Shown here piece by piece: positions 1-64,000 of a stretch of 64,000 nt of DNA. Within the stretch, counting starts at the first letter, position 1. The number at the start of each line of letters is the position of its first letter. Made by a program: the position numbers and the translations under genes. The DNA lies in the NCBI GenBank assembly GCA_902574525.1, contig CACGNQ010000001.1, forward strand, positions 62,001 to 126,000, written 5' to 3'. Below the pieces are notes generated by a model. That model saw only the letters and a program-made list of their open reading frames with translations. It made no database searches and was not told the origin of the DNA. Source of the DNA: an uncultured Pelagibacteraceae bacterium (GTDB lineage: Bacteria > Pseudomonadota > Alphaproteobacteria > Pelagibacterales > Pelagibacteraceae).

Positions 1-260
1 AATTTAAAATTAGAGTTAATGCGTTATGTCCAGGAACAATTAAGGGTGATAGAATGGTTAGGGTAGCAAAAGATAAAGCTAAACATTTAAAGATTTCAAA
101 AAAATCTATCGAGAAAGAATTCATATCTATGGCCTCTATGAACTGCTGGATTTATGAAAGTGATATTGGAAAAATGTGTAGTTTCTTAATTTCAGATGAT
201 GCTGCAAGAATCTCCGGGCAAGTAATCGGTGTAGATGGTGATGCTATTAGATTACATTAG
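1..260 (+). CDS. Short-chain dehydrogenase/reductase, C-terminal part (cut by window edge)
   Basis: The reading frame is open from base 3 and ends at a TAG at 258-260. The ORF track starts at an internal Met; upstream of it the frame reads VNALCPGTIKGDR, the conserved segment after the catalytic Tyr/Lys of SDR enzymes. The end (DDAARISGQVIGVDGD) matches the SDR C-terminus that closes the active site. It should be a cytosolic NAD(P)-dependent oxidoreductase; the substrate cannot be judged from this fragment. A hotdog thioesterase follows after 36 bases, so the two may share a transcript. The family is secure and the specificity is unknown. Confidence 0.85.
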   Translation, partial: FKIRVNALCPGTIKGDRMVRVAKDKAKHLKISKKSIEKEFISMASMNCWIYESDIGKMCSFLISDDAARISGQVIGVDGDAIRLH

Positions 261-296
261 GTCTTTGAATTATGATGATGTATTAATAAGAGTCAA

Positions 297-767
297 ATGA
301 CAATAAAGATTTCGACAGAAACAATTAAGAAAGAATGGACTGATTATAATGGTCATATGAATGTAGCATATTACATTCTTATCTTTGACCAAAATGCTGC
401 TGAAACGCTGATGACGAAACTTAATATGGGTGAAAAATCAGCTTTAGAAACTAATAAAAGTACAATGGTGGTAGAATCTCATATTACTTATAATCAAGAA
501 TTAATTGAGGGTGATGAAGTTGAATTAAATCTAATTCATTTTGATCATGATAAAAAAAGAATTCAGTACAAATTTGAGATGATACACAAAGAAAAAAAAT
601 ATTTAGCTTCTACAATTGAAGTCTTAGCTCTCTATGTTGATTTAAAGGAAAGAAAAGTTGCTGAATTTGAAGAAGAAAAAGTAAAACTAATGGCAAAATT
701 TATAAGTGAAAATAAAGAGACTTTTAAAAGCGAAAATCTTATATTTTCTAGTAAATTAAAAAAATAA
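297..767 (+). CDS. Acyl-CoA thioesterase, 4HBT hotdog family (betainyl-CoA thioesterase-like)
   Basis: This 156-aa protein has the 4HBT hotdog signature near residues 17-37 (DYNGHMNVAYY, then FDQNA), in which the Asp and the GHMN segment form the thioester-hydrolysing site. The length is normal for a single hotdog domain and no signal peptide is seen. This sequence type occurs in carnitine/betaine degradation loci as betainyl-CoA thioesterase, which frees glycine betaine. A carnitine-dehydrogenase-like gene does occur further along (10922-11860), but no BKACE cleavage enzyme is visible in the window. The family call is strong; the betainyl-CoA substrate is an inference from sequence type and from the methylamine-rich setting. 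Confidence 0.75.
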   Translation: MTIKISTETIKKEWTDYNGHMNVAYYILIFDQNAAETLMTKLNMGEKSALETNKSTMVVESHITYNQELIEGDEVELNLIHFDHDKKRIQYKFEMIHKEKKYLASTIEVLALYVDLKERKVAEFEEEKVKLMAKFISENKETFKSENLIFSSKLKK

Positions 768-808
768 TTCTATTATTTTAAAATTATACTTTTATATAGG
801 CGCAATTA

Positions 809-1756
809 ATGGAAGCTAACAATAATACAAAAGGAATTTTTCTTATTCTTTTGGGTATGGCCTTTTTTTCGGTGCAAGATGCTTTAATTAAATTTATCTA
901 CAATGATATTGCTTTATATGAGCTGTACATGGTGAGAACAATAACAGCATTTATACTGTTATTATCTTTTATGATAATTGCTAAAAAAAAAATAATTTTT
1001 AAGACTCATTTTTTATTATTAACTATTGTACGTGTAATATTTTTCTTTTTTGGTTTTAGCTTTTTTTATATTTCCCTAACATTTATGTCTCTAGCTATGG
1101 CTAATGCATTATTCTTTTCAAGTCCATTTTTTATGTCCATACTTGCAATGATATTTTTAAAAGAAAAAATTGGTATAAGAAGATGGAGCGCAATTGTTGT
1201 CGGATTTATTGGGGTATTTATTGTTTTAAATCCTGACTTTAAAGATTTTAATTTTATGAAACTCTCCCCAGTATTGTGTGCAATATTCTACGCATCGTCT
1301 ATGATCATAACAAAAATTACTTCAAAGAAAGATAATGTTTATACTCAAATGATGCATTTATATATTGGTGCGCTTTTAATAAGCCTAATATTTTATTTAA
1401 CAATGGGAAATGGAGAATTAAATAATTTTTCAGATCCAACTTTTCAATTTATTTTAAGAGAGTGGTTTGTTAACGTGAGTTATTCCTGGCCTTTTGTTAT
1501 TCTAATGGGTTTTATTGCATCAGTTTCGTTTTATTGTGTTTTTACAGCATATAGTATTGCGTCCCCATCATTGGTTTCATTATTTGAGTATTCTTTAATT
1601 ATTTGGGCAATCATCACTGGATATTTATTATTTAATGAAATGCCAAATACTAGAACATTTTTGGGAGCATTTATTATTATTGCTGCAGGGATTTATATTT
1701 ACTTTAGGGAAAAGGTGAAAGATCAAATGATTGTAACAGATACACCGAATAGATGA
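809..1756 (+). CDS. DMT-superfamily (EamA) membrane transporter
   Basis: The 315-aa protein contains about ten hydrophobic segments in two repeats, the usual EamA layout. The first half begins GIFLILLGMAFFSVQDALIK and the second begins near KLSPVLCAIFYASSMI. It is an inner-membrane carrier, usually exporting or importing small metabolites. Its ATGA stop/start overlap with the following 2OG oxygenase suggests the two are translated together, so the solute could be a substrate or product of that oxygenase. The substrate itself cannot be predicted from sequence. Confidence 0.8.
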   Translation: MEANNNTKGIFLILLGMAFFSVQDALIKFIYNDIALYELYMVRTITAFILLLSFMIIAKKKIIFKTHFLLLTIVRVIFFFFGFSFFYISLTFMSLAMANALFFSSPFFMSILAMIFLKEKIGIRRWSAIVVGFIGVFIVLNPDFKDFNFMKLSPVLCAIFYASSMIITKITSKKDNVYTQMMHLYIGALLISLIFYLTMGNGELNNFSDPTFQFILREWFVNVSYSWPFVILMGFIASVSFYCVFTAYSIASPSLVSLFEYSLIIWAIITGYLLFNEMPNTRTFLGAFIIIAAGIYIYFREKVKDQMIVTDTPNR

Positions 1757-2712
1757 AAAGAAATTATATTCCAACAATTGATATATCTTCACTAACTAAA
1801 AGTAATTTTAAATCAAAAAAATCAATTCAAACTATTAAACAAATTGAAAAAGCTTGTAAAAAAATCGGCTTCTTCCAGGTAACTGGCCATGGAATAAAAA
1901 TTAATAAAGTTTCTGAAGTAGGACAAAAATTTTTTAAATTACCATTAAAAAATAAAATTAAATTAGCACCAAAAAAATGGAATAAATTAAGTAAAAATAT
2001 ATATAGGGGATATTTTCCAAGTGATGTAAATGGAAAAGAAGGTTTAGATATTGGTGATTTAAAAGTTACTAAAAAAATTTCAAAAAATATTTCAAATCAA
2101 TATATAGAATATTTAAATTTGAATAAATCATTTGATAAAAAATCAATAAAAACACTATCGAATTACTTTGATAATATTTATTTATTAAGCGAACAACTTT
2201 TCAAAAGCTTAATAATATTAAATAAAAAAAACCATATTTTATCAAAGCAAGCTTTTTCAAGAATCAAAACTTTAAGTACATTAAGATTCAATTATTATAC
2301 TAATCAAAAAAAACCTGTGGAGATCTCAAAACAAGACGGGGTAGCATTGGGATGTGAAACTCACGTCGACAGTGGTATTTTTACTGTTCTCTATCAAGAT
2401 CAGATAGGAGGATTACAAGTACAAAATAGAAAAAATAAAAAATGGTATAATGTTCCATTTAATAAAAATGCTTTAGTTGTAAATACAGGAAGAGCGTTGG
2501 AATATTTAACTAACGGAAAATTGAAAGCAACTAATCATAGGGTGCTTTGGAATAAAAAGAAAAGAATGTCTATTCCATTCTTTTTTGAACCCTCTTATGA
2601 CTTTAAAATGCATGATTCCTTTTTTAAGAAAAAACCATCATTAAATCTTGGTCAAAGTTATGAACAATTTCTTAATAATTCATTAAAAAAATTTGTTGAA
2701 TATCAAAGATAA
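1753..2712 (+). CDS. 2-oxoglutarate/Fe(II)-dependent oxygenase, isopenicillin N synthase-like
   Basis: The 319-aa protein has an N-terminal DIOX_N-type region (IPTIDISSL near residue 6 and GFFQVTGHGI near 40) and a catalytic jelly-roll. The first two iron ligands are seen as HVD (about residue 204) and the distal His in ATNHRVLW. The 2OG-anchoring Arg-x-Ser is seen in KRMSIPFFFEP. It would hydroxylate or desaturate a small molecule in the cytosol using O2 and 2-oxoglutarate. It overlaps the DMT transporter by 4 nt. The iron facial triad is complete, so an active enzyme is likely; the substrate is unknown. Confidence 0.8.
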   Translation: MKRNYIPTIDISSLTKSNFKSKKSIQTIKQIEKACKKIGFFQVTGHGIKINKVSEVGQKFFKLPLKNKIKLAPKKWNKLSKNIYRGYFPSDVNGKEGLDIGDLKVTKKISKNISNQYIEYLNLNKSFDKKSIKTLSNYFDNIYLLSEQLFKSLIILNKKNHILSKQAFSRIKTLSTLRFNYYTNQKKPVEISKQDGVALGCETHVDSGIFTVLYQDQIGGLQVQNRKNKKWYNVPFNKNALVVNTGRALEYLTNGKLKATNHRVLWNKKKRMSIPFFFEPSYDFKMHDSFFKKKPSLNLGQSYEQFLNNSLKKFVEYQR

Positions 2713-2732
2713 TAATAATATTGTTATTTAAA

Positions 2733-2790
2733 AGCGATACATAACTCATCGTTTTGCTCAAAGCATTCGAAAGTGGGATCGGTCGTCTTT
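2733..2790 (+). promoter_or_regulatory. Possible structured leader or operator upstream of the monooxygenase module
   Basis: Inside the 103-base gap before 2816, bases 2733-2790 are clearly richer in G and C than the flanks. They contain short self-complementary pieces, for example TGCTCAAAGCA, which can fold with a CAA loop. The segment precedes a strong AAAGGAGG ribosome site at 2803-2810. I cannot match it to a known riboswitch family. It could be a leader RNA, an operator with promoter, or chance. Confidence 0.25.
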
Positions 2791-2815
2791 AAATTAGTTT
2801 TTAAAGGAGGCTTTT

Positions 2816-3985
2816 ATGAAGTTTGGATATTTTTGCAATACAACTAATTGGACACACAAACCTTACGATAAACTTCTAGATGAAACTAGAGAAATCACTG
2901 AGTATTGTGATAAGAGCAACTGGAATTCAATATGGTATACCGAACATCACTTTAATCATGAAGGAATGGAGTCTTTGACAAACCCTTTAATGATGGGAGT
3001 TGATGCTGCAGCTAGAACACAAAATATAAGAATAGGCCAAGCTTGTAATGTGATTACTTTTCACAACCCAATTAGAATGGCTGAAGACATCGCTCTACTT
3101 GACCAGTTATCTAAAGGTCGAGTTGAAATTGGAATTGGAAGAGGAATCTACGGAAGAGAAGCAATCAATTTAAACAAAGAAGCAGATATGAAAGATCAAG
3201 CGAAGAATTTTAGATTGTTTGAAGAAACACTTACAATTCTAAAAAAAGCTTGGAAAGAAAAATTTTTTAATCATAAAGGAGAATTTTATACTTATCCTGC
3301 TCCTAATTATGTTTGGCAACATGATATGAGCCCGCCAAATAAAGATTTAGTTAACATTGAAACAAACGTAATGGAAAACATAAGTGTTTTACCAAAACCT
3401 TACCAAAAACCATATCCTGCAATACATCAAGTGGTAGATGGAATTAGATCTATTGAATGGGCTGCTGCGCAAGGTTTAAATATTATAATGTGGATACCAA
3501 CTGTTAAGGCTTTAAAAATTAAATTTGAAGCTTTTAAAAATGCAAAATCAGAAGCAGAAAAAAGAAATGTCCCGATGGGTGAAAGCATCTCACTTGTAAG
3601 AGACATGTTTGTTGCAGATACAATGGAAGAAGCAAAAGAAAAAGCTGGGGAACACATGGTAAACTATATGAGATGGGTTTGTCACTGGAGAGGTCTTGGC
3701 AATCACATGGATCCGGACGAAGAATTACCAGTAACAAAAGGTAAATTAGACTTGCTGAGTTATGACTTTTTACACAAAAGAAATATGCTTTTTGGAACAC
3801 CTGAATACGTAATTGATAAAATACATGAGCTTAAATCTGAATTAAATTTACAAAACTTACAAGTATGGTCAAACTTTCCAGGGGTAAAACATGAAGACTG
3901 TATGAAAAGTATAAAATTATTTACAGAAAAAGTAATGCCCCACTTCAAAGATAATACAAAAGAAGAAGTTAAAAAAGTTTCGTGA
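2816..3985 (+). CDS. LLM-class flavin-dependent monooxygenase (bacterial luciferase-like)
   Basis: The 389-aa protein has the luciferase-like TIM-barrel hallmarks: WYTEHHFNHEG near residue 42, a central strand with RIGQACNVITFHNPIRMAED, and KGRVEIGIGRGIY near residue 100. Members use FMNH2 and O2 to oxygenate small substrates or split C-S, C-N or C-C bonds. A strong AAAGGAGG Shine-Dalgarno sits 5 nt before the ATG, making this the likely first gene of a five-gene transcript (ThDP enzyme, AA_synth protein, hydrolase, ALDH). It overlaps the next gene by 4 nt (GTGA). No dedicated flavin reductase lies in the module; the flavodoxin-fold protein at 8525-9094 is on the other strand. The substrate is unknown. 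Confidence 0.85.
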   Translation: MKFGYFCNTTNWTHKPYDKLLDETREITEYCDKSNWNSIWYTEHHFNHEGMESLTNPLMMGVDAAARTQNIRIGQACNVITFHNPIRMAEDIALLDQLSKGRVEIGIGRGIYGREAINLNKEADMKDQAKNFRLFEETLTILKKAWKEKFFNHKGEFYTYPAPNYVWQHDMSPPNKDLVNIETNVMENISVLPKPYQKPYPAIHQVVDGIRSIEWAAAQGLNIIMWIPTVKALKIKFEAFKNAKSEAEKRNVPMGESISLVRDMFVADTMEEAKEKAGEHMVNYMRWVCHWRGLGNHMDPDEELPVTKGKLDLLSYDFLHKRNMLFGTPEYVIDKIHELKSELNLQNLQVWSNFPGVKHEDCMKSIKLFTEKVMPHFKDNTKEEVKKVS

Positions 3986-5682
3986 ATAAATCAAAAAAGG
4001 TTTTAAGTGGTGGCCAAGCTGCCGTTCGTTCATTAAAGAAAGAAAAAGTCAAACATGTCTTCGGTCTTATTGGTTCAGCTACAATGGAGATGTTTGATGC
4101 ACTTTATCATGAGAAAAAAATAAAATTTATTGGAGTAAGGGATGAAAGAACAGGAACACATATGGCGGACGGTTACGCAAGAGCTTCAAACAATCCTGGA
4201 GTAATCCTAGCAGGTCAAAATGGACCTGGCGCAACAAATTTAGTAACAGGAATAGCACAAGCTAAAGCAGCGTTCTCACCAGTAATTGCCTTAGCTGGAT
4301 CATATTCTACTAATGATAAAATGGAAGATGCTTTTCAAGGTCTTGATCAACAGTCACTATTTAAACCAATCACAAAAAAAACTTGGACAGTTAATAAAGT
4401 TAAACAAATTCCCAAAGTTTTAAGTAGTGCATTCAAACTATCTATGACACCAAGAAGAGGACCTGTATGTGTAAATTTACCAAGAAATATTCTTGCAGAA
4501 AATTCAAAATTTGAGATCGATGAAAATATTAAGTCTTTCGAAAATGAGAATAAATCAAAAGGAAAAGTGTCTCAAATTAAAAAAGCTGTCAGTATTATTT
4601 TAAAATCTAAAAAACCAGTCATTGTGGCTGGTGGCGGAATAAAGTATACGAGCAAACACCAAGATGTAATTAATCTTGCTGAACTTTTAAATATTCCAAT
4701 TGTGACTGCTGCTGGACATGGCGATGCTATTCCTTTTTATCATAAATTGAATGCAGGTCAGATGGGTCCAAGAGGGAATCCTGTTGCTTCTAGACTAGTA
4801 AAAGAGGCTGACATGATTTTAGCTCTTGGTACTAGGCTTGGTTTTAATTCAACTTTTTATTCTTATGACAATATAAGTAAAAAAGCTAAAATAATTCAAG
4901 TTGAACTTGAAAGATCAATGTTGGGTAGATACTTTAAAATTGCTATTGGGATCTGTGGTGATGCTTCAACAGTAACAAATCAAATCTTTAAAGAAATTAA
5001 AAATCAAAAGCTTTTATCATCAGCTAATTCTTGGACAAATAAATATCTAAATGAGAGAGTAAAATATTTAAAAAATAGAGATATAGGAAAAGAAATTGAC
5101 CATTTTCCTATTCGGCCAACTGGTTTATTCAAAAAATTACGAAGTGTTTTACCTGCAAACGCAGCTATTACACTTGATGCAGGTACATTGTGCCTGCAGG
5201 CAACTGATGCGCTTCAATATAATGACCCTCCATCATTATTTACTCCATTAGATTTTGGATTAGTTGGATTTTCTTTTGCATGTGGACTAGGCGTAAAAGT
5301 TGCAAGACCAGATAGAACAGTTGTTAGTTTGATGGGTGATGGAGGTTTTGGTATGACAATTTCAGAACTAAGTACAGCTGTTGAATATGGAATTAACACT
5401 ACAACAATTGTAATGAACAATAAAAGTTGGGGTGCTGAAAAAGCTTACCAAAAAGATTTTTACGGCAAAAGGTATTTAGGAGCAGACATAGAAAGTCCTT
5501 CTTTCGATAAAGTTGCAGAACTTTATGGAGCAAAAGGTTTTAAGGTAAAAAGAGTTTCAGAAATTACTGATGCGGTAGAAGCAGCAATTAAATCAAATAA
5601 ACCTTCGGTCATTGATGTTGATGTTGATCCTAAAGCGTTATACAGTTTTAGAAGAGATAGCTTTAAACACAGGACTAAATAA
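3982..5682 (+). CDS. Thiamine-diphosphate-dependent enzyme of the acetolactate synthase family
   Basis: The 566-aa protein has the three-domain ThDP layout. The PYR domain carries the cofactor-activating Glu (about residue 55, VRDERTGTHMADGYAR) and the segment GQNGPGATN. The central domain begins near KKPVIVAGGGI. The PP domain has the metal/diphosphate motif GDGGFGMTISEL...NNKSWG around residue 452. It starts at GTG inside the stop of the monooxygenase gene and abuts the AA_synth gene. Similar sequences are annotated as acetolactate synthase, sulfoacetaldehyde acetyltransferase or oxalyl/2-hydroxyacyl-CoA lyases. The catabolic neighbours argue against branched-chain amino acid synthesis, and no regulatory subunit is present. 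The exact reaction is unknown. Confidence 0.8.
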   Translation: MNKSKKVLSGGQAAVRSLKKEKVKHVFGLIGSATMEMFDALYHEKKIKFIGVRDERTGTHMADGYARASNNPGVILAGQNGPGATNLVTGIAQAKAAFSPVIALAGSYSTNDKMEDAFQGLDQQSLFKPITKKTWTVNKVKQIPKVLSSAFKLSMTPRRGPVCVNLPRNILAENSKFEIDENIKSFENENKSKGKVSQIKKAVSIILKSKKPVIVAGGGIKYTSKHQDVINLAELLNIPIVTAAGHGDAIPFYHKLNAGQMGPRGNPVASRLVKEADMILALGTRLGFNSTFYSYDNISKKAKIIQVELERSMLGRYFKIAIGICGDASTVTNQIFKEIKNQKLLSSANSWTNKYLNERVKYLKNRDIGKEIDHFPIRPTGLFKKLRSVLPANAAITLDAGTLCLQATDALQYNDPPSLFTPLDFGLVGFSFACGLGVKVARPDRTVVSLMGDGGFGMTISELSTAVEYGINTTTIVMNNKSWGAEKAYQKDFYGKRYLGADIESPSFDKVAELYGAKGFKVKRVSEITDAVEAAIKSNKPSVIDVDVDPKALYSFRRDSFKHRTK

Positions 5683-6269
5683 TGAAATTAGAATTAAGAA
5701 AGTTTACGAAGTTTGTAGACAAAACTTTTATAGAGGGAGGAAAAGAAGCAAAAAATCCTGTATTATTAGTTTCTGTTGCGGCTGTTTTTAAAAATCCTTG
5801 GGATGGTCAAGGATTCGTTGAAGATTTAAAACCTACAATTTTAGATTTAGCTCCTAAGCTCGGAGACATGTTGGTGCCAGAATTAATAAAAGAAATTGGC
5901 GCCCCGGATAAAATATTAGCATATGGAAAAGCAGGTGTTGTAGGATTGAATGGTGAGATTGAACATGCTTCAGCATTTATTCATACTTTAAGATTTGGAA
6001 ATAAATTTAGAGATGCGGTGGGTGGAACATCTTATTTAAGTTTTACTAACACACGAGGACCTGCGGGATCTAAAATTTCTATACCTATGATGCACAAAAC
6101 AGACTCTGGATTAAGACCTTATTATTTAACGCATGAATTTACCATTCACGATGCTCCATTTGATAATGAAATAGTGATTGCAATTGGAGGAGCTTCGAGT
6201 GGAAGAGCTCATGCAAGAACTGGGGATAGATATCAAGATATGAAAGAGATGGGCATTGAACCCAAATAA
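5682..6269 (+). CDS. AA_synth / DUF1185 family protein
   Basis: This 195-aa protein resembles the amino acid synthesis (AA_synth, DUF1185) family, with GKAGVVGLNGEIEHASAFIH near residues 84-103 and a conserved IGGASSGRAHARTGDR near the end. The family name is historical; the biochemical role is not established to my knowledge. No transmembrane or signal segments are seen. It shares one base with the ThDP gene stop and precedes the hydrolase by 5 nt, so it belongs to the same module. Its place between a ThDP enzyme and a hydrolase suggests it handles an intermediate of that pathway, which is inference only. Confidence 0.7.
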   Translation: MKLELRKFTKFVDKTFIEGGKEAKNPVLLVSVAAVFKNPWDGQGFVEDLKPTILDLAPKLGDMLVPELIKEIGAPDKILAYGKAGVVGLNGEIEHASAFIHTLRFGNKFRDAVGGTSYLSFTNTRGPAGSKISIPMMHKTDSGLRPYYLTHEFTIHDAPFDNEIVIAIGGASSGRAHARTGDRYQDMKEMGIEPK

Positions 6270-6274
6270 TTTAA

Positions 6275-7048
6275 ATGATCAATGCTTTTGATTCTAAAGG
6301 TACTTATTATCAATTAAATAAAAAAAAAGAATTACCTATTGTTTTAATTCACGGTGTTGGCCTTGATCACGAAATATGGGAATATCAATTTGATTCTTTT
6401 GAAAATACGGTCCTTACTTACGATATTCTAGGTCACGGAAAAACACCTCTTGGAGCTGGACGAATAACGTTTGATGATTTTTCTGCACAACTTATTAACC
6501 TAATTGATGAGCTTGATATTGGAAAAATTCATTTAGTAGGTTTTTCAATTGGATCTCTAATTGCAAGAAATTTTGCAACAAAACATAATGATAGATTGCA
6601 AACATTAACTTTACTTAGTTCTATATTTAAAAGATCTAATCAACAACAAAAGATAGTTAATGACAGATTTGAAAAATCAAAAAATAGTAGCAAGATGTCA
6701 AACGATGCACTGGTAAGATGGTTTACAGAAGATTACCTAAAAAAAAATCAAGAAAGATCTGAATGGATTAGTTCAATATTAAGTAGAAATAATATGAAAA
6801 ATTTTAATAAAATTTATGAACTATTTGTAAAACATAAAGACGATGAAGATTTTAAAAAAATAAAAACTGAAACTTTAGTTATGACTGGAGAAGAAGACGT
6901 TGGGTCGACTCCAGAGATGTCAAAAAACCTAAGTAAAGTAATTAAAAATTCCAAATTAAAAATAATACCTAAAGGAAAACATCTGTGTAGTATTGAATGT
7001 GCAGATGATGTAAATAACGCTATTAAAGAACATATAAAAAATGACTAA
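6275..7048 (+). CDS. Alpha/beta-fold hydrolase
   Basis: The 257-aa protein has an oxyanion-hole HGVG (residues 26-29) and a nucleophile elbow GFSIG with the catalytic Ser at about 91. An acid lies in the TGEEDVG region, and the terminal His is in GKHLCSIE at about residue 235. The length and layout fit 3-oxoadipate enol-lactonase/carboxylesterase-type cytosolic hydrolases. It overlaps the ALDH start by 8 nt, the pattern of coupled translation. In the module it probably hydrolyses an ester, lactone or C-C bond of an oxygenated intermediate. Confidence 0.8.
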   Translation: MINAFDSKGTYYQLNKKKELPIVLIHGVGLDHEIWEYQFDSFENTVLTYDILGHGKTPLGAGRITFDDFSAQLINLIDELDIGKIHLVGFSIGSLIARNFATKHNDRLQTLTLLSSIFKRSNQQQKIVNDRFEKSKNSSKMSNDALVRWFTEDYLKKNQERSEWISSILSRNNMKNFNKIYELFVKHKDDEDFKKIKTETLVMTGEEDVGSTPEMSKNLSKVIKNSKLKIIPKGKHLCSIECADDVNNAIKEHIKND

Positions 7049-8522
7049 ATTAAAACAGTATAAAATGTTTATTGATGGGGAATGGGTAAAATCTGAATCA
7101 AAAAAAACTTTTGAAACTTTAAATCCAGAAAATAATAAGCCATGGGCTGTAGTCCCAGAAGCAAGTGCAAGTGATGTTGATAGAGCAGTAAAAGCAGCAC
7201 AAAAAGCATTTGAGGGAGAGTGGCCAAAATTATTGCCAAGAGAAAGAGGAAAATATTTAAGAGCAATTGGAAATAAATTGAGAGAAAATGCTAAATTGCT
7301 TGGTGAAATTGAAACAATAGATACTGGAAAACTTTTTAGAGAAACAAATAAACAAGCAAACTATATTGCAGAATATTATGATTATTACGCTGGTTTGGCT
7401 GACAAAGTTGAAGGCACAGTTTTACCAATAGATAAACCAAATATTCAAGCTATGACAACAAGAATACCTATTGGTGTTATTGCTGCAATAGTGCCTTGGA
7501 ATTCACAAATGTTTTTAACGGCTACAAAGTTAGCTCCTGCATTAGCTATGGGAAACACAGTTGTAATAAAATGTTCTGAATTAGCACCAGCTGTTATGTT
7601 TGAATTCGCAAAACTAATAGAGGAAACTGGCATACCTAAGGGAGTGGTAAACGTTATTACTGGATTTGGAGATCCTTGTGGAAAAGCTCTAACATCTCAT
7701 AATTTGGTAGAGAAAATTGCTTTTACTGGTGGTCCAGAAACAGCAAGACATATTATAAAAAATTCATCTGAAAACTTATCAGAAGTTAGTTTAGAACTAG
7801 GAGGAAAAAGTCCAGTAGCTGTTTTTGATGATGCAAACCAAGAAAGTGCAATAAATGGAATTACTGCAGGAATTTTTGGTGCAACTGGTCAAAGTTGTAT
7901 TGCAGGATCTCGACTTTATATACAGCAAGGTATTTATAATGAATTTTTAGATAAACTAGTTAAGAGAGCAGAAAAAATAAAAATTGGAGCTCCAATGGAT
8001 CCTGAAACCGAAATGGGACCATTAAGTAATTTTAAACAATTAGAAATAATAGAAAAAAATATTAAATTAACTGTTGAACAAGGTGGTAAAATTAAATTCG
8101 GTGGTAAAAGACATCCTTTCTCAAATGAGGGTTATTATTTTCCTCCTACAATAATAGAATGTGATAATCACAATTTACCTGTAGCAGAGAATGAACTTTT
8201 TGGTCCAGTTCTTTCAGTAATGAAGTTTGAAAGTGAAGAAGAAGTAATTAAAAAAATGAATGATAATCAATATGGATTATCTTCTGGAGTATTTTCCTCA
8301 GATTTTTCAAGAGCATTAAGAGTTTCAAATGCTATTAGAGCTGGAATAACATTTGTTAATACCTATAGATTAATTTCACCTTCTGCACCTTTTGGAGGAA
8401 TAAAAGATAGTGGATATGGCAAGGAAGCAGGAATTGATTCTATTAAAGACTATACTAGGGTAAAGACTACTTGGCTCAATACTTCTGATGAACCAATGAA
8501 AGATCCTTTTACCATTGGCTAG
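7041..8522 (+). CDS. NAD(P)-dependent aldehyde dehydrogenase
   Basis: The 493-aa protein is full length for the ALDH family. The catalytic Cys is near residue 286 (GATGQSCIAGSR) and the general-base Glu near 252 (LELGGKSP). The NAD-binding segments PWNSQM and FTGGPETA and the terminal KDYTRVKT are present. It oxidises an aldehyde to its acid in the cytosol. It is the last gene of the five-gene module and ends 2 nt from the convergent gene at 8525. Logic suggests it consumes an aldehyde released by the monooxygenase or ThDP enzyme. It resembles broad-specificity betaine/benzaldehyde-type ALDHs, and the substrate cannot be fixed. Confidence 0.88.
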   Translation: MTKLKQYKMFIDGEWVKSESKKTFETLNPENNKPWAVVPEASASDVDRAVKAAQKAFEGEWPKLLPRERGKYLRAIGNKLRENAKLLGEIETIDTGKLFRETNKQANYIAEYYDYYAGLADKVEGTVLPIDKPNIQAMTTRIPIGVIAAIVPWNSQMFLTATKLAPALAMGNTVVIKCSELAPAVMFEFAKLIEETGIPKGVVNVITGFGDPCGKALTSHNLVEKIAFTGGPETARHIIKNSSENLSEVSLELGGKSPVAVFDDANQESAINGITAGIFGATGQSCIAGSRLYIQQGIYNEFLDKLVKRAEKIKIGAPMDPETEMGPLSNFKQLEIIEKNIKLTVEQGGKIKFGGKRHPFSNEGYYFPPTIIECDNHNLPVAENELFGPVLSVMKFESEEEVIKKMNDNQYGLSSGVFSSDFSRALRVSNAIRAGITFVNTYRLISPSAPFGGIKDSGYGKEAGIDSIKDYTRVKTTWLNTSDEPMKDPFTIG

Positions 8523-8524
8523 AA

Positions 8525-9094
8525 CTACAAACCAATAGCTAATTTTTCTACATCTCTTAAAAACTTTTTTCTTTTTCCATCAGAAACGAATGGGACAGCA
8601 AAAAATCTTTTGTAAACTACATCTCTTATTCCACAAATATTAAATACGCCTCTCCTTAATCTTTTTGTAGGCATATTTAAAAAGAAAGTTTTAATTGCAA
8701 ACTGTGGTGATCCATAAGTACAGAAAACAATAGCTTTTTTCCCTTTTAAATTGCCAACTGGATAACCATAATTACCAAAAATTTTTTTAAATGAAAATGC
8801 CCATGGTGGAGTCATAACTCTATCTATCCACCCCTCCACTATTGCTGGCATTCTAAAATTCCAAATTGGAGCAACTAAAACAATTATATCACAATTCTCT
8901 ATCCTTTTTTGATGATCCAAAACTGTTTTGTCTGGTTTTTCTCCTGTAAAAACTGGATCAAATTTCTCTTTATATAAGTCCACACAATCAACCTCGTGGC
9001 CATTCTCTTTAACTTTTTCAATAAAAGTATTTTTAATTGCTGCATTAAAAGACTTATCATTATAATGACCATAGACTAAAAAAATTTTTTTCAT
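8525..9094 (-). CDS. Flavodoxin-fold NAD(P)H-dependent oxidoreductase (NQO/KefF-like)
   Basis: The track begins at an upstream TTG (9103). The ATG at 9094 is the better start because it forms an ATGA overlap with the msrA stop, giving MKKIFLVYGHYND. The roughly 189-aa protein has the NQO-type fold, with VLVAPIWNFRMPAIVEGWIDRV near residue 75 and FCTYGSPQ near 125 as FMN-contacting parts. Such proteins reduce quinones or flavins with NAD(P)H. It closes a seven-gene run of - strand genes and lies convergent to the ALDH. It could supply reduced flavin to the luciferase-like enzyme, but the opposite strand makes that speculative. Confidence 0.8.
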   Translation of the reverse strand: MKKIFLVYGHYNDKSFNAAIKNTFIEKVKENGHEVDCVDLYKEKFDPVFTGEKPDKTVLDHQKRIENCDIIVLVAPIWNFRMPAIVEGWIDRVMTPPWAFSFKKIFGNYGYPVGNLKGKKAIVFCTYGSPQFAIKTFFLNMPTKRLRRGVFNICGIRDVVYKRFFAVPFVSDGKRKKFLRDVEKLAIGL

Positions 9095-9666
9095 GATTTC
9101 CAAATATTATTCAATCTTTTTTCTCTACCACACCCTTTTTTGTATAGTAAGTAATTAATAAATTTTTTTTCATAGTAATCCTGGTGATTTTCCTCAGCTT
9201 TATAAAATTTTTTAAAATCTCTAATATAAGTTACAACTTTGGAGTTAAATTTTTTCTCTATCTCACTTTTAGAATTTTCAATAATTTTTTTTTGATCTTC
9301 GTTTTGATAAAAAGCAACTGACCTATAACTAAAACCTTTGTCACAAAATTGTCCTTGTTCGTCAAAAGGATCAATATTAATCCAAAATAAATTAACTAAT
9401 TCCTCAAAAGTTATTATAGACTTATCATAAATTATTTCGATTGTTTCAAAATGTCCTGTATTACCATAAGTTACATCTTCATAAGTTGGATTTTCAGTTG
9501 TTCCACCTGAATAACCTGAGATAACCTCTTTTACCCCATTTTTATTTTCAAAAGCCTCCTCCATACACCAAAAACATCCTCCACCAAAATAAGCTTTTGA
9601 ATTTTCTGCAAAAGAAAAACTACAATGCAAAACAAAAAAAATTATGAAAAAATTAATTTTTTTCAC
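9091..9666 (-). CDS. msrA: Peptide-methionine (S)-S-oxide reductase MsrA, probably exported
   Basis: The 191-aa protein carries the MsrA active-site motif GCFWC (residues 30-34, catalytic Cys31), followed by GYSGGTTENPTYEDV and GHFETIEI. It starts at GTG with a Lys-rich hydrophobic leader ending FSFAENSK, a plausible Sec signal peptide. It would therefore repair oxidised methionine in the periplasm rather than the cytosol. No MsrB is fused or adjacent. It shares one base with the upstream CoA-binding gene and overlaps the reductase by 4 nt. Confidence 0.9.
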   Translation of the reverse strand: MKKINFFIIFFVLHCSFSFAENSKAYFGGGCFWCMEEAFENKNGVKEVISGYSGGTTENPTYEDVTYGNTGHFETIEIIYDKSIITFEELVNLFWINIDPFDEQGQFCDKGFSYRSVAFYQNEDQKKIIENSKSEIEKKFNSKVVTYIRDFKKFYKAEENHQDYYEKKFINYLLYKKGCGREKRLNNIWKS

Positions 9667-10133
9667 TATTTTTTTAATGCAGGGAAAACTGGATTAGATT
9701 TTTGAAAAATTTTTTGATATTCTTGTTTTATACATCTATTAGAAATAAATTCCATATCAGAGCTTGCAGCAATTTCTTTTGCTTCATCACTATGAATTCC
9801 ATACTGCAACCATAATACCTTTGAACCTATTGCTTTAGCTTGATTAGCAATTTCCGGGGTTTCTTTTGATGGTCTAAATACATCTACGATATCAACTTTT
9901 TCTGGTATATTTTTTAAATCTGCTAAAACTTTTTCGTTATTAATAATTTCACCTTCTGCAAACGGATTAATTGGATACACTTTATAACCAAAGTCTTGCA
10001 TATATTTCATGACAACATTAGCTGGTTTTCTTTTTAAATTTTTTGGGTCCTCACCTTTTTTCTCTGAACTAATACCTATCATGGCAATAATTTTTGATTT
10101 TTCCAAAATACTCTTAATCTGTTCGTCACTCAT
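9666..10133 (-). CDS. CoA-binding domain protein (YccU-like)
   Basis: This 155-aa protein consists of a single CoA-binding Rossmann domain: IAMIGISSEKKGEDPKNLK near residue 15, YKVYPINPFAEGE near 50, and DVFRPSKETPEIA near 83. Stand-alone CoA-binding proteins are widespread and mostly uncharacterised; they bind CoA and may regulate or chaperone CoA metabolism. It is tied by one-base overlaps to an enoyl-CoA hydratase upstream and msrA downstream, in keeping with a CoA-ester role. No catalytic residues are recognised. Confidence 0.8.
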   Translation of the reverse strand: MSDEQIKSILEKSKIIAMIGISSEKKGEDPKNLKRKPANVVMKYMQDFGYKVYPINPFAEGEIINNEKVLADLKNIPEKVDIVDVFRPSKETPEIANQAKAIGSKVLWLQYGIHSDEAKEIAASSDMEFISNRCIKQEYQKIFQKSNPVFPALKK

Positions 10134-10906
10134 TATTTATGTTTCCATTTTGGTTTTCTTTTTTCTAAGAAAGCTTGAATACCTTCTTTGGCATCAATTG
10201 ACATCATGTTAAGTGTCATCATCTTGGCTGTAAAATTATAAGCCTTTCTTAAAGGCATCTCTAATTGTTTATAAAAGGCCTGTTTTCCAATTTTTATTGT
10301 TAAATTTGATTTTGATGAAATTGTTTTTGCAATTTTCATAACTTCTTTGTTTAGATTTTTTTTGGAAAAATGATCATTTATTAAACCAACTTCTTTCGCA
10401 TAGTTAGCTTTAATTGGCTCACCTGTAAGAAGCATTTTCATCATTCTTTTTCTTGTTATTTTTCTACTCACTGCAACCATAGGTGTGCTACAGAACAATC
10501 CAATGTTAACACCTGGTGTTGCAAATATTGCATCGTTAGTACTATAAGCTAAGTCACAACTTGCAACTAATTGACATCCAGCCGCATAAGCCGCGCCATG
10601 AACTTTAGCAATTACTGGCTTACGGCCCTCGACAATTTGGATCATTAATTTTGAACAAAGATTAAATAATTTTAAATACCTAGATCTTTTCTTAAGTCCT
10701 CTTACCTCTTTAAGGTTGTGTCCTGCGCTAAATCCTTTGCCAACTCCTTCTAAAATAATTACTCTTGTAGAATTATCCTTATCCATTTTTTGAAATGTTT
10801 TTATAAGCAGTGAAAGAGTAGCAAAACTTAATGAATTGTAAGTTTTCGGATCGTTAATCTTGATATTTTTAATACCATGCCCAAGATTTTTTACTGTGAC
10901 AGTCAT
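10133..10906 (-). CDS. Enoyl-CoA hydratase/isomerase family protein
   Basis: The 257-aa crotonase-fold protein has an oxyanion-hole segment (SAGHNLKE near residue 60) and a second one at HGAAYAAGCQLVASCDLAY (about 104-122). It ends in the usual FLEKRKPKW. The second catalytic Glu of classical hydratases is not evident at the GVNIGLF position, so isomerase, hydrolase or decarboxylase activity is possible; it resembles the ECHDC3-type branch. It acts on an acyl-CoA in the cytosol. It lies 15 nt after the dehydrogenase gene and shares a base with the CoA-binding gene. Confidence 0.82.
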   Translation of the reverse strand: MTVTVKNLGHGIKNIKINDPKTYNSLSFATLSLLIKTFQKMDKDNSTRVIILEGVGKGFSAGHNLKEVRGLKKRSRYLKLFNLCSKLMIQIVEGRKPVIAKVHGAAYAAGCQLVASCDLAYSTNDAIFATPGVNIGLFCSTPMVAVSRKITRKRMMKMLLTGEPIKANYAKEVGLINDHFSKKNLNKEVMKIAKTISSKSNLTIKIGKQAFYKQLEMPLRKAYNFTAKMMTLNMMSIDAKEGIQAFLEKRKPKWKHK

Positions 10907-10921
10907 GATATTTTTTTACAA

Positions 10922-11860
10922 TCATTTCCTTAATTTGTCTTCATATTTTTTTCTTAGCTTTTGAAGATTAACTAGATATTCATCTCTAATACTGGAAATC
11001 ATTGCCACAGACTTTCCTTTTGCTTGAGATTTTGTTCCACTGATTACCCTGTCAGATAATTTTTTTGAAAGTTTTGGAGCTTTCAATTTAGTCCAGGGTA
11101 ATTTTAATGCTGGTCCAAATTGTTTTAACATATGCTTCATCCCAAGTTTACCACCAGCCAAATGAAAAGTTAAAAAAGTTCCCATCAAAGACCATCTTAA
11201 ACCTGGACCATCCTCAATGGCTCTATCTAAATCTTTTGTAGTCGCATATCCTTCATTAATTATATGCAAACCTTCTCTCCAAAGAGCTTCTTGTAATCTG
11301 TCTGCTAAATATCCAGGTAATTCTTTTTTAACAATAATTGGATTCATGGAAATAGATTTATAAAATTTGCTAGCCTTGTTTAAAAATTTTGTTTTAGTTT
11401 TTTTACCGGCAACCACTTCAACTCCAGGGCATAAATAAACTGGATTAAACGGGTGTCCAATCATAGTTCTTGCTGGATTTCTACATTTTGAATAAATTTT
11501 TGTAGGAAGCAGACCAGATGAACTTGATGAAATAATTGCATTATTTTTTGCATACTTTCCAATAAGCTTCATTAACTTAGTTTTAATTTTGTAATTTTCT
11601 ATAGCATTTTCTTGAATAAAATCTGCATCTTTAAGTGCTGCTTCTAAAGAGGCTACATACTTAAAATTTTTAAGATTAATTTTTTTTTTTTTAAATAGTT
11701 TTTTTACAAATGGCGACGCTCTTCTTATCTCTTGAATAATTTTTTTTTTTAATTTGGGATCTCTGTCATACGCTGTGACTTTAAAATTATGAGCTAAACA
11801 TCTAATAATCCAACCAGTACCTATAACTCCAGTACCAATTACTGCAATTTTTTTTATCAT
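10922..11860 (-). CDS. 3-hydroxyacyl-CoA dehydrogenase family, L-carnitine dehydrogenase-like
   Basis: The 312-aa protein has a Rossmann NAD site at the start (GTGVIGTGWIIRCL). The catalytic Ser and His are seen in SSSSSGLL (about residue 115) and GHPFNPVYLCPGVEVV (about 138-153). A helical C-terminal domain holds EGLHIINEGYA. The PVYL(C)P(G)VEVV context is typical of L-carnitine dehydrogenase and L-gulonate dehydrogenase rather than fatty-acid FadB enzymes. If it is a carnitine dehydrogenase it would make 3-dehydrocarnitine. The expected cleavage enzyme is not in the window, so the substrate stays open. It starts directly after the 2OG oxygenase stop. Confidence 0.75.
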   Translation of the reverse strand: MIKKIAVIGTGVIGTGWIIRCLAHNFKVTAYDRDPKLKKKIIQEIRRASPFVKKLFKKKKINLKNFKYVASLEAALKDADFIQENAIENYKIKTKLMKLIGKYAKNNAIISSSSSGLLPTKIYSKCRNPARTMIGHPFNPVYLCPGVEVVAGKKTKTKFLNKASKFYKSISMNPIIVKKELPGYLADRLQEALWREGLHIINEGYATTKDLDRAIEDGPGLRWSLMGTFLTFHLAGGKLGMKHMLKQFGPALKLPWTKLKAPKLSKKLSDRVISGTKSQAKGKSVAMISSIRDEYLVNLQKLRKKYEDKLRK

Positions 11861-12712
11861 TTAATCTGTTAAACCATCAGATCTAGCAACATTTCTTTCT
11901 AAATGTATAGGTAGAACTTTTCCATAAATTGCTTTTGAATGTTCAGGGGTGTTTACTCTCCAAGGATCAAGAACATAAGCAGGAATACACATGTATCTTG
12001 ATTTATTTCCTTCTACTTTAGTTACTCTATGTAATGTAAATCTACCTTTAAATATTTGTAAATCCCCTGGCTCTAATTTTAATTGTCTAACTCTTGATCT
12101 ATCTCCGTTTAAAACTTTTTTTACTTCATCAAAATTTTCATTACCAGGCTCTCTTATGTTTGGGCAGTATTCAAATATTCCACCTTTCTCAGGTTTTTGG
12201 ATCATTAAGCTTAATGTAAATTCACAACTATCAAAATGCCAAGGCAAAATTCCCTCTGGCTCCATAACATTATAAGCATGACATGCTAAAGGATCTGCCC
12301 ATCTATATATTGGTGAAACTCCTAAACATAAGGAAACAAATTTTAAAAGTTCCTCTGTTTCGTAAAGAAATTTCATTTCGGAACCTTTTAAAAAACAATC
12401 TGAATTCAAATATCCATTAAATCTGTTCATGAAGGTTCGTTTAGGATGATCTTTTGGTAACTCTGAATCATCTTTAGCATATAAATAAGGATTAATTTTT
12501 TCTTTAGACATATAAACTTCATCAAGCTGTTTTTCTAATTCTGAATTCATTATTGCTAGTGAATTTGGCAAAATAAAATTTGGGATTGTCGAACAACTAT
12601 CTTCGTCTAATTCTTTTTTACATTTTTCAACTAATTTTTTTATTACTGGTGAATTTAAATCGTGAATTGGATATTTTTCTAAATCAACAATTGATTTAAG
12701 TCGTTCATTCAC
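11861..12712 (-). CDS. 2OG-Fe(II) oxygenase-like protein (ArpA/phytanoyl-CoA hydroxylase type)
   Basis: The 283-aa protein begins at GTG, overlapping the previous stop by 4 nt. It has a jelly-roll core with iron ligands HFD (WHFDSCEFTL, about residue 158) and a distal His (FTLHRVTKVEG, about 229), then KSRYMCIPAY with the 2OG-binding Arg. The Asp of the HxD is present, so hydroxylation rather than halogenation is expected; BesD-type halogenases lack that Asp. The substrate is unknown. The next gene is a carnitine-dehydrogenase-like enzyme, so it may introduce the hydroxyl group that enzyme oxidises. That link is inference. Confidence 0.7.
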   Translation of the reverse strand: MNERLKSIVDLEKYPIHDLNSPVIKKLVEKCKKELDEDSCSTIPNFILPNSLAIMNSELEKQLDEVYMSKEKINPYLYAKDDSELPKDHPKRTFMNRFNGYLNSDCFLKGSEMKFLYETEELLKFVSLCLGVSPIYRWADPLACHAYNVMEPEGILPWHFDSCEFTLSLMIQKPEKGGIFEYCPNIREPGNENFDEVKKVLNGDRSRVRQLKLEPGDLQIFKGRFTLHRVTKVEGNKSRYMCIPAYVLDPWRVNTPEHSKAIYGKVLPIHLERNVARSDGLTD

Positions 12713-13083
12713 TTTAAATCTCCATCCTCTCGCATTTTAGCTCTTATTTTAGTTGCTGATATCTTTTGAATTTCCTCAGGTAAAACCACTTCTTCTATTT
12801 TATACCCTACACCTCTGCCGTAACAGATATTCGTTATATTTGGCACTAATATTACTTTAAATCGTCCCTCAAATTCGGGATTTAATCTTTCTTCTATTTT
12901 TTTTTTAACTGTTTCAAAATCAAAAGGATTATCATCTACTCCTTGCACATCTCTAATTTGAATGCAGACTTGACCAGTTTTTTTAATTATTTCTTTAAAT
13001 AAAGCATAGTGACCATCATGAAATGGTTGCCATCTTCCTAGCATTTGTGCAGTTGGTTTTTTGTTATCCCACTTGTAGCTCAT
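12709..13083 (-). CDS. Cytidylyltransferase-like nucleotidyltransferase, HxGH superfamily
   Basis: The 124-aa protein has the nucleotidyltransferase signature GRWQPFHDGHYAL (residues 17-29, HDGH) and the C-terminal ISATKIRAKM, matching the ISxTxxR motif. It is compact, the size of glycerol-3-phosphate cytidylyltransferase (TagD)-type enzymes and shorter than NadD. It would transfer an NMP from an NTP to a phosphorylated acceptor in the cytosol. It is the first gene of the overlapping - strand run leading to msrA. The acceptor is unknown. Confidence 0.8.
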   Translation of the reverse strand: MSYKWDNKKPTAQMLGRWQPFHDGHYALFKEIIKKTGQVCIQIRDVQGVDDNPFDFETVKKKIEERLNPEFEGRFKVILVPNITNICYGRGVGYKIEEVVLPEEIQKISATKIRAKMREDGDLK

Positions 13084-13123
13084 AGATAATCCTATCTGAT
13101 CAGTTTAATCTTAAATAATTAAA

Positions 13124-15364
13124 TTAAAAGACTTTATTTAGTTCAATATAAGCGTCTCTAGTGTCACCTAAATTTGTTAAATCATCGTTAAGGTTAAAGA
13201 TTAAATCAAATCCTTTGATATCTTTTTTAATTTCGAGTTTTGACATTAGGTTTTCTGAACCATTTAATGTGAAAGCATATTCGGTATCTTTTCTTGGTAA
13301 ATAACCTAATGCAACATATATATTATCATTATGACCATTATCTAAGGCTTGGTTTCTTTCGTATATAATAAAAACACTATAACCCTCAGGTAAAATAATA
13401 TCTAAACCAATTTCACCATTTAAATTATGTGTTGCCCCTGTGCTTAAGCTGGTATTTAATAAACTTCCTCCAGAATTGTATTTGTAGTTCAAATCTGATG
13501 ATTGGTATAAATCAGCTAAATATTCTAATTTTCCGTGTCTTTTAAATTTAATTTCTTCATTTGATAAGTCTTCATAAAATGCAATTGCTCCTCTTAAATT
13601 TCTCGTTCTTACATGCTGATCTTCAAATGTGATACCTAGATTACCTGTCTCTGAATATTTATTAAGTATTGTATGTCCAAAATCAATTTGTGCAGAGGGT
13701 ATTAGGGTTAAATTATTTTTTTTGACTTCGTCTTTAATTTTGTGGGTAAAATAAATTTGTTGACCTGTTCGATTTGCTGTGTGGTTGTTATCATCGACAA
13801 CTGTTAATATATTAGACCTAATCTTGCCAATACCTATTATGGTATCCACATGTTTAGTATCGTCTTTGATTGGTGAAGTGCTATAATATGTAATGTTATA
13901 AGTATTAGCATCTAAATTACTACCATTACTTCCTACATCGACATCTTCATTTCCAAATCTAAAAGCTACCCCCTTAATTCCAGAGTTTTCAGTAAATTTG
14001 TCTAACCCTAAAGTAAAAGAATTTGTTTTAATATCTTTTGCGGAAGAAATACTTGTGTCGCCAACTTTACCCAATAAAACACTTCCTTCACTCCAATAAA
14101 AAAAATTACTTAGGGAATTATTATTTGTTTCATATGCTGATATTTTCTTAATTGATGAAATAGGTAAAGATTTTACTGATGAAAGAATATCATTAGAAAA
14201 ATTGAATTTAACATTTTGATTTGATAAATTTTGTTTTTCTTTGTTTCTTCTAATCCATTTAAGTCTATTCAATGCTGAATTGGTTGATTGATTAATTGTT
14301 CTTTTTGCTAATTCAATTTGAGCTTCAGCAATACCTAATCGATCAGAATTAGTTGTTATACTTACACATTTTCCTTCTACAACTGTAAAAGGACAACTAA
14401 CATCATATTCAAAAACTTTTTCATCCTGTCTGTGCGCTGCAAACATTTTAAGGCCATCTTTACTAAATGAAACATTTATTAAATCATCTAAATCAGAGTC
14501 CATCTCTTCCAAGCCAATTTGTCCATCAAGAGTAAATGATGATAAATCATATGCTGTATCAAGAGTGTATTGTTCAATTATTCCTTTATTGGGAGATACA
14601 CCAATAAAACTGACGAATAATCTTTTTCCATTATTTCCAAAAAAAATTCCAAAAGGATTTTCCTTTTGTAATACTATTGCACTTGGATCGATAGTAATCG
14701 TCGTCAAGTCGTATGGAGTTGCAAAGTTGTACTTTTTTACAGATTGATTACCATCTCTATCGTTCATTGTTAAAAACATTTTTGTTCCATCATTAGTAAT
14801 ATCTAGTCCTTGTAAATTATTTCTTCCACCTGTATTAACTCTGGGACCTGCAGTAGATCCATTTTGAAGTAGAGCTGTGTCTACATTTATTTCATTTATA
14901 TATACACATGTTGAAACATCGTAGGCAGATGTTAAATCCAATCTATTCACAAATGAGTTATGGGCCCCGTTTAAACCTCTTTGTGCAACAAATATCTTCA
15001 TTCCATCATCACTGAAGGAGAAACTTAACATTGCTTTAGTTTTGCTACTGGCCTCTCCATCTGTAACAGCACATCGCTCAGAAGCTCCAGCGTATGTTGC
15101 TGATGAGATGTCATATGGTACCGATAAAGTATATTCATTAATAACATCATCAGTATTGTTTCCGCTATTATTATGATAACTGGTAAACATCTTAGTACCA
15201 TCGTTATTAAAAACGACATCACCCATAAATGAAGATAAATCTTCTCCGTCTCCATCAGCAAAAACTTGTTTATCGATTTGCGTGACTGCAGCACTATAAG
15301 ATTTTGAAATTCCAAAGATGAAAATAAAAAAAATAACTATCAATTTTTGTGCAAACAAATTCAT
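13124..15364 (-). CDS. Exported beta-propeller protein with C-terminal autotransporter-like barrel
   Basis: The 746-aa protein starts with a signal peptide (hydrophobic residues 8-20, cleavage near SYSAAV). Residues 45-325 hold five clear repeats of the form (S/F)xxDGxKMF...YDLSS, at roughly 47, 115, 186, 240 and 298, resembling blades of a beta-propeller. A helical linker (about 340-380) follows. The rest (about 390-746) is rich in alternating hydrophobic strands and ends in Phe (ELNKVF), as outer-membrane beta-barrels do. I infer a cell-surface autotransporter with a propeller passenger. The ligand is unknown. It lies 16 nt after the kinase stop, so co-transcription with the bhmt operon is possible. 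Confidence 0.65.
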   Translation of the reverse strand: MNLFAQKLIVIFFIFIFGISKSYSAAVTQIDKQVFADGDGEDLSSFMGDVVFNNDGTKMFTSYHNNSGNNTDDVINEYTLSVPYDISSATYAGASERCAVTDGEASSKTKAMLSFSFSDDGMKIFVAQRGLNGAHNSFVNRLDLTSAYDVSTCVYINEINVDTALLQNGSTAGPRVNTGGRNNLQGLDITNDGTKMFLTMNDRDGNQSVKKYNFATPYDLTTITIDPSAIVLQKENPFGIFFGNNGKRLFVSFIGVSPNKGIIEQYTLDTAYDLSSFTLDGQIGLEEMDSDLDDLINVSFSKDGLKMFAAHRQDEKVFEYDVSCPFTVVEGKCVSITTNSDRLGIAEAQIELAKRTINQSTNSALNRLKWIRRNKEKQNLSNQNVKFNFSNDILSSVKSLPISSIKKISAYETNNNSLSNFFYWSEGSVLLGKVGDTSISSAKDIKTNSFTLGLDKFTENSGIKGVAFRFGNEDVDVGSNGSNLDANTYNITYYSTSPIKDDTKHVDTIIGIGKIRSNILTVVDDNNHTANRTGQQIYFTHKIKDEVKKNNLTLIPSAQIDFGHTILNKYSETGNLGITFEDQHVRTRNLRGAIAFYEDLSNEEIKFKRHGKLEYLADLYQSSDLNYKYNSGGSLLNTSLSTGATHNLNGEIGLDIILPEGYSVFIIYERNQALDNGHNDNIYVALGYLPRKDTEYAFTLNGSENLMSKLEIKKDIKGFDLIFNLNDDLTNLGDTRDAYIELNKVF

Positions 15365-15380
15365 ACGTAAACAATATAAA

Positions 15381-15791
15381 TTATTTTTTTAAATCTTTAA
15401 ATATTTTGGGTGCCCAATTTTTGGCATCTTGTGAAGTAACATGGAAGTCAAATTTATCAGGTTTTATAAACATTTTATTAGTATCATCGAATCTTCCCTC
15501 TTTTATTGTATCTACCCAAACTACATAATCTGCTGGAAATAAACTTCTTGCTTCTGGAGTTGGACAAATAAAATCAGCAACAACATAACTTCCTTCTGCT
15601 TTAAGTTTAAGAGCAAAATCTGCCATTCTCTTTGCTTGTCTTGTTCTACCCTCTTCTGAAAAGTCCCAATCATTTGCTGCTTTTCTTACTTCATCTGCAT
15701 TTAATCTTTTTGCATTTATCATTGGAGCAAGTTCATTTGCTAAAGTTGTTTTGCCCGCACCAGGTAATCCCATAACTAAAATAATTTTCAT
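15381..15791 (-). CDS. Small P-loop kinase (adenylyl-sulfate kinase-like)
   Basis: The 136-aa protein has a Walker A motif GLPGAGKTT (residues 8-16) and RLNADEVRK near 34, which is placed as in adenylyl-sulfate kinases and related gluconate/polynucleotide-type kinases. VVADFICPTPEAR follows near residue 75. It is shorter than CysC (about 200 aa) and no ATP sulfurylase is nearby, so sulfate activation is doubtful. It overlaps the methyltransferase gene by 4 nt. The acceptor it phosphorylates is unknown. Confidence 0.7.
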   Translation of the reverse strand: MKIILVMGLPGAGKTTLANELAPMINAKRLNADEVRKAANDWDFSEEGRTRQAKRMADFALKLKAEGSYVVADFICPTPEARSLFPADYVVWVDTIKEGRFDDTNKMFIKPDKFDFHVTSQDAKNWAPKIFKDLKK

Positions 15792-16414
15792 AATACTTTA
15801 TATAACCCTAGCCATGCACTTACATCCTTACTTGCAAGATAATTTGATTTAAAAAATTCAATTTCCTCAATTTTATTACTATTTTTTAATTCCTCTAACT
15901 TTTTTTTAAAACCTTGGTTTTCATAAATAGCTTCATTGATTGTAAAACAAATTAAACCATTTTCTTTTGTAATTCTAACAAATTCATCTAGCGCATGAGC
16001 TTTTACGTGTGCAAAAGTAAAAGTGCCAACACAGGTGACTATATCATAAGAATTATTACTTATGTTAGTCGGTTTATTTAAATCAGATTGTGTTAAGTTT
16101 TGGTAGAGTCCCTTTGGTACCTGATTTAATAATTCTCTTGAAATATCTGACCCATCAAAGTTTATAAAACCATATTTTTTAAGCTCAACTCCAACTAATC
16201 CGCTTCCACATCCAGCATCAAAAATTTTTATATTTTTATCTTTTTGATGTTTATTTATAACTTCTACTGTCTCTTTTGGGCCTGAATATTCCCAAGCTTC
16301 CATATCTTTATTGTATTTTTGTGACTTGGCCCATTCATCATAATACTTCATGACCTCATCAGTATTTTTCAAATCATGAAGAGGAGTTTTGTTACCAACG
16401 TCTTTTTGAGCCAT
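15788..16414 (-). CDS. Class I SAM-dependent methyltransferase
   Basis: The 208-aa protein has motif I FDAGCGSGLVGVEL (about residues 64-77), an acidic motif II (FDGSDIS), and the post-motif VTCVGTFTFAHV. The length is that of a single methyltransferase domain. It lies between an N-demethylase-like flavoprotein and a kinase in a compact operon headed by bhmt, so a methylated small molecule is a sensible target. The substrate cannot be read from the sequence. It begins 2 nt after the flavoprotein stop. Confidence 0.8.
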   Translation of the reverse strand: MAQKDVGNKTPLHDLKNTDEVMKYYDEWAKSQKYNKDMEAWEYSGPKETVEVINKHQKDKNIKIFDAGCGSGLVGVELKKYGFINFDGSDISRELLNQVPKGLYQNLTQSDLNKPTNISNNSYDIVTCVGTFTFAHVKAHALDEFVRITKENGLICFTINEAIYENQGFKKKLEELKNSNKIEEIEFFKSNYLASKDVSAWLGLYKVL

Positions 16415-16416
16415 AA

Positions 16417-18456
16417 CTAAAAATCTTTACAAATTCTAAGCGAATCATATATCGCAGCATGAATGTTCCTGCTAGATATAGCATCACCTACCCTGAATAA
16501 AAAGAAGTCACCTTTTTTATTTTTGATAATTTCTTTATTCAATCCTTTGATTAACGATTTATAGTCAACCTGACCTAAATTTTTAGATTGATCTTTTAAT
16601 TCAAAATATAAATCATCTACTGGAGATGTGCCGTGTTCAACAATAACTTGGGAAGTTTCTTTTTCAAAAGTTAAATCTGAGTAATCTGAACTTATTTTTA
16701 CACCTAATCTATTACCTTTTCTAAATACACTTTTTACTCTACTGTTGAGAGATATTTTAACATTTTTTTCATAAAAATTTTTTCCATAAGGAACAAAATT
16801 CATTCCACCAATATCAGGAGAAAAAAATCTTTCTGGAGTTACAATTTCTAATTTAGAAGTTTCACTTGAAATCATCTCAGCAGCTTGTAATCCTGGATAA
16901 TTTCCTCCATCATCATAAAGTACTACATCATCTTCTATATTTACGTTGCCTGATAAAATATCCCATGTTGATACAACTAGATCTGATCCTTCATTTAAAA
17001 TATCAGTATTAGGTATTCCACCAGTCGCTATAATAACTATATCTGGTTTTTCTGATAATATTTCTTCCTTAGATGCAAATGAGTTGAAATTAAATTTAAC
17101 TTTATTTGCTTCGCAAATATTAATTCTCCAATCTATAATTCCAGCCATATCCTTTCTTCTTTTTGATCTAGTGATCAAATTTATTTGTCCGCCTGGTTTA
17201 TCTGATGCTTCAAAGACTGTCACTGAGTGTCCTTGCTCAGAGCAAACTCTTGCTGCTTCAAGACCTGCTGGACCTGCTCCGACAATTGTTATTTTTTTTA
17301 AACCACTCACTTTTTTTTTAAGCAAATGTGGCATGGACATTTCTCTACCAGTTGCTGGATTGTGGATACACAGAGTATCTTTCCCTTCATAAATTCTATC
17401 TAAACAATAAGTAGCCCCTACACATGGTCTTATCTTTTCCTCTTCTTTGTTAATTAATTTTTTTATTATATAGGGATCTGCTATATGTGCTCTTGTCATT
17501 CCAACCATATCTAGTTTGCCACTTTCTATTGCGTATCTTGCAGTTGAAATGTCGTTTATTTTTGAAGCGTGAAATATTGGAATATTAACCATCTTCTTTA
17601 CTTCTCCAGCAAAATCTAAATGAGGTGCGGTGGGCATTCCTTGAATTGGTATCACTTTTGTTAAGGCTGGATCAGTATCAATATGTCCTTTAATAATATT
17701 TAAAAAATCTATTTTACCAGTGGAATTTATTTTTTTTACAATTTCAAAACCTTCCTTTTTAGATAAGCCAATTTTCCAATCTTCATCAGCAACCATTCTC
17801 ATTCCAACTATAAAATCTGATCCAACTCGTGAACGTACTGAATCTATTACCTTCATAGAAAAAGCAATTCTATTATCTATGTTGCCCCCAAATTCATCTT
17901 TTCTTTTATTAGTTGCTGGTGACCAAAAAGAATCTAGTAGATGACCATAAGCCTCTATTTCAACCCCATCTAATCCAGCTTCCTTCATTCGCTCAGCGGC
18001 CAATCCATAGTCATTAATAATTCTTTCAATATCCCAATCTTCTGCCTCTTTTGGAAAAGATCTGTGAGCTGGTTCTCTTAAAGGGGATGCTGAAAGCACA
18101 GGCAACCAATCTGAATGATTCCAGTTTGTTCTTCTGCCTAAGTGAGTAATTTGTATCATTACTTTTGTATCGTATTCATGGCACTCATTTGTTAATTTTT
18201 TTAGCCATGGGATGATTTCATCTTTGTATGCGTGAAGATTATTATAAGCTGGTGGTGAGTCCTCTGAAACAACTGCACTACCTGCGGTCATTGTTAAAGC
18301 TATTCCTCCTTTTGCTCTTTCAACATGATAAAATCTATATTTATCCTTAGGCAAACCGTCTTCTGCATAAGAAGGTTCATGCGCAGATAGCATTACTCTG
18401 TTTTTTAAATTTAAATTTCTTATTTTTAAAGGCTGCAAAAGTGGGTCATTCTTCAT
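16417..18456 (-). CDS. OYE/TMADH-type FMN, Fe-S, FAD oxidoreductase (N-methylproline demethylase-like)
   Basis: The 679-aa protein joins an old-yellow-enzyme TIM barrel (residues 1-335), an Fe-S segment (345-363), and an FAD/NAD-type domain beginning ITIVGAGPAGLEAARV (about 389-404). This is the trimethylamine dehydrogenase, dimethylamine dehydrogenase and 2,4-dienoyl-CoA reductase architecture. The segment CVGATYC...C resembles proteins annotated as N-methylproline (stachydrine) demethylase. Only three of the four TMADH cluster cysteines are visible. It sits 7 nt after bhmt, whose product is dimethylglycine, so N-demethylation of dimethylglycine or a similar betaine is a reasonable guess. 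It should be cytosolic. Confidence 0.8.
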   Translation of the reverse strand: MKNDPLLQPLKIRNLNLKNRVMLSAHEPSYAEDGLPKDKYRFYHVERAKGGIALTMTAGSAVVSEDSPPAYNNLHAYKDEIIPWLKKLTNECHEYDTKVMIQITHLGRRTNWNHSDWLPVLSASPLREPAHRSFPKEAEDWDIERIINDYGLAAERMKEAGLDGVEIEAYGHLLDSFWSPATNKRKDEFGGNIDNRIAFSMKVIDSVRSRVGSDFIVGMRMVADEDWKIGLSKKEGFEIVKKINSTGKIDFLNIIKGHIDTDPALTKVIPIQGMPTAPHLDFAGEVKKMVNIPIFHASKINDISTARYAIESGKLDMVGMTRAHIADPYIIKKLINKEEEKIRPCVGATYCLDRIYEGKDTLCIHNPATGREMSMPHLLKKKVSGLKKITIVGAGPAGLEAARVCSEQGHSVTVFEASDKPGGQINLITRSKRRKDMAGIIDWRINICEANKVKFNFNSFASKEEILSEKPDIVIIATGGIPNTDILNEGSDLVVSTWDILSGNVNIEDDVVLYDDGGNYPGLQAAEMISSETSKLEIVTPERFFSPDIGGMNFVPYGKNFYEKNVKISLNSRVKSVFRKGNRLGVKISSDYSDLTFEKETSQVIVEHGTSPVDDLYFELKDQSKNLGQVDYKSLIKGLNKEIIKNKKGDFFLFRVGDAISSRNIHAAIYDSLRICKDF

Positions 18457-18463
18457 AAAAAAA

Positions 18464-19504
18464 TTAATATTTAATTTCTTTATTAACTTTTTTTAAAGAT
18501 TTATCTGTGCCATGGTGAAAGTGTTTTGTCATATCTGGTGAGTACTTACTTGAGATTGGTTTTTTACCAACTGCTAAAGCCATTTCTCTTACATGATGAG
18601 GTTCGGCTCCACAGCAAATCCCAATAAAATTTATATTTTGTTGCACGCAATCTTTTGCAAATTCAGCCATTTCAAATCTATTACAATATAAATTATCTAG
18701 CGCTATTGGGAATGCGTTATCACCTGGTATGCAATCGCACTGATTATCTTTTATATTTAAAAAAGTTGGATCCTTTTCTGTAGTTCTATATGGAACAGGT
18801 AACCCCGCTACATGGCATGAAACATTCTTTCTTATATCCTTTAAATGTTTCATCGTCATGTCTGGACCTCTATAACAATTTAAACCAACCACATCTGCAC
18901 CAAGATCTTCTATTATTTTGCAAGCGTCCACCACAGAGTATCCGTCTCTAGTTTTTTCACCTCTTGGAATTGCATAATTAGCTACAGCAATTAAACCCTC
19001 ATCCTTAATTGCTTTTAAAGCTATTTTCATTTCCTCGACCCAACTTATAGTTTCTGCTACTATAAAATCCACTCCCGCTTCTTTGGCCCATTTTACTTGT
19101 TCCTCATACATGTTTTGACACTCTATAAATGAATTTTTATCATTAGGATCAAAAATATTGGTATTGGCGACATCACCACAGACCATAAGATCTAAATCTT
19201 TAAAACTATCCTTTGCATCATTAGCAATTTTCAAAGCATTTTTTTGGAGTGGTTCTAATAAATCTTCTTTTCCTATAATTCTTAATTTTTCTCTATGACC
19301 ATAATAAGTAAATGCTTGAACAACGTCTGAACCTGCTCTTATAAATTCTTTGTGAAGTTGACTAACTACTTCAGGGTGTTCTAGGACAACTTCGGGTACA
19401 AATGCTCCAGCAGATAAATAACCTCTTCTTTCCATTGCAAAGAGGTAACCTTCGGCACAAATTATTGGGCCTTCATTTAATCTAGTGAGTAAATCTTTTT
19501 TCAT
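18464..19504 (-). CDS. bhmt: Betaine-homocysteine S-methyltransferase family
   Basis: The 346-aa protein has the zinc/thiol methyltransferase layout: GLNCYRGPDM near residue 203 holds the first zinc Cys, and FIGICCGAEPHHVREMA near 296-312 holds the paired Cys. It transfers a methyl group from glycine betaine to homocysteine, giving methionine and dimethylglycine. The length fits the betaine-specific branch, and the divergent neighbour is a betaine-type binding protein. It heads an operon with an N-demethylase-like flavoprotein, a methyltransferase and a kinase. No convincing SAM riboswitch is seen upstream. Other homocysteine methyltransferases are the main alternative. Confidence 0.85.
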   Translation of the reverse strand: MKKDLLTRLNEGPIICAEGYLFAMERRGYLSAGAFVPEVVLEHPEVVSQLHKEFIRAGSDVVQAFTYYGHREKLRIIGKEDLLEPLQKNALKIANDAKDSFKDLDLMVCGDVANTNIFDPNDKNSFIECQNMYEEQVKWAKEAGVDFIVAETISWVEEMKIALKAIKDEGLIAVANYAIPRGEKTRDGYSVVDACKIIEDLGADVVGLNCYRGPDMTMKHLKDIRKNVSCHVAGLPVPYRTTEKDPTFLNIKDNQCDCIPGDNAFPIALDNLYCNRFEMAEFAKDCVQQNINFIGICCGAEPHHVREMALAVGKKPISSKYSPDMTKHFHHGTDKSLKKVNKEIKY

Positions 19505-19560
19505 ACCACCCTTTAATTAAAATAATGTTACATCCAATTTTATCCCTCTAAAAGACAATT

Positions 19561-19583
19561 TTGATACAACTCAAAGTTGATAC
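19561..19583. repeat. Direct repeat TTGATAC x2 in the bhmt / betaine transporter intergenic region
   Basis: TTGATAC occurs at 19561-19567 and 19577-19583, 16 nt start to start. The two copies enclose a small inverted repeat, CAACTCAAAGTTG. The element lies mid-way in the 140-base gap between divergent bhmt and the binding-protein gene. It could be an operator serving both directions, and the second copy could also act as a -35 element for the + strand operon. No regulator gene adjoins it. Confidence 0.35.
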
Positions 19584-19644
19584 TAGTTTGCATTTTAATT
19601 TCAATGTGTTCTAATTAAGCATTAAATATAAACACGGAGATAAA

Positions 19645-20655
19645 ATGAATATAAAAAGAATACTACTTTCTGCTCTAGTTATTTTAGGTTTCACTTCTTT
19701 TAGTGGAATTGCAAATGCTGCTTGTGGAAAGATATCAATTGCTAACATGAACTGGGCTTCTGCTAACTTCATGGCTGAGGTTGATAAAATTATACTAGAA
19801 AAAGGATATGGCTGTGATGTTGAATTAGTGCCTGGTGCAACTATGCCAACATTTACATCTATGCAAGAAAAAGGTGAACCAGATATAGCTCCTGAGTTTT
19901 GGGCTAATGCTGCAATTGTTGAATTAGAAAAAGCTGTATCTGAAGGAAAACTTCACTCAATAAACAAGGCTCCTATTACTGGTTTAGGTGAAGGATGGTG
20001 GGTATTACCTGCTACTTTAGAAAAGCATCCAGAATTAACTACTGCTGATGCAATTTTAAAAAGACCTGATCTATTTCCACACCCTGAAGATCCATCAAAA
20101 GGTGGATTTCATATTTGCCCTCCAGGATGGAACTGTGAATTAAGTAACAGAAACCATTATAGAGCTTGGGAAATGGAAAAAAAAGGTTGGAAGATTGTTG
20201 AAACTGGTTCAGCAGCTGGACTTGATGGTTCAATTGCTAAAGCTGCCGAAAGAGGTGAAAACTGGTTTGGTTACTATTGGTCACCAACAGCTTTAATTGG
20301 AAAATACGGAATGATAGCTGTTGATATGGGTGAATACGCTGGAAAAGATAACTGGGATAATTGTTTATCAAAACCAGAACAAGAATGTGCTAACCCTAAA
20401 AAATCTTCATGGGTTAAATCAGAAGTTTTCACTGTAGCTACTGATAACTATAAAAAAACTGCTGGAAAAGATGGTATGAATTATCTTAAGAAAAGAGTTT
20501 ATCCTGGTCCAGTAATGAACGGCATGTTAGTTTGGATGGGAGAAAACCAAGCTGAAGGTGCAGATGCTGCGATAGAGTTCCTTAAAACTCAAGAAGACGT
20601 TTGGTCTAAATGGGTATCTGGAAAAGCAAAAAAAGCTATAAAAGCATCACTATAA
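19645..20655 (+). CDS. Glycine betaine/proline-type ABC transporter substrate-binding protein
   Basis: The 336-aa protein has a signal peptide ending GIANAACGK. The mature part matches the OpuAC/ProX fold: NMNWASANFMAEVDKIIL at the start, the Trp-rich EFWANA (about residue 90), GEGWWVLP near 114, and a terminal EDVWSKWVSGK. Aromatic residues such as these build the cage for quaternary ammonium groups. It lies in the periplasm and feeds the permease encoded next. No ATPase gene follows. A strong stem-loop just after the stop would favour more of this transcript than of the permease. Exact ligand is inferred (betaine or a related methylated compound). Confidence 0.88.
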   Translation: MNIKRILLSALVILGFTSFSGIANAACGKISIANMNWASANFMAEVDKIILEKGYGCDVELVPGATMPTFTSMQEKGEPDIAPEFWANAAIVELEKAVSEGKLHSINKAPITGLGEGWWVLPATLEKHPELTTADAILKRPDLFPHPEDPSKGGFHICPPGWNCELSNRNHYRAWEMEKKGWKIVETGSAAGLDGSIAKAAERGENWFGYYWSPTALIGKYGMIAVDMGEYAGKDNWDNCLSKPEQECANPKKSSWVKSEVFTVATDNYKKTAGKDGMNYLKKRVYPGPVMNGMLVWMGENQAEGADAAIEFLKTQEDVWSKWVSGKAKKAIKASL

Positions 20656-20668
20656 TAATGTAAATTAT

Positions 20669-20696
20669 CTGAACCCGTTTAAAATAACGGGTTCAG
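20669..20696 (+). terminator. Stem-loop between binding protein and permease genes
   Basis: An 11-bp perfect stem CTGAACCCGTT / AACGGGTTCAG encloses the 6-nt loop TAAAAT. No U-run follows, so it is more likely a partial terminator or an mRNA-stabilising hairpin than a full stop. That would give excess binding protein over permease. Confidence 0.7.
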
Positions 20697-20707
20697 AACA
20701 AAATTTT

Positions 20708-21595
20708 ATGGATTTCTTAAATAATATTCCCGAAATGGATCGTACCGCTTTAAGAGAATTAAAGAAGGGAATAGATTTAAGTTTTAAAGAATTTTCAAGA
20801 GCTTATGGAGACGGGATTGAAAGTTTTTTTGATCCTCTTTTATATTTTTTAATTTGGTTGGAAAAATTATTAGTAACTAGCCCATGGCCAATTGTAATTG
20901 GGGTTTTTGGTTTATTAGCATGGATTGGATCAAGGAGTGTTAAACTAGTAATTGGAACAATGATATGTTTTGTTATTATTGGATATTTTGGAATGTGGAA
21001 GAACTGTATGGCAACAGTAGCTATAATTTCAGTTTCAACATTAGTCTGTATTGTTGTGGGTATACCAATTGGAGTTTTAATGTCTAAATCTGATAGAGCA
21101 GAAAAAACTATTTTACCAATTTTAGATATGATGCAAACTATACCAAGTTTCGTTTATTTAATTCCAATTATCATGTTGTTAGGAATTGGCAAAGTACCAG
21201 GTTTATTAGCTGTATGTATATATGCCCTTCCTCCAATTGTTCGGTTAACTAACTTAGGAATAAGGGAGGTTGATAAAGAAACCCTCGAAGCAAGTGAAGC
21301 ATTTGGGGCAACTCCATTACAAAAGTTAAAATCTGTACAAATCCCATTGTCGCTTCCAACGATATTTGCTGGAATAAATCAAACTATAATGATGGCTTTA
21401 GCAATGGTAGTGATAGCTTCTATGATTGGTGTGAAAGGTTTAGGTATACCAATTCTCCAATCTATTTCTAACCAATATTTGGCCCTCGGGATGATGAATG
21501 GTCTAGCAATTGTAGCCCTAGCAATAATTTTTGACAGGGTAACTCAAAAATACGGACAAAGGATCCAAAAACACAGGGGTCAAAACAAAAAGTAA
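20708..21595 (+). CDS. Betaine/proline-type ABC transporter permease
   Basis: The 295-aa inner-membrane protein has about six hydrophobic segments. It carries the ATPase-coupling EAA loop in VDKETLEASEAFGATPLQKLKSV (about residues 189-211), typical of OpuAB/ProW. A soluble N-terminal part (about 45 aa) precedes the first membrane span. It pairs with the binding protein 52 nt upstream. The usual ATPase gene is missing here; the nearest ProV-type ATPase is at 46852-47889 and may be shared. Confidence 0.88.
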   Translation: MDFLNNIPEMDRTALRELKKGIDLSFKEFSRAYGDGIESFFDPLLYFLIWLEKLLVTSPWPIVIGVFGLLAWIGSRSVKLVIGTMICFVIIGYFGMWKNCMATVAIISVSTLVCIVVGIPIGVLMSKSDRAEKTILPILDMMQTIPSFVYLIPIIMLLGIGKVPGLLAVCIYALPPIVRLTNLGIREVDKETLEASEAFGATPLQKLKSVQIPLSLPTIFAGINQTIMMALAMVVIASMIGVKGLGIPILQSISNQYLALGMMNGLAIVALAIIFDRVTQKYGQRIQKHRGQNKK

Positions 21596-21637
21596 GCTGT
21601 TTCAATTTGATCTCAAATTTTTATAGACAGCTTTTAT
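21594..21637 (+). terminator. Possible terminator hairpin after the permease gene
   Basis: AAGCTGT at 21594-21600 pairs with ACAGCTT at 21627-21633, followed by TTAT. An inner AATTTGA / TCAAATT arm lies between them. The weak U-run makes efficiency uncertain, and read-through into the MetF-like gene is possible. Confidence 0.4.
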
Positions 21638-21659
21638 AAAATAAATAAGTATCCGTTTA

Positions 21660-22388
21660 ATGAATTTTTCTTTAGAAATTAGTCCTAAAACTGATTTGGA
21701 AACTTTGCCTTCTCTAAAAGATGTTTATATAACCATGCTGCCAGGTGGAGACTACAAAGATACGGCAAAACAAGCAGTAAATTTAGTTAAAAGTGGCTAT
21801 AACCCAATACCTCATTTTCCAGCAAGATCCATTGAGACTGAAACACAACTTAAAGACTACATTTCAATTTGTAAAGACGGAGGTGTAAAACAAGCACTTA
21901 TCATAGGTGGGAGCAGAGAACCTATCGGTAAATTTGATAGCTCAATCCAGCTTCTTGAGACAGGTTATTTTGAGAAGATGAAGATAGGAATTGCTGGACA
22001 TCCAGAGGGGAGTCCTGATATATCGGATTCTAAATTAGAAAAAGCAATGGAAGATAAAAAGCCTTACGCTGATTATATAGTCACACAGTGGTTGATGGAT
22101 CCACAGCTAATAATTGACTTTATATCAAAACAATCAGTACCAGTTCATGTAGGAATTACTGGGCCACTTAAAATAACAAGCTTAATAAAATTTGCTAATA
22201 TTGTTGGTGCAAAAAATTCCATAAATTTTCTTAAATCTAACTTTAGTAAGGCATTAGATTTAATGAAACCTAAAGACCCTAATGAATTAATTGGGAAATT
22301 AAAAATGCATACTGATTTTTTTCACATTTATACATTCGGCGGCTTGAAGGAAACAAACAAGTGGTTGGAGGAAAATAAATATGTCTAA
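21660..22388 (+). CDS. Methylenetetrahydrofolate reductase-like (MetF superfamily) protein
   Basis: The 242-aa protein resembles the MTHFR TIM barrel, with NPIPHFPARSIETETQL near residues 44-60 and ALIIGGSREPIGKFDSSIQLL near 80-100, as in MetF. It is shorter than MetF (about 290 aa), and no second metF lies in the window to compare. It overlaps the next gene, a GcvT-fold demethylase, by 8 nt. In THF-dependent demethylation systems a MetF partner reoxidises the 5-methyl-THF formed. I infer that role here: C1 recovery after methyl transfer from an unknown donor. Confidence 0.65.
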   Translation: MNFSLEISPKTDLETLPSLKDVYITMLPGGDYKDTAKQAVNLVKSGYNPIPHFPARSIETETQLKDYISICKDGGVKQALIIGGSREPIGKFDSSIQLLETGYFEKMKIGIAGHPEGSPDISDSKLEKAMEDKKPYADYIVTQWLMDPQLIIDFISKQSVPVHVGITGPLKITSLIKFANIVGAKNSINFLKSNFSKALDLMKPKDPNELIGKLKMHTDFFHIYTFGGLKETNKWLEENKYV

Positions 22389-23736
22389 AGAATTTGATTA
22401 TTCAAAAATGAAACATGCAACGTCTGTAAATCAATCAGATCGACAGGTACCTTATAATTTAAGACAAAGTGGTCCGACAAAAGTTGAGCTACTAATTTCA
22501 ACACGAGTTAGAAAATCACCTTATTGGCATTTGTCAATGAGAGCAGGTTGTTGGAGAGCCACAGTATACAATCGTATTTATCATCCAAGAGGATATGTAA
22601 GAGGAAAAAATGGTGCGATGGTAGAATATAATTCAATTAAAAATGATGTAACAATGTGGAATGTTGCAGTAGAAAGACAAATAAGAGTAAAGGGACGTGA
22701 CGCTGAAAAATTTGTTAATTATGTAATTACAAGAGATGCTACTAAAATCTCACCAATGCGTGCAAGATACGTAATCTTGTGTAACTATAAAGGTGGTGTT
22801 TTAAATGACCCAATACTTTTAAGAATATCTAAAGACGAATTTTGGTTTAGTTTATCAGACAGTGATATCGGACTTTATTTGCAAGGAGTAAATGCAAACA
22901 AAAAGTTTAAATGTGAAATTGATGAAATAGATTCTTGTCCTGTTCAAATACAGGGGCCAAAAGCATTGGCGTTAATGAAAGATCTTATAGGGAGACAAGT
23001 TAAATTAGATAATATGCCATACTACGGTTTAGCAAAAGCGAAAGTTGGTGGTAGACCATGCATAATTTCTCAAACTGGTTTTTCAGGTGAAGCTGGATAT
23101 GAAATATATTTATATAATGCAACTAAGTATGCTGATGATATGTGGAATGCAGTATTAAAAGCTGGTAAAAAACATAAATTAAGAGTTATTGCACCAGCAC
23201 ACCATAGAAGAATTCAAGCTGGTATTCTCTCGTGGGGTCAGGATTTAGATCATGAGCATAATCCTTTTCAATGTAATCTTGGATATCAAGTATCATTATC
23301 TGGTAAGGGTGAGTGGAAGAAAAAAGCTAATTACGTAGGAAAAGAAGCGCTTGAAAAAATGGGAAAAAAATTAAAAGCTGGAAAGAAACCTTATAAACTA
23401 CAGCTGGTTGGTTTGGAATTAGGCGGAAAACCAATTAAAGAATATGCACCAGATTTTTGGTTGATTTCTAAAGCTAGTGGTGGAAAACCAGTCGGATTTA
23501 TAACTTCTCCTTGGTATCATCCTGAAAAAGGAACCAATATTGCTATGGGATATGTTCCATATGATGGTACTAAAAATCATAATGGATTTCCAAAAGGAAA
23601 AGTTGGTTCAAAATATAAAGTACATCTACCTAAGAAATATTCTATTAAACCAGGTAAACCTGTAGACGCAGTAGTTGTAGATATTCCATTTACAGACTCA
23701 CACCACGCAAATACTAGAGAAGTAGTCAAAGGTTAA
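22381..23736 (+). CDS. GcvT-fold tetrahydrofolate-dependent methyltransferase, DmdA-like paralogue
   Basis: The 451-aa protein contains a GCV_T domain (about residues 80-330: NVAVERQIRVKGRDAEKF, SDSDIGLYLQG, IQGPKALALMK, SGEAGYEIYLYNA) and a GCV_T C-terminal barrel. Several of these segments follow the DMSP demethylase DmdA more closely than GcvT. It is longer than DmdA (about 370 aa), with roughly 45 extra N-terminal residues (rich in basic residues) and loops near the end. No other gcv genes are present. It lies in a betaine-transporter operon and overlaps a MetF-like gene, so an N-methyl or S-methyl osmolyte is the likely donor. A DmdA assignment is not justified without substrate-site comparison. 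Confidence 0.75.
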   Translation: MSKEFDYSKMKHATSVNQSDRQVPYNLRQSGPTKVELLISTRVRKSPYWHLSMRAGCWRATVYNRIYHPRGYVRGKNGAMVEYNSIKNDVTMWNVAVERQIRVKGRDAEKFVNYVITRDATKISPMRARYVILCNYKGGVLNDPILLRISKDEFWFSLSDSDIGLYLQGVNANKKFKCEIDEIDSCPVQIQGPKALALMKDLIGRQVKLDNMPYYGLAKAKVGGRPCIISQTGFSGEAGYEIYLYNATKYADDMWNAVLKAGKKHKLRVIAPAHHRRIQAGILSWGQDLDHEHNPFQCNLGYQVSLSGKGEWKKKANYVGKEALEKMGKKLKAGKKPYKLQLVGLELGGKPIKEYAPDFWLISKASGGKPVGFITSPWYHPEKGTNIAMGYVPYDGTKNHNGFPKGKVGSKYKVHLPKKYSIKPGKPVDAVVVDIPFTDSHHANTREVVKG

Positions 23737-23745
23737 ATTATTATT

Positions 23746-23774
23746 TGAGGAGCGGATATACCGCTCCTCATTTT
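23746..23774 (+). terminator. Rho-independent terminator after the DmdA-like gene
   Basis: A 10-bp stem TGAGGAGCGG / CCGCTCCTCA with loop ATATA is followed by TTTT. The stem is unusually GC-rich for this DNA. It ends the transporter/demethylase operon; the YIP1 gene begins 6 nt later. Confidence 0.85.
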
Positions 23775-23779
23775 AAATT

Positions 23780-24325
23780 ATGTTTGCAGTATTTTTAGAT
23801 ATAGTTTTCAGATCTTTAAAGTTAGATAAAGCTCTTTATTCAGATAACAAATATTTTGGTGAAGCAGCTATATATTTTGCCGGTTTGATTATGATCCTAG
23901 AAGGTGTTGCAGGAGCAATAGCTGCTAATAGCATAGTCAAGACATCAATAGGTCTATCTGGACTTACTGCAATTCTAACATGGTTTGTCTGGGCTTTATT
24001 AATTTTTGTAATTGGAGTTAAATTATTTCCGGACAAAAATAGTAAAATTCCATTTAAAAAAATTTTAATCGGGGTTGGTTATGCCCATGCGCCTGGATTA
24101 ATTAGATTTTTTGCGGTAACACCTGATTTAGTATTACCAGTAATATTTTTAACCCAGTTTTGGATTTTTGCATCACTGATTATATCAACAAAACATGTTT
24201 TAGGGCTTAAATCTAATCTTAAGTCTTTTGGGATAATTTTTTTAGCATTTTTAATTATCGCGTTTTTATCAGTCTCATTTGTAATTAGTAGAATGAACGC
24301 ATTACCAATAAGTACGATAAGTTAA
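23780..24325 (+). CDS. YIP1-family membrane protein
   Basis: The 181-aa protein has about five hydrophobic segments and the YIP1-like GVGYAHAPGLIRFFA (about residues 98-112). YIP1-type bacterial proteins are inner-membrane proteins of unknown role. It starts just after a strong terminator, so it may depend on read-through or its own promoter. Its stop overlaps by 4 nt the stop of the small convergent CDS at 24322-24474. Confidence 0.7.
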   Translation: MFAVFLDIVFRSLKLDKALYSDNKYFGEAAIYFAGLIMILEGVAGAIAANSIVKTSIGLSGLTAILTWFVWALLIFVIGVKLFPDKNSKIPFKKILIGVGYAHAPGLIRFFAVTPDLVLPVIFLTQFWIFASLIISTKHVLGLKSNLKSFGIIFLAFLIIAFLSVSFVISRMNALPISTIS

Positions 24326-24474
24326 ATTGGGAAGATAGTTTTTGAAACTCGACAAGACTTACAAATTTTAAAACCTGTTAAGATTAGATTTTCTCTTACA
24401 CTTTCATCTATTTTCTTACATTCTTCACACTTATCATCAATATCTTCTAAATTTAATTTTTGCTCCTCAGTCAT
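24322..24474 (-). CDS. Small CxxC-CxxC protein (50 aa), not in the ORF track
   Basis: Translating the - strand from ATG at 24474 gives 50 aa starting MTEEQKLNLEDIDD. It contains CEEC near residue 16 and CKSC near residue 38, a spacing suited to a small zinc-ribbon or rubredoxin-like metal site. The start lies inside the end of the DUF3726-like gene (8-nt overlap), as expected for coupled translation. It is the last gene of the run dipeptidase, 553-aa protein, DUF3726-like protein. Function is unknown; a small metal-binding accessory protein is my inference. Confidence 0.65.
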   Translation of the reverse strand: MTEEQKLNLEDIDDKCEECKKIDESVRENLILTGFKICKSCRVSKTIFPI

Positions 24475-25075
24475 TATCAGTTAATCCTGCGCCTGCTGCT
24501 GATTTCTTTAATTGCTCAGATTCTTCTACAAATGTTCCTTCTGATAATTCGTATAGTTCTTGCCATTCATTTTCGCTAAAAGTATTTTTATTTTCAATGA
24601 ATTTGACTTTTATTATTTTGGCAAGCTCAATAATGTCTCCACTTAAAAAATTAGAATAAATAGATTGGTTAAAGTTTAAAAGAAATTCTTTTCCATCAAT
24701 ATTTAAGAAAATACGTTTACCAATTATTTCCGTAGACCTACTTAGAAAAGGTATAAATAACATGGGATACGACATATTTTCAAAACCAACCTCGTCCATT
24801 TTTTCTAAATTAGTTATCTGATCTAAGAAATTTATACCTGCTATTATTGGACAGTACGCAATATTAGAAGAGTTTATTTTTGAAATTAAACTTATTTTTT
24901 GGAATTGTTTTTGTCTATAGATTTTAAAATATGCATTTAAGTTTTTTAAGCCCGGAAGACCAAACATTTCTAGTAACCTTATATTTTTTCCAAGTTCCTC
25001 AGCTATACCCCAATCAAAACCGACACTTTTTGAAGCTCTTTTAACAGTCGTATCTATCTCGCTAAAGCTTTTCAT
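24467..25075 (-). CDS. DUF3726-like protein
   Basis: The 202-aa soluble protein begins SFSEIDTTVKRASKSVGFDWGIAEELGKNIRLLEMFGLPGL, which resembles the start of DUF3726 proteins. No catalytic motif, signal peptide or membrane span is seen. It is locked by a 1-nt overlap to the 553-aa gene upstream and by 8 nt to the 50-aa CxxC gene downstream, so the three are probably one functional unit. The role is unknown. Confidence 0.55.
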   Translation of the reverse strand: MKSFSEIDTTVKRASKSVGFDWGIAEELGKNIRLLEMFGLPGLKNLNAYFKIYRQKQFQKISLISKINSSNIAYCPIIAGINFLDQITNLEKMDEVGFENMSYPMLFIPFLSRSTEIIGKRIFLNIDGKEFLLNFNQSIYSNFLSGDIIELAKIIKVKFIENKNTFSENEWQELYELSEGTFVEESEQLKKSAAGAGLTDND

Positions 25076-26736
25076 TAATTAATTGAATTATACACCCAAT
25101 GGTCATTTGTTGTTTTAAGTTCATTTGGTAAAGGTGCTCCCTGGAACATGCAAATCCTTAACCATTTGTCTGAACGTGGATCAAATTTAACAGCACCAAA
25201 AAAAGAAAGTTTTAGTCTTAACATATCTATAGGCATTAGTTTAGAACCTATAGTGTTATCTTGTATCTCGGCATATGGAAATTTTTCTGTTATAAAGGCT
25301 CTTCTAATTACATGCCTAAGATCATTATTATTCATTAAAAATTTACCAATAGTTAAACTATTTTTTTCGTTTGAAATTCTTTGATATAATTGACAAATAT
25401 CCCTTCCTATAGCTAGTGGTTGTTCCAGTTCTGAACCATTATCTTTAAATCTGTTTGCAAGTCTAGGTTCTTCTTTATTTTTCGAAATAAACCAAAAATT
25501 CTGGTTGTTTTCTTTTTGTGTGAAATCTATTTTAAGAATATCTGTGTAATTTAATTCTAAAATATTCCTTAAATCTGAAATAGTTTTATTTACAGGAATT
25601 GTAAAATATATATCCTCGTCTGCGCTCATAGTTTTAATTAATGGACTTACTATCTTTTCATATGGTTCCATTATTACAGAGACCATAAACTCTAAGCATT
25701 CAGAACCTAAGCTTTTTTTAGCCCAAATATATAAGTCATTATAGGAAAATTCTTTTTTATAATCAAATCTTGTCAAAAAATATTGAATTAAAAGATCTAA
25801 ATCTTTTTTTAAATGATTTATTTTTGACAATTGATAGTCACTTTCAGTATTCCAGTTTTCAATATTTTTTTGTGAACTTTTTAGACAATTAATTATGAGA
25901 TCTACATCGCTTTGGTTGATTTTTTTTATTTGTCTTATTTTTTTTAATGCAACTTCTCTAGCCATAATCCAATTATTCAATAACAAAGGATGATTTACTA
26001 TAAATGGTGCCATTCCTAAACCAGTAGAGTTACCAATTCCTAAATTTCTTGATATTTCAGGGTCTAAAGATATAGCTTTTTTAGGATTTTTACTTTTTGC
26101 AATATGATTTACTTGGTCAAAAGTAAATTGTCTAACAAGATAAACTAGCATCATTTCTAATCTAAATGGGCCATAAATTTCCTCTCTATTTTTAATTCTA
26201 AATCTGTCAGCTAATCCAAATTTTCCAGATCCATAGACAGCTGTTGTCCTATAGAGATAACCAACTTTTGCTAATTTATTTTTATCGGGTTGTTGTCCAT
26301 TTGAAAGACATTCGGCTACATAATTAAAAATTCTTACTGATTTATTTGCTCTAGATAAAGTAAGTTCCTTATATGACATTCTGCCAACTTCTTGCTTAGG
26401 AACATTTTTTTTTAATCTTTCAATATCTTGTTTTGTTGGAATTCCATCAAATAAAGTAAAAGCAGCATCCCACTTTGTAGCTATTACTCTATCTGATCTT
26501 TCTTGATCAGTTATTTTGTTTGCAAAACATATAAGAGAATAAATTCTTTTTTTTTTTCTAAAAGAATAAACTACAATGCCAAAACCATTTTCATCAAGTT
26601 CTAATAAATCTCTTTTATATTCCCAGTTTTTAAATTCCCGTAAAAATGATCTTAAAAAAGATAATTTAGATTGATGGAACGAGCCAAGTCTTGATAATTT
26701 CATTACTTCTTTAGGATCTCTTAGCTGTACTTCCAT
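25075..26736 (-). CDS. Uncharacterised 553-aa protein
   Basis: I do not recognise this protein. It is soluble in appearance, with basic and aromatic N-terminal sequence (HQSKLSFLRSFLREFKNWEY), a central stretch naming no known motif (GLGMAPFIVNHPLLLNNWIM near 240), and a late acidic segment SADEDIYFTIP. There is no Walker motif, signal peptide or membrane segment. It is flanked with 1-nt overlaps by a divergent M19 dipeptidase and the DUF3726-like gene. The conserved-looking, well-formed ORF in a tight operon argues for a real and probably enzymatic or structural partner of the dipeptidase. Confidence 0.6.
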   Translation of the reverse strand: MEVQLRDPKEVMKLSRLGSFHQSKLSFLRSFLREFKNWEYKRDLLELDENGFGIVVYSFRKKKRIYSLICFANKITDQERSDRVIATKWDAAFTLFDGIPTKQDIERLKKNVPKQEVGRMSYKELTLSRANKSVRIFNYVAECLSNGQQPDKNKLAKVGYLYRTTAVYGSGKFGLADRFRIKNREEIYGPFRLEMMLVYLVRQFTFDQVNHIAKSKNPKKAISLDPEISRNLGIGNSTGLGMAPFIVNHPLLLNNWIMAREVALKKIRQIKKINQSDVDLIINCLKSSQKNIENWNTESDYQLSKINHLKKDLDLLIQYFLTRFDYKKEFSYNDLYIWAKKSLGSECLEFMVSVIMEPYEKIVSPLIKTMSADEDIYFTIPVNKTISDLRNILELNYTDILKIDFTQKENNQNFWFISKNKEEPRLANRFKDNGSELEQPLAIGRDICQLYQRISNEKNSLTIGKFLMNNNDLRHVIRRAFITEKFPYAEIQDNTIGSKLMPIDMLRLKLSFFGAVKFDPRSDKWLRICMFQGAPLPNELKTTNDHWVYNSIN

Positions 26737-27704
26737 TAATTTATTCCTTTGTAAAAATTAAACCAATTATTTCCTAAGATTTTATTTATTTCTTCTTCGC
26801 TAAATCCAACTTTTTTAAAACCATTTTCTAAATTTTTGAAACCTCTTGCATCACGAAACCAATCTGGTTGTTCTGGAAAGCCAGGATTGGATTTATTGCC
26901 TTCGCCAAAATTTTTTTGCTTAGCCCATGTGCCATTTCTCATCCACTCTACAACAGTATCTGGCTGGTAAAGGCATAAGTCCGAACCAATTCCAACATTA
27001 TTTATTCCCATAATATCCACTGTCTGTGCTGTCATTTCGCAAAAGCTATCTAGTTTACAGTTTGTTCCATTTTTTAAATGATGAGGATATAAAGAAAGAC
27101 CCAACATACCTTTACTTTCGGCTAATGTTTTTAATAGATTTTTTGATTTATTCCTATTTGCACTATGCCAAAAAGCTGGGTTAGCATGAGTTATTGCAAT
27201 AGGTTTTTCACTAATTTCAATGGCATCAAGAGTACTTTTTTCGGCTGAATGTGACATGTCAACCACAATTCCAATTTTATTCATTTCTTTTATTGCTTCT
27301 CTTCCGAAGTTGGTAACGCCACTATCATATTTTTCGTAACATCCAGTAGCTAACAAAGATTGATTATTATATGTTAGTTGCATAAATCTACATCCATGTT
27401 CATGTACTTTTTCTATTAAGCCAATATCATCTTCGATCGGCGAACAATTTTGAAAACCAAAAAAAATAGCTGTTTTTTCTTCTTTATGGGCTTTTTCGAT
27501 ATCGTTAAAGTTTTTTCCAAGAAAAATCAAATCAGAATTATTTTTAAAATGATCATCCCATTCTTTTAATCTTTTAAGAAATTCATCATAATCTTCATGA
27601 TAGACAACTGTAACATGTACTGCATCTAAACCTGCCTGCCTGTTGATTTCAAATACTTCTCTAGACCACTTGCAATATTGAAGATTATCAATTTTATAAT
27701 TCAT
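26736..27704 (-). CDS. Divergent M19 (renal/membrane dipeptidase) family protein
   Basis: The track's upstream start would overlap purE; the ATG at 27704 (MNYKIDNLQYCKW) gives 322 aa, normal for M19. The later metal ligands are present: MSHS near residue 186, ITHANPAFW near 207, and GIGSDL near 273. The usual N-terminal HxD is replaced by a DNLQYCKW segment. The bridging Glu seems to be Gln (FFGFQNCSP). So the binuclear zinc site is probably altered. It heads a run with two unknown proteins and a CxxC protein, divergent from purE. A role other than classic dipeptide hydrolysis is possible. Confidence 0.75.
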   Translation of the reverse strand: MNYKIDNLQYCKWSREVFEINRQAGLDAVHVTVVYHEDYDEFLKRLKEWDDHFKNNSDLIFLGKNFNDIEKAHKEEKTAIFFGFQNCSPIEDDIGLIEKVHEHGCRFMQLTYNNQSLLATGCYEKYDSGVTNFGREAIKEMNKIGIVVDMSHSAEKSTLDAIEISEKPIAITHANPAFWHSANRNKSKNLLKTLAESKGMLGLSLYPHHLKNGTNCKLDSFCEMTAQTVDIMGINNVGIGSDLCLYQPDTVVEWMRNGTWAKQKNFGEGNKSNPGFPEQPDWFRDARGFKNLENGFKKVGFSEEEINKILGNNWFNFYKGIN

Positions 27705-27751
27705 ATAATAAATATATATTAGTGTTAAAATTTTTGATATGAAATATATAA

Positions 27752-28243
27752 ATGCCAAATAAAAACAATCATAAAGTAGCTATAGTAATGGGTAGTCAAT
27801 CAGATTACTCAACGATGAGATATACAGTTAATGTACTTAAGATACTCAAAATTAAACATGAAACTAAAATTGTCTCAGCACATAGAACCCCAAATCGAAT
27901 GTTTGAATTTGCAAAAAAAGCAGAAAAAAATAATATTTCAGTAATTATTGCAGGAGCTGGCGGATCAGCTCATTTGCCAGGAATGATTGCTGCCCTAACA
28001 AGAATACCAGTAATTGGTGTTCCAATAGAAAGTAAAAAATTAAAGGGCCTAGATAGCCTTCTTTCAATTGCGCAAATGCCAAAAGGAATACCGGTTGGAA
28101 CAGTTGCTATTGGAGTAGATGGAGCAATTAATGCAGCTTTATTGTCAGCATCAATATTATCTGTTAGCGATACATCAATAAGAAAAAATCTTGAAAATTG
28201 GCGAAATAAACAAACTAGATCTGTAAAAAAAACACCACGTTAA
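27752..28243 (+). CDS. purE: 5-(carboxyamino)imidazole ribonucleotide mutase PurE
   Basis: The 163-aa protein has the class I PurE signatures: VMGSQSDYSTM near residue 13, SAHRTPNRM near 43, and AGAGGSAHLPGM near 67, which bind the CAIR phosphate and carry the catalytic His. It converts N5-CAIR to CAIR in purine synthesis. The start is divergent from the dipeptidase operon with a 47-base gap. It abuts purK, which makes its substrate. Confidence 0.95.
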   Translation: MPNKNNHKVAIVMGSQSDYSTMRYTVNVLKILKIKHETKIVSAHRTPNRMFEFAKKAEKNNISVIIAGAGGSAHLPGMIAALTRIPVIGVPIESKKLKGLDSLLSIAQMPKGIPVGTVAIGVDGAINAALLSASILSVSDTSIRKNLENWRNKQTRSVKKTPR

Positions 28244-29290
28244 ATGAGTAAATTAAATCTTGGAATTTTAGGTGGTGGTCAATTAGGCAGTATGCTCGCA
28301 ACCGCAGCAAAGAAACTTGATATAAATACAATAATTTATTGCGATGATAAAGATGCTCCAGCACAAAAATTTTCAGATAATTTTTTATTTGGTAATTATA
28401 AAGATGAAAATAAAATTTCAGAATTTATAAACAAAATAGACGTTGTAACTTTTGAATTTGAAAATATACCTTTTGATACTCTTGAGTTTATTAATAAACA
28501 TAAACAAGTTTTACCAAAACCAAACATAAATCAAGTTATTCAAAATAGATTTCTTGAAAAAAAATTTGTAAATAGTCTTAACATCAAAACAACTGATTAT
28601 GTAATGGTGAAAAAACTACAAGACTTAAACAACAATGTAAATTTTTTACCTGGTATTTTGAAAACTACTACCTTAGGATACGATGGCAAAGGTCAATTCA
28701 AGTTAAATAGTAAAAATGATATTGAAAAACTTAAAATTGATTTTGATAAGGAATATATTCTAGAAAAGGTAGTGAATCTAAAAAAAGAAATTTCTGTTAT
28801 TATTACAAGGTTTAAAAATCAAACCTATGAGATTTATGAACCCATTGAAAATATTCATGAGGATCAAATACTTAAATTTTCTGAAATACCAGCAAATATT
28901 AATGAAAATGTTTTAAACTTATCTACCGAATGGGCTAAAAAGATATCAGAGGAATTAGATTATATAGGTACACTATGTGTAGAATACTTTATTGATGAGA
29001 AAGATAATGTTTATGTTAATGAAATCGCTCCACGAGTACATAACTCTGGACACTTAACAATTAACTCTCACAATATAAGTCAATTTGAAAATCATATTAG
29101 GGCAGTATGTGGCATGAATAAAATAGAAACAAAAAAAAAATTTAATGCAAAAATGATAAATTTAATTGGTGATGACATTACTAAATATCGAAATAAGAAA
29201 ATTCAAGAAAATGAGTTTTTTTTCGACTACCTAAAAAAAGAAATAAAACCTAAAAGAAAGATGGGTCATTTCACTACAATTTTTAAATAG
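28244..29290 (+). CDS. purK: 5-(carboxyamino)imidazole ribonucleotide synthase PurK
   Basis: The 348-aa ATP-grasp enzyme begins with GGGQLGSMLATAAKKL, has TTTLGYDGKGQ near residue 143 as ATP-binding loop, and NEIAPRVHNSGHLT near 263 as Mg/phosphate site. It carboxylates AIR with ATP and bicarbonate to N5-CAIR. The ATG directly follows the purE stop, so they form one operon. It is somewhat shorter than the E. coli PurK but complete. Confidence 0.95.
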   Translation: MSKLNLGILGGGQLGSMLATAAKKLDINTIIYCDDKDAPAQKFSDNFLFGNYKDENKISEFINKIDVVTFEFENIPFDTLEFINKHKQVLPKPNINQVIQNRFLEKKFVNSLNIKTTDYVMVKKLQDLNNNVNFLPGILKTTTLGYDGKGQFKLNSKNDIEKLKIDFDKEYILEKVVNLKKEISVIITRFKNQTYEIYEPIENIHEDQILKFSEIPANINENVLNLSTEWAKKISEELDYIGTLCVEYFIDEKDNVYVNEIAPRVHNSGHLTINSHNISQFENHIRAVCGMNKIETKKKFNAKMINLIGDDITKYRNKKIQENEFFFDYLKKEIKPKRKMGHFTTIFK

Positions 29291-29295
29291 TAGAA

Positions 29296-30342
29296 ATGAA
29301 AAAATTTATAATTTTATTTATTATTTTTTTTCACTATAATTCATTTACTTTTTCTATGACAAATAAACCTTATCATCATTTAGAAGATGGTCGATTTAGA
29401 AACCCAGAAGGTTCCCCTGTGCGAAGCGAAAATATAAAGTGGTCGTATAGTACTTTTAATAAAGAGAAAAAAAAAATAGATATGAGTGTTCCTGAAGAGC
29501 ATGTAATAAAAAAAAATAAAGTTTTAAAAAAATTTAATAGTATTAAAGATGAAGACTATATTGGCTGGATCGGTCACGCAACATTTTTAATTAAGCTGGG
29601 TGACACAACTATTATAACAGATCCTGTTTTCTCAAAAAATGCTGGCCCTTTAATATTTGGTCCTAAAAGATATACAGATCCTGCACTAAGTTTAAACGAA
29701 TTGCCAAAGATTGATTTATTTTTATTAACTCATAATCACTATGATCATCAAGATATGAATACTATAAGAAAATTTCCATATAAAGATACAAAAGTTCTAA
29801 CAGCGCTTAAGCTTGGAAAATATTTTAAAAAAAATCATTTTAAAAATGTAGAGGAGCTTGACTGGTATCAAGAGGTAAAAGTAAATGATATTAAAATTAC
29901 TTTTTTACCAGCAGTGCATTGGTCAAAAAGAAGTTTGACTGATACAAATAAGACTTTGTGGGGAAGTTTTTTAATAGAATACAAAGGAAAAAAAATATTT
30001 TTTGCATGCGATACTGGTTATGGTGAAATTTACAAAACAATTGGTAAAAATTTTGGACCCATCGACTTAACGATGATTAATATTGGTGCATATGATTTTA
30101 GACCAATGTTTGAAAAATCAATATATCATACATCACCTGAAGAAGCTTTACAGGTAGCTAGAGACCTAAGGAGTAAAAAAGTTTTAGGTACTCATTGGGG
30201 AACATTTGTTTTATCTTTAGAACCTATAATGGAACCTCCAAAAAGATTTAAAGATAACGCTGAAAATTTTGGTTTTAAAAAAGATGATGTATTAATTTTT
30301 AAAATTGGTGAATTTAATAAGATTAATGAAATATTAAACTAA
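29296..30342 (+). CDS. MBL-fold hydrolase, NAPE-PLD/UlaG-like, exported
   Basis: The 348-aa protein starts with a hydrophobic leader (FIILFIIFF, then FTFSM), probably a signal peptide. The metallo-beta-lactamase metal motif is THNHYDHQD (about residue 150), with further ligands AVHWSKRS, ACDTGYG and GTHWGTF. WIGHATFLIKLG and the RYTDPALS segment place it with N-acylphosphatidylethanolamine phospholipase D-like hydrolases. It would hydrolyse a phosphodiester, possibly of phospholipids, in the periplasm. It follows purK by 5 nt and converges on the GNAT gene with 1 nt between stops. Confidence 0.82.
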   Translation: MKKFIILFIIFFHYNSFTFSMTNKPYHHLEDGRFRNPEGSPVRSENIKWSYSTFNKEKKKIDMSVPEEHVIKKNKVLKKFNSIKDEDYIGWIGHATFLIKLGDTTIITDPVFSKNAGPLIFGPKRYTDPALSLNELPKIDLFLLTHNHYDHQDMNTIRKFPYKDTKVLTALKLGKYFKKNHFKNVEELDWYQEVKVNDIKITFLPAVHWSKRSLTDTNKTLWGSFLIEYKGKKIFFACDTGYGEIYKTIGKNFGPIDLTMINIGAYDFRPMFEKSIYHTSPEEALQVARDLRSKKVLGTHWGTFVLSLEPIMEPPKRFKDNAENFGFKKDDVLIFKIGEFNKINEILN

Positions 30343-30343
30343 T

Positions 30344-30799
30344 TTAAATATTTAAATTCATATAACAAGAATTTGGATCTTCCTTATAATGAGCAAAAGG
30401 CTCACATTTTTTAAAACCAATCTTTTCAAAAAGTTTTCTTGCGGGTTTAAAGAAATCCCCAGACCCGGTTTCAATACTTAATTTGTTTAATTTTAAATCT
30501 TTTGCTCGATCTATTAAATGTTTCAATATTTTTTCACCGTATCCTTTTTTTCTAAAATCGCTTGCAACTCTAATTGATTTGAACTCACCATGCGTTGGGC
30601 TTAAAAATTTAATGGCACCACAACCTACAAGAAGATTATTTTCCCAGATGCTCCAAAACTTAATACTAGAGTCCATTAAACCTGGTATATCTAATACATG
30701 AGCACTACCTTCAGGAGAAACAGATTTTAATTCCTTAAAGTGATTTAATAAAAGATTATTAACTTCAGTATTATCAAAATTTCCCTCTAAAGATTTCAT
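30344..30799 (-). CDS. GNAT-family N-acetyltransferase
   Basis: The 151-aa protein has the GNAT acetyl-CoA site SIRVASDFRKKGYGEKILKHL (about residues 75-95, RxxGxG as RKKGYG), preceded by strand LVGCGAIKFL. After it come IETGSGDFFKPARKLFEKIGF. This is a PhnO/ElaA-size single domain. It acetylates an amine of unknown identity in the cytosol. It is a single-gene unit convergent with the MBL hydrolase. Confidence 0.85.
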   Translation of the reverse strand: MKSLEGNFDNTEVNNLLLNHFKELKSVSPEGSAHVLDIPGLMDSSIKFWSIWENNLLVGCGAIKFLSPTHGEFKSIRVASDFRKKGYGEKILKHLIDRAKDLKLNKLSIETGSGDFFKPARKLFEKIGFKKCEPFAHYKEDPNSCYMNLNI

Positions 30800-30860
30800 A
30801 TGAAATTAAAACATATATTATAATCGTCTTTTTAACCAAGATAATTCTTTAAATTAATAT

Positions 30861-31214
30861 TTACTTATCTTTTGTTTGAATTGTAGATCTTACTGAATTT
30901 AGAAAAGCCTGGTGATTATTTTCTACTTCATATGGCTTAAGATTATAATGAATTTTTGATTTAGATGAATTTAGTTTGTTAATTTTTTCCTCTTTATAGT
31001 TTTCTAAGTTTCTTATAATTCTATTTGCATATTCTAAGGTGTTTTCACCAGTTGTATGTAATAAGGCCTGATTAACACTGATGCTCAAGCCAGCTTGATA
31101 AATATTACCAGTGCTTGCAACTGTATAAGCTGGACCAATAAAAGATACGGATGATTGAATACATCCATTTAAAGTGGTTAAAAGCAAAACGTACAACAAG
31201 TATTTTTTTATCAT
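30861..31214 (-). CDS. Small putative lipoprotein
   Basis: The 117-aa protein has a short basic start, a hydrophobic stretch (YLLYVLLLTT) and LNGC at residues 14-17, a good lipobox. Residues 18-50 are Gly/Ser/Ala-rich and the remainder is Lys-rich and helical. A similar layout is seen in small proteobacterial lipoproteins of unknown role. It lies alone between the GNAT gene and soxG. Confidence 0.6.
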   Translation of the reverse strand: MIKKYLLYVLLLTTLNGCIQSSVSFIGPAYTVASTGNIYQAGLSISVNQALLHTTGENTLEYANRIIRNLENYKEEKINKLNSSKSKIHYNLKPYEVENNHQAFLNSVRSTIQTKDK

Positions 31215-31287
31215 TGAACTGAAGGATTAATACTGATTCTTTATTTTTGAACAAGATAGATATGATAGTTATACAGATTAAGAAAAG

Positions 31288-31872
31288 TTAAATAGCTTTA
31301 TAACCAAATTCAAGTGAGGCGTCTGTGACAGAATGATACAATGATTCTCCAAAACTTCTCAAACTCATTACTCTTACTGTTGCAGGTTGGTCGTTAACAA
31401 AATCTAAAGTTATGGCTATTCCATTGTAAATTGAATTTATTGATTGATTTTTATTTAATTCATTAAAATTTATTGGACAGCCTTTTTTTAATACTTCTTT
31501 TAAATTTTTCCCAGATAGCTCAATTATTGCTTTTGAGTGGGATAAATCAGTAATTGCAAATTCATTGTTAGATAAATTTTTACTTATTTCCTCAGATAAT
31601 TTTTCTGAACTTGAAAATATAAACCAATTATTGGGCCCTATCCATAATATTCTCGTATCATTATTTCCAGAAACTTTTAAATCATCTGGGAAATTCAAAT
31701 CAAATATTTTGTATTCTTTAATATTTGTTTTGCTTGTTTTATATTTTACTACTTGGAAAATCTTAAAGTTTTTTAATTCTTTTATAGTAATAATTTCATC
31801 AAAGTTCTTTCCCTCAAAATTACCAAAATTTCCTAGCTCATGAACATTATTCAAAGGTGATATACTTGTCAT
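31288..31872 (-). CDS. soxG: Sarcosine oxidase gamma subunit
   Basis: The 194-aa protein is the folate-linked small subunit of heterotetrameric sarcosine oxidase. Visible family parts are DTRILWIGPNNWFIFS near residue 72, AITDLSHSKAIIELSG near 102, and VMSLRSFGESLYH near the end. It is the last gene of soxBDAG and overlaps soxA by 4 nt. The complex oxidises sarcosine to glycine and passes the methyl group to THF. The same subunit architecture also forms N-methylglutamate dehydrogenase. Confidence 0.85.
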   Translation of the reverse strand: MTSISPLNNVHELGNFGNFEGKNFDEIITIKELKNFKIFQVVKYKTSKTNIKEYKIFDLNFPDDLKVSGNNDTRILWIGPNNWFIFSSSEKLSEEISKNLSNNEFAITDLSHSKAIIELSGKNLKEVLKKGCPINFNELNKNQSINSIYNGIAITLDFVNDQPATVRVMSLRSFGESLYHSVTDASLEFGYKAI

Positions 31873-34865
31873 GATCGTACTCTTTCCCCTTTAGGATCAA
31901 CATAATGAGATGATACAATTTCAACTGGGATTGTTTTATTTTTTAGTGGAGACATTGCGTATAATTTTGATCCAATCATATTTTTCCCATCTTTTAATAT
32001 AGCAAGAGAAAATGGATTATTATGCTCAACACTCCAACAAGATGCTGAAATATGTCCTAATTTTAAAATTGGCATTTTTGCTTTAGGATCGTTTACAAGG
32101 TGTGATCCCTCTGGAATGCTAGTTTTTTTATCGAGTGGAACTACTCCAACAATTCTTTGTCTGTCTGTCTCATTAAATGCTTTTCTTAACAAAGATCTTT
32201 TACCAATGAAATCTTTCTTTTTGCTAACTAAACCATCTAATCCTGTATCATATGGAATTGTTCTTCCATCTAATTCTGATCCAGCAACATGCCCCATCTC
32301 TATTCTAAGAGTAGAAAGAGCTTCTGTTCCATAAGGTTGTAAATTAAAATCTTTTCCGTTTTCAATAATTTTTTCCCACATGAAGTTTCCATTATCAGAT
32401 TCAACATTAACCTCATAAGCCAACTCGCCCGAGAATGAAATTCTAAATATTCTTGCTTTAACACCAAATAAATTTGCCTCTAAAAACCCCATAAACGGTA
32501 AAGCATCATTCGAAACGTCTATATCTGGAAAAATTTTTTGTAACAAATCCCTAGATTTTGGGCCAGCAATAGCTGCTCCAGCCCATTGCTCTGTTGATGA
32601 TACTACATTTACATCAAGTTCAGGCCAAACAATTTGTAAATAATATTCTAAATGAGATAGAACGTTTGCCGCTTGCGCAGTTGTTGTAGTCATATGGTAA
32701 TGATTTTCTGATATCCTTGTTGTTGTGCCATCATCCATTACAACGCCATCTTCTCTTAACATTACTCCGTATCTTGCTTTTCCAACAGGTAACTTAAGCC
32801 ATGCATTGGTGTAAACTCTATTTAAAAATTCTGCAGAATCTTTTCCTTTCACATCTATTTTACCTAAAGTTGTAACATCACATACCCCAACATTTTTTCT
32901 AACATTTTCAGCTTCTCTTTTAGATGCCTCAAACAGACCTTCATTACCTTTTTTATAATATCTCGGTCTTAACCAAACTCCTGCATCAACAAAAACTGCA
33001 TTATTTTTTTCATGCCAACTATGCATAGGAGATTTTCTAGTTGGTTTGGAATGTTTGCCTATCTCTCTTCCAACAATTGCCCCTATGGTAACAGGGGTAT
33101 ATGGTGGTCGAAATGTTGTGTGTCCTACAGCAGGCACTACTTTATTCTCGATATTTGAGACTAATTGTAATCCGTTTAAATTACTTGTTTTTCCTTGGTC
33201 TGTTGCCATTCCTAATGTTGTGTATCTTTTTACATGTTCAATTGATCTATAACCTTCTCTTAATGCTAACTCTATGTCAGATACAGCAACATCATTTTGA
33301 AAATCTAAAAATCTTTTATAGTTTTTACCATTCGGTAGAGGTACACACCAAAATTTATCATGTTTTGATTGCTGTTTTTCCGAAACTTGCGGTGATTGTA
33401 ATTTATTATCTTGATTAGTTATTTCTTTTGATAATTCATAACCTTTTTGAAAAGATGTTTTTAAAGTTTCATCTAAAGTAAAAACCCCATTAGCTGAGCC
33501 TAGAGTAATTTCTTTTTGCTTTGATTTGTCTGGAACAAATGCATCGATATCTTCTATAAATTTAGTTTTACTACCTGATTGGGATGCTAAATGTATTGTC
33601 GGAGTCCAAAATCCTGAAACACAAATACAATCACATTTAATATTCGAGATATCAATTAGGTTTTCCTTGTTATCTGAAATCATTGCAATGTCGCATGATT
33701 TAACTTTCTTATAACCTTTTGCAGCTACTACTACATGAGAAAATTTTATCTCTATACCTAATGAAAGAGCTTCTTTTATAATCTCAGACTGTGGATTTTT
33801 TCTACTATCCAAAACAACAGGATTAATATTATTTTTTTTAAACTCTATTGCTGTTTCATATGCGCTGTCATTGTTTGTAAATATTACAGGTTTTTTTCCA
33901 ACTAACACTCCATAAACTTTCATATATTCTTTAGCAGCAGAAGCTAGGACTACTCCTGGAGTATCATTATTGCCAAAAACAATTGGCCTTTCAATTGACC
34001 CTGAGGATATTACAACCTGTTTTGCTCGAATATACCACATTCTTTGTTTAGGAGTGTGTTTATCTGATTTTGGAAGATGATCAGTTATCCTTTCAGACAT
34101 CACCAACATATTATGATCATAGTAACCAAATATTTGTGATCTGTTTTTTACAATCACATTTTCCATTCCTTTGAGTTCAGTAATTATATTGTCAGCCCAG
34201 TCTTTGCCGCTTTGATTTCCAATACTCACATCAGAAGTAAGTAAGCTTCCCCCGTATCTAGGCTTGTCTTCTGCCAAAATAACTCTTGCTCCATTTTTGG
34301 CTGCTGCGTACGCGCTTGCTAGTCCTGATGGACCTGACCCAGCAATTAGTAAATCACAATACTCGTATTTATGTTCATATTTCTCTTTATCATGCTTAGT
34401 TGATGCAGATCCAAAGCCTGCTGCTTTTCTAATAAATGGCTCATAAATCTTGTACCAAAAGCTTTTTGGCCACATGAAAGTTTTATAATAAAAACCTGCT
34501 GGAAAGAAAATATTCAAAAAATTATTTATTGCTCCAATATCAAAGTTAACACTCGGCCAACAATTAACACTTTTTGCCTCTAAACCCTCAAACAATTCTT
34601 GTTCTGTGGCCCTAACATTCGGATCCGTTTCTCCATTTCTGCTTAGCTGGACTATTGCATATGGCTCATCCACACCTGCTCCAAAAAAACCTCTTGGTCT
34701 ATGATATTTAAAGCTTCGCCCTACTAAATGAACTCCATTTGCAATTAACGCTGAGGCTAAAGTGTCCCCTTCGTAACCAAAATAATTTTTACCGTTAAAT
34801 TTAAATGAAATTTTTTTATTTTTGTTAATTAAACCAGTGTTATCTAATCTAAAACTTTGTGTCAT
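31869..34865 (-). CDS. soxA: Sarcosine oxidase alpha subunit (or N-methylglutamate dehydrogenase large subunit)
   Basis: The 998-aa protein has an N-terminal 2Fe-2S ferredoxin-like region without cluster cysteines (KFNGKNYFGYEGDTLASALIANG). A nucleotide-binding core follows (YCDLLIAGSGPSGLASAYAAAKNG, about 167-190). The C-terminal half is a GCV_T aminomethyltransferase (GKIDVKGKDSAEFLNRVYTNAW, AGPKSRDLL, FSGELAYEVNV). The last part receives the methyl group as methylene-THF. The length is normal. It overlaps soxD and soxG by 4 nt each. Substrate (sarcosine or N-methylglutamate) cannot be settled by eye. Confidence 0.88.
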   Translation of the reverse strand: MTQSFRLDNTGLINKNKKISFKFNGKNYFGYEGDTLASALIANGVHLVGRSFKYHRPRGFFGAGVDEPYAIVQLSRNGETDPNVRATEQELFEGLEAKSVNCWPSVNFDIGAINNFLNIFFPAGFYYKTFMWPKSFWYKIYEPFIRKAAGFGSASTKHDKEKYEHKYEYCDLLIAGSGPSGLASAYAAAKNGARVILAEDKPRYGGSLLTSDVSIGNQSGKDWADNIITELKGMENVIVKNRSQIFGYYDHNMLVMSERITDHLPKSDKHTPKQRMWYIRAKQVVISSGSIERPIVFGNNDTPGVVLASAAKEYMKVYGVLVGKKPVIFTNNDSAYETAIEFKKNNINPVVLDSRKNPQSEIIKEALSLGIEIKFSHVVVAAKGYKKVKSCDIAMISDNKENLIDISNIKCDCICVSGFWTPTIHLASQSGSKTKFIEDIDAFVPDKSKQKEITLGSANGVFTLDETLKTSFQKGYELSKEITNQDNKLQSPQVSEKQQSKHDKFWCVPLPNGKNYKRFLDFQNDVAVSDIELALREGYRSIEHVKRYTTLGMATDQGKTSNLNGLQLVSNIENKVVPAVGHTTFRPPYTPVTIGAIVGREIGKHSKPTRKSPMHSWHEKNNAVFVDAGVWLRPRYYKKGNEGLFEASKREAENVRKNVGVCDVTTLGKIDVKGKDSAEFLNRVYTNAWLKLPVGKARYGVMLREDGVVMDDGTTTRISENHYHMTTTTAQAANVLSHLEYYLQIVWPELDVNVVSSTEQWAGAAIAGPKSRDLLQKIFPDIDVSNDALPFMGFLEANLFGVKARIFRISFSGELAYEVNVESDNGNFMWEKIIENGKDFNLQPYGTEALSTLRIEMGHVAGSELDGRTIPYDTGLDGLVSKKKDFIGKRSLLRKAFNETDRQRIVGVVPLDKKTSIPEGSHLVNDPKAKMPILKLGHISASCWSVEHNNPFSLAILKDGKNMIGSKLYAMSPLKNKTIPVEIVSSHYVDPKGERVRS

Positions 34866-35134
34866 GTTTCCACTTTATCTTCTGATTTGTAGGTATTAAA
34901 AATCTCATGCGTATTTGTATCTCTCAACACTTTAATCCATTGTCTACATCCTGATACATGGTGCCATAGCTCTAGGTGTTTGCCTCTTGGACTTTTTCTT
35001 AAATATACAAAGTTATCCCATTCTTTATCAGTAACTTCTTTATTTAATTCTGGTCTTTTTACAGTGGCATCTCCACCGTAGGCAAATTCATTTTGGGATC
35101 TATATCCACAATAGGGACATTTAATATAGAGCAT
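34862..35134 (-). CDS. soxD: Sarcosine oxidase delta subunit
   Basis: The 90-aa protein begins MLYIKCPYCGYRSQNEF, the Cys-rich zinc site typical of SoxD, and has FAYGGDA, VYLRKSPRGKHLELWHHVSGCRQW and KVLRDT. It is a structural zinc-binding subunit of the heterotetramer. It starts one base after the soxB stop and overlaps soxA by 4 nt, so stoichiometric translation is expected. Confidence 0.92.
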   Translation of the reverse strand: MLYIKCPYCGYRSQNEFAYGGDATVKRPELNKEVTDKEWDNFVYLRKSPRGKHLELWHHVSGCRQWIKVLRDTNTHEIFNTYKSEDKVET

Positions 35135-36391
35135 TTATGAGATCCAAGTTTTAGTTCCAAGACCTTTTTCATCAATTAGATGACCAGTAGAAAACCTATC
35201 TAATCTAAAGCCAGCATTAAGTTCATGAACTTTATCCTGTGCAATAGTGTGGGCAAAAGTAAAACCAGATGCTGGTGTTGCCTTAAAACCTCCATAACAC
35301 CATCCACAATTTAAATACAATCCTTGAATATGAGTTTTGTCAATTATAGGAGAACCATCCATTGACATATCCATAATTCCACCCCAGGTTCTCAACATTT
35401 TCAATTTACTTAAAAAAGGAAACATTGCAATTCCCTCTGTTAGTACATGTTGCAGTGTGGGTAGATTTCCTCGTTGAGCATAACTATTATATCCATCAAG
35501 ATCTCCCCCCATAACCATTTCTCCTTTATCAGATTGGCTACAATAAAAATGACCTGCTCCAAAAGTTACAACATGATCAAGAAGAGGTTTAATCGGTTCT
35601 GAAACGCATGCCTGTAGTAAATGAGTTTCAATCGGTAAAGTCATGTTTAACATATCAGCTAAAATTGATGTACTACCAGCCACACATAAACCAACTTTTT
35701 TTGCTTTAATATCTCCTCTTGAAGTTTTAATTCCTTTTATTTTTCCATTGCTTATATCAAAACCTGTTACTTCGCAGTGTTGAACAATATCCACACCCAT
35801 TGAGTCTGCTTGTCTTGCGTATCCCCATGCAACAGCATCATGTCTAGCTGTTCCAGCACTTGGTTGCATTAATCCTCCAAATATTGGAAATCTAACGTTG
35901 TCAGAAAAATCTAAAATTGGTACTTTATTTTTTACTTCTTCTCTATTTAACAACACTGCATCAATTCCATTTAATTTCATTGAGTTTCCTCTTCGTGCAT
36001 AAGCATTCATTTGGGCATCTGAATGTGCAAGATTTATAATTCCTCTTGGAGAAAACATTATATTAAAATTTAAATCCTGACTCATGCTTCTCCAAAGTTC
36101 CATTCCTTTTTCGTAAAATAATGCGTTCTCATCGTGCATATAATTTGATCTTATTATGGTGGTATTCCTTCCTATATTACCCCCACCAATCCATCCTTTT
36201 TCGATTACCGCAATGTTTGTAATTTTATGCTCTTTAGCTAAGTAATACGCAGTAGCTAATCCATGGCCTCCACCACCAATTATAACAACATCATATTCTT
36301 TTTTTGGATCTTGATCTTTCCAGGCAACTTCCCAGTCTTTGTGACTTGAGAATGCATTTTTTATAAGGCTTAAAACAGAATATTTTTGCAT
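35135..36391 (-). CDS. soxB: Sarcosine oxidase beta subunit
   Basis: The 418-aa FAD protein has the dinucleotide site YDVVIIGGGGHGLATAYYLAKEH near residue 33, followed by GGNIGRNTTIIRSNY. This is the D-amino-acid-oxidase fold with the flavin-attachment region. TWGGIMDMSMDGSPIIDKT and LNCGWCYGGFKATPASG near 340-375 contact FAD. It carries the amine oxidation site. It is the first gene of soxBDAG and is divergent from fhs across 93 bases, so both could share control by C1 demand. Confidence 0.9.
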   Translation of the reverse strand: MQKYSVLSLIKNAFSSHKDWEVAWKDQDPKKEYDVVIIGGGGHGLATAYYLAKEHKITNIAVIEKGWIGGGNIGRNTTIIRSNYMHDENALFYEKGMELWRSMSQDLNFNIMFSPRGIINLAHSDAQMNAYARRGNSMKLNGIDAVLLNREEVKNKVPILDFSDNVRFPIFGGLMQPSAGTARHDAVAWGYARQADSMGVDIVQHCEVTGFDISNGKIKGIKTSRGDIKAKKVGLCVAGSTSILADMLNMTLPIETHLLQACVSEPIKPLLDHVVTFGAGHFYCSQSDKGEMVMGGDLDGYNSYAQRGNLPTLQHVLTEGIAMFPFLSKLKMLRTWGGIMDMSMDGSPIIDKTHIQGLYLNCGWCYGGFKATPASGFTFAHTIAQDKVHELNAGFRLDRFSTGHLIDEKGLGTKTWIS

Positions 36392-36484
36392 AAATTTAAT
36401 ATCTAATTTTAATTTATTTCTTTAAAAATTATATAATAAAGTATAGAAATCTGACCCATAATATAAAGCTTAAAGAAAGCATAT

Positions 36485-38173
36485 ATGGGCGCAGTTAAAT
36501 CAGACATAGAGATCGCAAGAGCAGCAAAAATGAGGCCTATTAAGGATATTTTAGGTAAAATAAAGGTGCCTGATAATAATAGCAGCTTCAGTCCAATGGG
36601 CAGACATATCGCTAAAATAAACCTAGAGTATTTGAGTAAATTAAAAAAGAAAAAAGATGGACATTTAATTTTAGTTACAGCGATTACACCTACTCCTGCT
36701 GGAGAAGGTAAAACAACCACCTCCGTAGGACTGCATGATGGACTAAATAAAATTGGAAAGAAATCAATAGTATGTTTGAGGGAACCTAGTTTAGGACCAT
36801 CATTTGGTATGAAAGGTGGAGCTGCTGGCGGGGGTTACGCACAAGTAGTGCCAATGGAGCAAATTAATTTACATTTCACAGGAGATTTCCATGCAATTAC
36901 ATCTGCCCATAATTTACTATCTGCATTAATTGATAATCACATCTATTGGGGAAATAAACTTAATATTGATGATAAGAAAATTGTATGGAAAAGAGTAATG
37001 GATATGAATGATAGAGCTCTTAGATTTATAAATATTAATACCAAAGGAGTTGCAAAAGATTTTCCAAGAGAAGATGGGTTTGATATTACAGTTGCTTCAG
37101 AGGTAATGGCAATTTTTTGCTTATCAAATGATTTGAAAGATTTAGAAAAAAGAATTGGAAATATAACAATCGCATATAATAAAAATGGTAAGCCTGTATA
37201 TGCTAGAGATTTAAATGCTCAAGGACCAATGACTGTTCTTCTTAAAGAAGCAATAAGACCAAATGTAACTCAAACGTTAGAAAATAATCCAGCATTAATT
37301 CATGGAGGTCCTTTTGCTAACATTGCACACGGATGTAATTCTGTTATTGCAACTAAATCTGCTTTAAAACTTGCTGACTTTGTTGTAACAGAAGCGGGGT
37401 TTGGCGCTGACCTTGGTGCCGAAAAATTTTTAAATATTAAATGTAGAAAATCAAATATAAAACCGAGTTGTGTTGTAATTGTTGCAACAATAAGAGCACT
37501 AAAAATGCATGGAGGTGTAGAAAAGGCAAACTTAAAAAGTGAAAATGTTGATGCACTCAAAAAAGGATTAGTGAATTTAGAAAGACATATAAATAATATC
37601 AAAAAATTTAGCTTAACTCCTGTAGTCGCTATTAATAGTTTTATACTTGACACAAAAAAGGAAATTTCTGCTGTCAAAGACTTTTGTAAAAATCAAAAGG
37701 TTGAGGTAAGTGAATCTACTCATTGGGCAGATGGTGGAAAAGGCGCAAAAGATCTTGCAAAAAAAGTTGTTAAAATATGCAAAAATTCGAAAAAGAAAAA
37801 TTTTAAATTTTTATATAAAGATGATCAATCTTTATGGAGTAAAGTTGAGACAATTGCTAAAGAGATATACAAAGCAAGCTCAATTACTGCAGACGATAAT
37901 GTCAAAAAGCAGTTAAAAATTTTTGAAGATAACGGATATGGAAAATTACCTGTTTGTATTGCTAAAACACAGTACAGTTTTTCAGTAGATCCAAAATTAA
38001 AAGGTGCGCCTTCAGGTCACGAAATCTCTATTAGAGAGGTAAGGTTATCATCTGGTGCTGAATTTATTGTTGTTGTATGTGGATCAATTATGACTATGCC
38101 TGGTTTACCAAGAGTCCCTGCAGCTGACAAAATAAGATTAAATAAAAAAGGCGATATTGAAGGATTATTTTAA
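36485..38173 (+). CDS. fhs: Formate-tetrahydrofolate ligase
   Basis: The 562-aa protein is full length. The P-loop lies in [16 protein letters not shown] (about residues 71-86), then [19 protein letters not shown] near 98. [20 protein letters not shown] near 262 and the late SPTG-like [21 protein letters not shown] follow. It joins formate and THF at the cost of ATP, or runs in reverse, linking oxidised C1 units from demethylation to the folate pool. It is divergent from sox, and its end overlaps gshB by 9 nt on the opposite strand. Confidence 0.96.
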
Positions 38174-39091
38174 ACCTAATCCATTCCAAAAATCTTTTGC
38201 TAAATTTTTTCCTGTAAGATCTTTAAACTGAGGCAATCCCGTAGGTGATGTAACATTTATATCCCCTATAAGATAACCATCAATTAAATCTATTCCTGCA
38301 AAATAAATTTTATTCTTTAATAGGCTTTTTCCAATTAATGAGGAAATTTTAAATTCTTTTTTATTTAAATTGGTTTTGAAAGCTGTTCCTCCTTGTGAAA
38401 TATTTGACAAATTGGAACCTGTTTTGGGAATTCTTCTTATGGCACCTTTTACTTTTCCATTAATAATAAATACTCTCTTATCCCCAAGTTTAACCTTTTC
38501 TAAATATTTTTGAACCATCAGATAATTATATTTTTTGAGAAATAAAGAAACTTTTGATTTTGAAAATTTATTAGTTAGAAAAATAATATTTTTTCCAGCA
38601 TAACCATCTAAAGGTTTTAATACAATTTTCTTATATTTTTTATAATGTTTATGTATATCGTTAATACTATTTGTGAAAATTGTTGGAGGCATAAATCTTA
38701 AAAATCTTGAAGAATAAAACTTTTCAGATACATTTCTTATAGCTGAAGGATTATTAACAACTTTTTTTTGATTGATATTATCGAGGAAATACGTTGAGTT
38801 AATATAATTCATATTAAATGGGGGGTTTTGTCTAATTAAAATAAAAATAGCTTTTGAGATATCAAATTTCATTTTTTTGTTAATTTTATAAAAATTGTTT
38901 TTAGTTTCGTAAAATTTAACCAGCGAACCTTTGGCTTTCAGTTTTGAATTTACTATACTTAAATTATTGGGCTCATACCAAAATATTTTATAACCTCTTT
39001 TTTGAGCCTCAATTGCTAATTGTAAAGACGTATCAGTTGCTGGATTAATTTTTTTTAAATCATCAGATTGTACAGCTATAATTTTCCTCAT
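38165..39091 (-). CDS. gshB: Glutathione synthetase
   Basis: The 308-aa ATP-grasp enzyme has the prokaryotic GshB layout: [17 protein letters not shown] near residue 84, [14 protein letters not shown] near 162, and the terminal [14 protein letters not shown] near 278 (Mg/ATP site). It adds glycine to gamma-glutamylcysteine. The glycine can come from the sarcosine pathway of this window. It overlaps gshA by 4 nt. Lys/Asn richness is as elsewhere in the window. Confidence 0.93.
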
Positions 39092-40332
39092 TTTATTAAA
39101 TTTTTAATCGAATCTTCTGCTTTTGTACTTTTTTTTATGATCATCTTATCTATATTTTTTAAATATATTGTTTCATCTCTTTTTTTTGAGTTTAATTGAT
39201 TTCTACTTTTCAATCCCTCTTTTGATAATTTTGTAAAAATATCCGACCAATATAAAATATTTTTTCCATCTATTTCAGTATTAAAACCCTTTGATGGACT
39301 ACTAAAATATGCTTCTAAAATATTTTTTTTGCTCCACTTTTTTATAATCTCATATGTCTTATCTAAATTTCCATAAAGCAGCCCAATAAAAAAAGCTGGG
39401 CCAGCACAATGGCAATCCCACTCGCAAGCATCCAAAGATCTGACTTCTATATAACTTTTTAATCTGACTTCTGTAAAAATTGTAGATAAATGTAATTCGA
39501 GATTTTTTTTATCAGCCTCATCTTGTTTAATTAGATCTGAATATTTTTTTCCATCTGGAAATTGATACTCATTATTTTTTTGTAAAAATAATAAAGGATA
39601 GTCTAAAACAAAATCTGCATATTTTTCAAAAGACATTTCATCTAAAAAAACTTCTGGTAATCCTGCTCTTGAAGTTTTTTGCCAGACATTCGATCGATAA
39701 GATAGATATCCGCTAAATTTATTTTCTTTGATTGCTGAATTCGAAAATAGAGCAATACTTAGCGGTGTCAAATAAGATGCAACTTTAAATTTTTTTTTGA
39801 AATCTTCTTCATTCTTGTAGTCAATATTAATCTGAGTACCAGCTGTTAGGTACATCATTTCAAGACTCAAAGGCCCATTTTTAGGCATCTCTTCTGTCAT
39901 TACTTTATATCTTTTTTTTGGGTTATTGGGAATTTTATCAATATTTGAAAACGGATCATAACCAACTGATAAAGTTGTTAAACCTATGTCTTCACAAGCT
40001 AAATTTAATTTTTCTTGAAACTCGTATGACTCTGAACATACCTCGTGAATATTAGATAATTGACTACCTGATAATTCAATTTGATTTCCTGGTTCAAGAG
40101 TAATTGTTTTTCCATTTTTTTTTAGGCCTATCGTATTCTCATCTTCTTTAATTGCTTGCCAATTAAACTTTTGAATAAAAATATTAAAAACTTTAAGTAA
40201 ATCAGTATATTCTGCTCTTTTGTTATTTTGTTTTTTAAATAAAAATTTTTCATTTTCGACACCAATAAACTGGTTGTTCTTATTTCCTGAAGTAAAATGT
40301 TCGATTATTTGCTCTTTAGATTTAATTTTCAT
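39088..40332 (-). CDS. gshA: Glutamate-cysteine ligase
   Basis: The 414-aa protein belongs to the plant/alphaproteobacterial GCS2 group rather than the E. coli type. Visible parts are FIGVENEKFLF near residue 23, EPGNQIELSGSQL near 80, and the signature GPLSLEMMYLTAGTQINIDY near 153, with AYIEVRSLDACEW-like SYIEVRSLDACEWD near 293. It makes gamma-glutamylcysteine. It is slightly shorter than typical members (about 450 aa). It overlaps the preceding amidotransferase by 11 nt and gshB by 4 nt. Confidence 0.9.
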   Translation of the reverse strand: MKIKSKEQIIEHFTSGNKNNQFIGVENEKFLFKKQNNKRAEYTDLLKVFNIFIQKFNWQAIKEDENTIGLKKNGKTITLEPGNQIELSGSQLSNIHEVCSESYEFQEKLNLACEDIGLTTLSVGYDPFSNIDKIPNNPKKRYKVMTEEMPKNGPLSLEMMYLTAGTQINIDYKNEEDFKKKFKVASYLTPLSIALFSNSAIKENKFSGYLSYRSNVWQKTSRAGLPEVFLDEMSFEKYADFVLDYPLLFLQKNNEYQFPDGKKYSDLIKQDEADKKNLELHLSTIFTEVRLKSYIEVRSLDACEWDCHCAGPAFFIGLLYGNLDKTYEIIKKWSKKNILEAYFSSPSKGFNTEIDGKNILYWSDIFTKLSKEGLKSRNQLNSKKRDETIYLKNIDKMIIKKSTKAEDSIKNLIK

Positions 40333-41110
40333 TTAAATATTTTATCCAATTTCTTAATTCCATCATTCTTAAATCTTTATTTGATACTTGATTTTCTCTT
40401 TCAATCATTTGAACGTGATGATCAATTTCTTTTTGATCTTCAAAAGCTTTTTTCTCAATTAATCTTTCTGTTCTAAAGTGAATTAATCTAACCATTTTGT
40501 TGTATGATATTTCTGGATGATATTGTATTCCCCATATATCACACTCGCCAATTTTAAAATTTAGTCCCTGCACATTGTTAATTTTGTTGGAAGATAAAAG
40601 TATAGCATTGTCAGGGACTTTCGAAACTTCATCAAAATTAAATGCAGGAGTATTAAAATTATTTTTTTTATCTTTATAAAGAGGATGTTTTAAACCATTA
40701 TCATTTATTTGAATTTCGTGCGCAATTCCTCTATGCGTTCCCTTTTGACATTTTTTTACTTCACCTCCTGCTGCGGTAACTGCTACCTGCATACCCCAAC
40801 AAATTGCAAGAATTTTTTTTATTTTTTTTTGTGATTCTTTCATAAAGTCAATCTGTCTTCTTATTTCAATAGTATCATTATAAATATTTAAACTACTCCC
40901 ACCCCAAATAAGTCCATCATATTCATTTAAGTTTTTAATATTATCAAAAACCTTTGGATCTGATGAAGGATTTGCAACATCAATTTCTAAATTTTTAGTA
41001 AAATATGCAATGCTATCTTTGAGACTTTCTGTGTGTGTTTGTATGCCTGCATTTGTAAATTGTTGATTTTCCTCTTTTAGGTTACCTTCAACAATTAATA
41101 TTTTTTTCAT
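40322..41110 (-). CDS. Class I glutamine amidotransferase-type protein
   Basis: The 262-aa protein has the catalytic triad: Cys in AICWGMQVA (about residue 103) and His-Glu in IQYHPEIS (about 195). GLIWGGSSLN near residue 68 is the oxyanion strand. It is stand-alone, similar to GMP synthase GATase-like proteins that hydrolyse gamma-glutamyl amides. Its 11-nt overlap with gshA suggests it acts on a gamma-glutamyl compound (glutathione, gamma-glutamylcysteine or gamma-glutamylmethylamide). That link is inference. Confidence 0.8.
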   Translation of the reverse strand: MKKILIVEGNLKEENQQFTNAGIQTHTESLKDSIAYFTKNLEIDVANPSSDPKVFDNIKNLNEYDGLIWGGSSLNIYNDTIEIRRQIDFMKESQKKIKKILAICWGMQVAVTAAGGEVKKCQKGTHRGIAHEIQINDNGLKHPLYKDKKNNFNTPAFNFDEVSKVPDNAILLSSNKINNVQGLNFKIGECDIWGIQYHPEISYNKMVRLIHFRTERLIEKKAFEDQKEIDHHVQMIERENQVSNKDLRMMELRNWIKYLNEN

Positions 41111-42267
41111 GTGAATAAATTTCCTTTTATGCTGTGTTCATATAGTTTTTTCATATCTTCTAAATTTAACATTCTAGGATTTGTCGCAGTTGAAGGATCT
41201 TCAAGAGCCATTTTTGATAATAATTCTAAATCTAATTTATCTGCACTAATTACTTCTGAAAGTGTGTGCGGAATTTTTAATTCTTCTCTTAGTTCTAAAA
41301 TCCAATTTAAAAAACTATTAAAATCTTTCTTTAATTCTAAGTAATCACAAATAGATATAATTCTTTTTTCTATAAATTTTTTATTATAAGTAAGAACATA
41401 AGGCATAAAAATTGCATTAGATAATCCATGATGTATATTAAATTGCGCATTTACAGGGTGACTTAAAGAATGTATTGCACCAAGGCCTTTTTGAAAAGCT
41501 GTAGAGCCCATGCTCGCTGCTGCTAGCATGTCTGATCTTGCTTTTAAATTTTTACCCTCTTTAACAGCTGTGATTAAAGAATTTTTAGTCAATCTTATAC
41601 CTTCAATCGCTATTCCATCTGCCATTGGATGAAAGCCGGGCGCACAAAAAGCCTCTAGATTGTGCGCCAAAGCATCCATGCCTGTTGCAGCTGTTAATCG
41701 AGGAGAAAGATCTACAGTTAAAACTGGATCTAAAATTACTATCGATGGTAAAAATTTAGGATGAAAAATTATTTTTTTTACACCAGTTTTATTATTTATT
41801 ATTGCAGATGCTCTTCCAGTCTCTGAACCAGTGCCAGCAGTTGTCGGAACTGCAATAATTGGTGCGATTTTTTCATCATTTGCTCTTTTCCAATAATCGC
41901 CTATGTCCTCAAAATCCCATATCGGTCTAGTTTGCCCTGACATAAAAGCTATAGCTTTTCCAACATCTAATCCACTCCCACCGCCAAAAGCAATCACTCC
42001 ATCACATTTATTTTTATTATATTCTTTAACACCTTCATCAACATTTTCACCAATCGGATTGCCAGTAAAATTAAAAAAAATATTCAAATTTTGAAATTCG
42101 TTTTCAATGGAATTGATAACTTTTTTTACAAATTCTAAACTAATTAAATCTTTATCTGTAACAAAAAGAGGTTTTTTAATTTTGAGATTTTTACATGCTA
42201 AATTAATATCAGATATTCTACCATTACCAACCCATACAGTTGTTGGGTAGTTCCAATTAGCTTTCAT
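41107..42267 (-). CDS. Iron-containing alcohol dehydrogenase
   Basis: The 386-aa protein has GGGSGLDVGKAIA near residue 96 and PTTAGTGSETGRASAI near 142. The metal ligands are Asp and His in GMDALAHNLEAFCAPGFHP (about 200-218) and His residues in GAIHSLSHPVNAQFNIHHG. Such enzymes reduce aldehydes or oxidise alcohols with NAD(P). It overlaps the amidotransferase by 4 nt and follows gpsA by 6 nt. Near glpK and gpsA it could act on a glycerol- or lactaldehyde-like substrate, but glycerol dehydrogenase identity is not shown. Confidence 0.85.
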   Translation of the reverse strand: MKANWNYPTTVWVGNGRISDINLACKNLKIKKPLFVTDKDLISLEFVKKVINSIENEFQNLNIFFNFTGNPIGENVDEGVKEYNKNKCDGVIAFGGGSGLDVGKAIAFMSGQTRPIWDFEDIGDYWKRANDEKIAPIIAVPTTAGTGSETGRASAIINNKTGVKKIIFHPKFLPSIVILDPVLTVDLSPRLTAATGMDALAHNLEAFCAPGFHPMADGIAIEGIRLTKNSLITAVKEGKNLKARSDMLAAASMGSTAFQKGLGAIHSLSHPVNAQFNIHHGLSNAIFMPYVLTYNKKFIEKRIISICDYLELKKDFNSFLNWILELREELKIPHTLSEVISADKLDLELLSKMALEDPSTATNPRMLNLEDMKKLYEHSIKGNLFT

Positions 42268-42273
42268 AAATAT

Positions 42274-43239
42274 TTAAAGTTTTTTTAAATTAAGTTTTTT
42301 ATTTTTAAGTAAAGATTTAAGTAAATTTATCATTAAAGGAATTTTTTGTATTTTAATTTTTTTTAATATAAATGGTGATATTTCTTTAGCTAATTGCTCT
42401 CCTTCGACTGTATCATTTGGCATAAATTTTTTCTTTGCCAATTTAAAAGTAAAGCCTTTACCTAAAAAACTCCCCATTTTACTATTTCGGCCACCAGCAG
42501 CGCTAACGTACAGATCGCCAACTCCCGCGAGACTTTCAACTGTACTTTCTTTACCTTTGAAATATTTAGTTAAATATTTCATCTCTATTAAAGATTTTTG
42601 AAATAGACTAGAAGACATATTAAGTGATTGGCCAGCACCAATTATCATAGCATATATATTTTTTATAGCTGAACAAATTTCAACTCCTATTATGTCTTTT
42701 GAATATTCTATTAAATAATATTTAGTTGAAATTAATTTTCCTATTTTTTTTGCTATTTTAATGTTTTTATTTGCTATAATGACTTTAGTTTGTTTTTTTC
42801 TCGCTAGTTCTTTTGCAAGACAAGGACCTTTTAAAACTGAAATGTTTTTCGCTTTATTATTTTTTAAAATTTGCTCTGAAATTGTTAAAATTTTATTTTT
42901 TCTTTTATCGTATTTTAAACCTTTCGTTAAAACTAATATAGGAACATTATTTTTTAAATTCTTTAATTCTTCATTTATAAAATTAATTCCTGGTAAACTC
43001 AAAGCAATAACAATAAGATTAAATTTTTCTTTTAATAACTCTTTTGAAAATTTTCTGAATTTTAATTTTTTTGGCAACTTTATTTTTAATCCTGAATGAA
43101 ATTTCTTTTTTGATTTAAGGTTATTGATAAATTTCTTACTATAAGGCTCAGTTATTGTAACAATATTTTTATTTTCCAAACAAGGAATTGTAAAAGCTGA
43201 TCCCATTGCCCCACCGCCGATAACTAAAATTTTTGCCAT
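42274..43239 (-). CDS. gpsA: NAD(P)-dependent glycerol-3-phosphate dehydrogenase
   Basis: The 321-aa protein begins with IGGGAMGSAFTIPCLEN, a Rossmann NAD site. It has the GpsA parts LKGPCLAKELA near residue 140, the catalytic Lys in SAIKNIYAM near 190, and AGVGDLYVSAAGGRNSKMG near 239. It interconverts glycerol-3-phosphate and DHAP. Being 7 nt after glpK, it may work in the oxidative direction here, since no glpD is visible. Very Lys-rich, even for this DNA. Confidence 0.88.
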   Translation of the reverse strand: MAKILVIGGGAMGSAFTIPCLENKNIVTITEPYSKKFINNLKSKKKFHSGLKIKLPKKLKFRKFSKELLKEKFNLIVIALSLPGINFINEELKNLKNNVPILVLTKGLKYDKRKNKILTISEQILKNNKAKNISVLKGPCLAKELARKKQTKVIIANKNIKIAKKIGKLISTKYYLIEYSKDIIGVEICSAIKNIYAMIIGAGQSLNMSSSLFQKSLIEMKYLTKYFKGKESTVESLAGVGDLYVSAAGGRNSKMGSFLGKGFTFKLAKKKFMPNDTVEGEQLAKEISPFILKKIKIQKIPLMINLLKSLLKNKKLNLKKL

Positions 43240-43246
43240 AACAAAA

Positions 43247-44716
43247 TTATGCTAAAGTTTTTTTAATTGCTTGCTCCCAACCTTGCAATAATTTATTTCT
43301 ATAACTATTATTGAATTTTGGTTTAAAGTCTCTATCTTTCTTCCAGTTTCTCTTAATATCTTTTAAAGACCTATATATACCTACTTGATAACCAGCTATA
43401 TATGCAGCTCCCAAGGCAGTTGTTTCATTTATCTTTGATCGCGTTATTTTAATTTTTAAAATTTCAGATAAAAATTGTGTAAACCAATTATTTGAAGCCA
43501 TACCACCATCAACTTTAACGCTTGTTAGATTTACACCATCTTTTCTCATCGACTCAAATAAATCAAAAGTTTGATAAGCAACCGACTCTACTGTTGCTCT
43601 AACTAAGTCTTTCCAATCACTATCTCTTGTAAGACCTGTAATTATCCCCCTTGCTTTAGTGCTCCAATAAGGAGCAGCTAATCCTGTAAAGGCTGGAACA
43701 ACGTAAACACCTTTATTATCATTTCTTGATTTTGCAATTTTTTCAGTTTCATATGCACTATTTATTAGTTTGATTTTGTCTCTTAACCATTGAACGCCTG
43801 CACCTGCAATGAATATAGAACCTTCTAAAGCATAAGTAGTTTTATTATTTAGTCTGTAACAAATAGTAGTTATTAATTTATTTTTTGAAAATAACCTTTT
43901 TTCACCTGTATTCATTAAAACAAATGCTCCTGTTCCGTATGTACTTTTAACTGAACCTTTTTCAAAACAAGTTTGTCCAATTGTTGCAGCTTGTTGATCT
44001 CCAACCACGCCAGTAATTGGAATTTTTTGTCCAAGAGCTTTTTTGCTAGTAAATCCAAAATCATCAGCTGAATTTTTTACAATTGGAAGAATATTTTTAT
44101 TAATTTTAAAAATTTTCAAAATTTCTTTATCCCATTTATTTTTCAAAATATTGAAAAGCATAGTACGAGACGCATTAGTTGCATCTGTTGCATGAACTTT
44201 TCCGTCTGTTAATTTCCATATTAAAAAACAATCAATTGTGCCAAATAATAATTGTCCATTTTTTAACAGTTTTTTTGCCTTTGGCACATTTTCAATTATC
44301 CATTTAATTTTTGTGGCTGAAAAATATGGATCTATAAATAATCCAGTTTTCTTTCTAATTAATTTTTCTTTTTTTTTTAATTTTTTACAATAGCTTTCTG
44401 TTCTTCTATCTTGCCAAACAATTGCATTATAAACTGGTCTACCTGTTTTTTTATCCCAACAAATTGTTGTTTCTCTTTGATTGGTAATACCTAAAGCTTT
44501 TATTTTAATATTTAATTTTTTTGCTTTTGCTATTACATTTTTAGTAACTTTGACTGTTGTTGACCAAATTTCATTTGGATTGTGCTCAACCCAACCATTT
44601 TTTGGAAAATATTGTTTAAACTCTAATTGTGAAGAAAGAATTTTTTTACCTTTTGATGAAAAAATTATTGCTCTTGATGATGTAGTTCCTTGATCAATAG
44701 CAAGAATACCATTCAC
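43247..44716 (-). CDS. glpK: Glycerol kinase
   Basis: The 489-aa FGGY kinase starts at GTG with GILAIDQGTTSSRAIIF, then has GWVEHNPNEIW, GITNQRETTICWDKKTG near residue 77 and a catalytic-base region TDATNASRTMLF near 180. GGMASNNWFTQFL near 400 and ALGAAYIAGYQVG complete the ATP site. The length is normal. It makes glycerol-3-phosphate. It starts 6 nt after the transporter permease stop, so it seems to share its transcript. No glycerol facilitator is near. Confidence 0.94.
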   Translation of the reverse strand: MNGILAIDQGTTSSRAIIFSSKGKKILSSQLEFKQYFPKNGWVEHNPNEIWSTTVKVTKNVIAKAKKLNIKIKALGITNQRETTICWDKKTGRPVYNAIVWQDRRTESYCKKLKKKEKLIRKKTGLFIDPYFSATKIKWIIENVPKAKKLLKNGQLLFGTIDCFLIWKLTDGKVHATDATNASRTMLFNILKNKWDKEILKIFKINKNILPIVKNSADDFGFTSKKALGQKIPITGVVGDQQAATIGQTCFEKGSVKSTYGTGAFVLMNTGEKRLFSKNKLITTICYRLNNKTTYALEGSIFIAGAGVQWLRDKIKLINSAYETEKIAKSRNDNKGVYVVPAFTGLAAPYWSTKARGIITGLTRDSDWKDLVRATVESVAYQTFDLFESMRKDGVNLTSVKVDGGMASNNWFTQFLSEILKIKITRSKINETTALGAAYIAGYQVGIYRSLKDIKRNWKKDRDFKPKFNNSYRNKLLQGWEQAIKKTLA

Positions 44717-44722
44717 AAATAA

Positions 44723-46846
44723 CTAGTCCTGACCTAATATTTTTTTTTGTTTTTCAGCCCATGTACGTATTAAATTATCTACAGCTAATCCTATAAAGGC
44801 TACGCATAACCCTAGCATTAAACCATTTCCGGTTCCTTGCCTATCTGATAATGCTTTAAGAATGTACTGACCTAGATCTGTGGTTCCTATCATTGCACCA
44901 ATTATCACCATGAATAAAGCAAAAACAACTGTTTGATTTATTCCTAGCATCATGTGAGGAAAAGCAAGAGGTAGTTCTATTCTCATCCATCTTTGTATTC
45001 TGTTTACGCCAGACATAGATCCTGCATCATGTAATGCAGAAGGAACACTTCTTAATCCTTCAATTGTATATCTTGTTGCTGGTATTGTTGCATAAATAAC
45101 AACTGCAATTAAAACTGACGTGTCTGTTACACCAAATAACATTATGACTGGTATTAAATAAATAAATGACGGAAATGTTTGAAGAGTATCACAAATTGCC
45201 AGTGTAATTTTTGTACTAGTTTTAGTTTGAGCGCTTAAAGTTCCAATTATTATCCCTAGAAAACCTGAAACTATTACACCAAATGTTGCCATATACATTG
45301 TTATTAGTGCTCTATCCCACCATTCAGTTAAGGCTATAAATAATGTAAAGCTACCAACAACAATTGCAGATCTAATTCCTCCTATAATATAGCCCGCACC
45401 CATAAATAGAATAAAAGTAGCTACCACTGGCATTCTCAAAAATGCATTTTTCATTGGAATTAAAACTTGTGTTATAAGCCATGTATTAAATACTTTTAGT
45501 GGATCAAAAAAGTTATCCAATATCCAATCAACACCAGAATTCCAAAAAGCCTCGGTTGAGATTCCTTTATTATGTGGGACTATGAATAGATAATTAAATC
45601 CTTCTTTAAAATAAAAAGTACCTAAATAAGACAGGATGTAACATACAACAATTACTGCAACAAAAATGATAAAATATTTATTTCTTTGAAAGAAAGTTGG
45701 ATTTTCAAAATAATTTATTTGTTTGTTAGCCCATGCTAGTGACATTTTATCTAATAAAACAGCTATTAAAGTAATACAAATTCCCGCTTCTAATGCTAAA
45801 CCTATTCTTAATTGATTAAGAGCTAATAGTAGATTCCAACCTAAACCTTTTGCACCTATAAATGATGCTATAACTGCCATTGCCAAACACTGCATTATAA
45901 CTTGATTAACACCGATTAAAATATCTCTTCTAGCTGTAGGTATTAATACTTTGAATAATAGTTGAAAATCACTACATCCACTCATTTTTCCAGCTTCAAT
46001 AACTTCTGGAGAAACTTTTCTCAAGCCTAATAAGGTTAGTCTAACCATGGGAGGTGTAGCAAAAATAATTGTTGCTATAGCTCCTGCATGATCACCTATA
46101 CCAAATAAGACCATTATTGGAACTAAGTAAGAATAATGTGGCATTGTTTGTGCAACATTTAAAAGTGGGTTAAGAACATTTTCGACCCTTTTACTTTTAT
46201 ACGCCCATATTCCAAAAGCTAAACCGAGTATAAAAGATATTGGAGCTGCAACCATTACAAAAGATAAAGTCTGCATTGAAGGTTTCCATTGACCAAAAGC
46301 TGAAATATAAATCATTGTTATTGCTGCAAAGATTGCAAGGTTTCTTCCATTAAGTTTATAACCTAATATAACTGCTGCACCTGCAACAATGGTCCATGGA
46401 AGACCAGGTAACTCTGCCCAAGGATTTTTATCAATCCAATCCCAACTAGTAAAAGCAACAACCGTTTCCACTCCGCCAATTAAAATTTCTCGTATAAATT
46501 CAATCATAAAAAGCATAGATCTAGAAATTATTCTTGTAATATGTAAAACAACAGGACGTGTTTTTGTTTCTTGAATGTCGCTATCAAAATACTCTATTGG
46601 AGCCCAATCATTTAATAAAAAAAATACAGTATCATTTATCCATCCAGGCATCCAAGCAATGAAAGCTGGTAATCTCCATAAAACGCTATACTTTGTTTGG
46701 TCTAATTTATCTTTATCAATAAATTCTGTTCCAGCTTTTGCAAATTCATAACCTTCGGGAATTTTTATAGCAAAACACAAACCAAAAAAAACTATCAATA
46801 AAAAAGACCACTGAATAATTTTTGGATTTTTTTGAATAAATTCCAT
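44723..46846 (-). CDS. tmoW: Double-domain betaine/TMAO-type ABC permease (TmoW-like)
   Basis: The 707-aa membrane protein has two permease domains in tandem. The first, about residues 150-370, has its EAA loop in VSPEVIEAGKMSGCSDFQLLFKV. The second, about 470-690, has VPSALHDAGSMSGVNRIQRWMRI. So one chain replaces a permease dimer. The ATPase gene lies 5 nt upstream. Together with the nearby tdm gene and a binding protein, this matches the TMAO transporter TmoXWV of roseobacters and SAR11, though betaine specificity is also possible. Confidence 0.8.
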   Translation of the reverse strand: MEFIQKNPKIIQWSFLLIVFFGLCFAIKIPEGYEFAKAGTEFIDKDKLDQTKYSVLWRLPAFIAWMPGWINDTVFFLLNDWAPIEYFDSDIQETKTRPVVLHITRIISRSMLFMIEFIREILIGGVETVVAFTSWDWIDKNPWAELPGLPWTIVAGAAVILGYKLNGRNLAIFAAITMIYISAFGQWKPSMQTLSFVMVAAPISFILGLAFGIWAYKSKRVENVLNPLLNVAQTMPHYSYLVPIMVLFGIGDHAGAIATIIFATPPMVRLTLLGLRKVSPEVIEAGKMSGCSDFQLLFKVLIPTARRDILIGVNQVIMQCLAMAVIASFIGAKGLGWNLLLALNQLRIGLALEAGICITLIAVLLDKMSLAWANKQINYFENPTFFQRNKYFIIFVAVIVVCYILSYLGTFYFKEGFNYLFIVPHNKGISTEAFWNSGVDWILDNFFDPLKVFNTWLITQVLIPMKNAFLRMPVVATFILFMGAGYIIGGIRSAIVVGSFTLFIALTEWWDRALITMYMATFGVIVSGFLGIIIGTLSAQTKTSTKITLAICDTLQTFPSFIYLIPVIMLFGVTDTSVLIAVVIYATIPATRYTIEGLRSVPSALHDAGSMSGVNRIQRWMRIELPLAFPHMMLGINQTVVFALFMVIIGAMIGTTDLGQYILKALSDRQGTGNGLMLGLCVAFIGLAVDNLIRTWAEKQKKILGQD

Positions 46847-46851
46847 ATTTT

Positions 46852-47889
46852 TTATTCTTTCTCTTTACCAGCACCAAAAACAGTCTGAATTATTTTTGAC
46901 GGTTTCACAATGCCAACCGATTTATTATTTTTATCAACAACATTCACTATTTTATCTTGGCTTAAAATTTTTTCCGCAACAGTTTCTATAATGGCATCTT
47001 TTGACACACTTATATTGCTTGCACTTTGTTCAGCTGAAGATTTTTCCATTATGGCCTCTATTTTTAAAACCTTCTCTCTAGGTACCTCCTGAGTAAATTT
47101 TCTAACATATTCAGTTTTTGGATTTAAAACTATGTTCGCAGGTGTATCTAATTGCTCAATTAAACCATCTTTCATAATTGCTATTCTGTCAGCTAATCTG
47201 AGTGCCTCATCAAAATCATGCGTAATAAATAAAATTGTTTTATTTAAAACCCCCTGAAGTCTTAAAAATTCATCCTGCATTTCTTTTCTAATAAGAGGAT
47301 CAAGAGCTGAAAAAGGTTCATCTAAAAACCAAATATCTGGCTCTACTGCTAATGAACGAGCAATACCGACTCTTTGTTGCTGGCCTCCTGATAACTCTCT
47401 TGGAAAATAATTTTCTCTGCCCTTTAATCCAACTAACTCAACCATTTCTACTGCCTTTTGAATACTTTCATTTGTTTTGCTTCCCTTAATCTGTAATGGA
47501 AAAGCAATATTTTCTAAAACTGTTTTATGCGGAAGTAGAGCAAAACTTTGAAACACCATCCCCATTTTATTTCTTCTTAATTCAATTAGTTGCTTGTTGT
47601 TCATAGAAAGAAGATCTTGCCCCTCTATAAAAATTTTACCTCCCGTAGCATCAGTTAAACGAGAAATACATCTTAATAAAGTTGATTTTCCTGAGCCTGA
47701 TAAACCCATGACAACTAGCATTTCACCTTTTGACACTTCAAAAGAAGCGTTATTAACTCCAACTATGCACCCTGCATCTTGAAATGTTTTTGCATCTACA
47801 TTTCCATTTGAATTTTGAAGCATTTTTTCTGCACCAGGTCCGAAGATCTTATATACAGAATCGCATTTTATAACTGGTGTTGATGACAT
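46852..47889 (-). CDS. tmoV: Betaine/TMAO-type ABC transporter ATPase (ProV/TmoV-like)
   Basis: The 345-aa protein has Walker A GLSGSGKST (about residues 62-70), a signature LSGGQQQRVGIARSLA near 165, Walker B DIWFLDEPFSALDP, and an H-loop ITHDFDEALRLADR. The N-terminal stretch (KIFGPGAEKMLQ) and a weak CBS-like tail (near 293-340) are typical of ProV/OpuAA. It powers the double permease encoded next. It may also serve the binding protein and permease at 19645-21595, which lack an ATPase. Confidence 0.86.
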   Translation of the reverse strand: MSSTPVIKCDSVYKIFGPGAEKMLQNSNGNVDAKTFQDAGCIVGVNNASFEVSKGEMLVVMGLSGSGKSTLLRCISRLTDATGGKIFIEGQDLLSMNNKQLIELRRNKMGMVFQSFALLPHKTVLENIAFPLQIKGSKTNESIQKAVEMVELVGLKGRENYFPRELSGGQQQRVGIARSLAVEPDIWFLDEPFSALDPLIRKEMQDEFLRLQGVLNKTILFITHDFDEALRLADRIAIMKDGLIEQLDTPANIVLNPKTEYVRKFTQEVPREKVLKIEAIMEKSSAEQSASNISVSKDAIIETVAEKILSQDKIVNVVDKNNKSVGIVKPSKIIQTVFGAGKEKE

Positions 47890-47930
47890 ATTTTTTAATA
47901 ATTATACTATTAATATTAGCACTTACTCCA

Positions 47931-48455
47931 TTAAAAATTTTTAATAAAATAAACCCTTGTATCTATACTTGTTTTAAGAAAACCAAGAGCTTCGCCTTCA
48001 ACTGTGACAGACTCAGATGTTCCCTCCAACGGTTTGATAGTAAATTTTGCAAAGCATTTGCTTATATCATCATTCCAATTTACAGAGTATTTACCGGTAG
48101 TTCCTCCGTTTGCAGTATAAAGATTAAATGCTTTACTATTCGTAATATTTGCACCCATTATTGCTCTTTGGGTTATAATTTTTGTATTATTGCAGACAAT
48201 TTTATATTCATCTGCAGATAATTTTTTCCCTTTATTAGATTTGTAAACTGTTAAGACACCTCTAGGTAAAGTTTCTATTAGTTCATTTGCCTTTTCTAAT
48301 ATTACTTTTTGTTCAGCTATTTTTTTTTCTGCATCCTTATCTGGTCCATAAAAAATATTTAAAATGAAAAAAGTAATAAAAATTATTATTGTCAAACCAA
48401 CTAAACCGATTGAACTTTTAAAGCTTTCAGAATAATGATTAAATTTATTTAACAT
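47931..48455 (-). CDS. Membrane-anchored hypothetical protein
   Basis: The ATG at 48455 is chosen over 48467 because AAGGAGA sits 2 nt upstream, giving 174 aa. There is one N-terminal membrane span (GLVGLTIIIFITFFILNIF, about residues 16-34) followed by a coiled-coil-like stretch (DKDAEKKIAEQKVILEKANEL) and a soluble, probably periplasmic domain. No function is recognised. It lies between the MORN protein and the ATPase gene, separating the transporter's binding protein from its other parts. Confidence 0.6.
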   Translation of the reverse strand: MLNKFNHYSESFKSSIGLVGLTIIIFITFFILNIFYGPDKDAEKKIAEQKVILEKANELIETLPRGVLTVYKSNKGKKLSADEYKIVCNNTKIITQRAIMGANITNSKAFNLYTANGGTTGKYSVNWNDDISKCFAKFTIKPLEGTSESVTVEGEALGFLKTSIDTRVYFIKNF

Positions 48456-48822
48456 AATCTCCTTCATTCCAAGTACCTTTTTTTACTTTCCCATCTGACC
48501 AAGTAAAAACGCCCTCTCCATGCATTTTATTATTTTTCCAGCCTCCTTGATATGATGAACCATCTGGAAAAGTTAGTTTACCGTTTCCATGCCATTTACT
48601 TTCATTAAATTCTCCATCATATACATATCCATTTGGCCATGACTCCAATCCTTTTCCTTTTTTTGATCCATTTTCCCATTCACCAACATAAGTAGTTTTA
48701 TCTGTATAAGTCCAAGTACCAAAGCCATTATTACAATCACCATCTGTACAACCTGATTTTTTAGCAAAACTTATATTTGAAAAAATAAAACTTAATAAAA
48801 TGTATATAAAAATTTTTCTCAT
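48445..48822 (-). CDS. Exported MORN-repeat protein
   Basis: The 125-aa protein has a signal peptide (IFIYILLSFIFSNISFA) and about four MORN repeats: YVGEWENGSKKGKGLE, YDGEFNESKWHGNGKL, YQGGWKNNKMHGEGVF and a degenerate KKGTWNEGD. MORN repeats form a beta-meander used for lipid or protein contact. It is placed between tmoX and tmoV, with no known link to transport. It overlaps the next gene by 11 nt. Confidence 0.8.
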   Translation of the reverse strand: MRKIFIYILLSFIFSNISFAKKSGCTDGDCNNGFGTWTYTDKTTYVGEWENGSKKGKGLESWPNGYVYDGEFNESKWHGNGKLTFPDGSSYQGGWKNNKMHGEGVFTWSDGKVKKGTWNEGDYVK

Positions 48823-48851
48823 TTATTTTAAAATTAAATTATATCAAATTA

Positions 48852-48887
48852 AAAAAAAATCTCCCCTAGTAAAACTAGGGAAGATTT
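48852..48887 (-). terminator. Rho-independent terminator after the binding-protein gene
   Basis: Read on the - strand, a stem of CCCTAGT pairing with ACTAGGG around a TTT loop, extended by AATCT pairing with GGATT-like flanks, is followed by a run of nine T. It lies 30 nt after the tmoX stop and should separate its transcript from the MORN gene. Confidence 0.8.
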
Positions 48888-48916
48888 TAGATTATTATTA
48901 TGTATGATAAAAGTGA

Positions 48917-49855
48917 TTACTTAGTCCACTTTTGCCAAACAGATTTATTATCAGCTAACCACTTTTTAGCAGCGTCTTCATGAGACATCTTATCTAAGTC
49001 AACTAAAGCAGCCATTGCTCCAATTTGACTAGTATTGAATGACAGCTTTTTATACATTGCTGCTGCAGCTGGGTGAGTTTTTGGAAAGTTCTCATTAACA
49101 GCTTTTTTTAAGTAGCCGTCAGGAGCTCCACATTTTCCATCACCACCGTCGACTGGTCTGCACCCGTCATAGTATGGTGGAAAATCAATAAATGTAAAAC
49201 CAGCACCATCAGTAAAGTTTGGTGTCCAATTAAAGATAATTGTTCCTCTTCCTTCTTTTTCAGCGGCTTTTAGCTCTGCCCATAATGCATCAGCACCACC
49301 AGCAAATTTTACTGTCCAAAGATCTCCTAATCCAAGAGCTTCTATTCTCTGTGGGATTAGATCTCCGTGCCAACTTTGTGGACCTTCTAACATACGTCCT
49401 TTACCACCAGAGTCTGGTGTTGCAAATTTTTTAGCACAGTCTGGATTTTTTAAAGCATTCCAATCTGGTAGACCTGGACAATATTTTACAGCCCAGTCAG
49501 GATAACCCATGTCTTCAATTGTTCTTGCTTCATGATCACCCCAATCTAATAAGCCACCTTTATCTCTAGCAGTATCAAAAGATTTACCGAACGCTGATTC
49601 CCATACCTCGTGAGATATAGTCACGTCACCAATTCTTATAGACTCATAAACTGCTTGAGAGTCTGCAGGTACATATTTTACGTTATTACCCATACTTTCA
49701 AAAATACCACCTATCACATATGCCATAACCACTTGGCTAGACCAGTTGTGAGTTGGAATTACGATGGGTTTTTTACTATCTGCTGAGTTTGCAATTCCAA
49801 TAAAAGAAGCCATTGAAATGACAACTGCAGATATAAGAGATATTATTTTTCTCAT
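48917..49855 (-). CDS. tmoX: TMAO/betaine-type ABC transporter substrate-binding protein (TmoX-like)
   Basis: The 312-aa protein has a signal peptide (ISAVVISMASFIGIANSADS) and the ProX/OpuAC fold: IPTHNWSSQVVMAYVIGGIFE, SHEVWESAF near residue 83, and aromatic residues in GPQSWHGDL and FNWTPNFT that would line a quaternary-ammonium or N-oxide pocket. It is divergent from tdm across about 100 bases, as expected of a TMAO uptake/catabolism locus. It is clearly different in sequence from the binding protein at 19645. The ligand is inferred from the context. Confidence 0.82.
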   Translation of the reverse strand: MRKIISLISAVVISMASFIGIANSADSKKPIVIPTHNWSSQVVMAYVIGGIFESMGNNVKYVPADSQAVYESIRIGDVTISHEVWESAFGKSFDTARDKGGLLDWGDHEARTIEDMGYPDWAVKYCPGLPDWNALKNPDCAKKFATPDSGGKGRMLEGPQSWHGDLIPQRIEALGLGDLWTVKFAGGADALWAELKAAEKEGRGTIIFNWTPNFTDGAGFTFIDFPPYYDGCRPVDGGDGKCGAPDGYLKKAVNENFPKTHPAAAAMYKKLSFNTSQIGAMAALVDLDKMSHEDAAKKWLADNKSVWQKWTK

Positions 49856-49961
49856 TATTTTCCCCTTTCTTAATATATTAAGTCCATAATTATGTGCTCA
49901 AGAAAAAGTATAGTCAACAAGAACATATATATATAATATATAAGTGAATTTATAATTGCTT
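49856..49961. promoter_or_regulatory. Divergent promoter region between tmoX and tdm
   Basis: This 106-base gap must hold promoters in both directions. It contains an AT-alternating stretch, CATATATATATAATATAT (about 49924-49941), whose TATAAT is a good -10 element for the + strand. No clear operator palindrome other than the alternating tract is seen. Confidence 0.45.
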
Positions 49962-52301
49962 ATGAGCATTGAATTACTTAAAATCAAAGAACCCGGACTG
50001 AATGTTCTGCCACCTGGAGTTGAAAGATATATTGTTAATGGCGGTGGACTTACTGGAATTCAAATATTACCTGATGATGAAATTGAAATTATAAATAATG
50101 AGGGAAATCAAATTTGTGAAATTGCGGTTTTTAATAAGGATGGGAAATCAGATCTTTCATTGTTAAGCTTAAAAGAAGTAAAAGATAACTCAGAAATAAA
50201 AAAAATTTTATCTACAAAAGATGAAAGCTCCAGGATTGCAGCTTATCAACTTAAAAAAAGAAACCTAGATATTAAAAATTCAAAATCTTCTATTGTGTTT
50301 GATAAAGATACAACTTGGGGAGACAAATTAAACTTCAAGTCAAAAGACAAGTGTTATTGTATTTTTGCAGCACCTGGACCCTCAATGTTGATACATGAGC
50401 AAAATCCACCAACTGATCTTACAATTTTTATTAAAAGATCAAATATAATAAACGACAAAGAACATTCTATAATCCCTGATCCTGTGTTTGATCCTTTAAA
50501 TGAAACAAATATAGATAAACAAACAGCAATATCTTTTGAAGTAAAAGAGGGAGATTATATTCAAATTATCTGTCCTACTGGGAGACAATGCTCGGACTTT
50601 GTTGCTTTTGATACTGCAAAACTTGAGAAAGGTATAGAGAAAGGACTTGATTGGCAAACAACCAGAACATTTATGGGTAATACTTTTCCAGGACCTGGTT
50701 TATACTCAAAATTCTATGACACAGACCATGAGCCTTTGGTTGAAGTGGTAAGAGACACAGTTGGAAGACATGATACTTTTAATTTAGCTTGTACTGCAAA
50801 ATATTATGAAGATGCAGGATATTTTGGTCACCCGAACTGTTCGGATAACTTAACTGGTTCTATGCAAAAATATGGGGTTCAAAAACAAAAAGGTTGGCAT
50901 GCTATTAATCTTTTTTTTAATACTTCAGCAGGTGGACAAAACACTGTTCTTTCGGATGAATCTTACGCAAGACCTGGGGATTACGTAATAATGAAAGCTC
51001 TTAAAGATTTAACTTGCGGAACATCCGCTTGTCCTAGTGATATCGATCCATGTAATTCGTGGAATCCTACAAATATATTTGTTAGAACTTATGATAAAAA
51101 TAAAGAATTTACTAAATCTTTTGCTTTTAGGATGAAAACAGACTCGGAACCAAAGTTGACAAAAAATACTGGTTTTTATGAGAGGACTTCAAAACTTACA
51201 AGAAACTTTGTAGATGCGCGAGGTTACTGGCTACCAAATGATTACACTAAACATGGTGTTACAAATGAATACACAGCATGTAGAGAAAAGGCGGTAATAA
51301 TAGATTTATCATCATTAAGAAAATTTGAAATATTAGGACCTGATGCTGAAGAGTTAATGAATTATACCTTAACAAGAAACGTAAAAAAACTGTCAGTTGG
51401 TCAAATTGTTTATTCATCAATGTGCTATGAAAACGGTTTAATGTTTGATGATGGTACACTTTTAAAAATGAGTGACCATGGATTTAGATGGATTTGTGGT
51501 GATGAATATGCAGGTGAATGGTTAAAAGAACAAGCTAAAAAAAAGAAATTTAAAGTAAGAATAAAAAATTCTAGTGATCAAATAAGTAATATTTCACTAC
51601 AAGGTCCAAATAGCAGAAAAATCTTAGAAAAATTTGTATGGACACCACCAACCCAACCAAAAATATCAGAATTACAGTGGTTCAGATTTACAATATGTAG
51701 AGTAAAAGAATTAAGCGGAACACCTTTATTAATTTCAAGGACAGGATACACAGGAGAATTAGGTTATGAAATTTGGTGTCACCCATCTGATGCTCCAAAA
51801 GTTTGGGATGTGGTCATGAATGCTGGTAAAGATGAAGGTTTAATACCAGCAGGATTTGGTGCACTAGATCTTCTTAGAATTGAGGCTGGTCTCATATTGT
51901 TTGGAAATGAATTTGATGGACAGACTGATCCTTTTGAAGCTGGGGTTGGTTTTACTGTCCCATTGAAAACAAAAAAAGAAGATTTTATTGGTAAAGATAT
52001 TTTAATTAAAAGAAAAGAAAATCCACAAAAAAAATTGGTTGGCCTTGAACTTGCCGGAAAAGAAAAAGCTAATCACGGTGATTGCGTTCATATTGGAAGA
52101 TCACAAGTGGGTGTTATCACTAGTGGATGTATTTCACCCACTTTGAATAAAAACATTGCTCTTTGTAGAATTGATGTAGATCATTCAGAATTAGGAAAAG
52201 AAGTCGAGGTAGGAAAAATCGATGGACATCAAAAACGAATACCAGCAAAAATAGTTCCTTTTCCACACTACGATCCACAAAAATTAAGAGTAAAATCTTA
52301 A
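49962..52301 (+). CDS. tdm: Trimethylamine N-oxide demethylase (DUF1989-GcvT fusion)
   Basis: The track begins at TTG; ATG at 49962 is preferred, giving 779 aa. The region to about 185 precedes a DUF1989 (urea carboxylase-associated) domain, about residues 190-375, with CPTGRQCSDFVAFD and the Cys-containing LTCGTSACPSDIDPC, which holds the metal. A GCV_T domain follows (about 420-690: SSLRKFEILGPDAEELM, SLQGPNSRKIL, SRTGYTGELGYEI) with its C-terminal barrel. This fusion is the architecture of Tdm, which splits TMAO to dimethylamine and formaldehyde and passes the latter to THF. It adjoins a TmoX-like gene. Confidence 0.85.
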   Translation: MSIELLKIKEPGLNVLPPGVERYIVNGGGLTGIQILPDDEIEIINNEGNQICEIAVFNKDGKSDLSLLSLKEVKDNSEIKKILSTKDESSRIAAYQLKKRNLDIKNSKSSIVFDKDTTWGDKLNFKSKDKCYCIFAAPGPSMLIHEQNPPTDLTIFIKRSNIINDKEHSIIPDPVFDPLNETNIDKQTAISFEVKEGDYIQIICPTGRQCSDFVAFDTAKLEKGIEKGLDWQTTRTFMGNTFPGPGLYSKFYDTDHEPLVEVVRDTVGRHDTFNLACTAKYYEDAGYFGHPNCSDNLTGSMQKYGVQKQKGWHAINLFFNTSAGGQNTVLSDESYARPGDYVIMKALKDLTCGTSACPSDIDPCNSWNPTNIFVRTYDKNKEFTKSFAFRMKTDSEPKLTKNTGFYERTSKLTRNFVDARGYWLPNDYTKHGVTNEYTACREKAVIIDLSSLRKFEILGPDAEELMNYTLTRNVKKLSVGQIVYSSMCYENGLMFDDGTLLKMSDHGFRWICGDEYAGEWLKEQAKKKKFKVRIKNSSDQISNISLQGPNSRKILEKFVWTPPTQPKISELQWFRFTICRVKELSGTPLLISRTGYTGELGYEIWCHPSDAPKVWDVVMNAGKDEGLIPAGFGALDLLRIEAGLILFGNEFDGQTDPFEAGVGFTVPLKTKKEDFIGKDILIKRKENPQKKLVGLELAGKEKANHGDCVHIGRSQVGVITSGCISPTLNKNIALCRIDVDHSELGKEVEVGKIDGHQKRIPAKIVPFPHYDPQKLRVKS

Positions 52302-52651
52302 TGACAAAATCGACTAAAGATCTTCTTGGATTTTGGGAAGATCAAATGAAACAATCTCATACCTCCAGTAATTATTTTTTTCGAAAGTCACCATCACATT
52401 ACCATATGATGTTACTAGTAATGGATGCTTATAAATTTAATCAAAATTTATCTGTTGAAGAATTGAAAACAAAATTATTTAAGACGTCTAGACCTAAATC
52501 GGCACTTATTATTAACGAGGCTTGTGAAAAAGGTTTTTTTTATCTGGAAAAAACATCAAAAGACCAGAGAAAAAAGTTTATTAAACCTAGCAAATCTTTC
52601 ATTAACGAATTTAACGACTATCTAGATACCTTAAAGAATTTAAGATTTTAG
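52301..52651 (+). CDS. Small winged-helix-like protein, possible local regulator
   Basis: The 116-aa protein shares one base with the tdm stop. Residues 35-95 read like a MarR-type winged helix: HMMLLVMDAYKFNQNLSVEELKTKLF, a recognition-helix-like SRPKSALIINEACEKGFFYL, then a wing SKDQRKKFIKPSKS, which parallels the MarR xDxRxxxxxLT region. I infer a DNA-binding regulator of the methylamine locus. Sequence alone does not prove this, and a different small helical role is possible. Confidence 0.55.
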   Translation: MTKSTKDLLGFWEDQMKQSHTSSNYFFRKSPSHYHMMLLVMDAYKFNQNLSVEELKTKLFKTSRPKSALIINEACEKGFFYLEKTSKDQRKKFIKPSKSFINEFNDYLDTLKNLRF

Positions 52652-52741
52652 TCGTTAAACCTCAAATTGCAAAACTACTTCTAAAATTTATATATAAAAA
52701 AAAACATATACTTCTGTCGCAGGAAGAATAAGAATTAGTTT

Positions 52742-54067
52742 ATGTCTTTACCAACAAAAGCTAAAGTTGTTATTATTGGTGGTGGAATACACGGTCTAAG
52801 TACCGCGTGGAAGTTATCTCAAAAATATAAAAATCAAAATGATGTAATAGTTTTAGAAAAGAAAGACACTGCAGCCGGTGCAAGTGGTATTGCTTGTGGT
52901 GTTGTAAGAAATAATTATTTTCAACCAGCAATGAGAGAATTAATGGCTCACTCCGTAAGTGTTTGGGAAAGTGATCCAAAAGCTTTTAAATATAACGCTG
53001 TAGGTTATTTGCAAATATCTCCTGAAGTTATGCATAAAGATGTTGCTAGCATTTATGAGCAGCAAAAGGCTATAGGTTACGAATCTGAATTTATTGAAGG
53101 AGAAAAAGATTGTTTAAAATATATGAAAACAATTTTTGATGATTGGCAAGCGAAAGGAATAACATCTGTACTTCATGAAAAAAAAGGTGGTTATGCTTTT
53201 AATAAAGATTCAATTAAAGCTTTGGAAGCAAAAGCGAATAATAATGGAACTAATATAATAAAAGGAATAAAAGTTACTGGTTTCAAAAGGGGAAGTAATA
53301 GTAATGCAGTTACCGGTGTTGTTACAGATCAAGGAACAATTGACTGCGAGCAAGTTGTTATCGGAGCTGGACCATGGGTAAGAGATTTTTGGAATATGCT
53401 AGAGTTGCCAAAAACAACTGACATTAAAGGTAAAGACGGAAAAATGCACGAAGTTGAGATGTGGAAATATTGGTTTTTACAAGAGGGTGTGCTTGGTGTT
53501 GATAAAGATTACTTAAAAACTAATGAAGGAAAAATACCACCAGTCACACATGTGGATACTGATGCTCCTTTGTACTCAGATAAAGATGGCAAATTAATTA
53601 CAGATAAATTATGGGGAATATATTACAAGCCAGATATTGATGGGCTTGGCGTTCAAGGTGGAACATCACCTTACATTGTTGATAAGCATTTTGATAAAGT
53701 AAATATAGATCCATACGGAATTGACTCGCCAGAGTATCAAACGACAGATAAGTTTTCTGATATGTGGACTTCAGCATTAGCTCATTGTCAAAAAAGGTTT
53801 GAAGGAAAATCAAATCTTTATAGAAAAGGACCTTCCGGTGGACTGGGTTGTTTGACACCTGACTCTTTTCCAATCTTTGATCGGTTCTTTGAGAATGTTT
53901 ATATGATTGCGGATGCAAACCACGGATATAAAATGATAGGTGTTGGTCAGTTAGTTGCTGAAGAAATTATGGGCCACGAAAGTGATTTATTAAAACCTTT
54001 TAGATTCAATCGATACGCGAAAGGTGAATTGCACCCTACTTCGAACAGTCCTTTTCCTTGGAGTTAA
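52742..54067 (+). CDS. FAD-dependent amine oxidoreductase (DAO family, SoxB/DMGDH-like)
   Basis: The 441-aa protein has an N-terminal FAD site AKVVIIGGGIHGLSTAWKL (about residues 8-26), then AAGASGIACGVVRNNYF, resembling sarcosine-oxidase beta and dimethylglycine dehydrogenase. The C-terminal segment GGLGCLTPDSFPIFDR...ADANHGYKMIGVGQLVAEEI binds FAD. A middle insert (about residues 220-300, charged) is longer than in SoxB. No GcvT domain is attached, unlike DMGDH. It sits between tdm and the mgs/gmaS genes, so a secondary amine such as dimethylamine, dimethylglycine or an N-methylated amino acid is a reasonable substrate guess. Confidence 0.78.
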   Translation: MSLPTKAKVVIIGGGIHGLSTAWKLSQKYKNQNDVIVLEKKDTAAGASGIACGVVRNNYFQPAMRELMAHSVSVWESDPKAFKYNAVGYLQISPEVMHKDVASIYEQQKAIGYESEFIEGEKDCLKYMKTIFDDWQAKGITSVLHEKKGGYAFNKDSIKALEAKANNNGTNIIKGIKVTGFKRGSNSNAVTGVVTDQGTIDCEQVVIGAGPWVRDFWNMLELPKTTDIKGKDGKMHEVEMWKYWFLQEGVLGVDKDYLKTNEGKIPPVTHVDTDAPLYSDKDGKLITDKLWGIYYKPDIDGLGVQGGTSPYIVDKHFDKVNIDPYGIDSPEYQTTDKFSDMWTSALAHCQKRFEGKSNLYRKGPSGGLGCLTPDSFPIFDRFFENVYMIADANHGYKMIGVGQLVAEEIMGHESDLLKPFRFNRYAKGELHPTSNSPFPWS

Positions 54068-54139
54068 ACTAACTTTATGGACACAAAACTAAATATCCGG
54101 TACTTTTATTAAATAAAAATTCTTTGATAAGGGGGAAAA

Positions 54140-55609
54140 ATGACTGATCTAGAAAAACATGTAAATCAACCTGGTAGAGCAAAGCTAGTTAAAAATGTTA
54201 GAGAAAAAATTAATGAATTAGGAATAACATATATATATTTTCAATTTATCTCCGTGACTGGAAGAGTGGTTGGAAAAGGAATACCTGCTGATCATTGGGA
54301 AAGAACAGCTGAAAAAGGATTTCAATTAGTTTATGGGGCAACTGCAAATTTATTTTTAGATCGACATAATAATTACATTGGTTACGGTCCAGAAGCTATG
54401 GAACTAGTAGGTATACCTGATCCTGAAACATTTGTTCAATTGCCTTGGGACAAAAGAGTTGGAAGAGTATTTTGTACTTGTTTTAGAAACAGAGAAGAAA
54501 GAAAAAATCCTGGTGGTCATTTAACTTCTGACTGCAGAGGTAATCTAAGGATTTTTAGCGACGAATTTAAAGATAAACATGGATTAGAGCTAAGAGTTGG
54601 TACTGAACCTGAGATGATGTGGTTAACAAAAAATGATGATGGATCACCGACAGGTAAAGGCTTTTCTAAGCCATTTTGCTATCATATTGATCAATTTGAG
54701 TCATTACGACCAGTATTTATGAAAGTTATAGAATACTCTAAAGCTATGGGACTTGATATGATTCAAGGAGACCATGAAGATGCGCCAGGTCAACTAGAAC
54801 TAAATTGGACCTATGACAACGTTTTAAGAAATGCTGACAGACTTTCAACATATAGACAAATATGTGCTCAAGTTGCCCGTGAAAACGGATTAATTGCTTG
54901 CTTTATGACTAAACCTTTTATGGGAGTATCTGCTAGCGGATGCCATACAAACATGTCTTTATGGAAGGGTGGAAAAACCTCAGTTAATAAATTAGGGAAT
55001 AAAAAACTACCAGGTGTCGATGAGGTATTTAGCTATGTATCTGGTGGAACTAATACTTTCATGCCTGATACAAAAGATCCTCAATTACCTGGTAAAATTG
55101 GATTACAATCTATCGCAGGAATAATGAAACACTTGCCGGCATTAACAGCATTAGGATCTTCAACGGTAAATTCATACAGAAGACTTTGGGATCAGGGTTT
55201 TTGGGCTCCGGTATATGCCGACTGGGGATACCAAAATAGAACTTGTGGATTAAGAGTTTCTGCTCCTGGTAGGTTTGAATATAGATCGGTTGACTCTATG
55301 CACAATCCTTATCTTCTTGGTGCAGCATTATTGAAAGCATGTGATGAGGGTATATCTAAAAAAATGAAACCTTCAGCGCCAGAGTCTAGAAATATTTATG
55401 AAGCGCAAAAAGCAGGTAAGGATGTGAAAAAACTTCCTTTAAGCTTAGGTGAGGCTCTTGAAAGATTGTCAGAAGATGAAGTTATAAAATCTGCTTTACC
55501 TGATGAAATGTACAAAGTCTTTCATTGGTATAAGAATGACGAGTGGGAAAAATTTTTAGGGGCAACTACGCAATGGGATCTAGATACTTATTTAGATTGT
55601 TTGCCGTAA
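54140..55609 (+). CDS. Glutamine synthetase-family protein (GlnT-like)
   Basis: The 489-aa protein has the GS catalytic domain: GLELRVGTEPEMMW near residue 151 (metal Glu), the QGDHEDAPGQLELNW near 214, CHTNMSLW near 273 (ammonia/glutamate site), NSYRRL near 347, and the RFEYRSVDSMHNPYL near 382. A GGGGA-like ribosome site (AAGGGGGAAAA) precedes it. It is distinct from the GmaS-like protein at 61212. Standing just before mgsABC, it may supply glutamine or make a gamma-glutamyl amide. Gene order suggests linkage with the methylamine pathway; the amine used is unknown. Confidence 0.8.
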   Translation: MTDLEKHVNQPGRAKLVKNVREKINELGITYIYFQFISVTGRVVGKGIPADHWERTAEKGFQLVYGATANLFLDRHNNYIGYGPEAMELVGIPDPETFVQLPWDKRVGRVFCTCFRNREERKNPGGHLTSDCRGNLRIFSDEFKDKHGLELRVGTEPEMMWLTKNDDGSPTGKGFSKPFCYHIDQFESLRPVFMKVIEYSKAMGLDMIQGDHEDAPGQLELNWTYDNVLRNADRLSTYRQICAQVARENGLIACFMTKPFMGVSASGCHTNMSLWKGGKTSVNKLGNKKLPGVDEVFSYVSGGTNTFMPDTKDPQLPGKIGLQSIAGIMKHLPALTALGSSTVNSYRRLWDQGFWAPVYADWGYQNRTCGLRVSAPGRFEYRSVDSMHNPYLLGAALLKACDEGISKKMKPSAPESRNIYEAQKAGKDVKKLPLSLGEALERLSEDEVIKSALPDEMYKVFHWYKNDEWEKFLGATTQWDLDTYLDCLP

Positions 55610-55626
55610 TATAAAAGGGAAAAAAT

Positions 55627-56568
55627 ATGTGTGGAATTGCAGGATTAATTCATAGAGGAAAATCTTCAAACGTAGGTTCTGAATTACAACATATGCTTCA
55701 AGCTTTAAAGCATAGAGGACCGGATTCTACTGGATATGCTTTATACGCTGAAAACGATGGTCAAAACTTTATAATGAGATTTAAAGTTGGAGAAAATGTA
55801 GGAGAAGGAAGTACATCTGTAAATGAAGACGCAAGTGTTTATGATAAAAGAAAAAAACTTGTTGATAATATGCTTACCGAGTTAGGGGCTAAGGTATTAA
55901 AAGAAGATCGTTTAACTCCTTATTCTTTTAGATATGAAATGCAATTTAACAACGATCTGATGGAATTCTCAAAAAAAATTGAGAGCATAGAAAGTGTTGA
56001 AATTCTCTCGATTGGAAAATCTTTAGAATTAATTAAAGACTTGGGTGATGCGGAAACAGTTTCAGAAAGATATGGTCTAGGAAATGTAAAAGGCACTCAT
56101 GCTATTGGTCATGCTAGAATGGCAACCGAGTCTGGGGTTGATATAAAGTCTGCTCACCCTTTTTGGGGCTACCCTTTTAGTGATGTATCGGTAGTTCATA
56201 ATGGTCAATTAACTAACTACTGGAATAATAGAAGACTTTTAGAAAACAAAGGAATGAGGTTTATGTCAGAATGTGACTCTGAACTAATCGCTGTTTATCT
56301 TGCAGAAAAAATGAGGAATGGAGCAACTTTAGAAGAAGGCATGAAAGACTCTCTAGCTGGTCTTGATGGAGTATTTACATACTTTGTTGCAACAAAAGAT
56401 TCTTTAGGTATGGCAAAAGATACCATGGCTGCTAAGCCATTAGTGCTTTATGAGTCTGATGATTTAGTTGCAATGGGTTCTGAGGAGATAGCAATTAGAT
56501 CAATATTACCACAGGAAATAGACACTTATGATCCTTTTGATGGAGAAGTAAAAGTATGGCAAATTTAA
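55627..56568 (+). CDS. mgsA: N-methylglutamate synthase subunit A (class II amidotransferase, GlxB-type)
   Basis: The 313-aa protein starts MCGIAGLIHRGK, giving the N-terminal nucleophile Cys2 of class II glutamine amidotransferases. It has KHRGPDSTGYAL near residue 30, GHARMATESG near 155 and SVVHNGQLTNYW near 187. It is the amidotransferase part of the glutamate-synthase-like N-methylglutamate synthase (also named glxB). It overlaps the next gene by 13 nt. Identity as mgs rather than another GlxBCD function rests on the nearby gmaS, tdm and amt. Confidence 0.85.
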   Translation: MCGIAGLIHRGKSSNVGSELQHMLQALKHRGPDSTGYALYAENDGQNFIMRFKVGENVGEGSTSVNEDASVYDKRKKLVDNMLTELGAKVLKEDRLTPYSFRYEMQFNNDLMEFSKKIESIESVEILSIGKSLELIKDLGDAETVSERYGLGNVKGTHAIGHARMATESGVDIKSAHPFWGYPFSDVSVVHNGQLTNYWNNRRLLENKGMRFMSECDSELIAVYLAEKMRNGATLEEGMKDSLAGLDGVFTYFVATKDSLGMAKDTMAAKPLVLYESDDLVAMGSEEIAIRSILPQEIDTYDPFDGEVKVWQI

Positions 56569-57410
56569 AAACGAGCGAAAAAAAAACTAAAGCACAGTCA
56601 ATGGGTCTTCACAGCGAAGTCCTGACTGGAAAAACTCAACAAAAATTTTTTAATCCAGATGAAGCTGAAAACTTTTTTTATTGGGGAGCCTACGATGTTG
56701 ATTTTAACAAAAGAACTGATCTAGATGTTAAAGATATGGACTGCAAGGAAGCAAATAGAAATATCGATGAACTAATGAGTCAAGGTTATGGTACAATTGT
56801 AATAAAAAATCCTCAAGGAAAACACAGTTTGGGCGTGGGTATTTTAAATAAATTAAATTTAATTTTTGAAGGTAGCTTAGGTTATTTTGGAGTTGGCTCG
56901 ATTGATGGTCCAATGGTTAGAGTAAATGGACGAGTTGGTTGGTCATGTGCAGAGAACATGATGGCTGGTAAAGTGGTTATAGAAAAAAATGCAGGATCTT
57001 GCTTTGGAGCAGCTATAAGAGGTGGAGATTTAATTTGCAAAGGAATGGTAGGAGCTCGTACTGGAATTGACCAAAAAGGGGGCACTATTATTGTTGGTGG
57101 AGATGCTGGTGCTTTTACAGGGTTTATGATGCAAAGAGGTAGAATAATAATTTTAGGAGATGTGGGTATAAATCTTGGAGACTCAATGTACGATGGAACC
57201 ATATATGTTGGTGGAAAAATTGGTTCATTTGGCAGTGACGCGGTTGAGTCACCTATGACAAAAAGTGACATAGATTGGTTGAAGAGAAAACTTAAAGTAG
57301 CAGAACTTGGTGAAAATTTCGATGTTTCAAAAATGACAAAAGTTGTTTCTGGTAAAAAACTTTGGAATTACGACGCACTAGAACCGACTGAAAAAAAAGG
57401 AGCTATATAA
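56556..57410 (+). CDS. mgsB: N-methylglutamate synthase subunit B (GXGXG domain, GlxC-type)
   Basis: The 284-aa protein is a right-handed beta-helix GXGXG domain like the C-terminal domain of glutamate synthase. It shows regularly spaced Gly-rich turns from about residue 105 to 230 (GYFGVGSIDGPMVRVNG, AGSCFGAAIRGGDLI, GARTGIDQKGGTIIVGGDAGA). It is structural and helps form the channel between subunits. It overlaps mgsA by 13 nt and shares one base with mgsC. Confidence 0.87.
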   Translation: MANLKTSEKKTKAQSMGLHSEVLTGKTQQKFFNPDEAENFFYWGAYDVDFNKRTDLDVKDMDCKEANRNIDELMSQGYGTIVIKNPQGKHSLGVGILNKLNLIFEGSLGYFGVGSIDGPMVRVNGRVGWSCAENMMAGKVVIEKNAGSCFGAAIRGGDLICKGMVGARTGIDQKGGTIIVGGDAGAFTGFMMQRGRIIILGDVGINLGDSMYDGTIYVGGKIGSFGSDAVESPMTKSDIDWLKRKLKVAELGENFDVSKMTKVVSGKKLWNYDALEPTEKKGAI

Positions 57411-58801
57411 TGGCAAAGAAAAAAAATGGTAAAAATGGTAATTCAAATGGAAACACCAAAAGTGAATTTGCAAAAAGAAATAAAAGTTTATTAGGTTATA
57501 ACTCTATCTTTACACCTGAAGTTATTGACGATATTCATATAAAGGCACAACTAGGAAGATACAGAATGCGTGGTATGGCATTGATGAAAAAAATCCCAAC
57601 GTTTGATGATTTAGTGTTTTTACCTGGAACGTTAACGAGATTTGTAATCGAGGGATACAGAGAAAAATGTGAAACAAAAACTGTAATTGGACCAAGATGT
57701 GAAAACCCAATCGAATTAGATATACCTGTTTACATTACTGGTATGAGTTTTGGAGCCCTTTCGTATGAAGCTAAAACTGCTTTAGCAAGAGGAGCAACTA
57801 TGGCAGGTAGCGCGACATGTTCAGGTGAAGGTGGTATGATACCTGACGAAAGAAGATATTCTGAAAAATGGTACTACCAATGTATTCAATCAAGATATGG
57901 ATTTAATCCTCATCACGCACAACTAGCTGATGGAATTGAAGTCTTTATAGGCCAAGGTCAAAAAGTTGGTATGGGTGGACACTTGATGGGACAGAAAGTA
58001 ACTGATCAAGTGGCTGAAATGAGATCTTTGCCAGCTGGTATAGATCAAAGATCACCTGCAAGACATCCTGATTGGCTTGGTCCGGATGATCTATCTTTAA
58101 AAGTCGCAGAACTTAGAGAACTTACAAAAAATAAAGTTCCAATTCAGTTAAAGCTTGGTGCTGCTAAAGTATATGATGATGTTCGAATGGCTGCTAAATG
58201 CGATCCTGACTCAATTTATCTTGACGGTATGGAGGGATCAACTGGAGCTGGACCACATATTGCAGCAGCAAATACAGGAATACCAGGTATAGCAGCAATA
58301 AGAGAAGCTAGAAGAGCTATAGATGATGTAGGTAAAACAGGAAAAGTAACACTCATTTACGCAGGTGGAGTTAGAGACGGTGCGGATATGGCAAAAGCAC
58401 TAGCACTTGGGGCTGACGCAATTGCAATAGGTACTGGTGCAATGATAGCACTAAATTGTAATAAAGAAATACCTGAATCTAACTTTGAAAAGGAAATGGG
58501 AGTTCCTGCTGGTCACTGTTATCATTGTCATACAGGTCGTTGTCCTGTTGGAGTTGCAACACAAGATCCTAAATTAAGAAAAAGATTGAACCCTGATGAA
58601 GCTGCTTTGAGAGTATATAATTATTTACACACAATGACTTTAGAAGCACAATTATTGGCAAGGGCTTGTGGTAAAACTAATATTCATTCATTAGAACCTG
58701 AAGATATGGCTGCTTTAACAATGGAAGCGTCTGCTTTAGCAAAGGTTCCATTATCCGGTACAAATCATACTGTTGGAGTTGACGATTTCCACAAAATTTA
58801 A
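57410..58801 (+). CDS. mgsC: N-methylglutamate synthase subunit C (FMN, Fe-S, GlxD-type)
   Basis: The 463-aa protein is the FMN-binding glutamate synthase core. It has MSFGALSYEAKTALARGA near residue 112, SGEGGMIPDERRYSEK near 138, GMEGSTGAGPHIAA near 275 and an Fe-S-binding HCYHCHTGRCPVGVATQDP near 365-383. An Asn/Gly/Lys-rich N-terminus precedes the domain. It reduces the imine made from 2-oxoglutarate and methylamine (or ammonia) after transfer from the MgsA site. Its close relatives include GltB and GlxD; mgs identity follows from the operon. Confidence 0.88.
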   Translation: MAKKKNGKNGNSNGNTKSEFAKRNKSLLGYNSIFTPEVIDDIHIKAQLGRYRMRGMALMKKIPTFDDLVFLPGTLTRFVIEGYREKCETKTVIGPRCENPIELDIPVYITGMSFGALSYEAKTALARGATMAGSATCSGEGGMIPDERRYSEKWYYQCIQSRYGFNPHHAQLADGIEVFIGQGQKVGMGGHLMGQKVTDQVAEMRSLPAGIDQRSPARHPDWLGPDDLSLKVAELRELTKNKVPIQLKLGAAKVYDDVRMAAKCDPDSIYLDGMEGSTGAGPHIAAANTGIPGIAAIREARRAIDDVGKTGKVTLIYAGGVRDGADMAKALALGADAIAIGTGAMIALNCNKEIPESNFEKEMGVPAGHCYHCHTGRCPVGVATQDPKLRKRLNPDEAALRVYNYLHTMTLEAQLLARACGKTNIHSLEPEDMAALTMEASALAKVPLSGTNHTVGVDDFHKI

Positions 58802-58803
58802 AA

Positions 58804-59211
58804 ATGGGAAAAAAAAAGAAAAATAAAAAAAAGATTAAAGATGGTAAAGGTCAACTAGGAAAGAAAAAAGAGACCGCTAGAGAAAAAATGATCGGTCAGA
58901 CTATTGGTTACAGATATGATGTAAACTTACTGCCTGATTATTCAAGACTAACTCCATTCTTGAAAAAATACATCGATGCAATGGGTTGGGATGATTTAAA
59001 CTGGCTTGAGGATGTTCATATGGGATATGAAGAAGATCGACCAGCGGTTTTTGACAGAAATGCAAATGGATGGGTAACCATACCTAAAAAAATTAAACTT
59101 CCCAATAATCAACAGGATCGAGATATGATTGCAAGAGAACTTTTAGTTAAATTTCAAATGTCACCTAATCATCCGTTGGTTGATCTTAAAAAAGCTTATA
59201 GAAAATTTTAA
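58804..59211 (+). CDS. Hypothetical protein following mgsC
   Basis: The 135-aa protein starts 2 nt after mgsC. Residues 1-30 are nearly all Lys, Gly and Asn (KKKKNKKKIKDGKG), then comes a globular part with aromatic and acidic residues (YRYDVNLLPDYSRLTPFLKKYIDAMGWDDLNWLEDV). No domain is recognised, and no signal or membrane segment is seen. Its location suggests an accessory or assembly protein of the N-methylglutamate synthase. That is inference. Confidence 0.6.
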   Translation: MGKKKKNKKKIKDGKGQLGKKKETAREKMIGQTIGYRYDVNLLPDYSRLTPFLKKYIDAMGWDDLNWLEDVHMGYEEDRPAVFDRNANGWVTIPKKIKLPNNQQDRDMIARELLVKFQMSPNHPLVDLKKAYRKF

Positions 59212-59321
59212 GAATCTAAATAAAATTTCATCTACTTCAGGTTGTTTTTAATTTTGTAAATTGTGTTCGATCTAGGTTTTTAAGCATTGTACTAACCATT
59301 CCATTAAATAATATATTAGTA

Positions 59322-59337
59322 ATTTGTTATAACAAAT
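59322..59337. promoter_or_regulatory. Perfect 16-bp palindrome ahead of amt
   Basis: ATTTGTTATAACAAAT is a perfect inverted repeat with no spacer, ending at the GGAGG ribosome site of amt (start 59349). A palindrome with no loop space is more suited to a dimeric DNA-binding protein than to RNA folding. It lies inside a 137-base gap that otherwise shows only AT-rich sequence. Confidence 0.4.
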
Positions 59338-59348
59338 GGAGGTTTGAA

Positions 59349-60749
59349 ATGACTGACGAACTAGGTGCATTGACGACCATATTTACAGAGTTTTACTACT
59401 GGATAACAGTGGTACTCATGTTTTTAATTCACGTGGGTTTCTGTATGTATGAAGTTGGAGCTTCCCGATACAAACATCATCAACACACTTTAATGAAAAA
59501 TACAATGCTGATACCTTTGGTAACAGTAACTTGGTTTTTATTTGGTTGGTGGATTTATTGGGCATTTCCAACGGGACCAGGTCTTGCACCATCAATAATG
59601 AATGGAAGCGATGCTTTAATTACCGATGACTCTGCTTTTAGCGCAAAATTTTATGTAGCTACAAGTCAGCTTATGGCTGTAAACTTAGGAGATCATATTA
59701 GTGGTGTATTCTGGGCAGCGTTTTTACTTTTCTCATGGACAGCAGCTTCAATTGTTTCTGGTGCAATAATAGAAAGAATAACTACATTTGCATTCGGTAT
59801 ACTTGCAATTGCGATAGGTTCAGTTTTCTGGACTATAGATGCTGCATGGGGATGGCACTTTGACGGGTGGATGCTTAAATTACTCGGATACCATGATGCG
59901 TATGCATCTGGTGTAATTCACGCAATAGCAGGTGGATTTGCTTTGGGTGTTTTAGTAGTTTTGGGTCCAAGAATAGGTAAATTTACATCCAGTGGCGAAC
60001 CTAGAAACATAGGACCAAGGAATCCTTGGTTGGTTACAATCGGATTGTTTTTAATTTATACCGGTTTCTGGGGTTTTTACGCTGCATGTAACATTCCTAT
60101 TTTTAACCTAGGGCCAGAGTATGGAATGGAAGGTGTAACATACTTTACCGCAACAAACATATATGTAACTCCTACTACATTAAGTGGTATTACTTTTAAC
60201 TTTTTAATGTCACTTTCTGGAGGATTATTGGCTGGATATGTGGTTTCGAGAGGAGATCCTTTCTGGACATATTCATCAGGTCTAGCTGGAGTTATCTGTG
60301 CTTCTGCAGGTAATGATTTGTATCACCCAATACAATCAATGATAATTGGTATGATCGGTGTTGTTATCGCATACAAAATGCATTACTGGGTTGAACGTAA
60401 GTTCAAAATAGATGATGCTGTTGGTGCGGTTGCTGTACATGGTTATGCTGGGTTTGTAGGTTTAGTAATTTGTGGATTTGTTTTAAATGGTTATCCATCA
60501 TCAGGCTATAGTGTTGGAGCTATGTGGGACGGATCAACTTATGCATCAATAAATCCTTTAGGAATGTTCATCGGAGCAATAATAATGTTTTTTGTTTTAG
60601 GGATGTTTCCAGGATATATAATTGCAAGAGTTCTCAATGGAGTAGGAAGATTAAGAATTCCTAGAGAGGCAGAAATTGCTGGATTAGACTACGATATAAT
60701 GGAGGCTGCAAAAGATGATGAAAAGTCAGTAGCCTCAGCAACGAGGTAA
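59349..60749 (+). CDS. amt: Ammonium/methylammonium transporter
   Basis: The 466-aa protein has about eleven membrane spans and the Amt landmarks: the first pore His in YASGVIHAIAGGFALG (about residue 196) and the second in GAVAVHGYAGFVG (about 361). It conducts ammonium or methylammonium across the inner membrane. The N-terminus lacks a cleavable signal peptide. It sits between mgsABC and gmaS, so methylammonium uptake is plausible. No glnK gene adjoins it. Confidence 0.9.
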   Translation: MTDELGALTTIFTEFYYWITVVLMFLIHVGFCMYEVGASRYKHHQHTLMKNTMLIPLVTVTWFLFGWWIYWAFPTGPGLAPSIMNGSDALITDDSAFSAKFYVATSQLMAVNLGDHISGVFWAAFLLFSWTAASIVSGAIIERITTFAFGILAIAIGSVFWTIDAAWGWHFDGWMLKLLGYHDAYASGVIHAIAGGFALGVLVVLGPRIGKFTSSGEPRNIGPRNPWLVTIGLFLIYTGFWGFYAACNIPIFNLGPEYGMEGVTYFTATNIYVTPTTLSGITFNFLMSLSGGLLAGYVVSRGDPFWTYSSGLAGVICASAGNDLYHPIQSMIIGMIGVVIAYKMHYWVERKFKIDDAVGAVAVHGYAGFVGLVICGFVLNGYPSSGYSVGAMWDGSTYASINPLGMFIGAIIMFFVLGMFPGYIIARVLNGVGRLRIPREAEIAGLDYDIMEAAKDDEKSVASATR

Positions 60750-60761
60750 GGAGGAAAATAT

Positions 60762-60983
60762 ATGGCAACAGTAAATAACTGGATAGATCATTTAAGTGCC
60801 TCTGAAGTCCAAGGTGCTATTTATCCAGGTGTGGGATCAGAAGGAATATTAGTTATTCTAGGTCTCATTATTTGGATTGGATGGCATGTCATTACTGCTA
60901 AGCAAGAAAAAGAAGAGCTTGAAAAACTTGCTAGGCAAAGACGTGGTCCAAATGATTGGAAAAGCAATATTACCGATGGGTAA
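60762..60983 (+). CDS. Small single-span membrane protein downstream of amt
   Basis: The 73-aa protein has a good AAGGAGG ribosome site 7 nt upstream and one central hydrophobic segment (GILVILGLIIWIGWHVI, about residues 29-45), then a charged tail (KQEKEELEKLARQRRG). It could be a partner of the Amt transporter. Function is unknown; its spacing of 12 nt after amt points to the same transcript. Confidence 0.65.
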   Translation: MATVNNWIDHLSASEVQGAIYPGVGSEGILVILGLIIWIGWHVITAKQEKEELEKLARQRRGPNDWKSNITDG

Positions 60984-60998
60984 TTAATAAAAGATTAA

Positions 60999-61025
60999 GG
61001 GCGCACTTAAGTGTGCGCCCTTTTT
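60999..61025 (+). terminator. Rho-independent terminator after the amt unit
   Basis: The stem GGGCGCAC / GTGCGCCC with loop TTAAGT is followed by TTTTT. The stem is much richer in GC than the surroundings and fits a strong terminator for the mgs/amt transcript, placed before the small gene at 61031. Confidence 0.9.
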
Positions 61026-61030
61026 ATAAA

Positions 61031-61192
61031 ATGGAAGAAAATAATCCACAAGAGAATTTAAATAAAACGCCTAGCAAAATGTCTAGGCTTGCATGGCCTA
61101 AAGCTAAATATGGAGTAATTTTAGCAGTAATAATTATTATTGTTGTAAATTTTATTTATTATAAAGATTTCTTTTTATCTCTATTTAAATAA
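61031..61192 (+). CDS. Small single-span membrane protein before gmaS
   Basis: The track's TTG start at 60956 runs through the terminator and overlaps the previous gene. The ATG at 61031 gives 53 aa (MEENNPQENLNK...). It has an acidic/Asn-rich start, then one hydrophobic segment (YGVILAVIIIIVVNFIYY). It lies 19 nt before gmaS. No function is known; the short length keeps the confidence moderate. Confidence 0.5.
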   Translation: MEENNPQENLNKTPSKMSRLAWPKAKYGVILAVIIIIVVNFIYYKDFFLSLFK

Positions 61193-61211
61193 TATTGTGT
61201 TACAATAATTC

Positions 61212-62537
61212 ATGGCAAAAAATCTTTCAGCTATCGCAAAAGCTAAAAAAATCAAATATTTTTTAATAAGTTTTGTGGATCTTTTTGGGGTATTGAGATC
61301 CAAACTTGTACCCGCTAGCGCGATTTCTGGAATGCAAAAGGATGGTGCAGGTTTTGCTGGTTTTGCAACTTGGTTAGATATGACGCCCGCTGATTCAGAT
61401 ATGTTTGCGATTCCAGATCCTGAAAGCCTAATCCAACTTCCATGGAATAAAGAAGTTGGTTGGCTTGCATCTGATTTATGGATGGATGGTAAACAAGTTG
61501 AAGCCTCACCTAGAGTAATGCTTAAAAAACAGATAGATATTTTATCTAGAGATAAATTAACTATGAAATCTGGTGTCGAGTGTGAATTTTTTTTAGTTTC
61601 ACCAGATGGTTCAGCAATAGCTGACCAAAGAGATGTTCAATCAAAACCTTGTTATGACCAATCAGCCTTAATGAGACGATATGATTTAATAAAAGAAATT
61701 TGTGATTGTATGATTGAATTGGGATGGGGCCCTTACCAAAATGATCATGAAGACGCGAATGGACAATTTGAAATGAATTGGGATTTTTCAGATTGTCTGA
61801 CAACAGCAGATAGACATGTCTTTTTCAAATTTATGGTTAAAACATTATCTGAAAAGCATGGTTTACGTGCTACTTTTATGCCAAAACCATTTGAAAATCT
61901 CACTGGAAATGGTTGTCACGCTCATATTTCTTTATGGAACGATAAGAATAATAAGTTTTTAGAAAGTGGAGATAGATATGGCCTAAGTAAATTAGCTTAT
62001 AATTTTCTAGGTGGGTTAATGAAAAATGCATCAACACTATCAGCTTTTTTTAACCCTACTGTAAATAGTTATAGAAGAATTAATGCACCACCAACAAAGT
62101 CAGGCGCATCTTGGTCTCCATCAAGTATTTCTTACACTGGAAATAATAGAACACATATGATTAGGATACCAGATCAAGGTAGATTTGAGCTTAGACTAAT
62201 GGATGGATCTTCAAACCCCTATCTTTTGCAAGCAGGCATACTTGCAGCAGGTTTGCACGGTATGAACATGAAACTTGATCCAGGAGAACCGTTAACTTGT
62301 AACATGTACACTGATTATAAAAACTACCCTGATCTTGATAAGTTACCTGATGATCTTGAAGAGTCATTAGAAAAATTGGAGGAAAATAAAATAATAAAAG
62401 ATGCTTTTAGTGAAACAGTTATAAATAGCTACATCAAATTAAAAAAGGAAGAGATAAGAAGTTTTTTTCAAAATGAAAACTTTGACAAAAAAGGTCCTAT
62501 AACTGACTGGGAAAAATTAAATACATTAGATTGTTGA
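61212..62537 (+). CDS. gmaS: Gamma-glutamylmethylamide synthetase
   Basis: The 441-aa protein is a glutamine synthetase homologue that closely follows GmaS. It has KIKYFLISFVDLFGVLRSKL at residues 13-32, FAGFATWLDMTPAD near 49, MKSGVECEFFLV near 117 (metal site), WGPYQNDHEDANGQFEMNWD near 176 and GNGCHAHISLW near 234. It joins glutamate and monomethylamine with ATP to gamma-glutamylmethylamide, which feeds N-methylglutamate synthase. It follows a strong terminator, so it may have its own promoter. A plain glutamine synthetase is the alternative, but the sequence pattern favours GmaS. Confidence 0.88.
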   Translation: MAKNLSAIAKAKKIKYFLISFVDLFGVLRSKLVPASAISGMQKDGAGFAGFATWLDMTPADSDMFAIPDPESLIQLPWNKEVGWLASDLWMDGKQVEASPRVMLKKQIDILSRDKLTMKSGVECEFFLVSPDGSAIADQRDVQSKPCYDQSALMRRYDLIKEICDCMIELGWGPYQNDHEDANGQFEMNWDFSDCLTTADRHVFFKFMVKTLSEKHGLRATFMPKPFENLTGNGCHAHISLWNDKNNKFLESGDRYGLSKLAYNFLGGLMKNASTLSAFFNPTVNSYRRINAPPTKSGASWSPSSISYTGNNRTHMIRIPDQGRFELRLMDGSSNPYLLQAGILAAGLHGMNMKLDPGEPLTCNMYTDYKNYPDLDKLPDDLEESLEKLEENKIIKDAFSETVINSYIKLKKEEIRSFFQNENFDKKGPITDWEKLNTLDC

Positions 62538-62543
62538 TTAAAA

Positions 62544-63686
62544 ATGAGTACTTCTGAAGATTTAAAATGGGAGCTTACGAATTATATTGATAACAAAAAT
62601 TATAATTTCAGTAGAGAGAAGATATTAAATATTTGTGACGAAAGTAATGTTGATGATGCATATAATACAATATCAAAGTGGAAAAATTATAAACCTACTC
62701 CACTTGTAAATCTTGTAAAATTATCTAATAAACTTAAATTAAATAATATTTTTTATAAAGATGAGTCAAAAAGATTTCATCTAAAATCTTTTAAAGCTTT
62801 AGGTGGGGCTTATGCTGTTGAAAAAACTACACAAGGAAACAAAAATATAATAGTAGCTACAGCAACTGCTGGAAATCATGGACGCTCGGTAGCATGGGGT
62901 GCGCAAAGACTTGGTTTAAAATGTAAAATATTTATTAGCGAGTACGTCAGCGAAGCAAGAGCAAAATCAATGAGAAAACTTGATGCCGAAGTTATAAGAG
63001 TTAATGGAAATTATGAAAAATCTCTAGAGAGATGTATTAATGAATCGAATAAAAATGGGTGGGAAATTGTACAAGATGTTGCTTGGGAGAATTATGAATA
63101 TGTTCCAAAACTTACAATGGCTGGATACTCTGTTATGATTAAAGAAATATCTAATCAAACTAACCAATATATAACACATGTTTTTTTACAAGCAGGTGTC
63201 GGAGGAATGGCATCAGGTGCAATAGCGGGTATAGCAAAATATTTTAAAAGAATTCCAAAAATTATTATTGTAGAACCAGAAAATGCAGATTGTGTTCTAA
63301 AAAGTGTTGAAAATGGTTCATTGCAGAAAGTCAATATTAAAAAAGAAAGTATAATGGGTGGAATGTCTTGCGGAGAAGTATCTTTGGTCCCATGGAAAAT
63401 ATTAAAAGAATCTGTAAATACTTGCACTAGCGTTACAGATGAAAATGTTGATCTAACAGTTGCTATGCTGAGAAATAAAATTTTAAGTGATGTAGAAATA
63501 GTTGGAGGTGAATGTTCAACTCCAGGAATAATTAGTTTGATTGCTTGCGCTGAGGATAGTGAAATAAGGAAAAATTTGGAGTTGGAAGAAAGTTCAAATA
63601 TCTTAATTATAGGTTGTGAAGGTGATGCTGACGAAGATTTATATAATAAATTGTTGTCTACGGGGAATAAAAAATTATTAAAATGA
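62544..63686 (+). CDS. dpaL: 2,3-diaminopropionate ammonia-lyase-like PLP enzyme
   Basis: The 380-aa fold type II PLP enzyme has the Schiff-base Lys in FHLKSFKALGGAYAV (about residue 77), ATAGNHGRSVAWGAQRLG near 110, and a phosphate loop QAGVGGMASGA near 219. EWEP-like IVQDVAWENYEYVPKLTMAGY near 175 recalls diaminopropionate ammonia-lyase rather than threonine dehydratase. It would split diaminopropionate (or a serine/threonine analogue) to pyruvate and ammonia. It follows gmaS by 6 nt and overlaps the last gene by 4 nt. Confidence 0.72.
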   Translation: MSTSEDLKWELTNYIDNKNYNFSREKILNICDESNVDDAYNTISKWKNYKPTPLVNLVKLSNKLKLNNIFYKDESKRFHLKSFKALGGAYAVEKTTQGNKNIIVATATAGNHGRSVAWGAQRLGLKCKIFISEYVSEARAKSMRKLDAEVIRVNGNYEKSLERCINESNKNGWEIVQDVAWENYEYVPKLTMAGYSVMIKEISNQTNQYITHVFLQAGVGGMASGAIAGIAKYFKRIPKIIIVEPENADCVLKSVENGSLQKVNIKKESIMGGMSCGEVSLVPWKILKESVNTCTSVTDENVDLTVAMLRNKILSDVEIVGGECSTPGIISLIACAEDSEIRKNLELEESSNILIIGCEGDADEDLYNKLLSTGNKKLLK

Positions 63687-64000
63687 AAAAAATTCATAAA
63701 AGAAATATAGAAAATTTAGACTTTTATAAAATTTTTAAACCGCAACTCTCTCCGAAGAAAATGCTGGAGCTAGGTGTATTTGGAGGATCTTATTTTGGTT
63801 CAAATATCAATATAAAAGAATATCCTAAATCATGGTTTGAAAAAGCAAAAATCAGTAAGAACTTCGATATAACTTTAAATCGTTTTAGAGTTAAAGCAGG
63901 ATTATCTAGAGAACACTGGATAGAAAAAGGATGGATATTCAAAGAGGATCCATTAGGTTGGTTTCAATGGTACTGTAGATTTATAAATGGAAGAAGAATT
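63683..64000 (+). CDS. Conserved hypothetical protein, 3' end cut by window edge
   Basis: The frame is open from ATG at 63683 (ATGA overlap with the previous gene) to the window end, giving 106 aa. It is absent from the ORF track because no stop lies in the window. It reads MLELGVFGGSYFG near residue 27, LSREHWIEKGW near 80, and DPLGWFQWYCRF near 92, a Trp/Tyr-rich pattern I associate with a conserved family of unknown function. Its coupling to the lyase gene suggests a common process. Confidence 0.7.
   Translation, partial: MKKIHKRNIENLDFYKIFKPQLSPKKMLELGVFGGSYFGSNINIKEYPKSWFEKAKISKNFDITLNRFRVKAGLSREHWIEKGWIFKEDPLGWFQWYCRFINGRRI

Follow-up and report, generated by a model that had tools for sequence, protein, structure and literature searches.

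Glycine betaine is among the commonest marine osmolytes. The removal of its first methyl group by marine bacteria was still called elusive in 2025, and betaine demethylation by SAR11 was ascribed to BHMT alone (Mausz et al. 2025; PMC12478193). This is hard to reconcile with the finding that SAR11 oxidizes the methyl groups of betaine to CO2 (PMC3160333), because by our own stoichiometric argument BHMT can break down no more betaine than the methylation of homocysteine can use up. A parallel to the locus described here is the ligM-metF-ligH operon (PMC6888825) of Sphingobium SYK-6, whose MetF is described as favouring 5-methyl-THF oxidation and as acting with LigM (PMC13001107). For HTCC1062, Sun et al. 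(2011) reported that metF (SAR11_1264) adjoins a gene for a DmdA-related aminomethyltransferase (SAR11_1265), and speculated that the latter takes off the second methyl group of DMSP by demethylation of MMPA (PMC3160333). Transcripts of both genes drop 5-10-fold in stationary phase (PMC5069961). This fits a growth-linked energy pathway, whatever its substrate. No functional assignment of SAR11_1264/1265 later than 2011 was found in the literature.

A stretch of 64,000 nucleotides (the window) from a SAR11 genome (820 kb, 65% complete) was analysed. It holds a MetF-like gene and a gene for a GcvT-fold protein, termed AMT in the following (Table 1). As read from the nucleotide sequence, the two genes overlap by exactly 8 nt, with the ATG of AMT within AAATATGTCTAA. 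The initial annotation had named this overlap with a short MetF relative, and the overlap is exact for the two intact plus-strand ORFs. The gene order given there, with AMT first, has to be reversed since metF lies upstream, and the wording "fused" does not apply to two separate overlapping genes. From gene order and family we infer that the pair is orthologous to SAR11_1264/1265. It is already known since 2011, with another guessed role (MMPA; PMC3160333). The nearest public loci carry Pelagibacteraceae titles. Among 80 public SAR11 loci metF was located immediately 5' of AMT in all 77 in which it was visible, and the identical overlap was present in 64 of these (hand count of the locus table). 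The pairing is far beyond chance, and it is the metF-AMT pair, excluding the transporter, that forms the conserved unit in SAR11.

Table 1 Genes of the metF-AMT locus and of its surroundings in the window
Feature	Position	Strand	Evidence and remarks
BHMT-like homocysteine S-methyltransferase, divergent from opuAC	18464..19504	-	Pfam S-methyl_trans; BHMT 97.7 vs cut-off 338; 12/80 loci
opuAC-type substrate-binding protein, variable upstream island	19645..20655	+	Pfam OpuAC 151.8; 14/80 SAR11 loci
opuAB, ProW/ChoW-like permease, variable upstream island	20708..21595	+	Pfam BPD_transp_1; ProW 271.5 (below 439); 16/80 SAR11 loci
MetF-like 5,10-methylene-THF reductase relative	21660..22388	+	242 aa, intact ORF; MTHFR 7xg9 2.9e-32
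AMT, GcvT-fold DmdA-related protein	22381..23736	+	451 aa, intact ORF; Pfam GCV_T; proposed glycine betaine:THF methyltransferase
soxG position	31288..31872	-	194 aa; overlaps soxA by 4 nt; identity from position only
soxA, sarcosine oxidase alpha family	31869..34865	-	TIGR01372 1316.7, cut-off 1164; predicted later step or N-methylglutamate dehydrogenase
soxD	34862-35134	-	52% identity to SoxD of G397
soxB	35135-36391	-	53% identity to SoxB of G397
fhs, formate-THF ligase	36485..38173	+	58% identity over 556 residues to Fhs of L145 (Pfam FTHFS)

Upstream of the pair the window has a variable island (16417-21595) with genes for an OYE/FMN oxidoreductase, a BHMT-like protein, opuAC and opuAB. 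The OYE-like gene is also divergent from the opu genes. Frequencies of 12-16 in 80 SAR11 loci were counted for opuAC, opuAB and the BHMT-like gene, a lower bound as some loci end at contig ends. No opuAA-type ATPase gene was seen among the ORFs adjoining opuAC and opuAB. Their co-transcription with metF-AMT in the window is plausible, as the genes are close and on the same strand. An operon with a betaine transporter had been put forward initially. The transporter genes are indeed there, but since just 14-16 of 80 SAR11 loci have them beside metF-AMT they are no conserved partner, and the transporter was dropped as key evidence. In place of the island, many SAR11 loci have a Rieske oxygenase upstream of metF-AMT, and such a gene was present in 43 of the 126 loci scanned. 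The Rieske oxygenase at L154:6559-7764 (minus strand) was nearest to the carnitine monooxygenase CntA (6.8e-32), scored 125 with GbcA (cut-off 670) and is of the quaternary-amine type. Elsewhere in the window, a true TMAO demethylase Tdm is encoded (49956-52301, plus strand; NCBIfam 1102.8, cut-off 1100); its neighbour is a betaine-type OpuAC-like binding protein (48917-49855, minus strand) with no NCBIfam match. Genes for a DAO-family oxidoreductase, a glutamine-synthetase-like protein and glutamate-synthase-like proteins (52742-59211, plus strand) resemble the N-methylglutamate pathway of SAR11 (PMC3160333). Within the window no riboswitch was matched by Rfam at gathering thresholds.

AMT belongs to the GcvT superfamily (Pfam GCV_T 138.9 bits, cut-off 25.6). 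Its best solved relative by sequence was DmdA (3tfh, 5.8e-43), and the AlphaFold2 model (pLDDT 88.8) matched 3tfh (TM 0.92 on target) and then the T-protein 1woo (TM 0.89) in Foldseek. The description as a GcvT-fold, DmdA-like protein was thereby confirmed. An identity as true DmdA is ruled out by profile score, tree placement and a pocket residue. With the NCBIfam DmdA equivalog NF009133 (cut-off 410 bits) 224.6 bits were obtained for the window AMT and 236-337 for its orthologs, and a separate true DmdA (525 bits) is encoded in the same genome. By maximum likelihood, a branch with a support of 100/100 separates 31 sequences of AMT from the rest of the tree, and 12 DmdA sequences were likewise set apart (100/100). 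The archaeal AMT also fall within the AMT clade. GcvT is ruled out as well, for AMT is below the three family cut-offs (153.4 vs 300, 130.3 vs 235.9 and 119.6 vs 459) and the true GcvT of the genome is encoded on contig C5 (476.6 bits, cut-off 459). The scores for LigM and DesA were 29 and 42.9 bits (NCBIfam cut-offs 580 and 800), that for Tdm 149 (cut-off 1100), and the SoxA cut-off was likewise not reached. Further GcvT-fold paralogs were noticed on contig C6 of the same genome (L155:6928-8151), close to the true DmdA and with an FMN dehydrogenase and a TPP enzyme as neighbours, and in the SAR11-order genome G039 (L158:9160-10293), between metF-AMT and DMGDH.

For DmdA, a Trp at the DMSP-interaction position was named W171 in a PeerJ alignment (PMC7487153). 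This residue was mapped here by alignment to W197 of DmdA. In this column Phe was found in 35 of 35 AMT sequences, and Trp or Tyr in 12 DmdA. The THF-site residues D143, E241, Y243 and R277 are invariant in the AMT alignment. AMT has specific residues that do not vary between its bacterial and archaeal members: an N-terminal motif (D20-R21, P24, N26-L27-R28-Q29, G31) as well as H68, Q231, H274, W285 and Q297. The position of Q231 is occupied by Arg or Lys in all other GcvT-fold proteins compared, that of Q297 by Glu or Asp in almost all of them. All statements on the pocket refer to alignment columns. The exchange of Asp for Asn at residue 94 was dropped as a family marker, as the archaeal members have Asp. 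The basic N-terminus noted earlier is real in the window AMT (pI of the whole protein 9.7), but it is a SAR11-specific trait and not one of the family: five orthologs checked outside SAR11 have a pI of 4.4-5.7. It was dropped as a functional feature.

Tree placement and pocket residues were the two comparisons suggested in the initial annotation for recognizing a true DmdA, which should fall inside the DmdA clade and keep the DMSP residues. AMT falls outside (100/100) and has Phe where the DMSP-linked Trp is expected. Hence, AMT resembles DmdA and likely works like it, by methyl transfer to THF, yet differs from it. Demethylation of MMPA, i.e. removal of the second methyl group of DMSP (Sun et al. 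2011), or of DMSP itself, would agree with the relationship to DmdA, the adjacent metF and the speculation in PMC3160333. We regard this role as quite improbable: 14 of the 20 AMT genomes outside SAR11 have no DmdA over the cut-off, hence no MMPA from demethylation; AMT is located outside DmdA in the tree and carries Phe at the DMSP-linked Trp position (35/35); and its neighbours are genes of N-methyl catabolism, not dmdBC.

The MetF of the window scored 19.9 bits with Pfam MTHFR, and some SAR11 orthologs exceed the cut-off of 24 (27.2). Over its whole length it matched the MTHFR 7xg9 (2.9e-32), the enzyme of SYK-6 and the closest relative among solved structures. It is 29-34% identical to the AMT-adjacent MetF of gammaproteobacterial, alphaproteobacterial and archaeal genomes (E 1e-34 to 1e-42). 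In the genomes tested of the SAR11 order and of f32, the MetF of the pair is the sole MTHFR-like match, except for G012, where no match was obtained with the MTHFR profile though the gene is present. Several other AMT genomes carry a canonical MetF as well. SAR11 bacteria are without MetH and MetE (PMC12478193), and no use is known in them for 5-methyl-THF formed by reduction. The partner genes, the described preference of the SYK-6 MetF (PMC13001107) and this absence of MetH and MetE (PMC12478193) argue for an oxidative direction of MetF. An opposite arrangement is conceivable, in which AMT is an accessory aminomethyltransferase that loads THF with the methylene groups released by FAD amine dehydrogenases, and MetF acts as a reductase for methionine synthesis. 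The GcvT fold and the co-located FAD amine dehydrogenases would suit such a function. However, the DMGDH-type neighbours and SoxA carry a GCV_T domain of their own, a true GcvT over the cut-off is encoded in the genome while AMT is below all GcvT cut-offs, and 5-methyl-THF would find neither MetH nor MetE in SAR11 (PMC12478193). We therefore hold this explanation to be very unlikely, even more so than a role in MMPA or DMSP demethylation.

A close AMT ortholog (at least 75% identity) was detected in most, not all, of 60 SAR11-order genomes searched. It is missing from G158 and G435, which are both near-complete and belong to a different genus in the same family. Outside the SAR11 order, orthologs with 48-80% identity, mostly 55-80%, were found in 16 of the 385 alphaproteobacterial genomes sampled, and two gammaproteobacterial families contributed four more genomes. 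Furthermore, AMT is encoded on megaplasmids of haloarchaea (Haloarcula, Halobellus, Salinigranum and others; in Haloarcula hispanica on NC_015944.1) with 55-65% identity to a gammaproteobacterial member. A GcvT-fold relative with 38.9% identity to AMT lies unannotated in a record from human faeces labelled Bacteriophage sp. (MT835505.1, 32884-34032), which may be bacterial DNA mislabelled as phage. Two Listeria phage records gave weak matches to AMT.

AMT is linked genomically to the breakdown of dimethylglycine and sarcosine. A DAO+GCV_T (DMGDH-type) gene, called by domain and context, was located within 10 kb of AMT in 13 of the 20 bacterial cases outside SAR11, G244 being counted by its gene coordinates. 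Genes for SoxB and SoxD were near AMT in seven of these genomes (G397, G090, G319, G424, G135, G346 and G307) and in the SAR11-order genome G039. Also near AMT were metF (G397, G090, G319, G307, G790, G562 and G595) and fhs (G307, G502, G562, G595 and G039). In the gammaproteobacterial cluster of G502 a regulator passes the NCBIfam GbdR equivalog (497.9 vs 480) and a serine dehydratase gene adjoins; the arrangement is the same in G562 and G595. GbdR of Pseudomonas is induced by betaine and dimethylglycine (PMC12093977). In all five haloarchaeal loci read (L234-L238) an MTHFR gene is located within about 5 kb of AMT, together with various genes of THF-based C1 metabolism (FolD, fhs, GlyA, DHFR, folP/pabB). 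Four of the five have a large FAD-dependent oxidoreductase, confirmed as DAO+GCV_T in two, and one has a BCCT transporter. On the megaplasmids, these genes seem to form a betaine or C1 module that can be transferred. Judged by their predicted functions, the neighbours of AMT provide the steps downstream of betaine demethylation and, in addition, THF-linked C1 oxidation. None of the known enzymes for the opening step is encoded in the clusters, and AMT, as the gene that remains, is the candidate for it.

The first-step enzymes were compared among genomes. GbcA passed the cut-off in only one of the 20 AMT genomes outside SAR11 (G790; G361 was just under it), MTTB was found in three (G361, G307 and G424), and 16 of the 20 had neither GbcA nor MTTB. 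DMGDH orthologs were searched in 77 alphaproteobacterial genomes, 15 of them AMT-positive and 62 AMT-negative. At 54% identity or more they were detected in 18 genomes, 12 with and 6 without AMT. MTTB (MtgB family) was present in 6/6 of those without AMT vs 2/12 of those with AMT (Fisher p = 0.0015), a small sample of 18 genomes from many families, with kinship ignored and BHMT outside the profiled families. Both MTTB of the AMT-positive group are partial genes. AMT follows DMGDH (12/15 vs 6/62, p = 1.8e-7), and among AMT-negative genomes so does MTTB (6/6 vs 7/56, p = 2.8e-5), kinship being ignored in both tests. Thus, AMT and MTTB are mutually near-exclusive among the genomes with a DMGDH ortholog. 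The slot divergent from DMGDH is taken by MTTB in G101, G122 and G094 and by AMT in G135, G318, G346 and G424.

The following pathway is proposed. AMT would move one methyl group of glycine betaine straight to THF, yielding dimethylglycine and 5-methyl-THF, with neither cobalamin nor oxygen nor homocysteine involved. Oxidation of 5-methyl-THF to 5,10-methylene-THF would fall to the MetF encoded by the overlapping gene. DMGDH would then demethylate dimethylglycine and SoxBDAG sarcosine, with FolD and Fhs oxidizing the C1 units. AMT is probably a THF-dependent glycine betaine demethylase and MetF the corresponding 5-methyl-THF oxidant. The gene pair, the DmdA-like fold and sequence, the separate clade, the THF-site residues kept, the recurrent DMGDH, sox, metF, fhs and GbdR neighbours and the complementarity with MTTB were observed, and from them we infer substrate, methyl transfer and oxidative direction. 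Further support comes from soxBDAG and fhs within the window and from a DMGDH ortholog on its contig, which is 80% identical to the one in G221. That SAR11 converts the methyl groups of betaine to CO2 (PMC3160333) also supports betaine as substrate. Against the proposal stand the distance of about 45 kb between AMT and the DMGDH gene upstream of it in the window genome, the varying genes directly 5' of the pair in SAR11 loci (Rieske or OYE-BHMT-opu), the 7 of 20 bacterial loci outside SAR11 in which DMGDH was not seen near AMT, and the presence of BHMT in SAR11, with which the demethylation step is not empty there.

The same chemistry with the same MetF could serve another N-methyl osmolyte, e.g. 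proline betaine, carnitine, choline or other betaines. DAO+GCV_T enzymes and MTTB proteins vary in substrate, the residues setting the substrate are unreadable from sequence, and the oxygenase upstream in many SAR11 loci is CntA-like and of the quaternary amine type. Nevertheless, DMGDH, soxBDA, GbdR and serine dehydratase make up the betaine catabolism set of Pseudomonas (PMC12093977), and a substrate other than glycine betaine seems unlikely to us, less so than the MMPA/DMSP and aminomethyltransferase roles. Of the initial proposal, a THF-dependent demethylase, DmdA-like but distinct from DmdA, probably for an N-methyl osmolyte and with methyl recovery by MetF, has proved the best-supported reading by profiles, tree, pocket residue, neighbourhoods and complementarity with MtgB.

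A GcvT-type betaine demethylase was not found in the literature, with preprints and most subscription journals outside the scope of the search. With slightly less confidence than for the function itself, we consider it likely that AMT and its oxidative MetF represent an unreported family of betaine:THF methyltransferases independent of cobalamin, O2 and homocysteine. Betaine demethylation would thereby gain a fourth route, conserved in most of SAR11, scattered among alpha- and gammaproteobacteria and also carried by megaplasmids of haloarchaea. If glycine betaine is the substrate, AMT would be a new activity within a known fold and, to our knowledge, the first GcvT-fold enzyme demethylating a quaternary ammonium directly. 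Its gene would then serve as a metagenomic marker of betaine turnover, and annotations of AMT genes as GcvT or aminomethyltransferase would be corrected.

Compared with known systems, AMT shares with DmdA of P. ubique (3tfh) the fold, the N-D-P motif, a sister region of the tree and likely a redox-neutral methyl transfer to THF. It differs by an identity of only 26-30%, its separate clade, the N-terminal extension with the invariant motif, Phe for Trp/Tyr at the DMSP-linked position and the pairing with metF. LigM-MetF-LigH of Sphingobium SYK-6 likewise combines a THF demethylase, an oxidative MetF and a formate-THF ligase, here in a single operon, but acts on aryl O-methyl substrates, and LigM is distant from AMT (TM ~0.58, 16% identity). 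Tdm has a GcvT-like folate domain and an N-methyl substrate, but also an additional N-terminal domain of ~380 aa, and AMT is far below its cut-off (149 vs 1100). For MtgB/MtgC/MtgD of the MTTB family the same reaction was proposed, betaine and THF to dimethylglycine and 5-methyl-THF, with metF2 as partner (PMC12478193), and MtgB has the same position beside DMGDH as AMT. In contrast to AMT, this system has an unrelated fold, consists of three components and requires cobalamin. GbcAB shares with AMT the proposed opening step of betaine breakdown, but is a Rieske oxygenase, consumes O2 and releases formaldehyde. BHMT (SAR11_1173) is predicted to convert betaine to dimethylglycine in SAR11, but it passes the methyl group to homocysteine, which binds the flux to the methionine demand. 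Direct transfer to THF by AMT, if true, would lift this limit and provide abundant marine heterotrophs with a cheap energy route.
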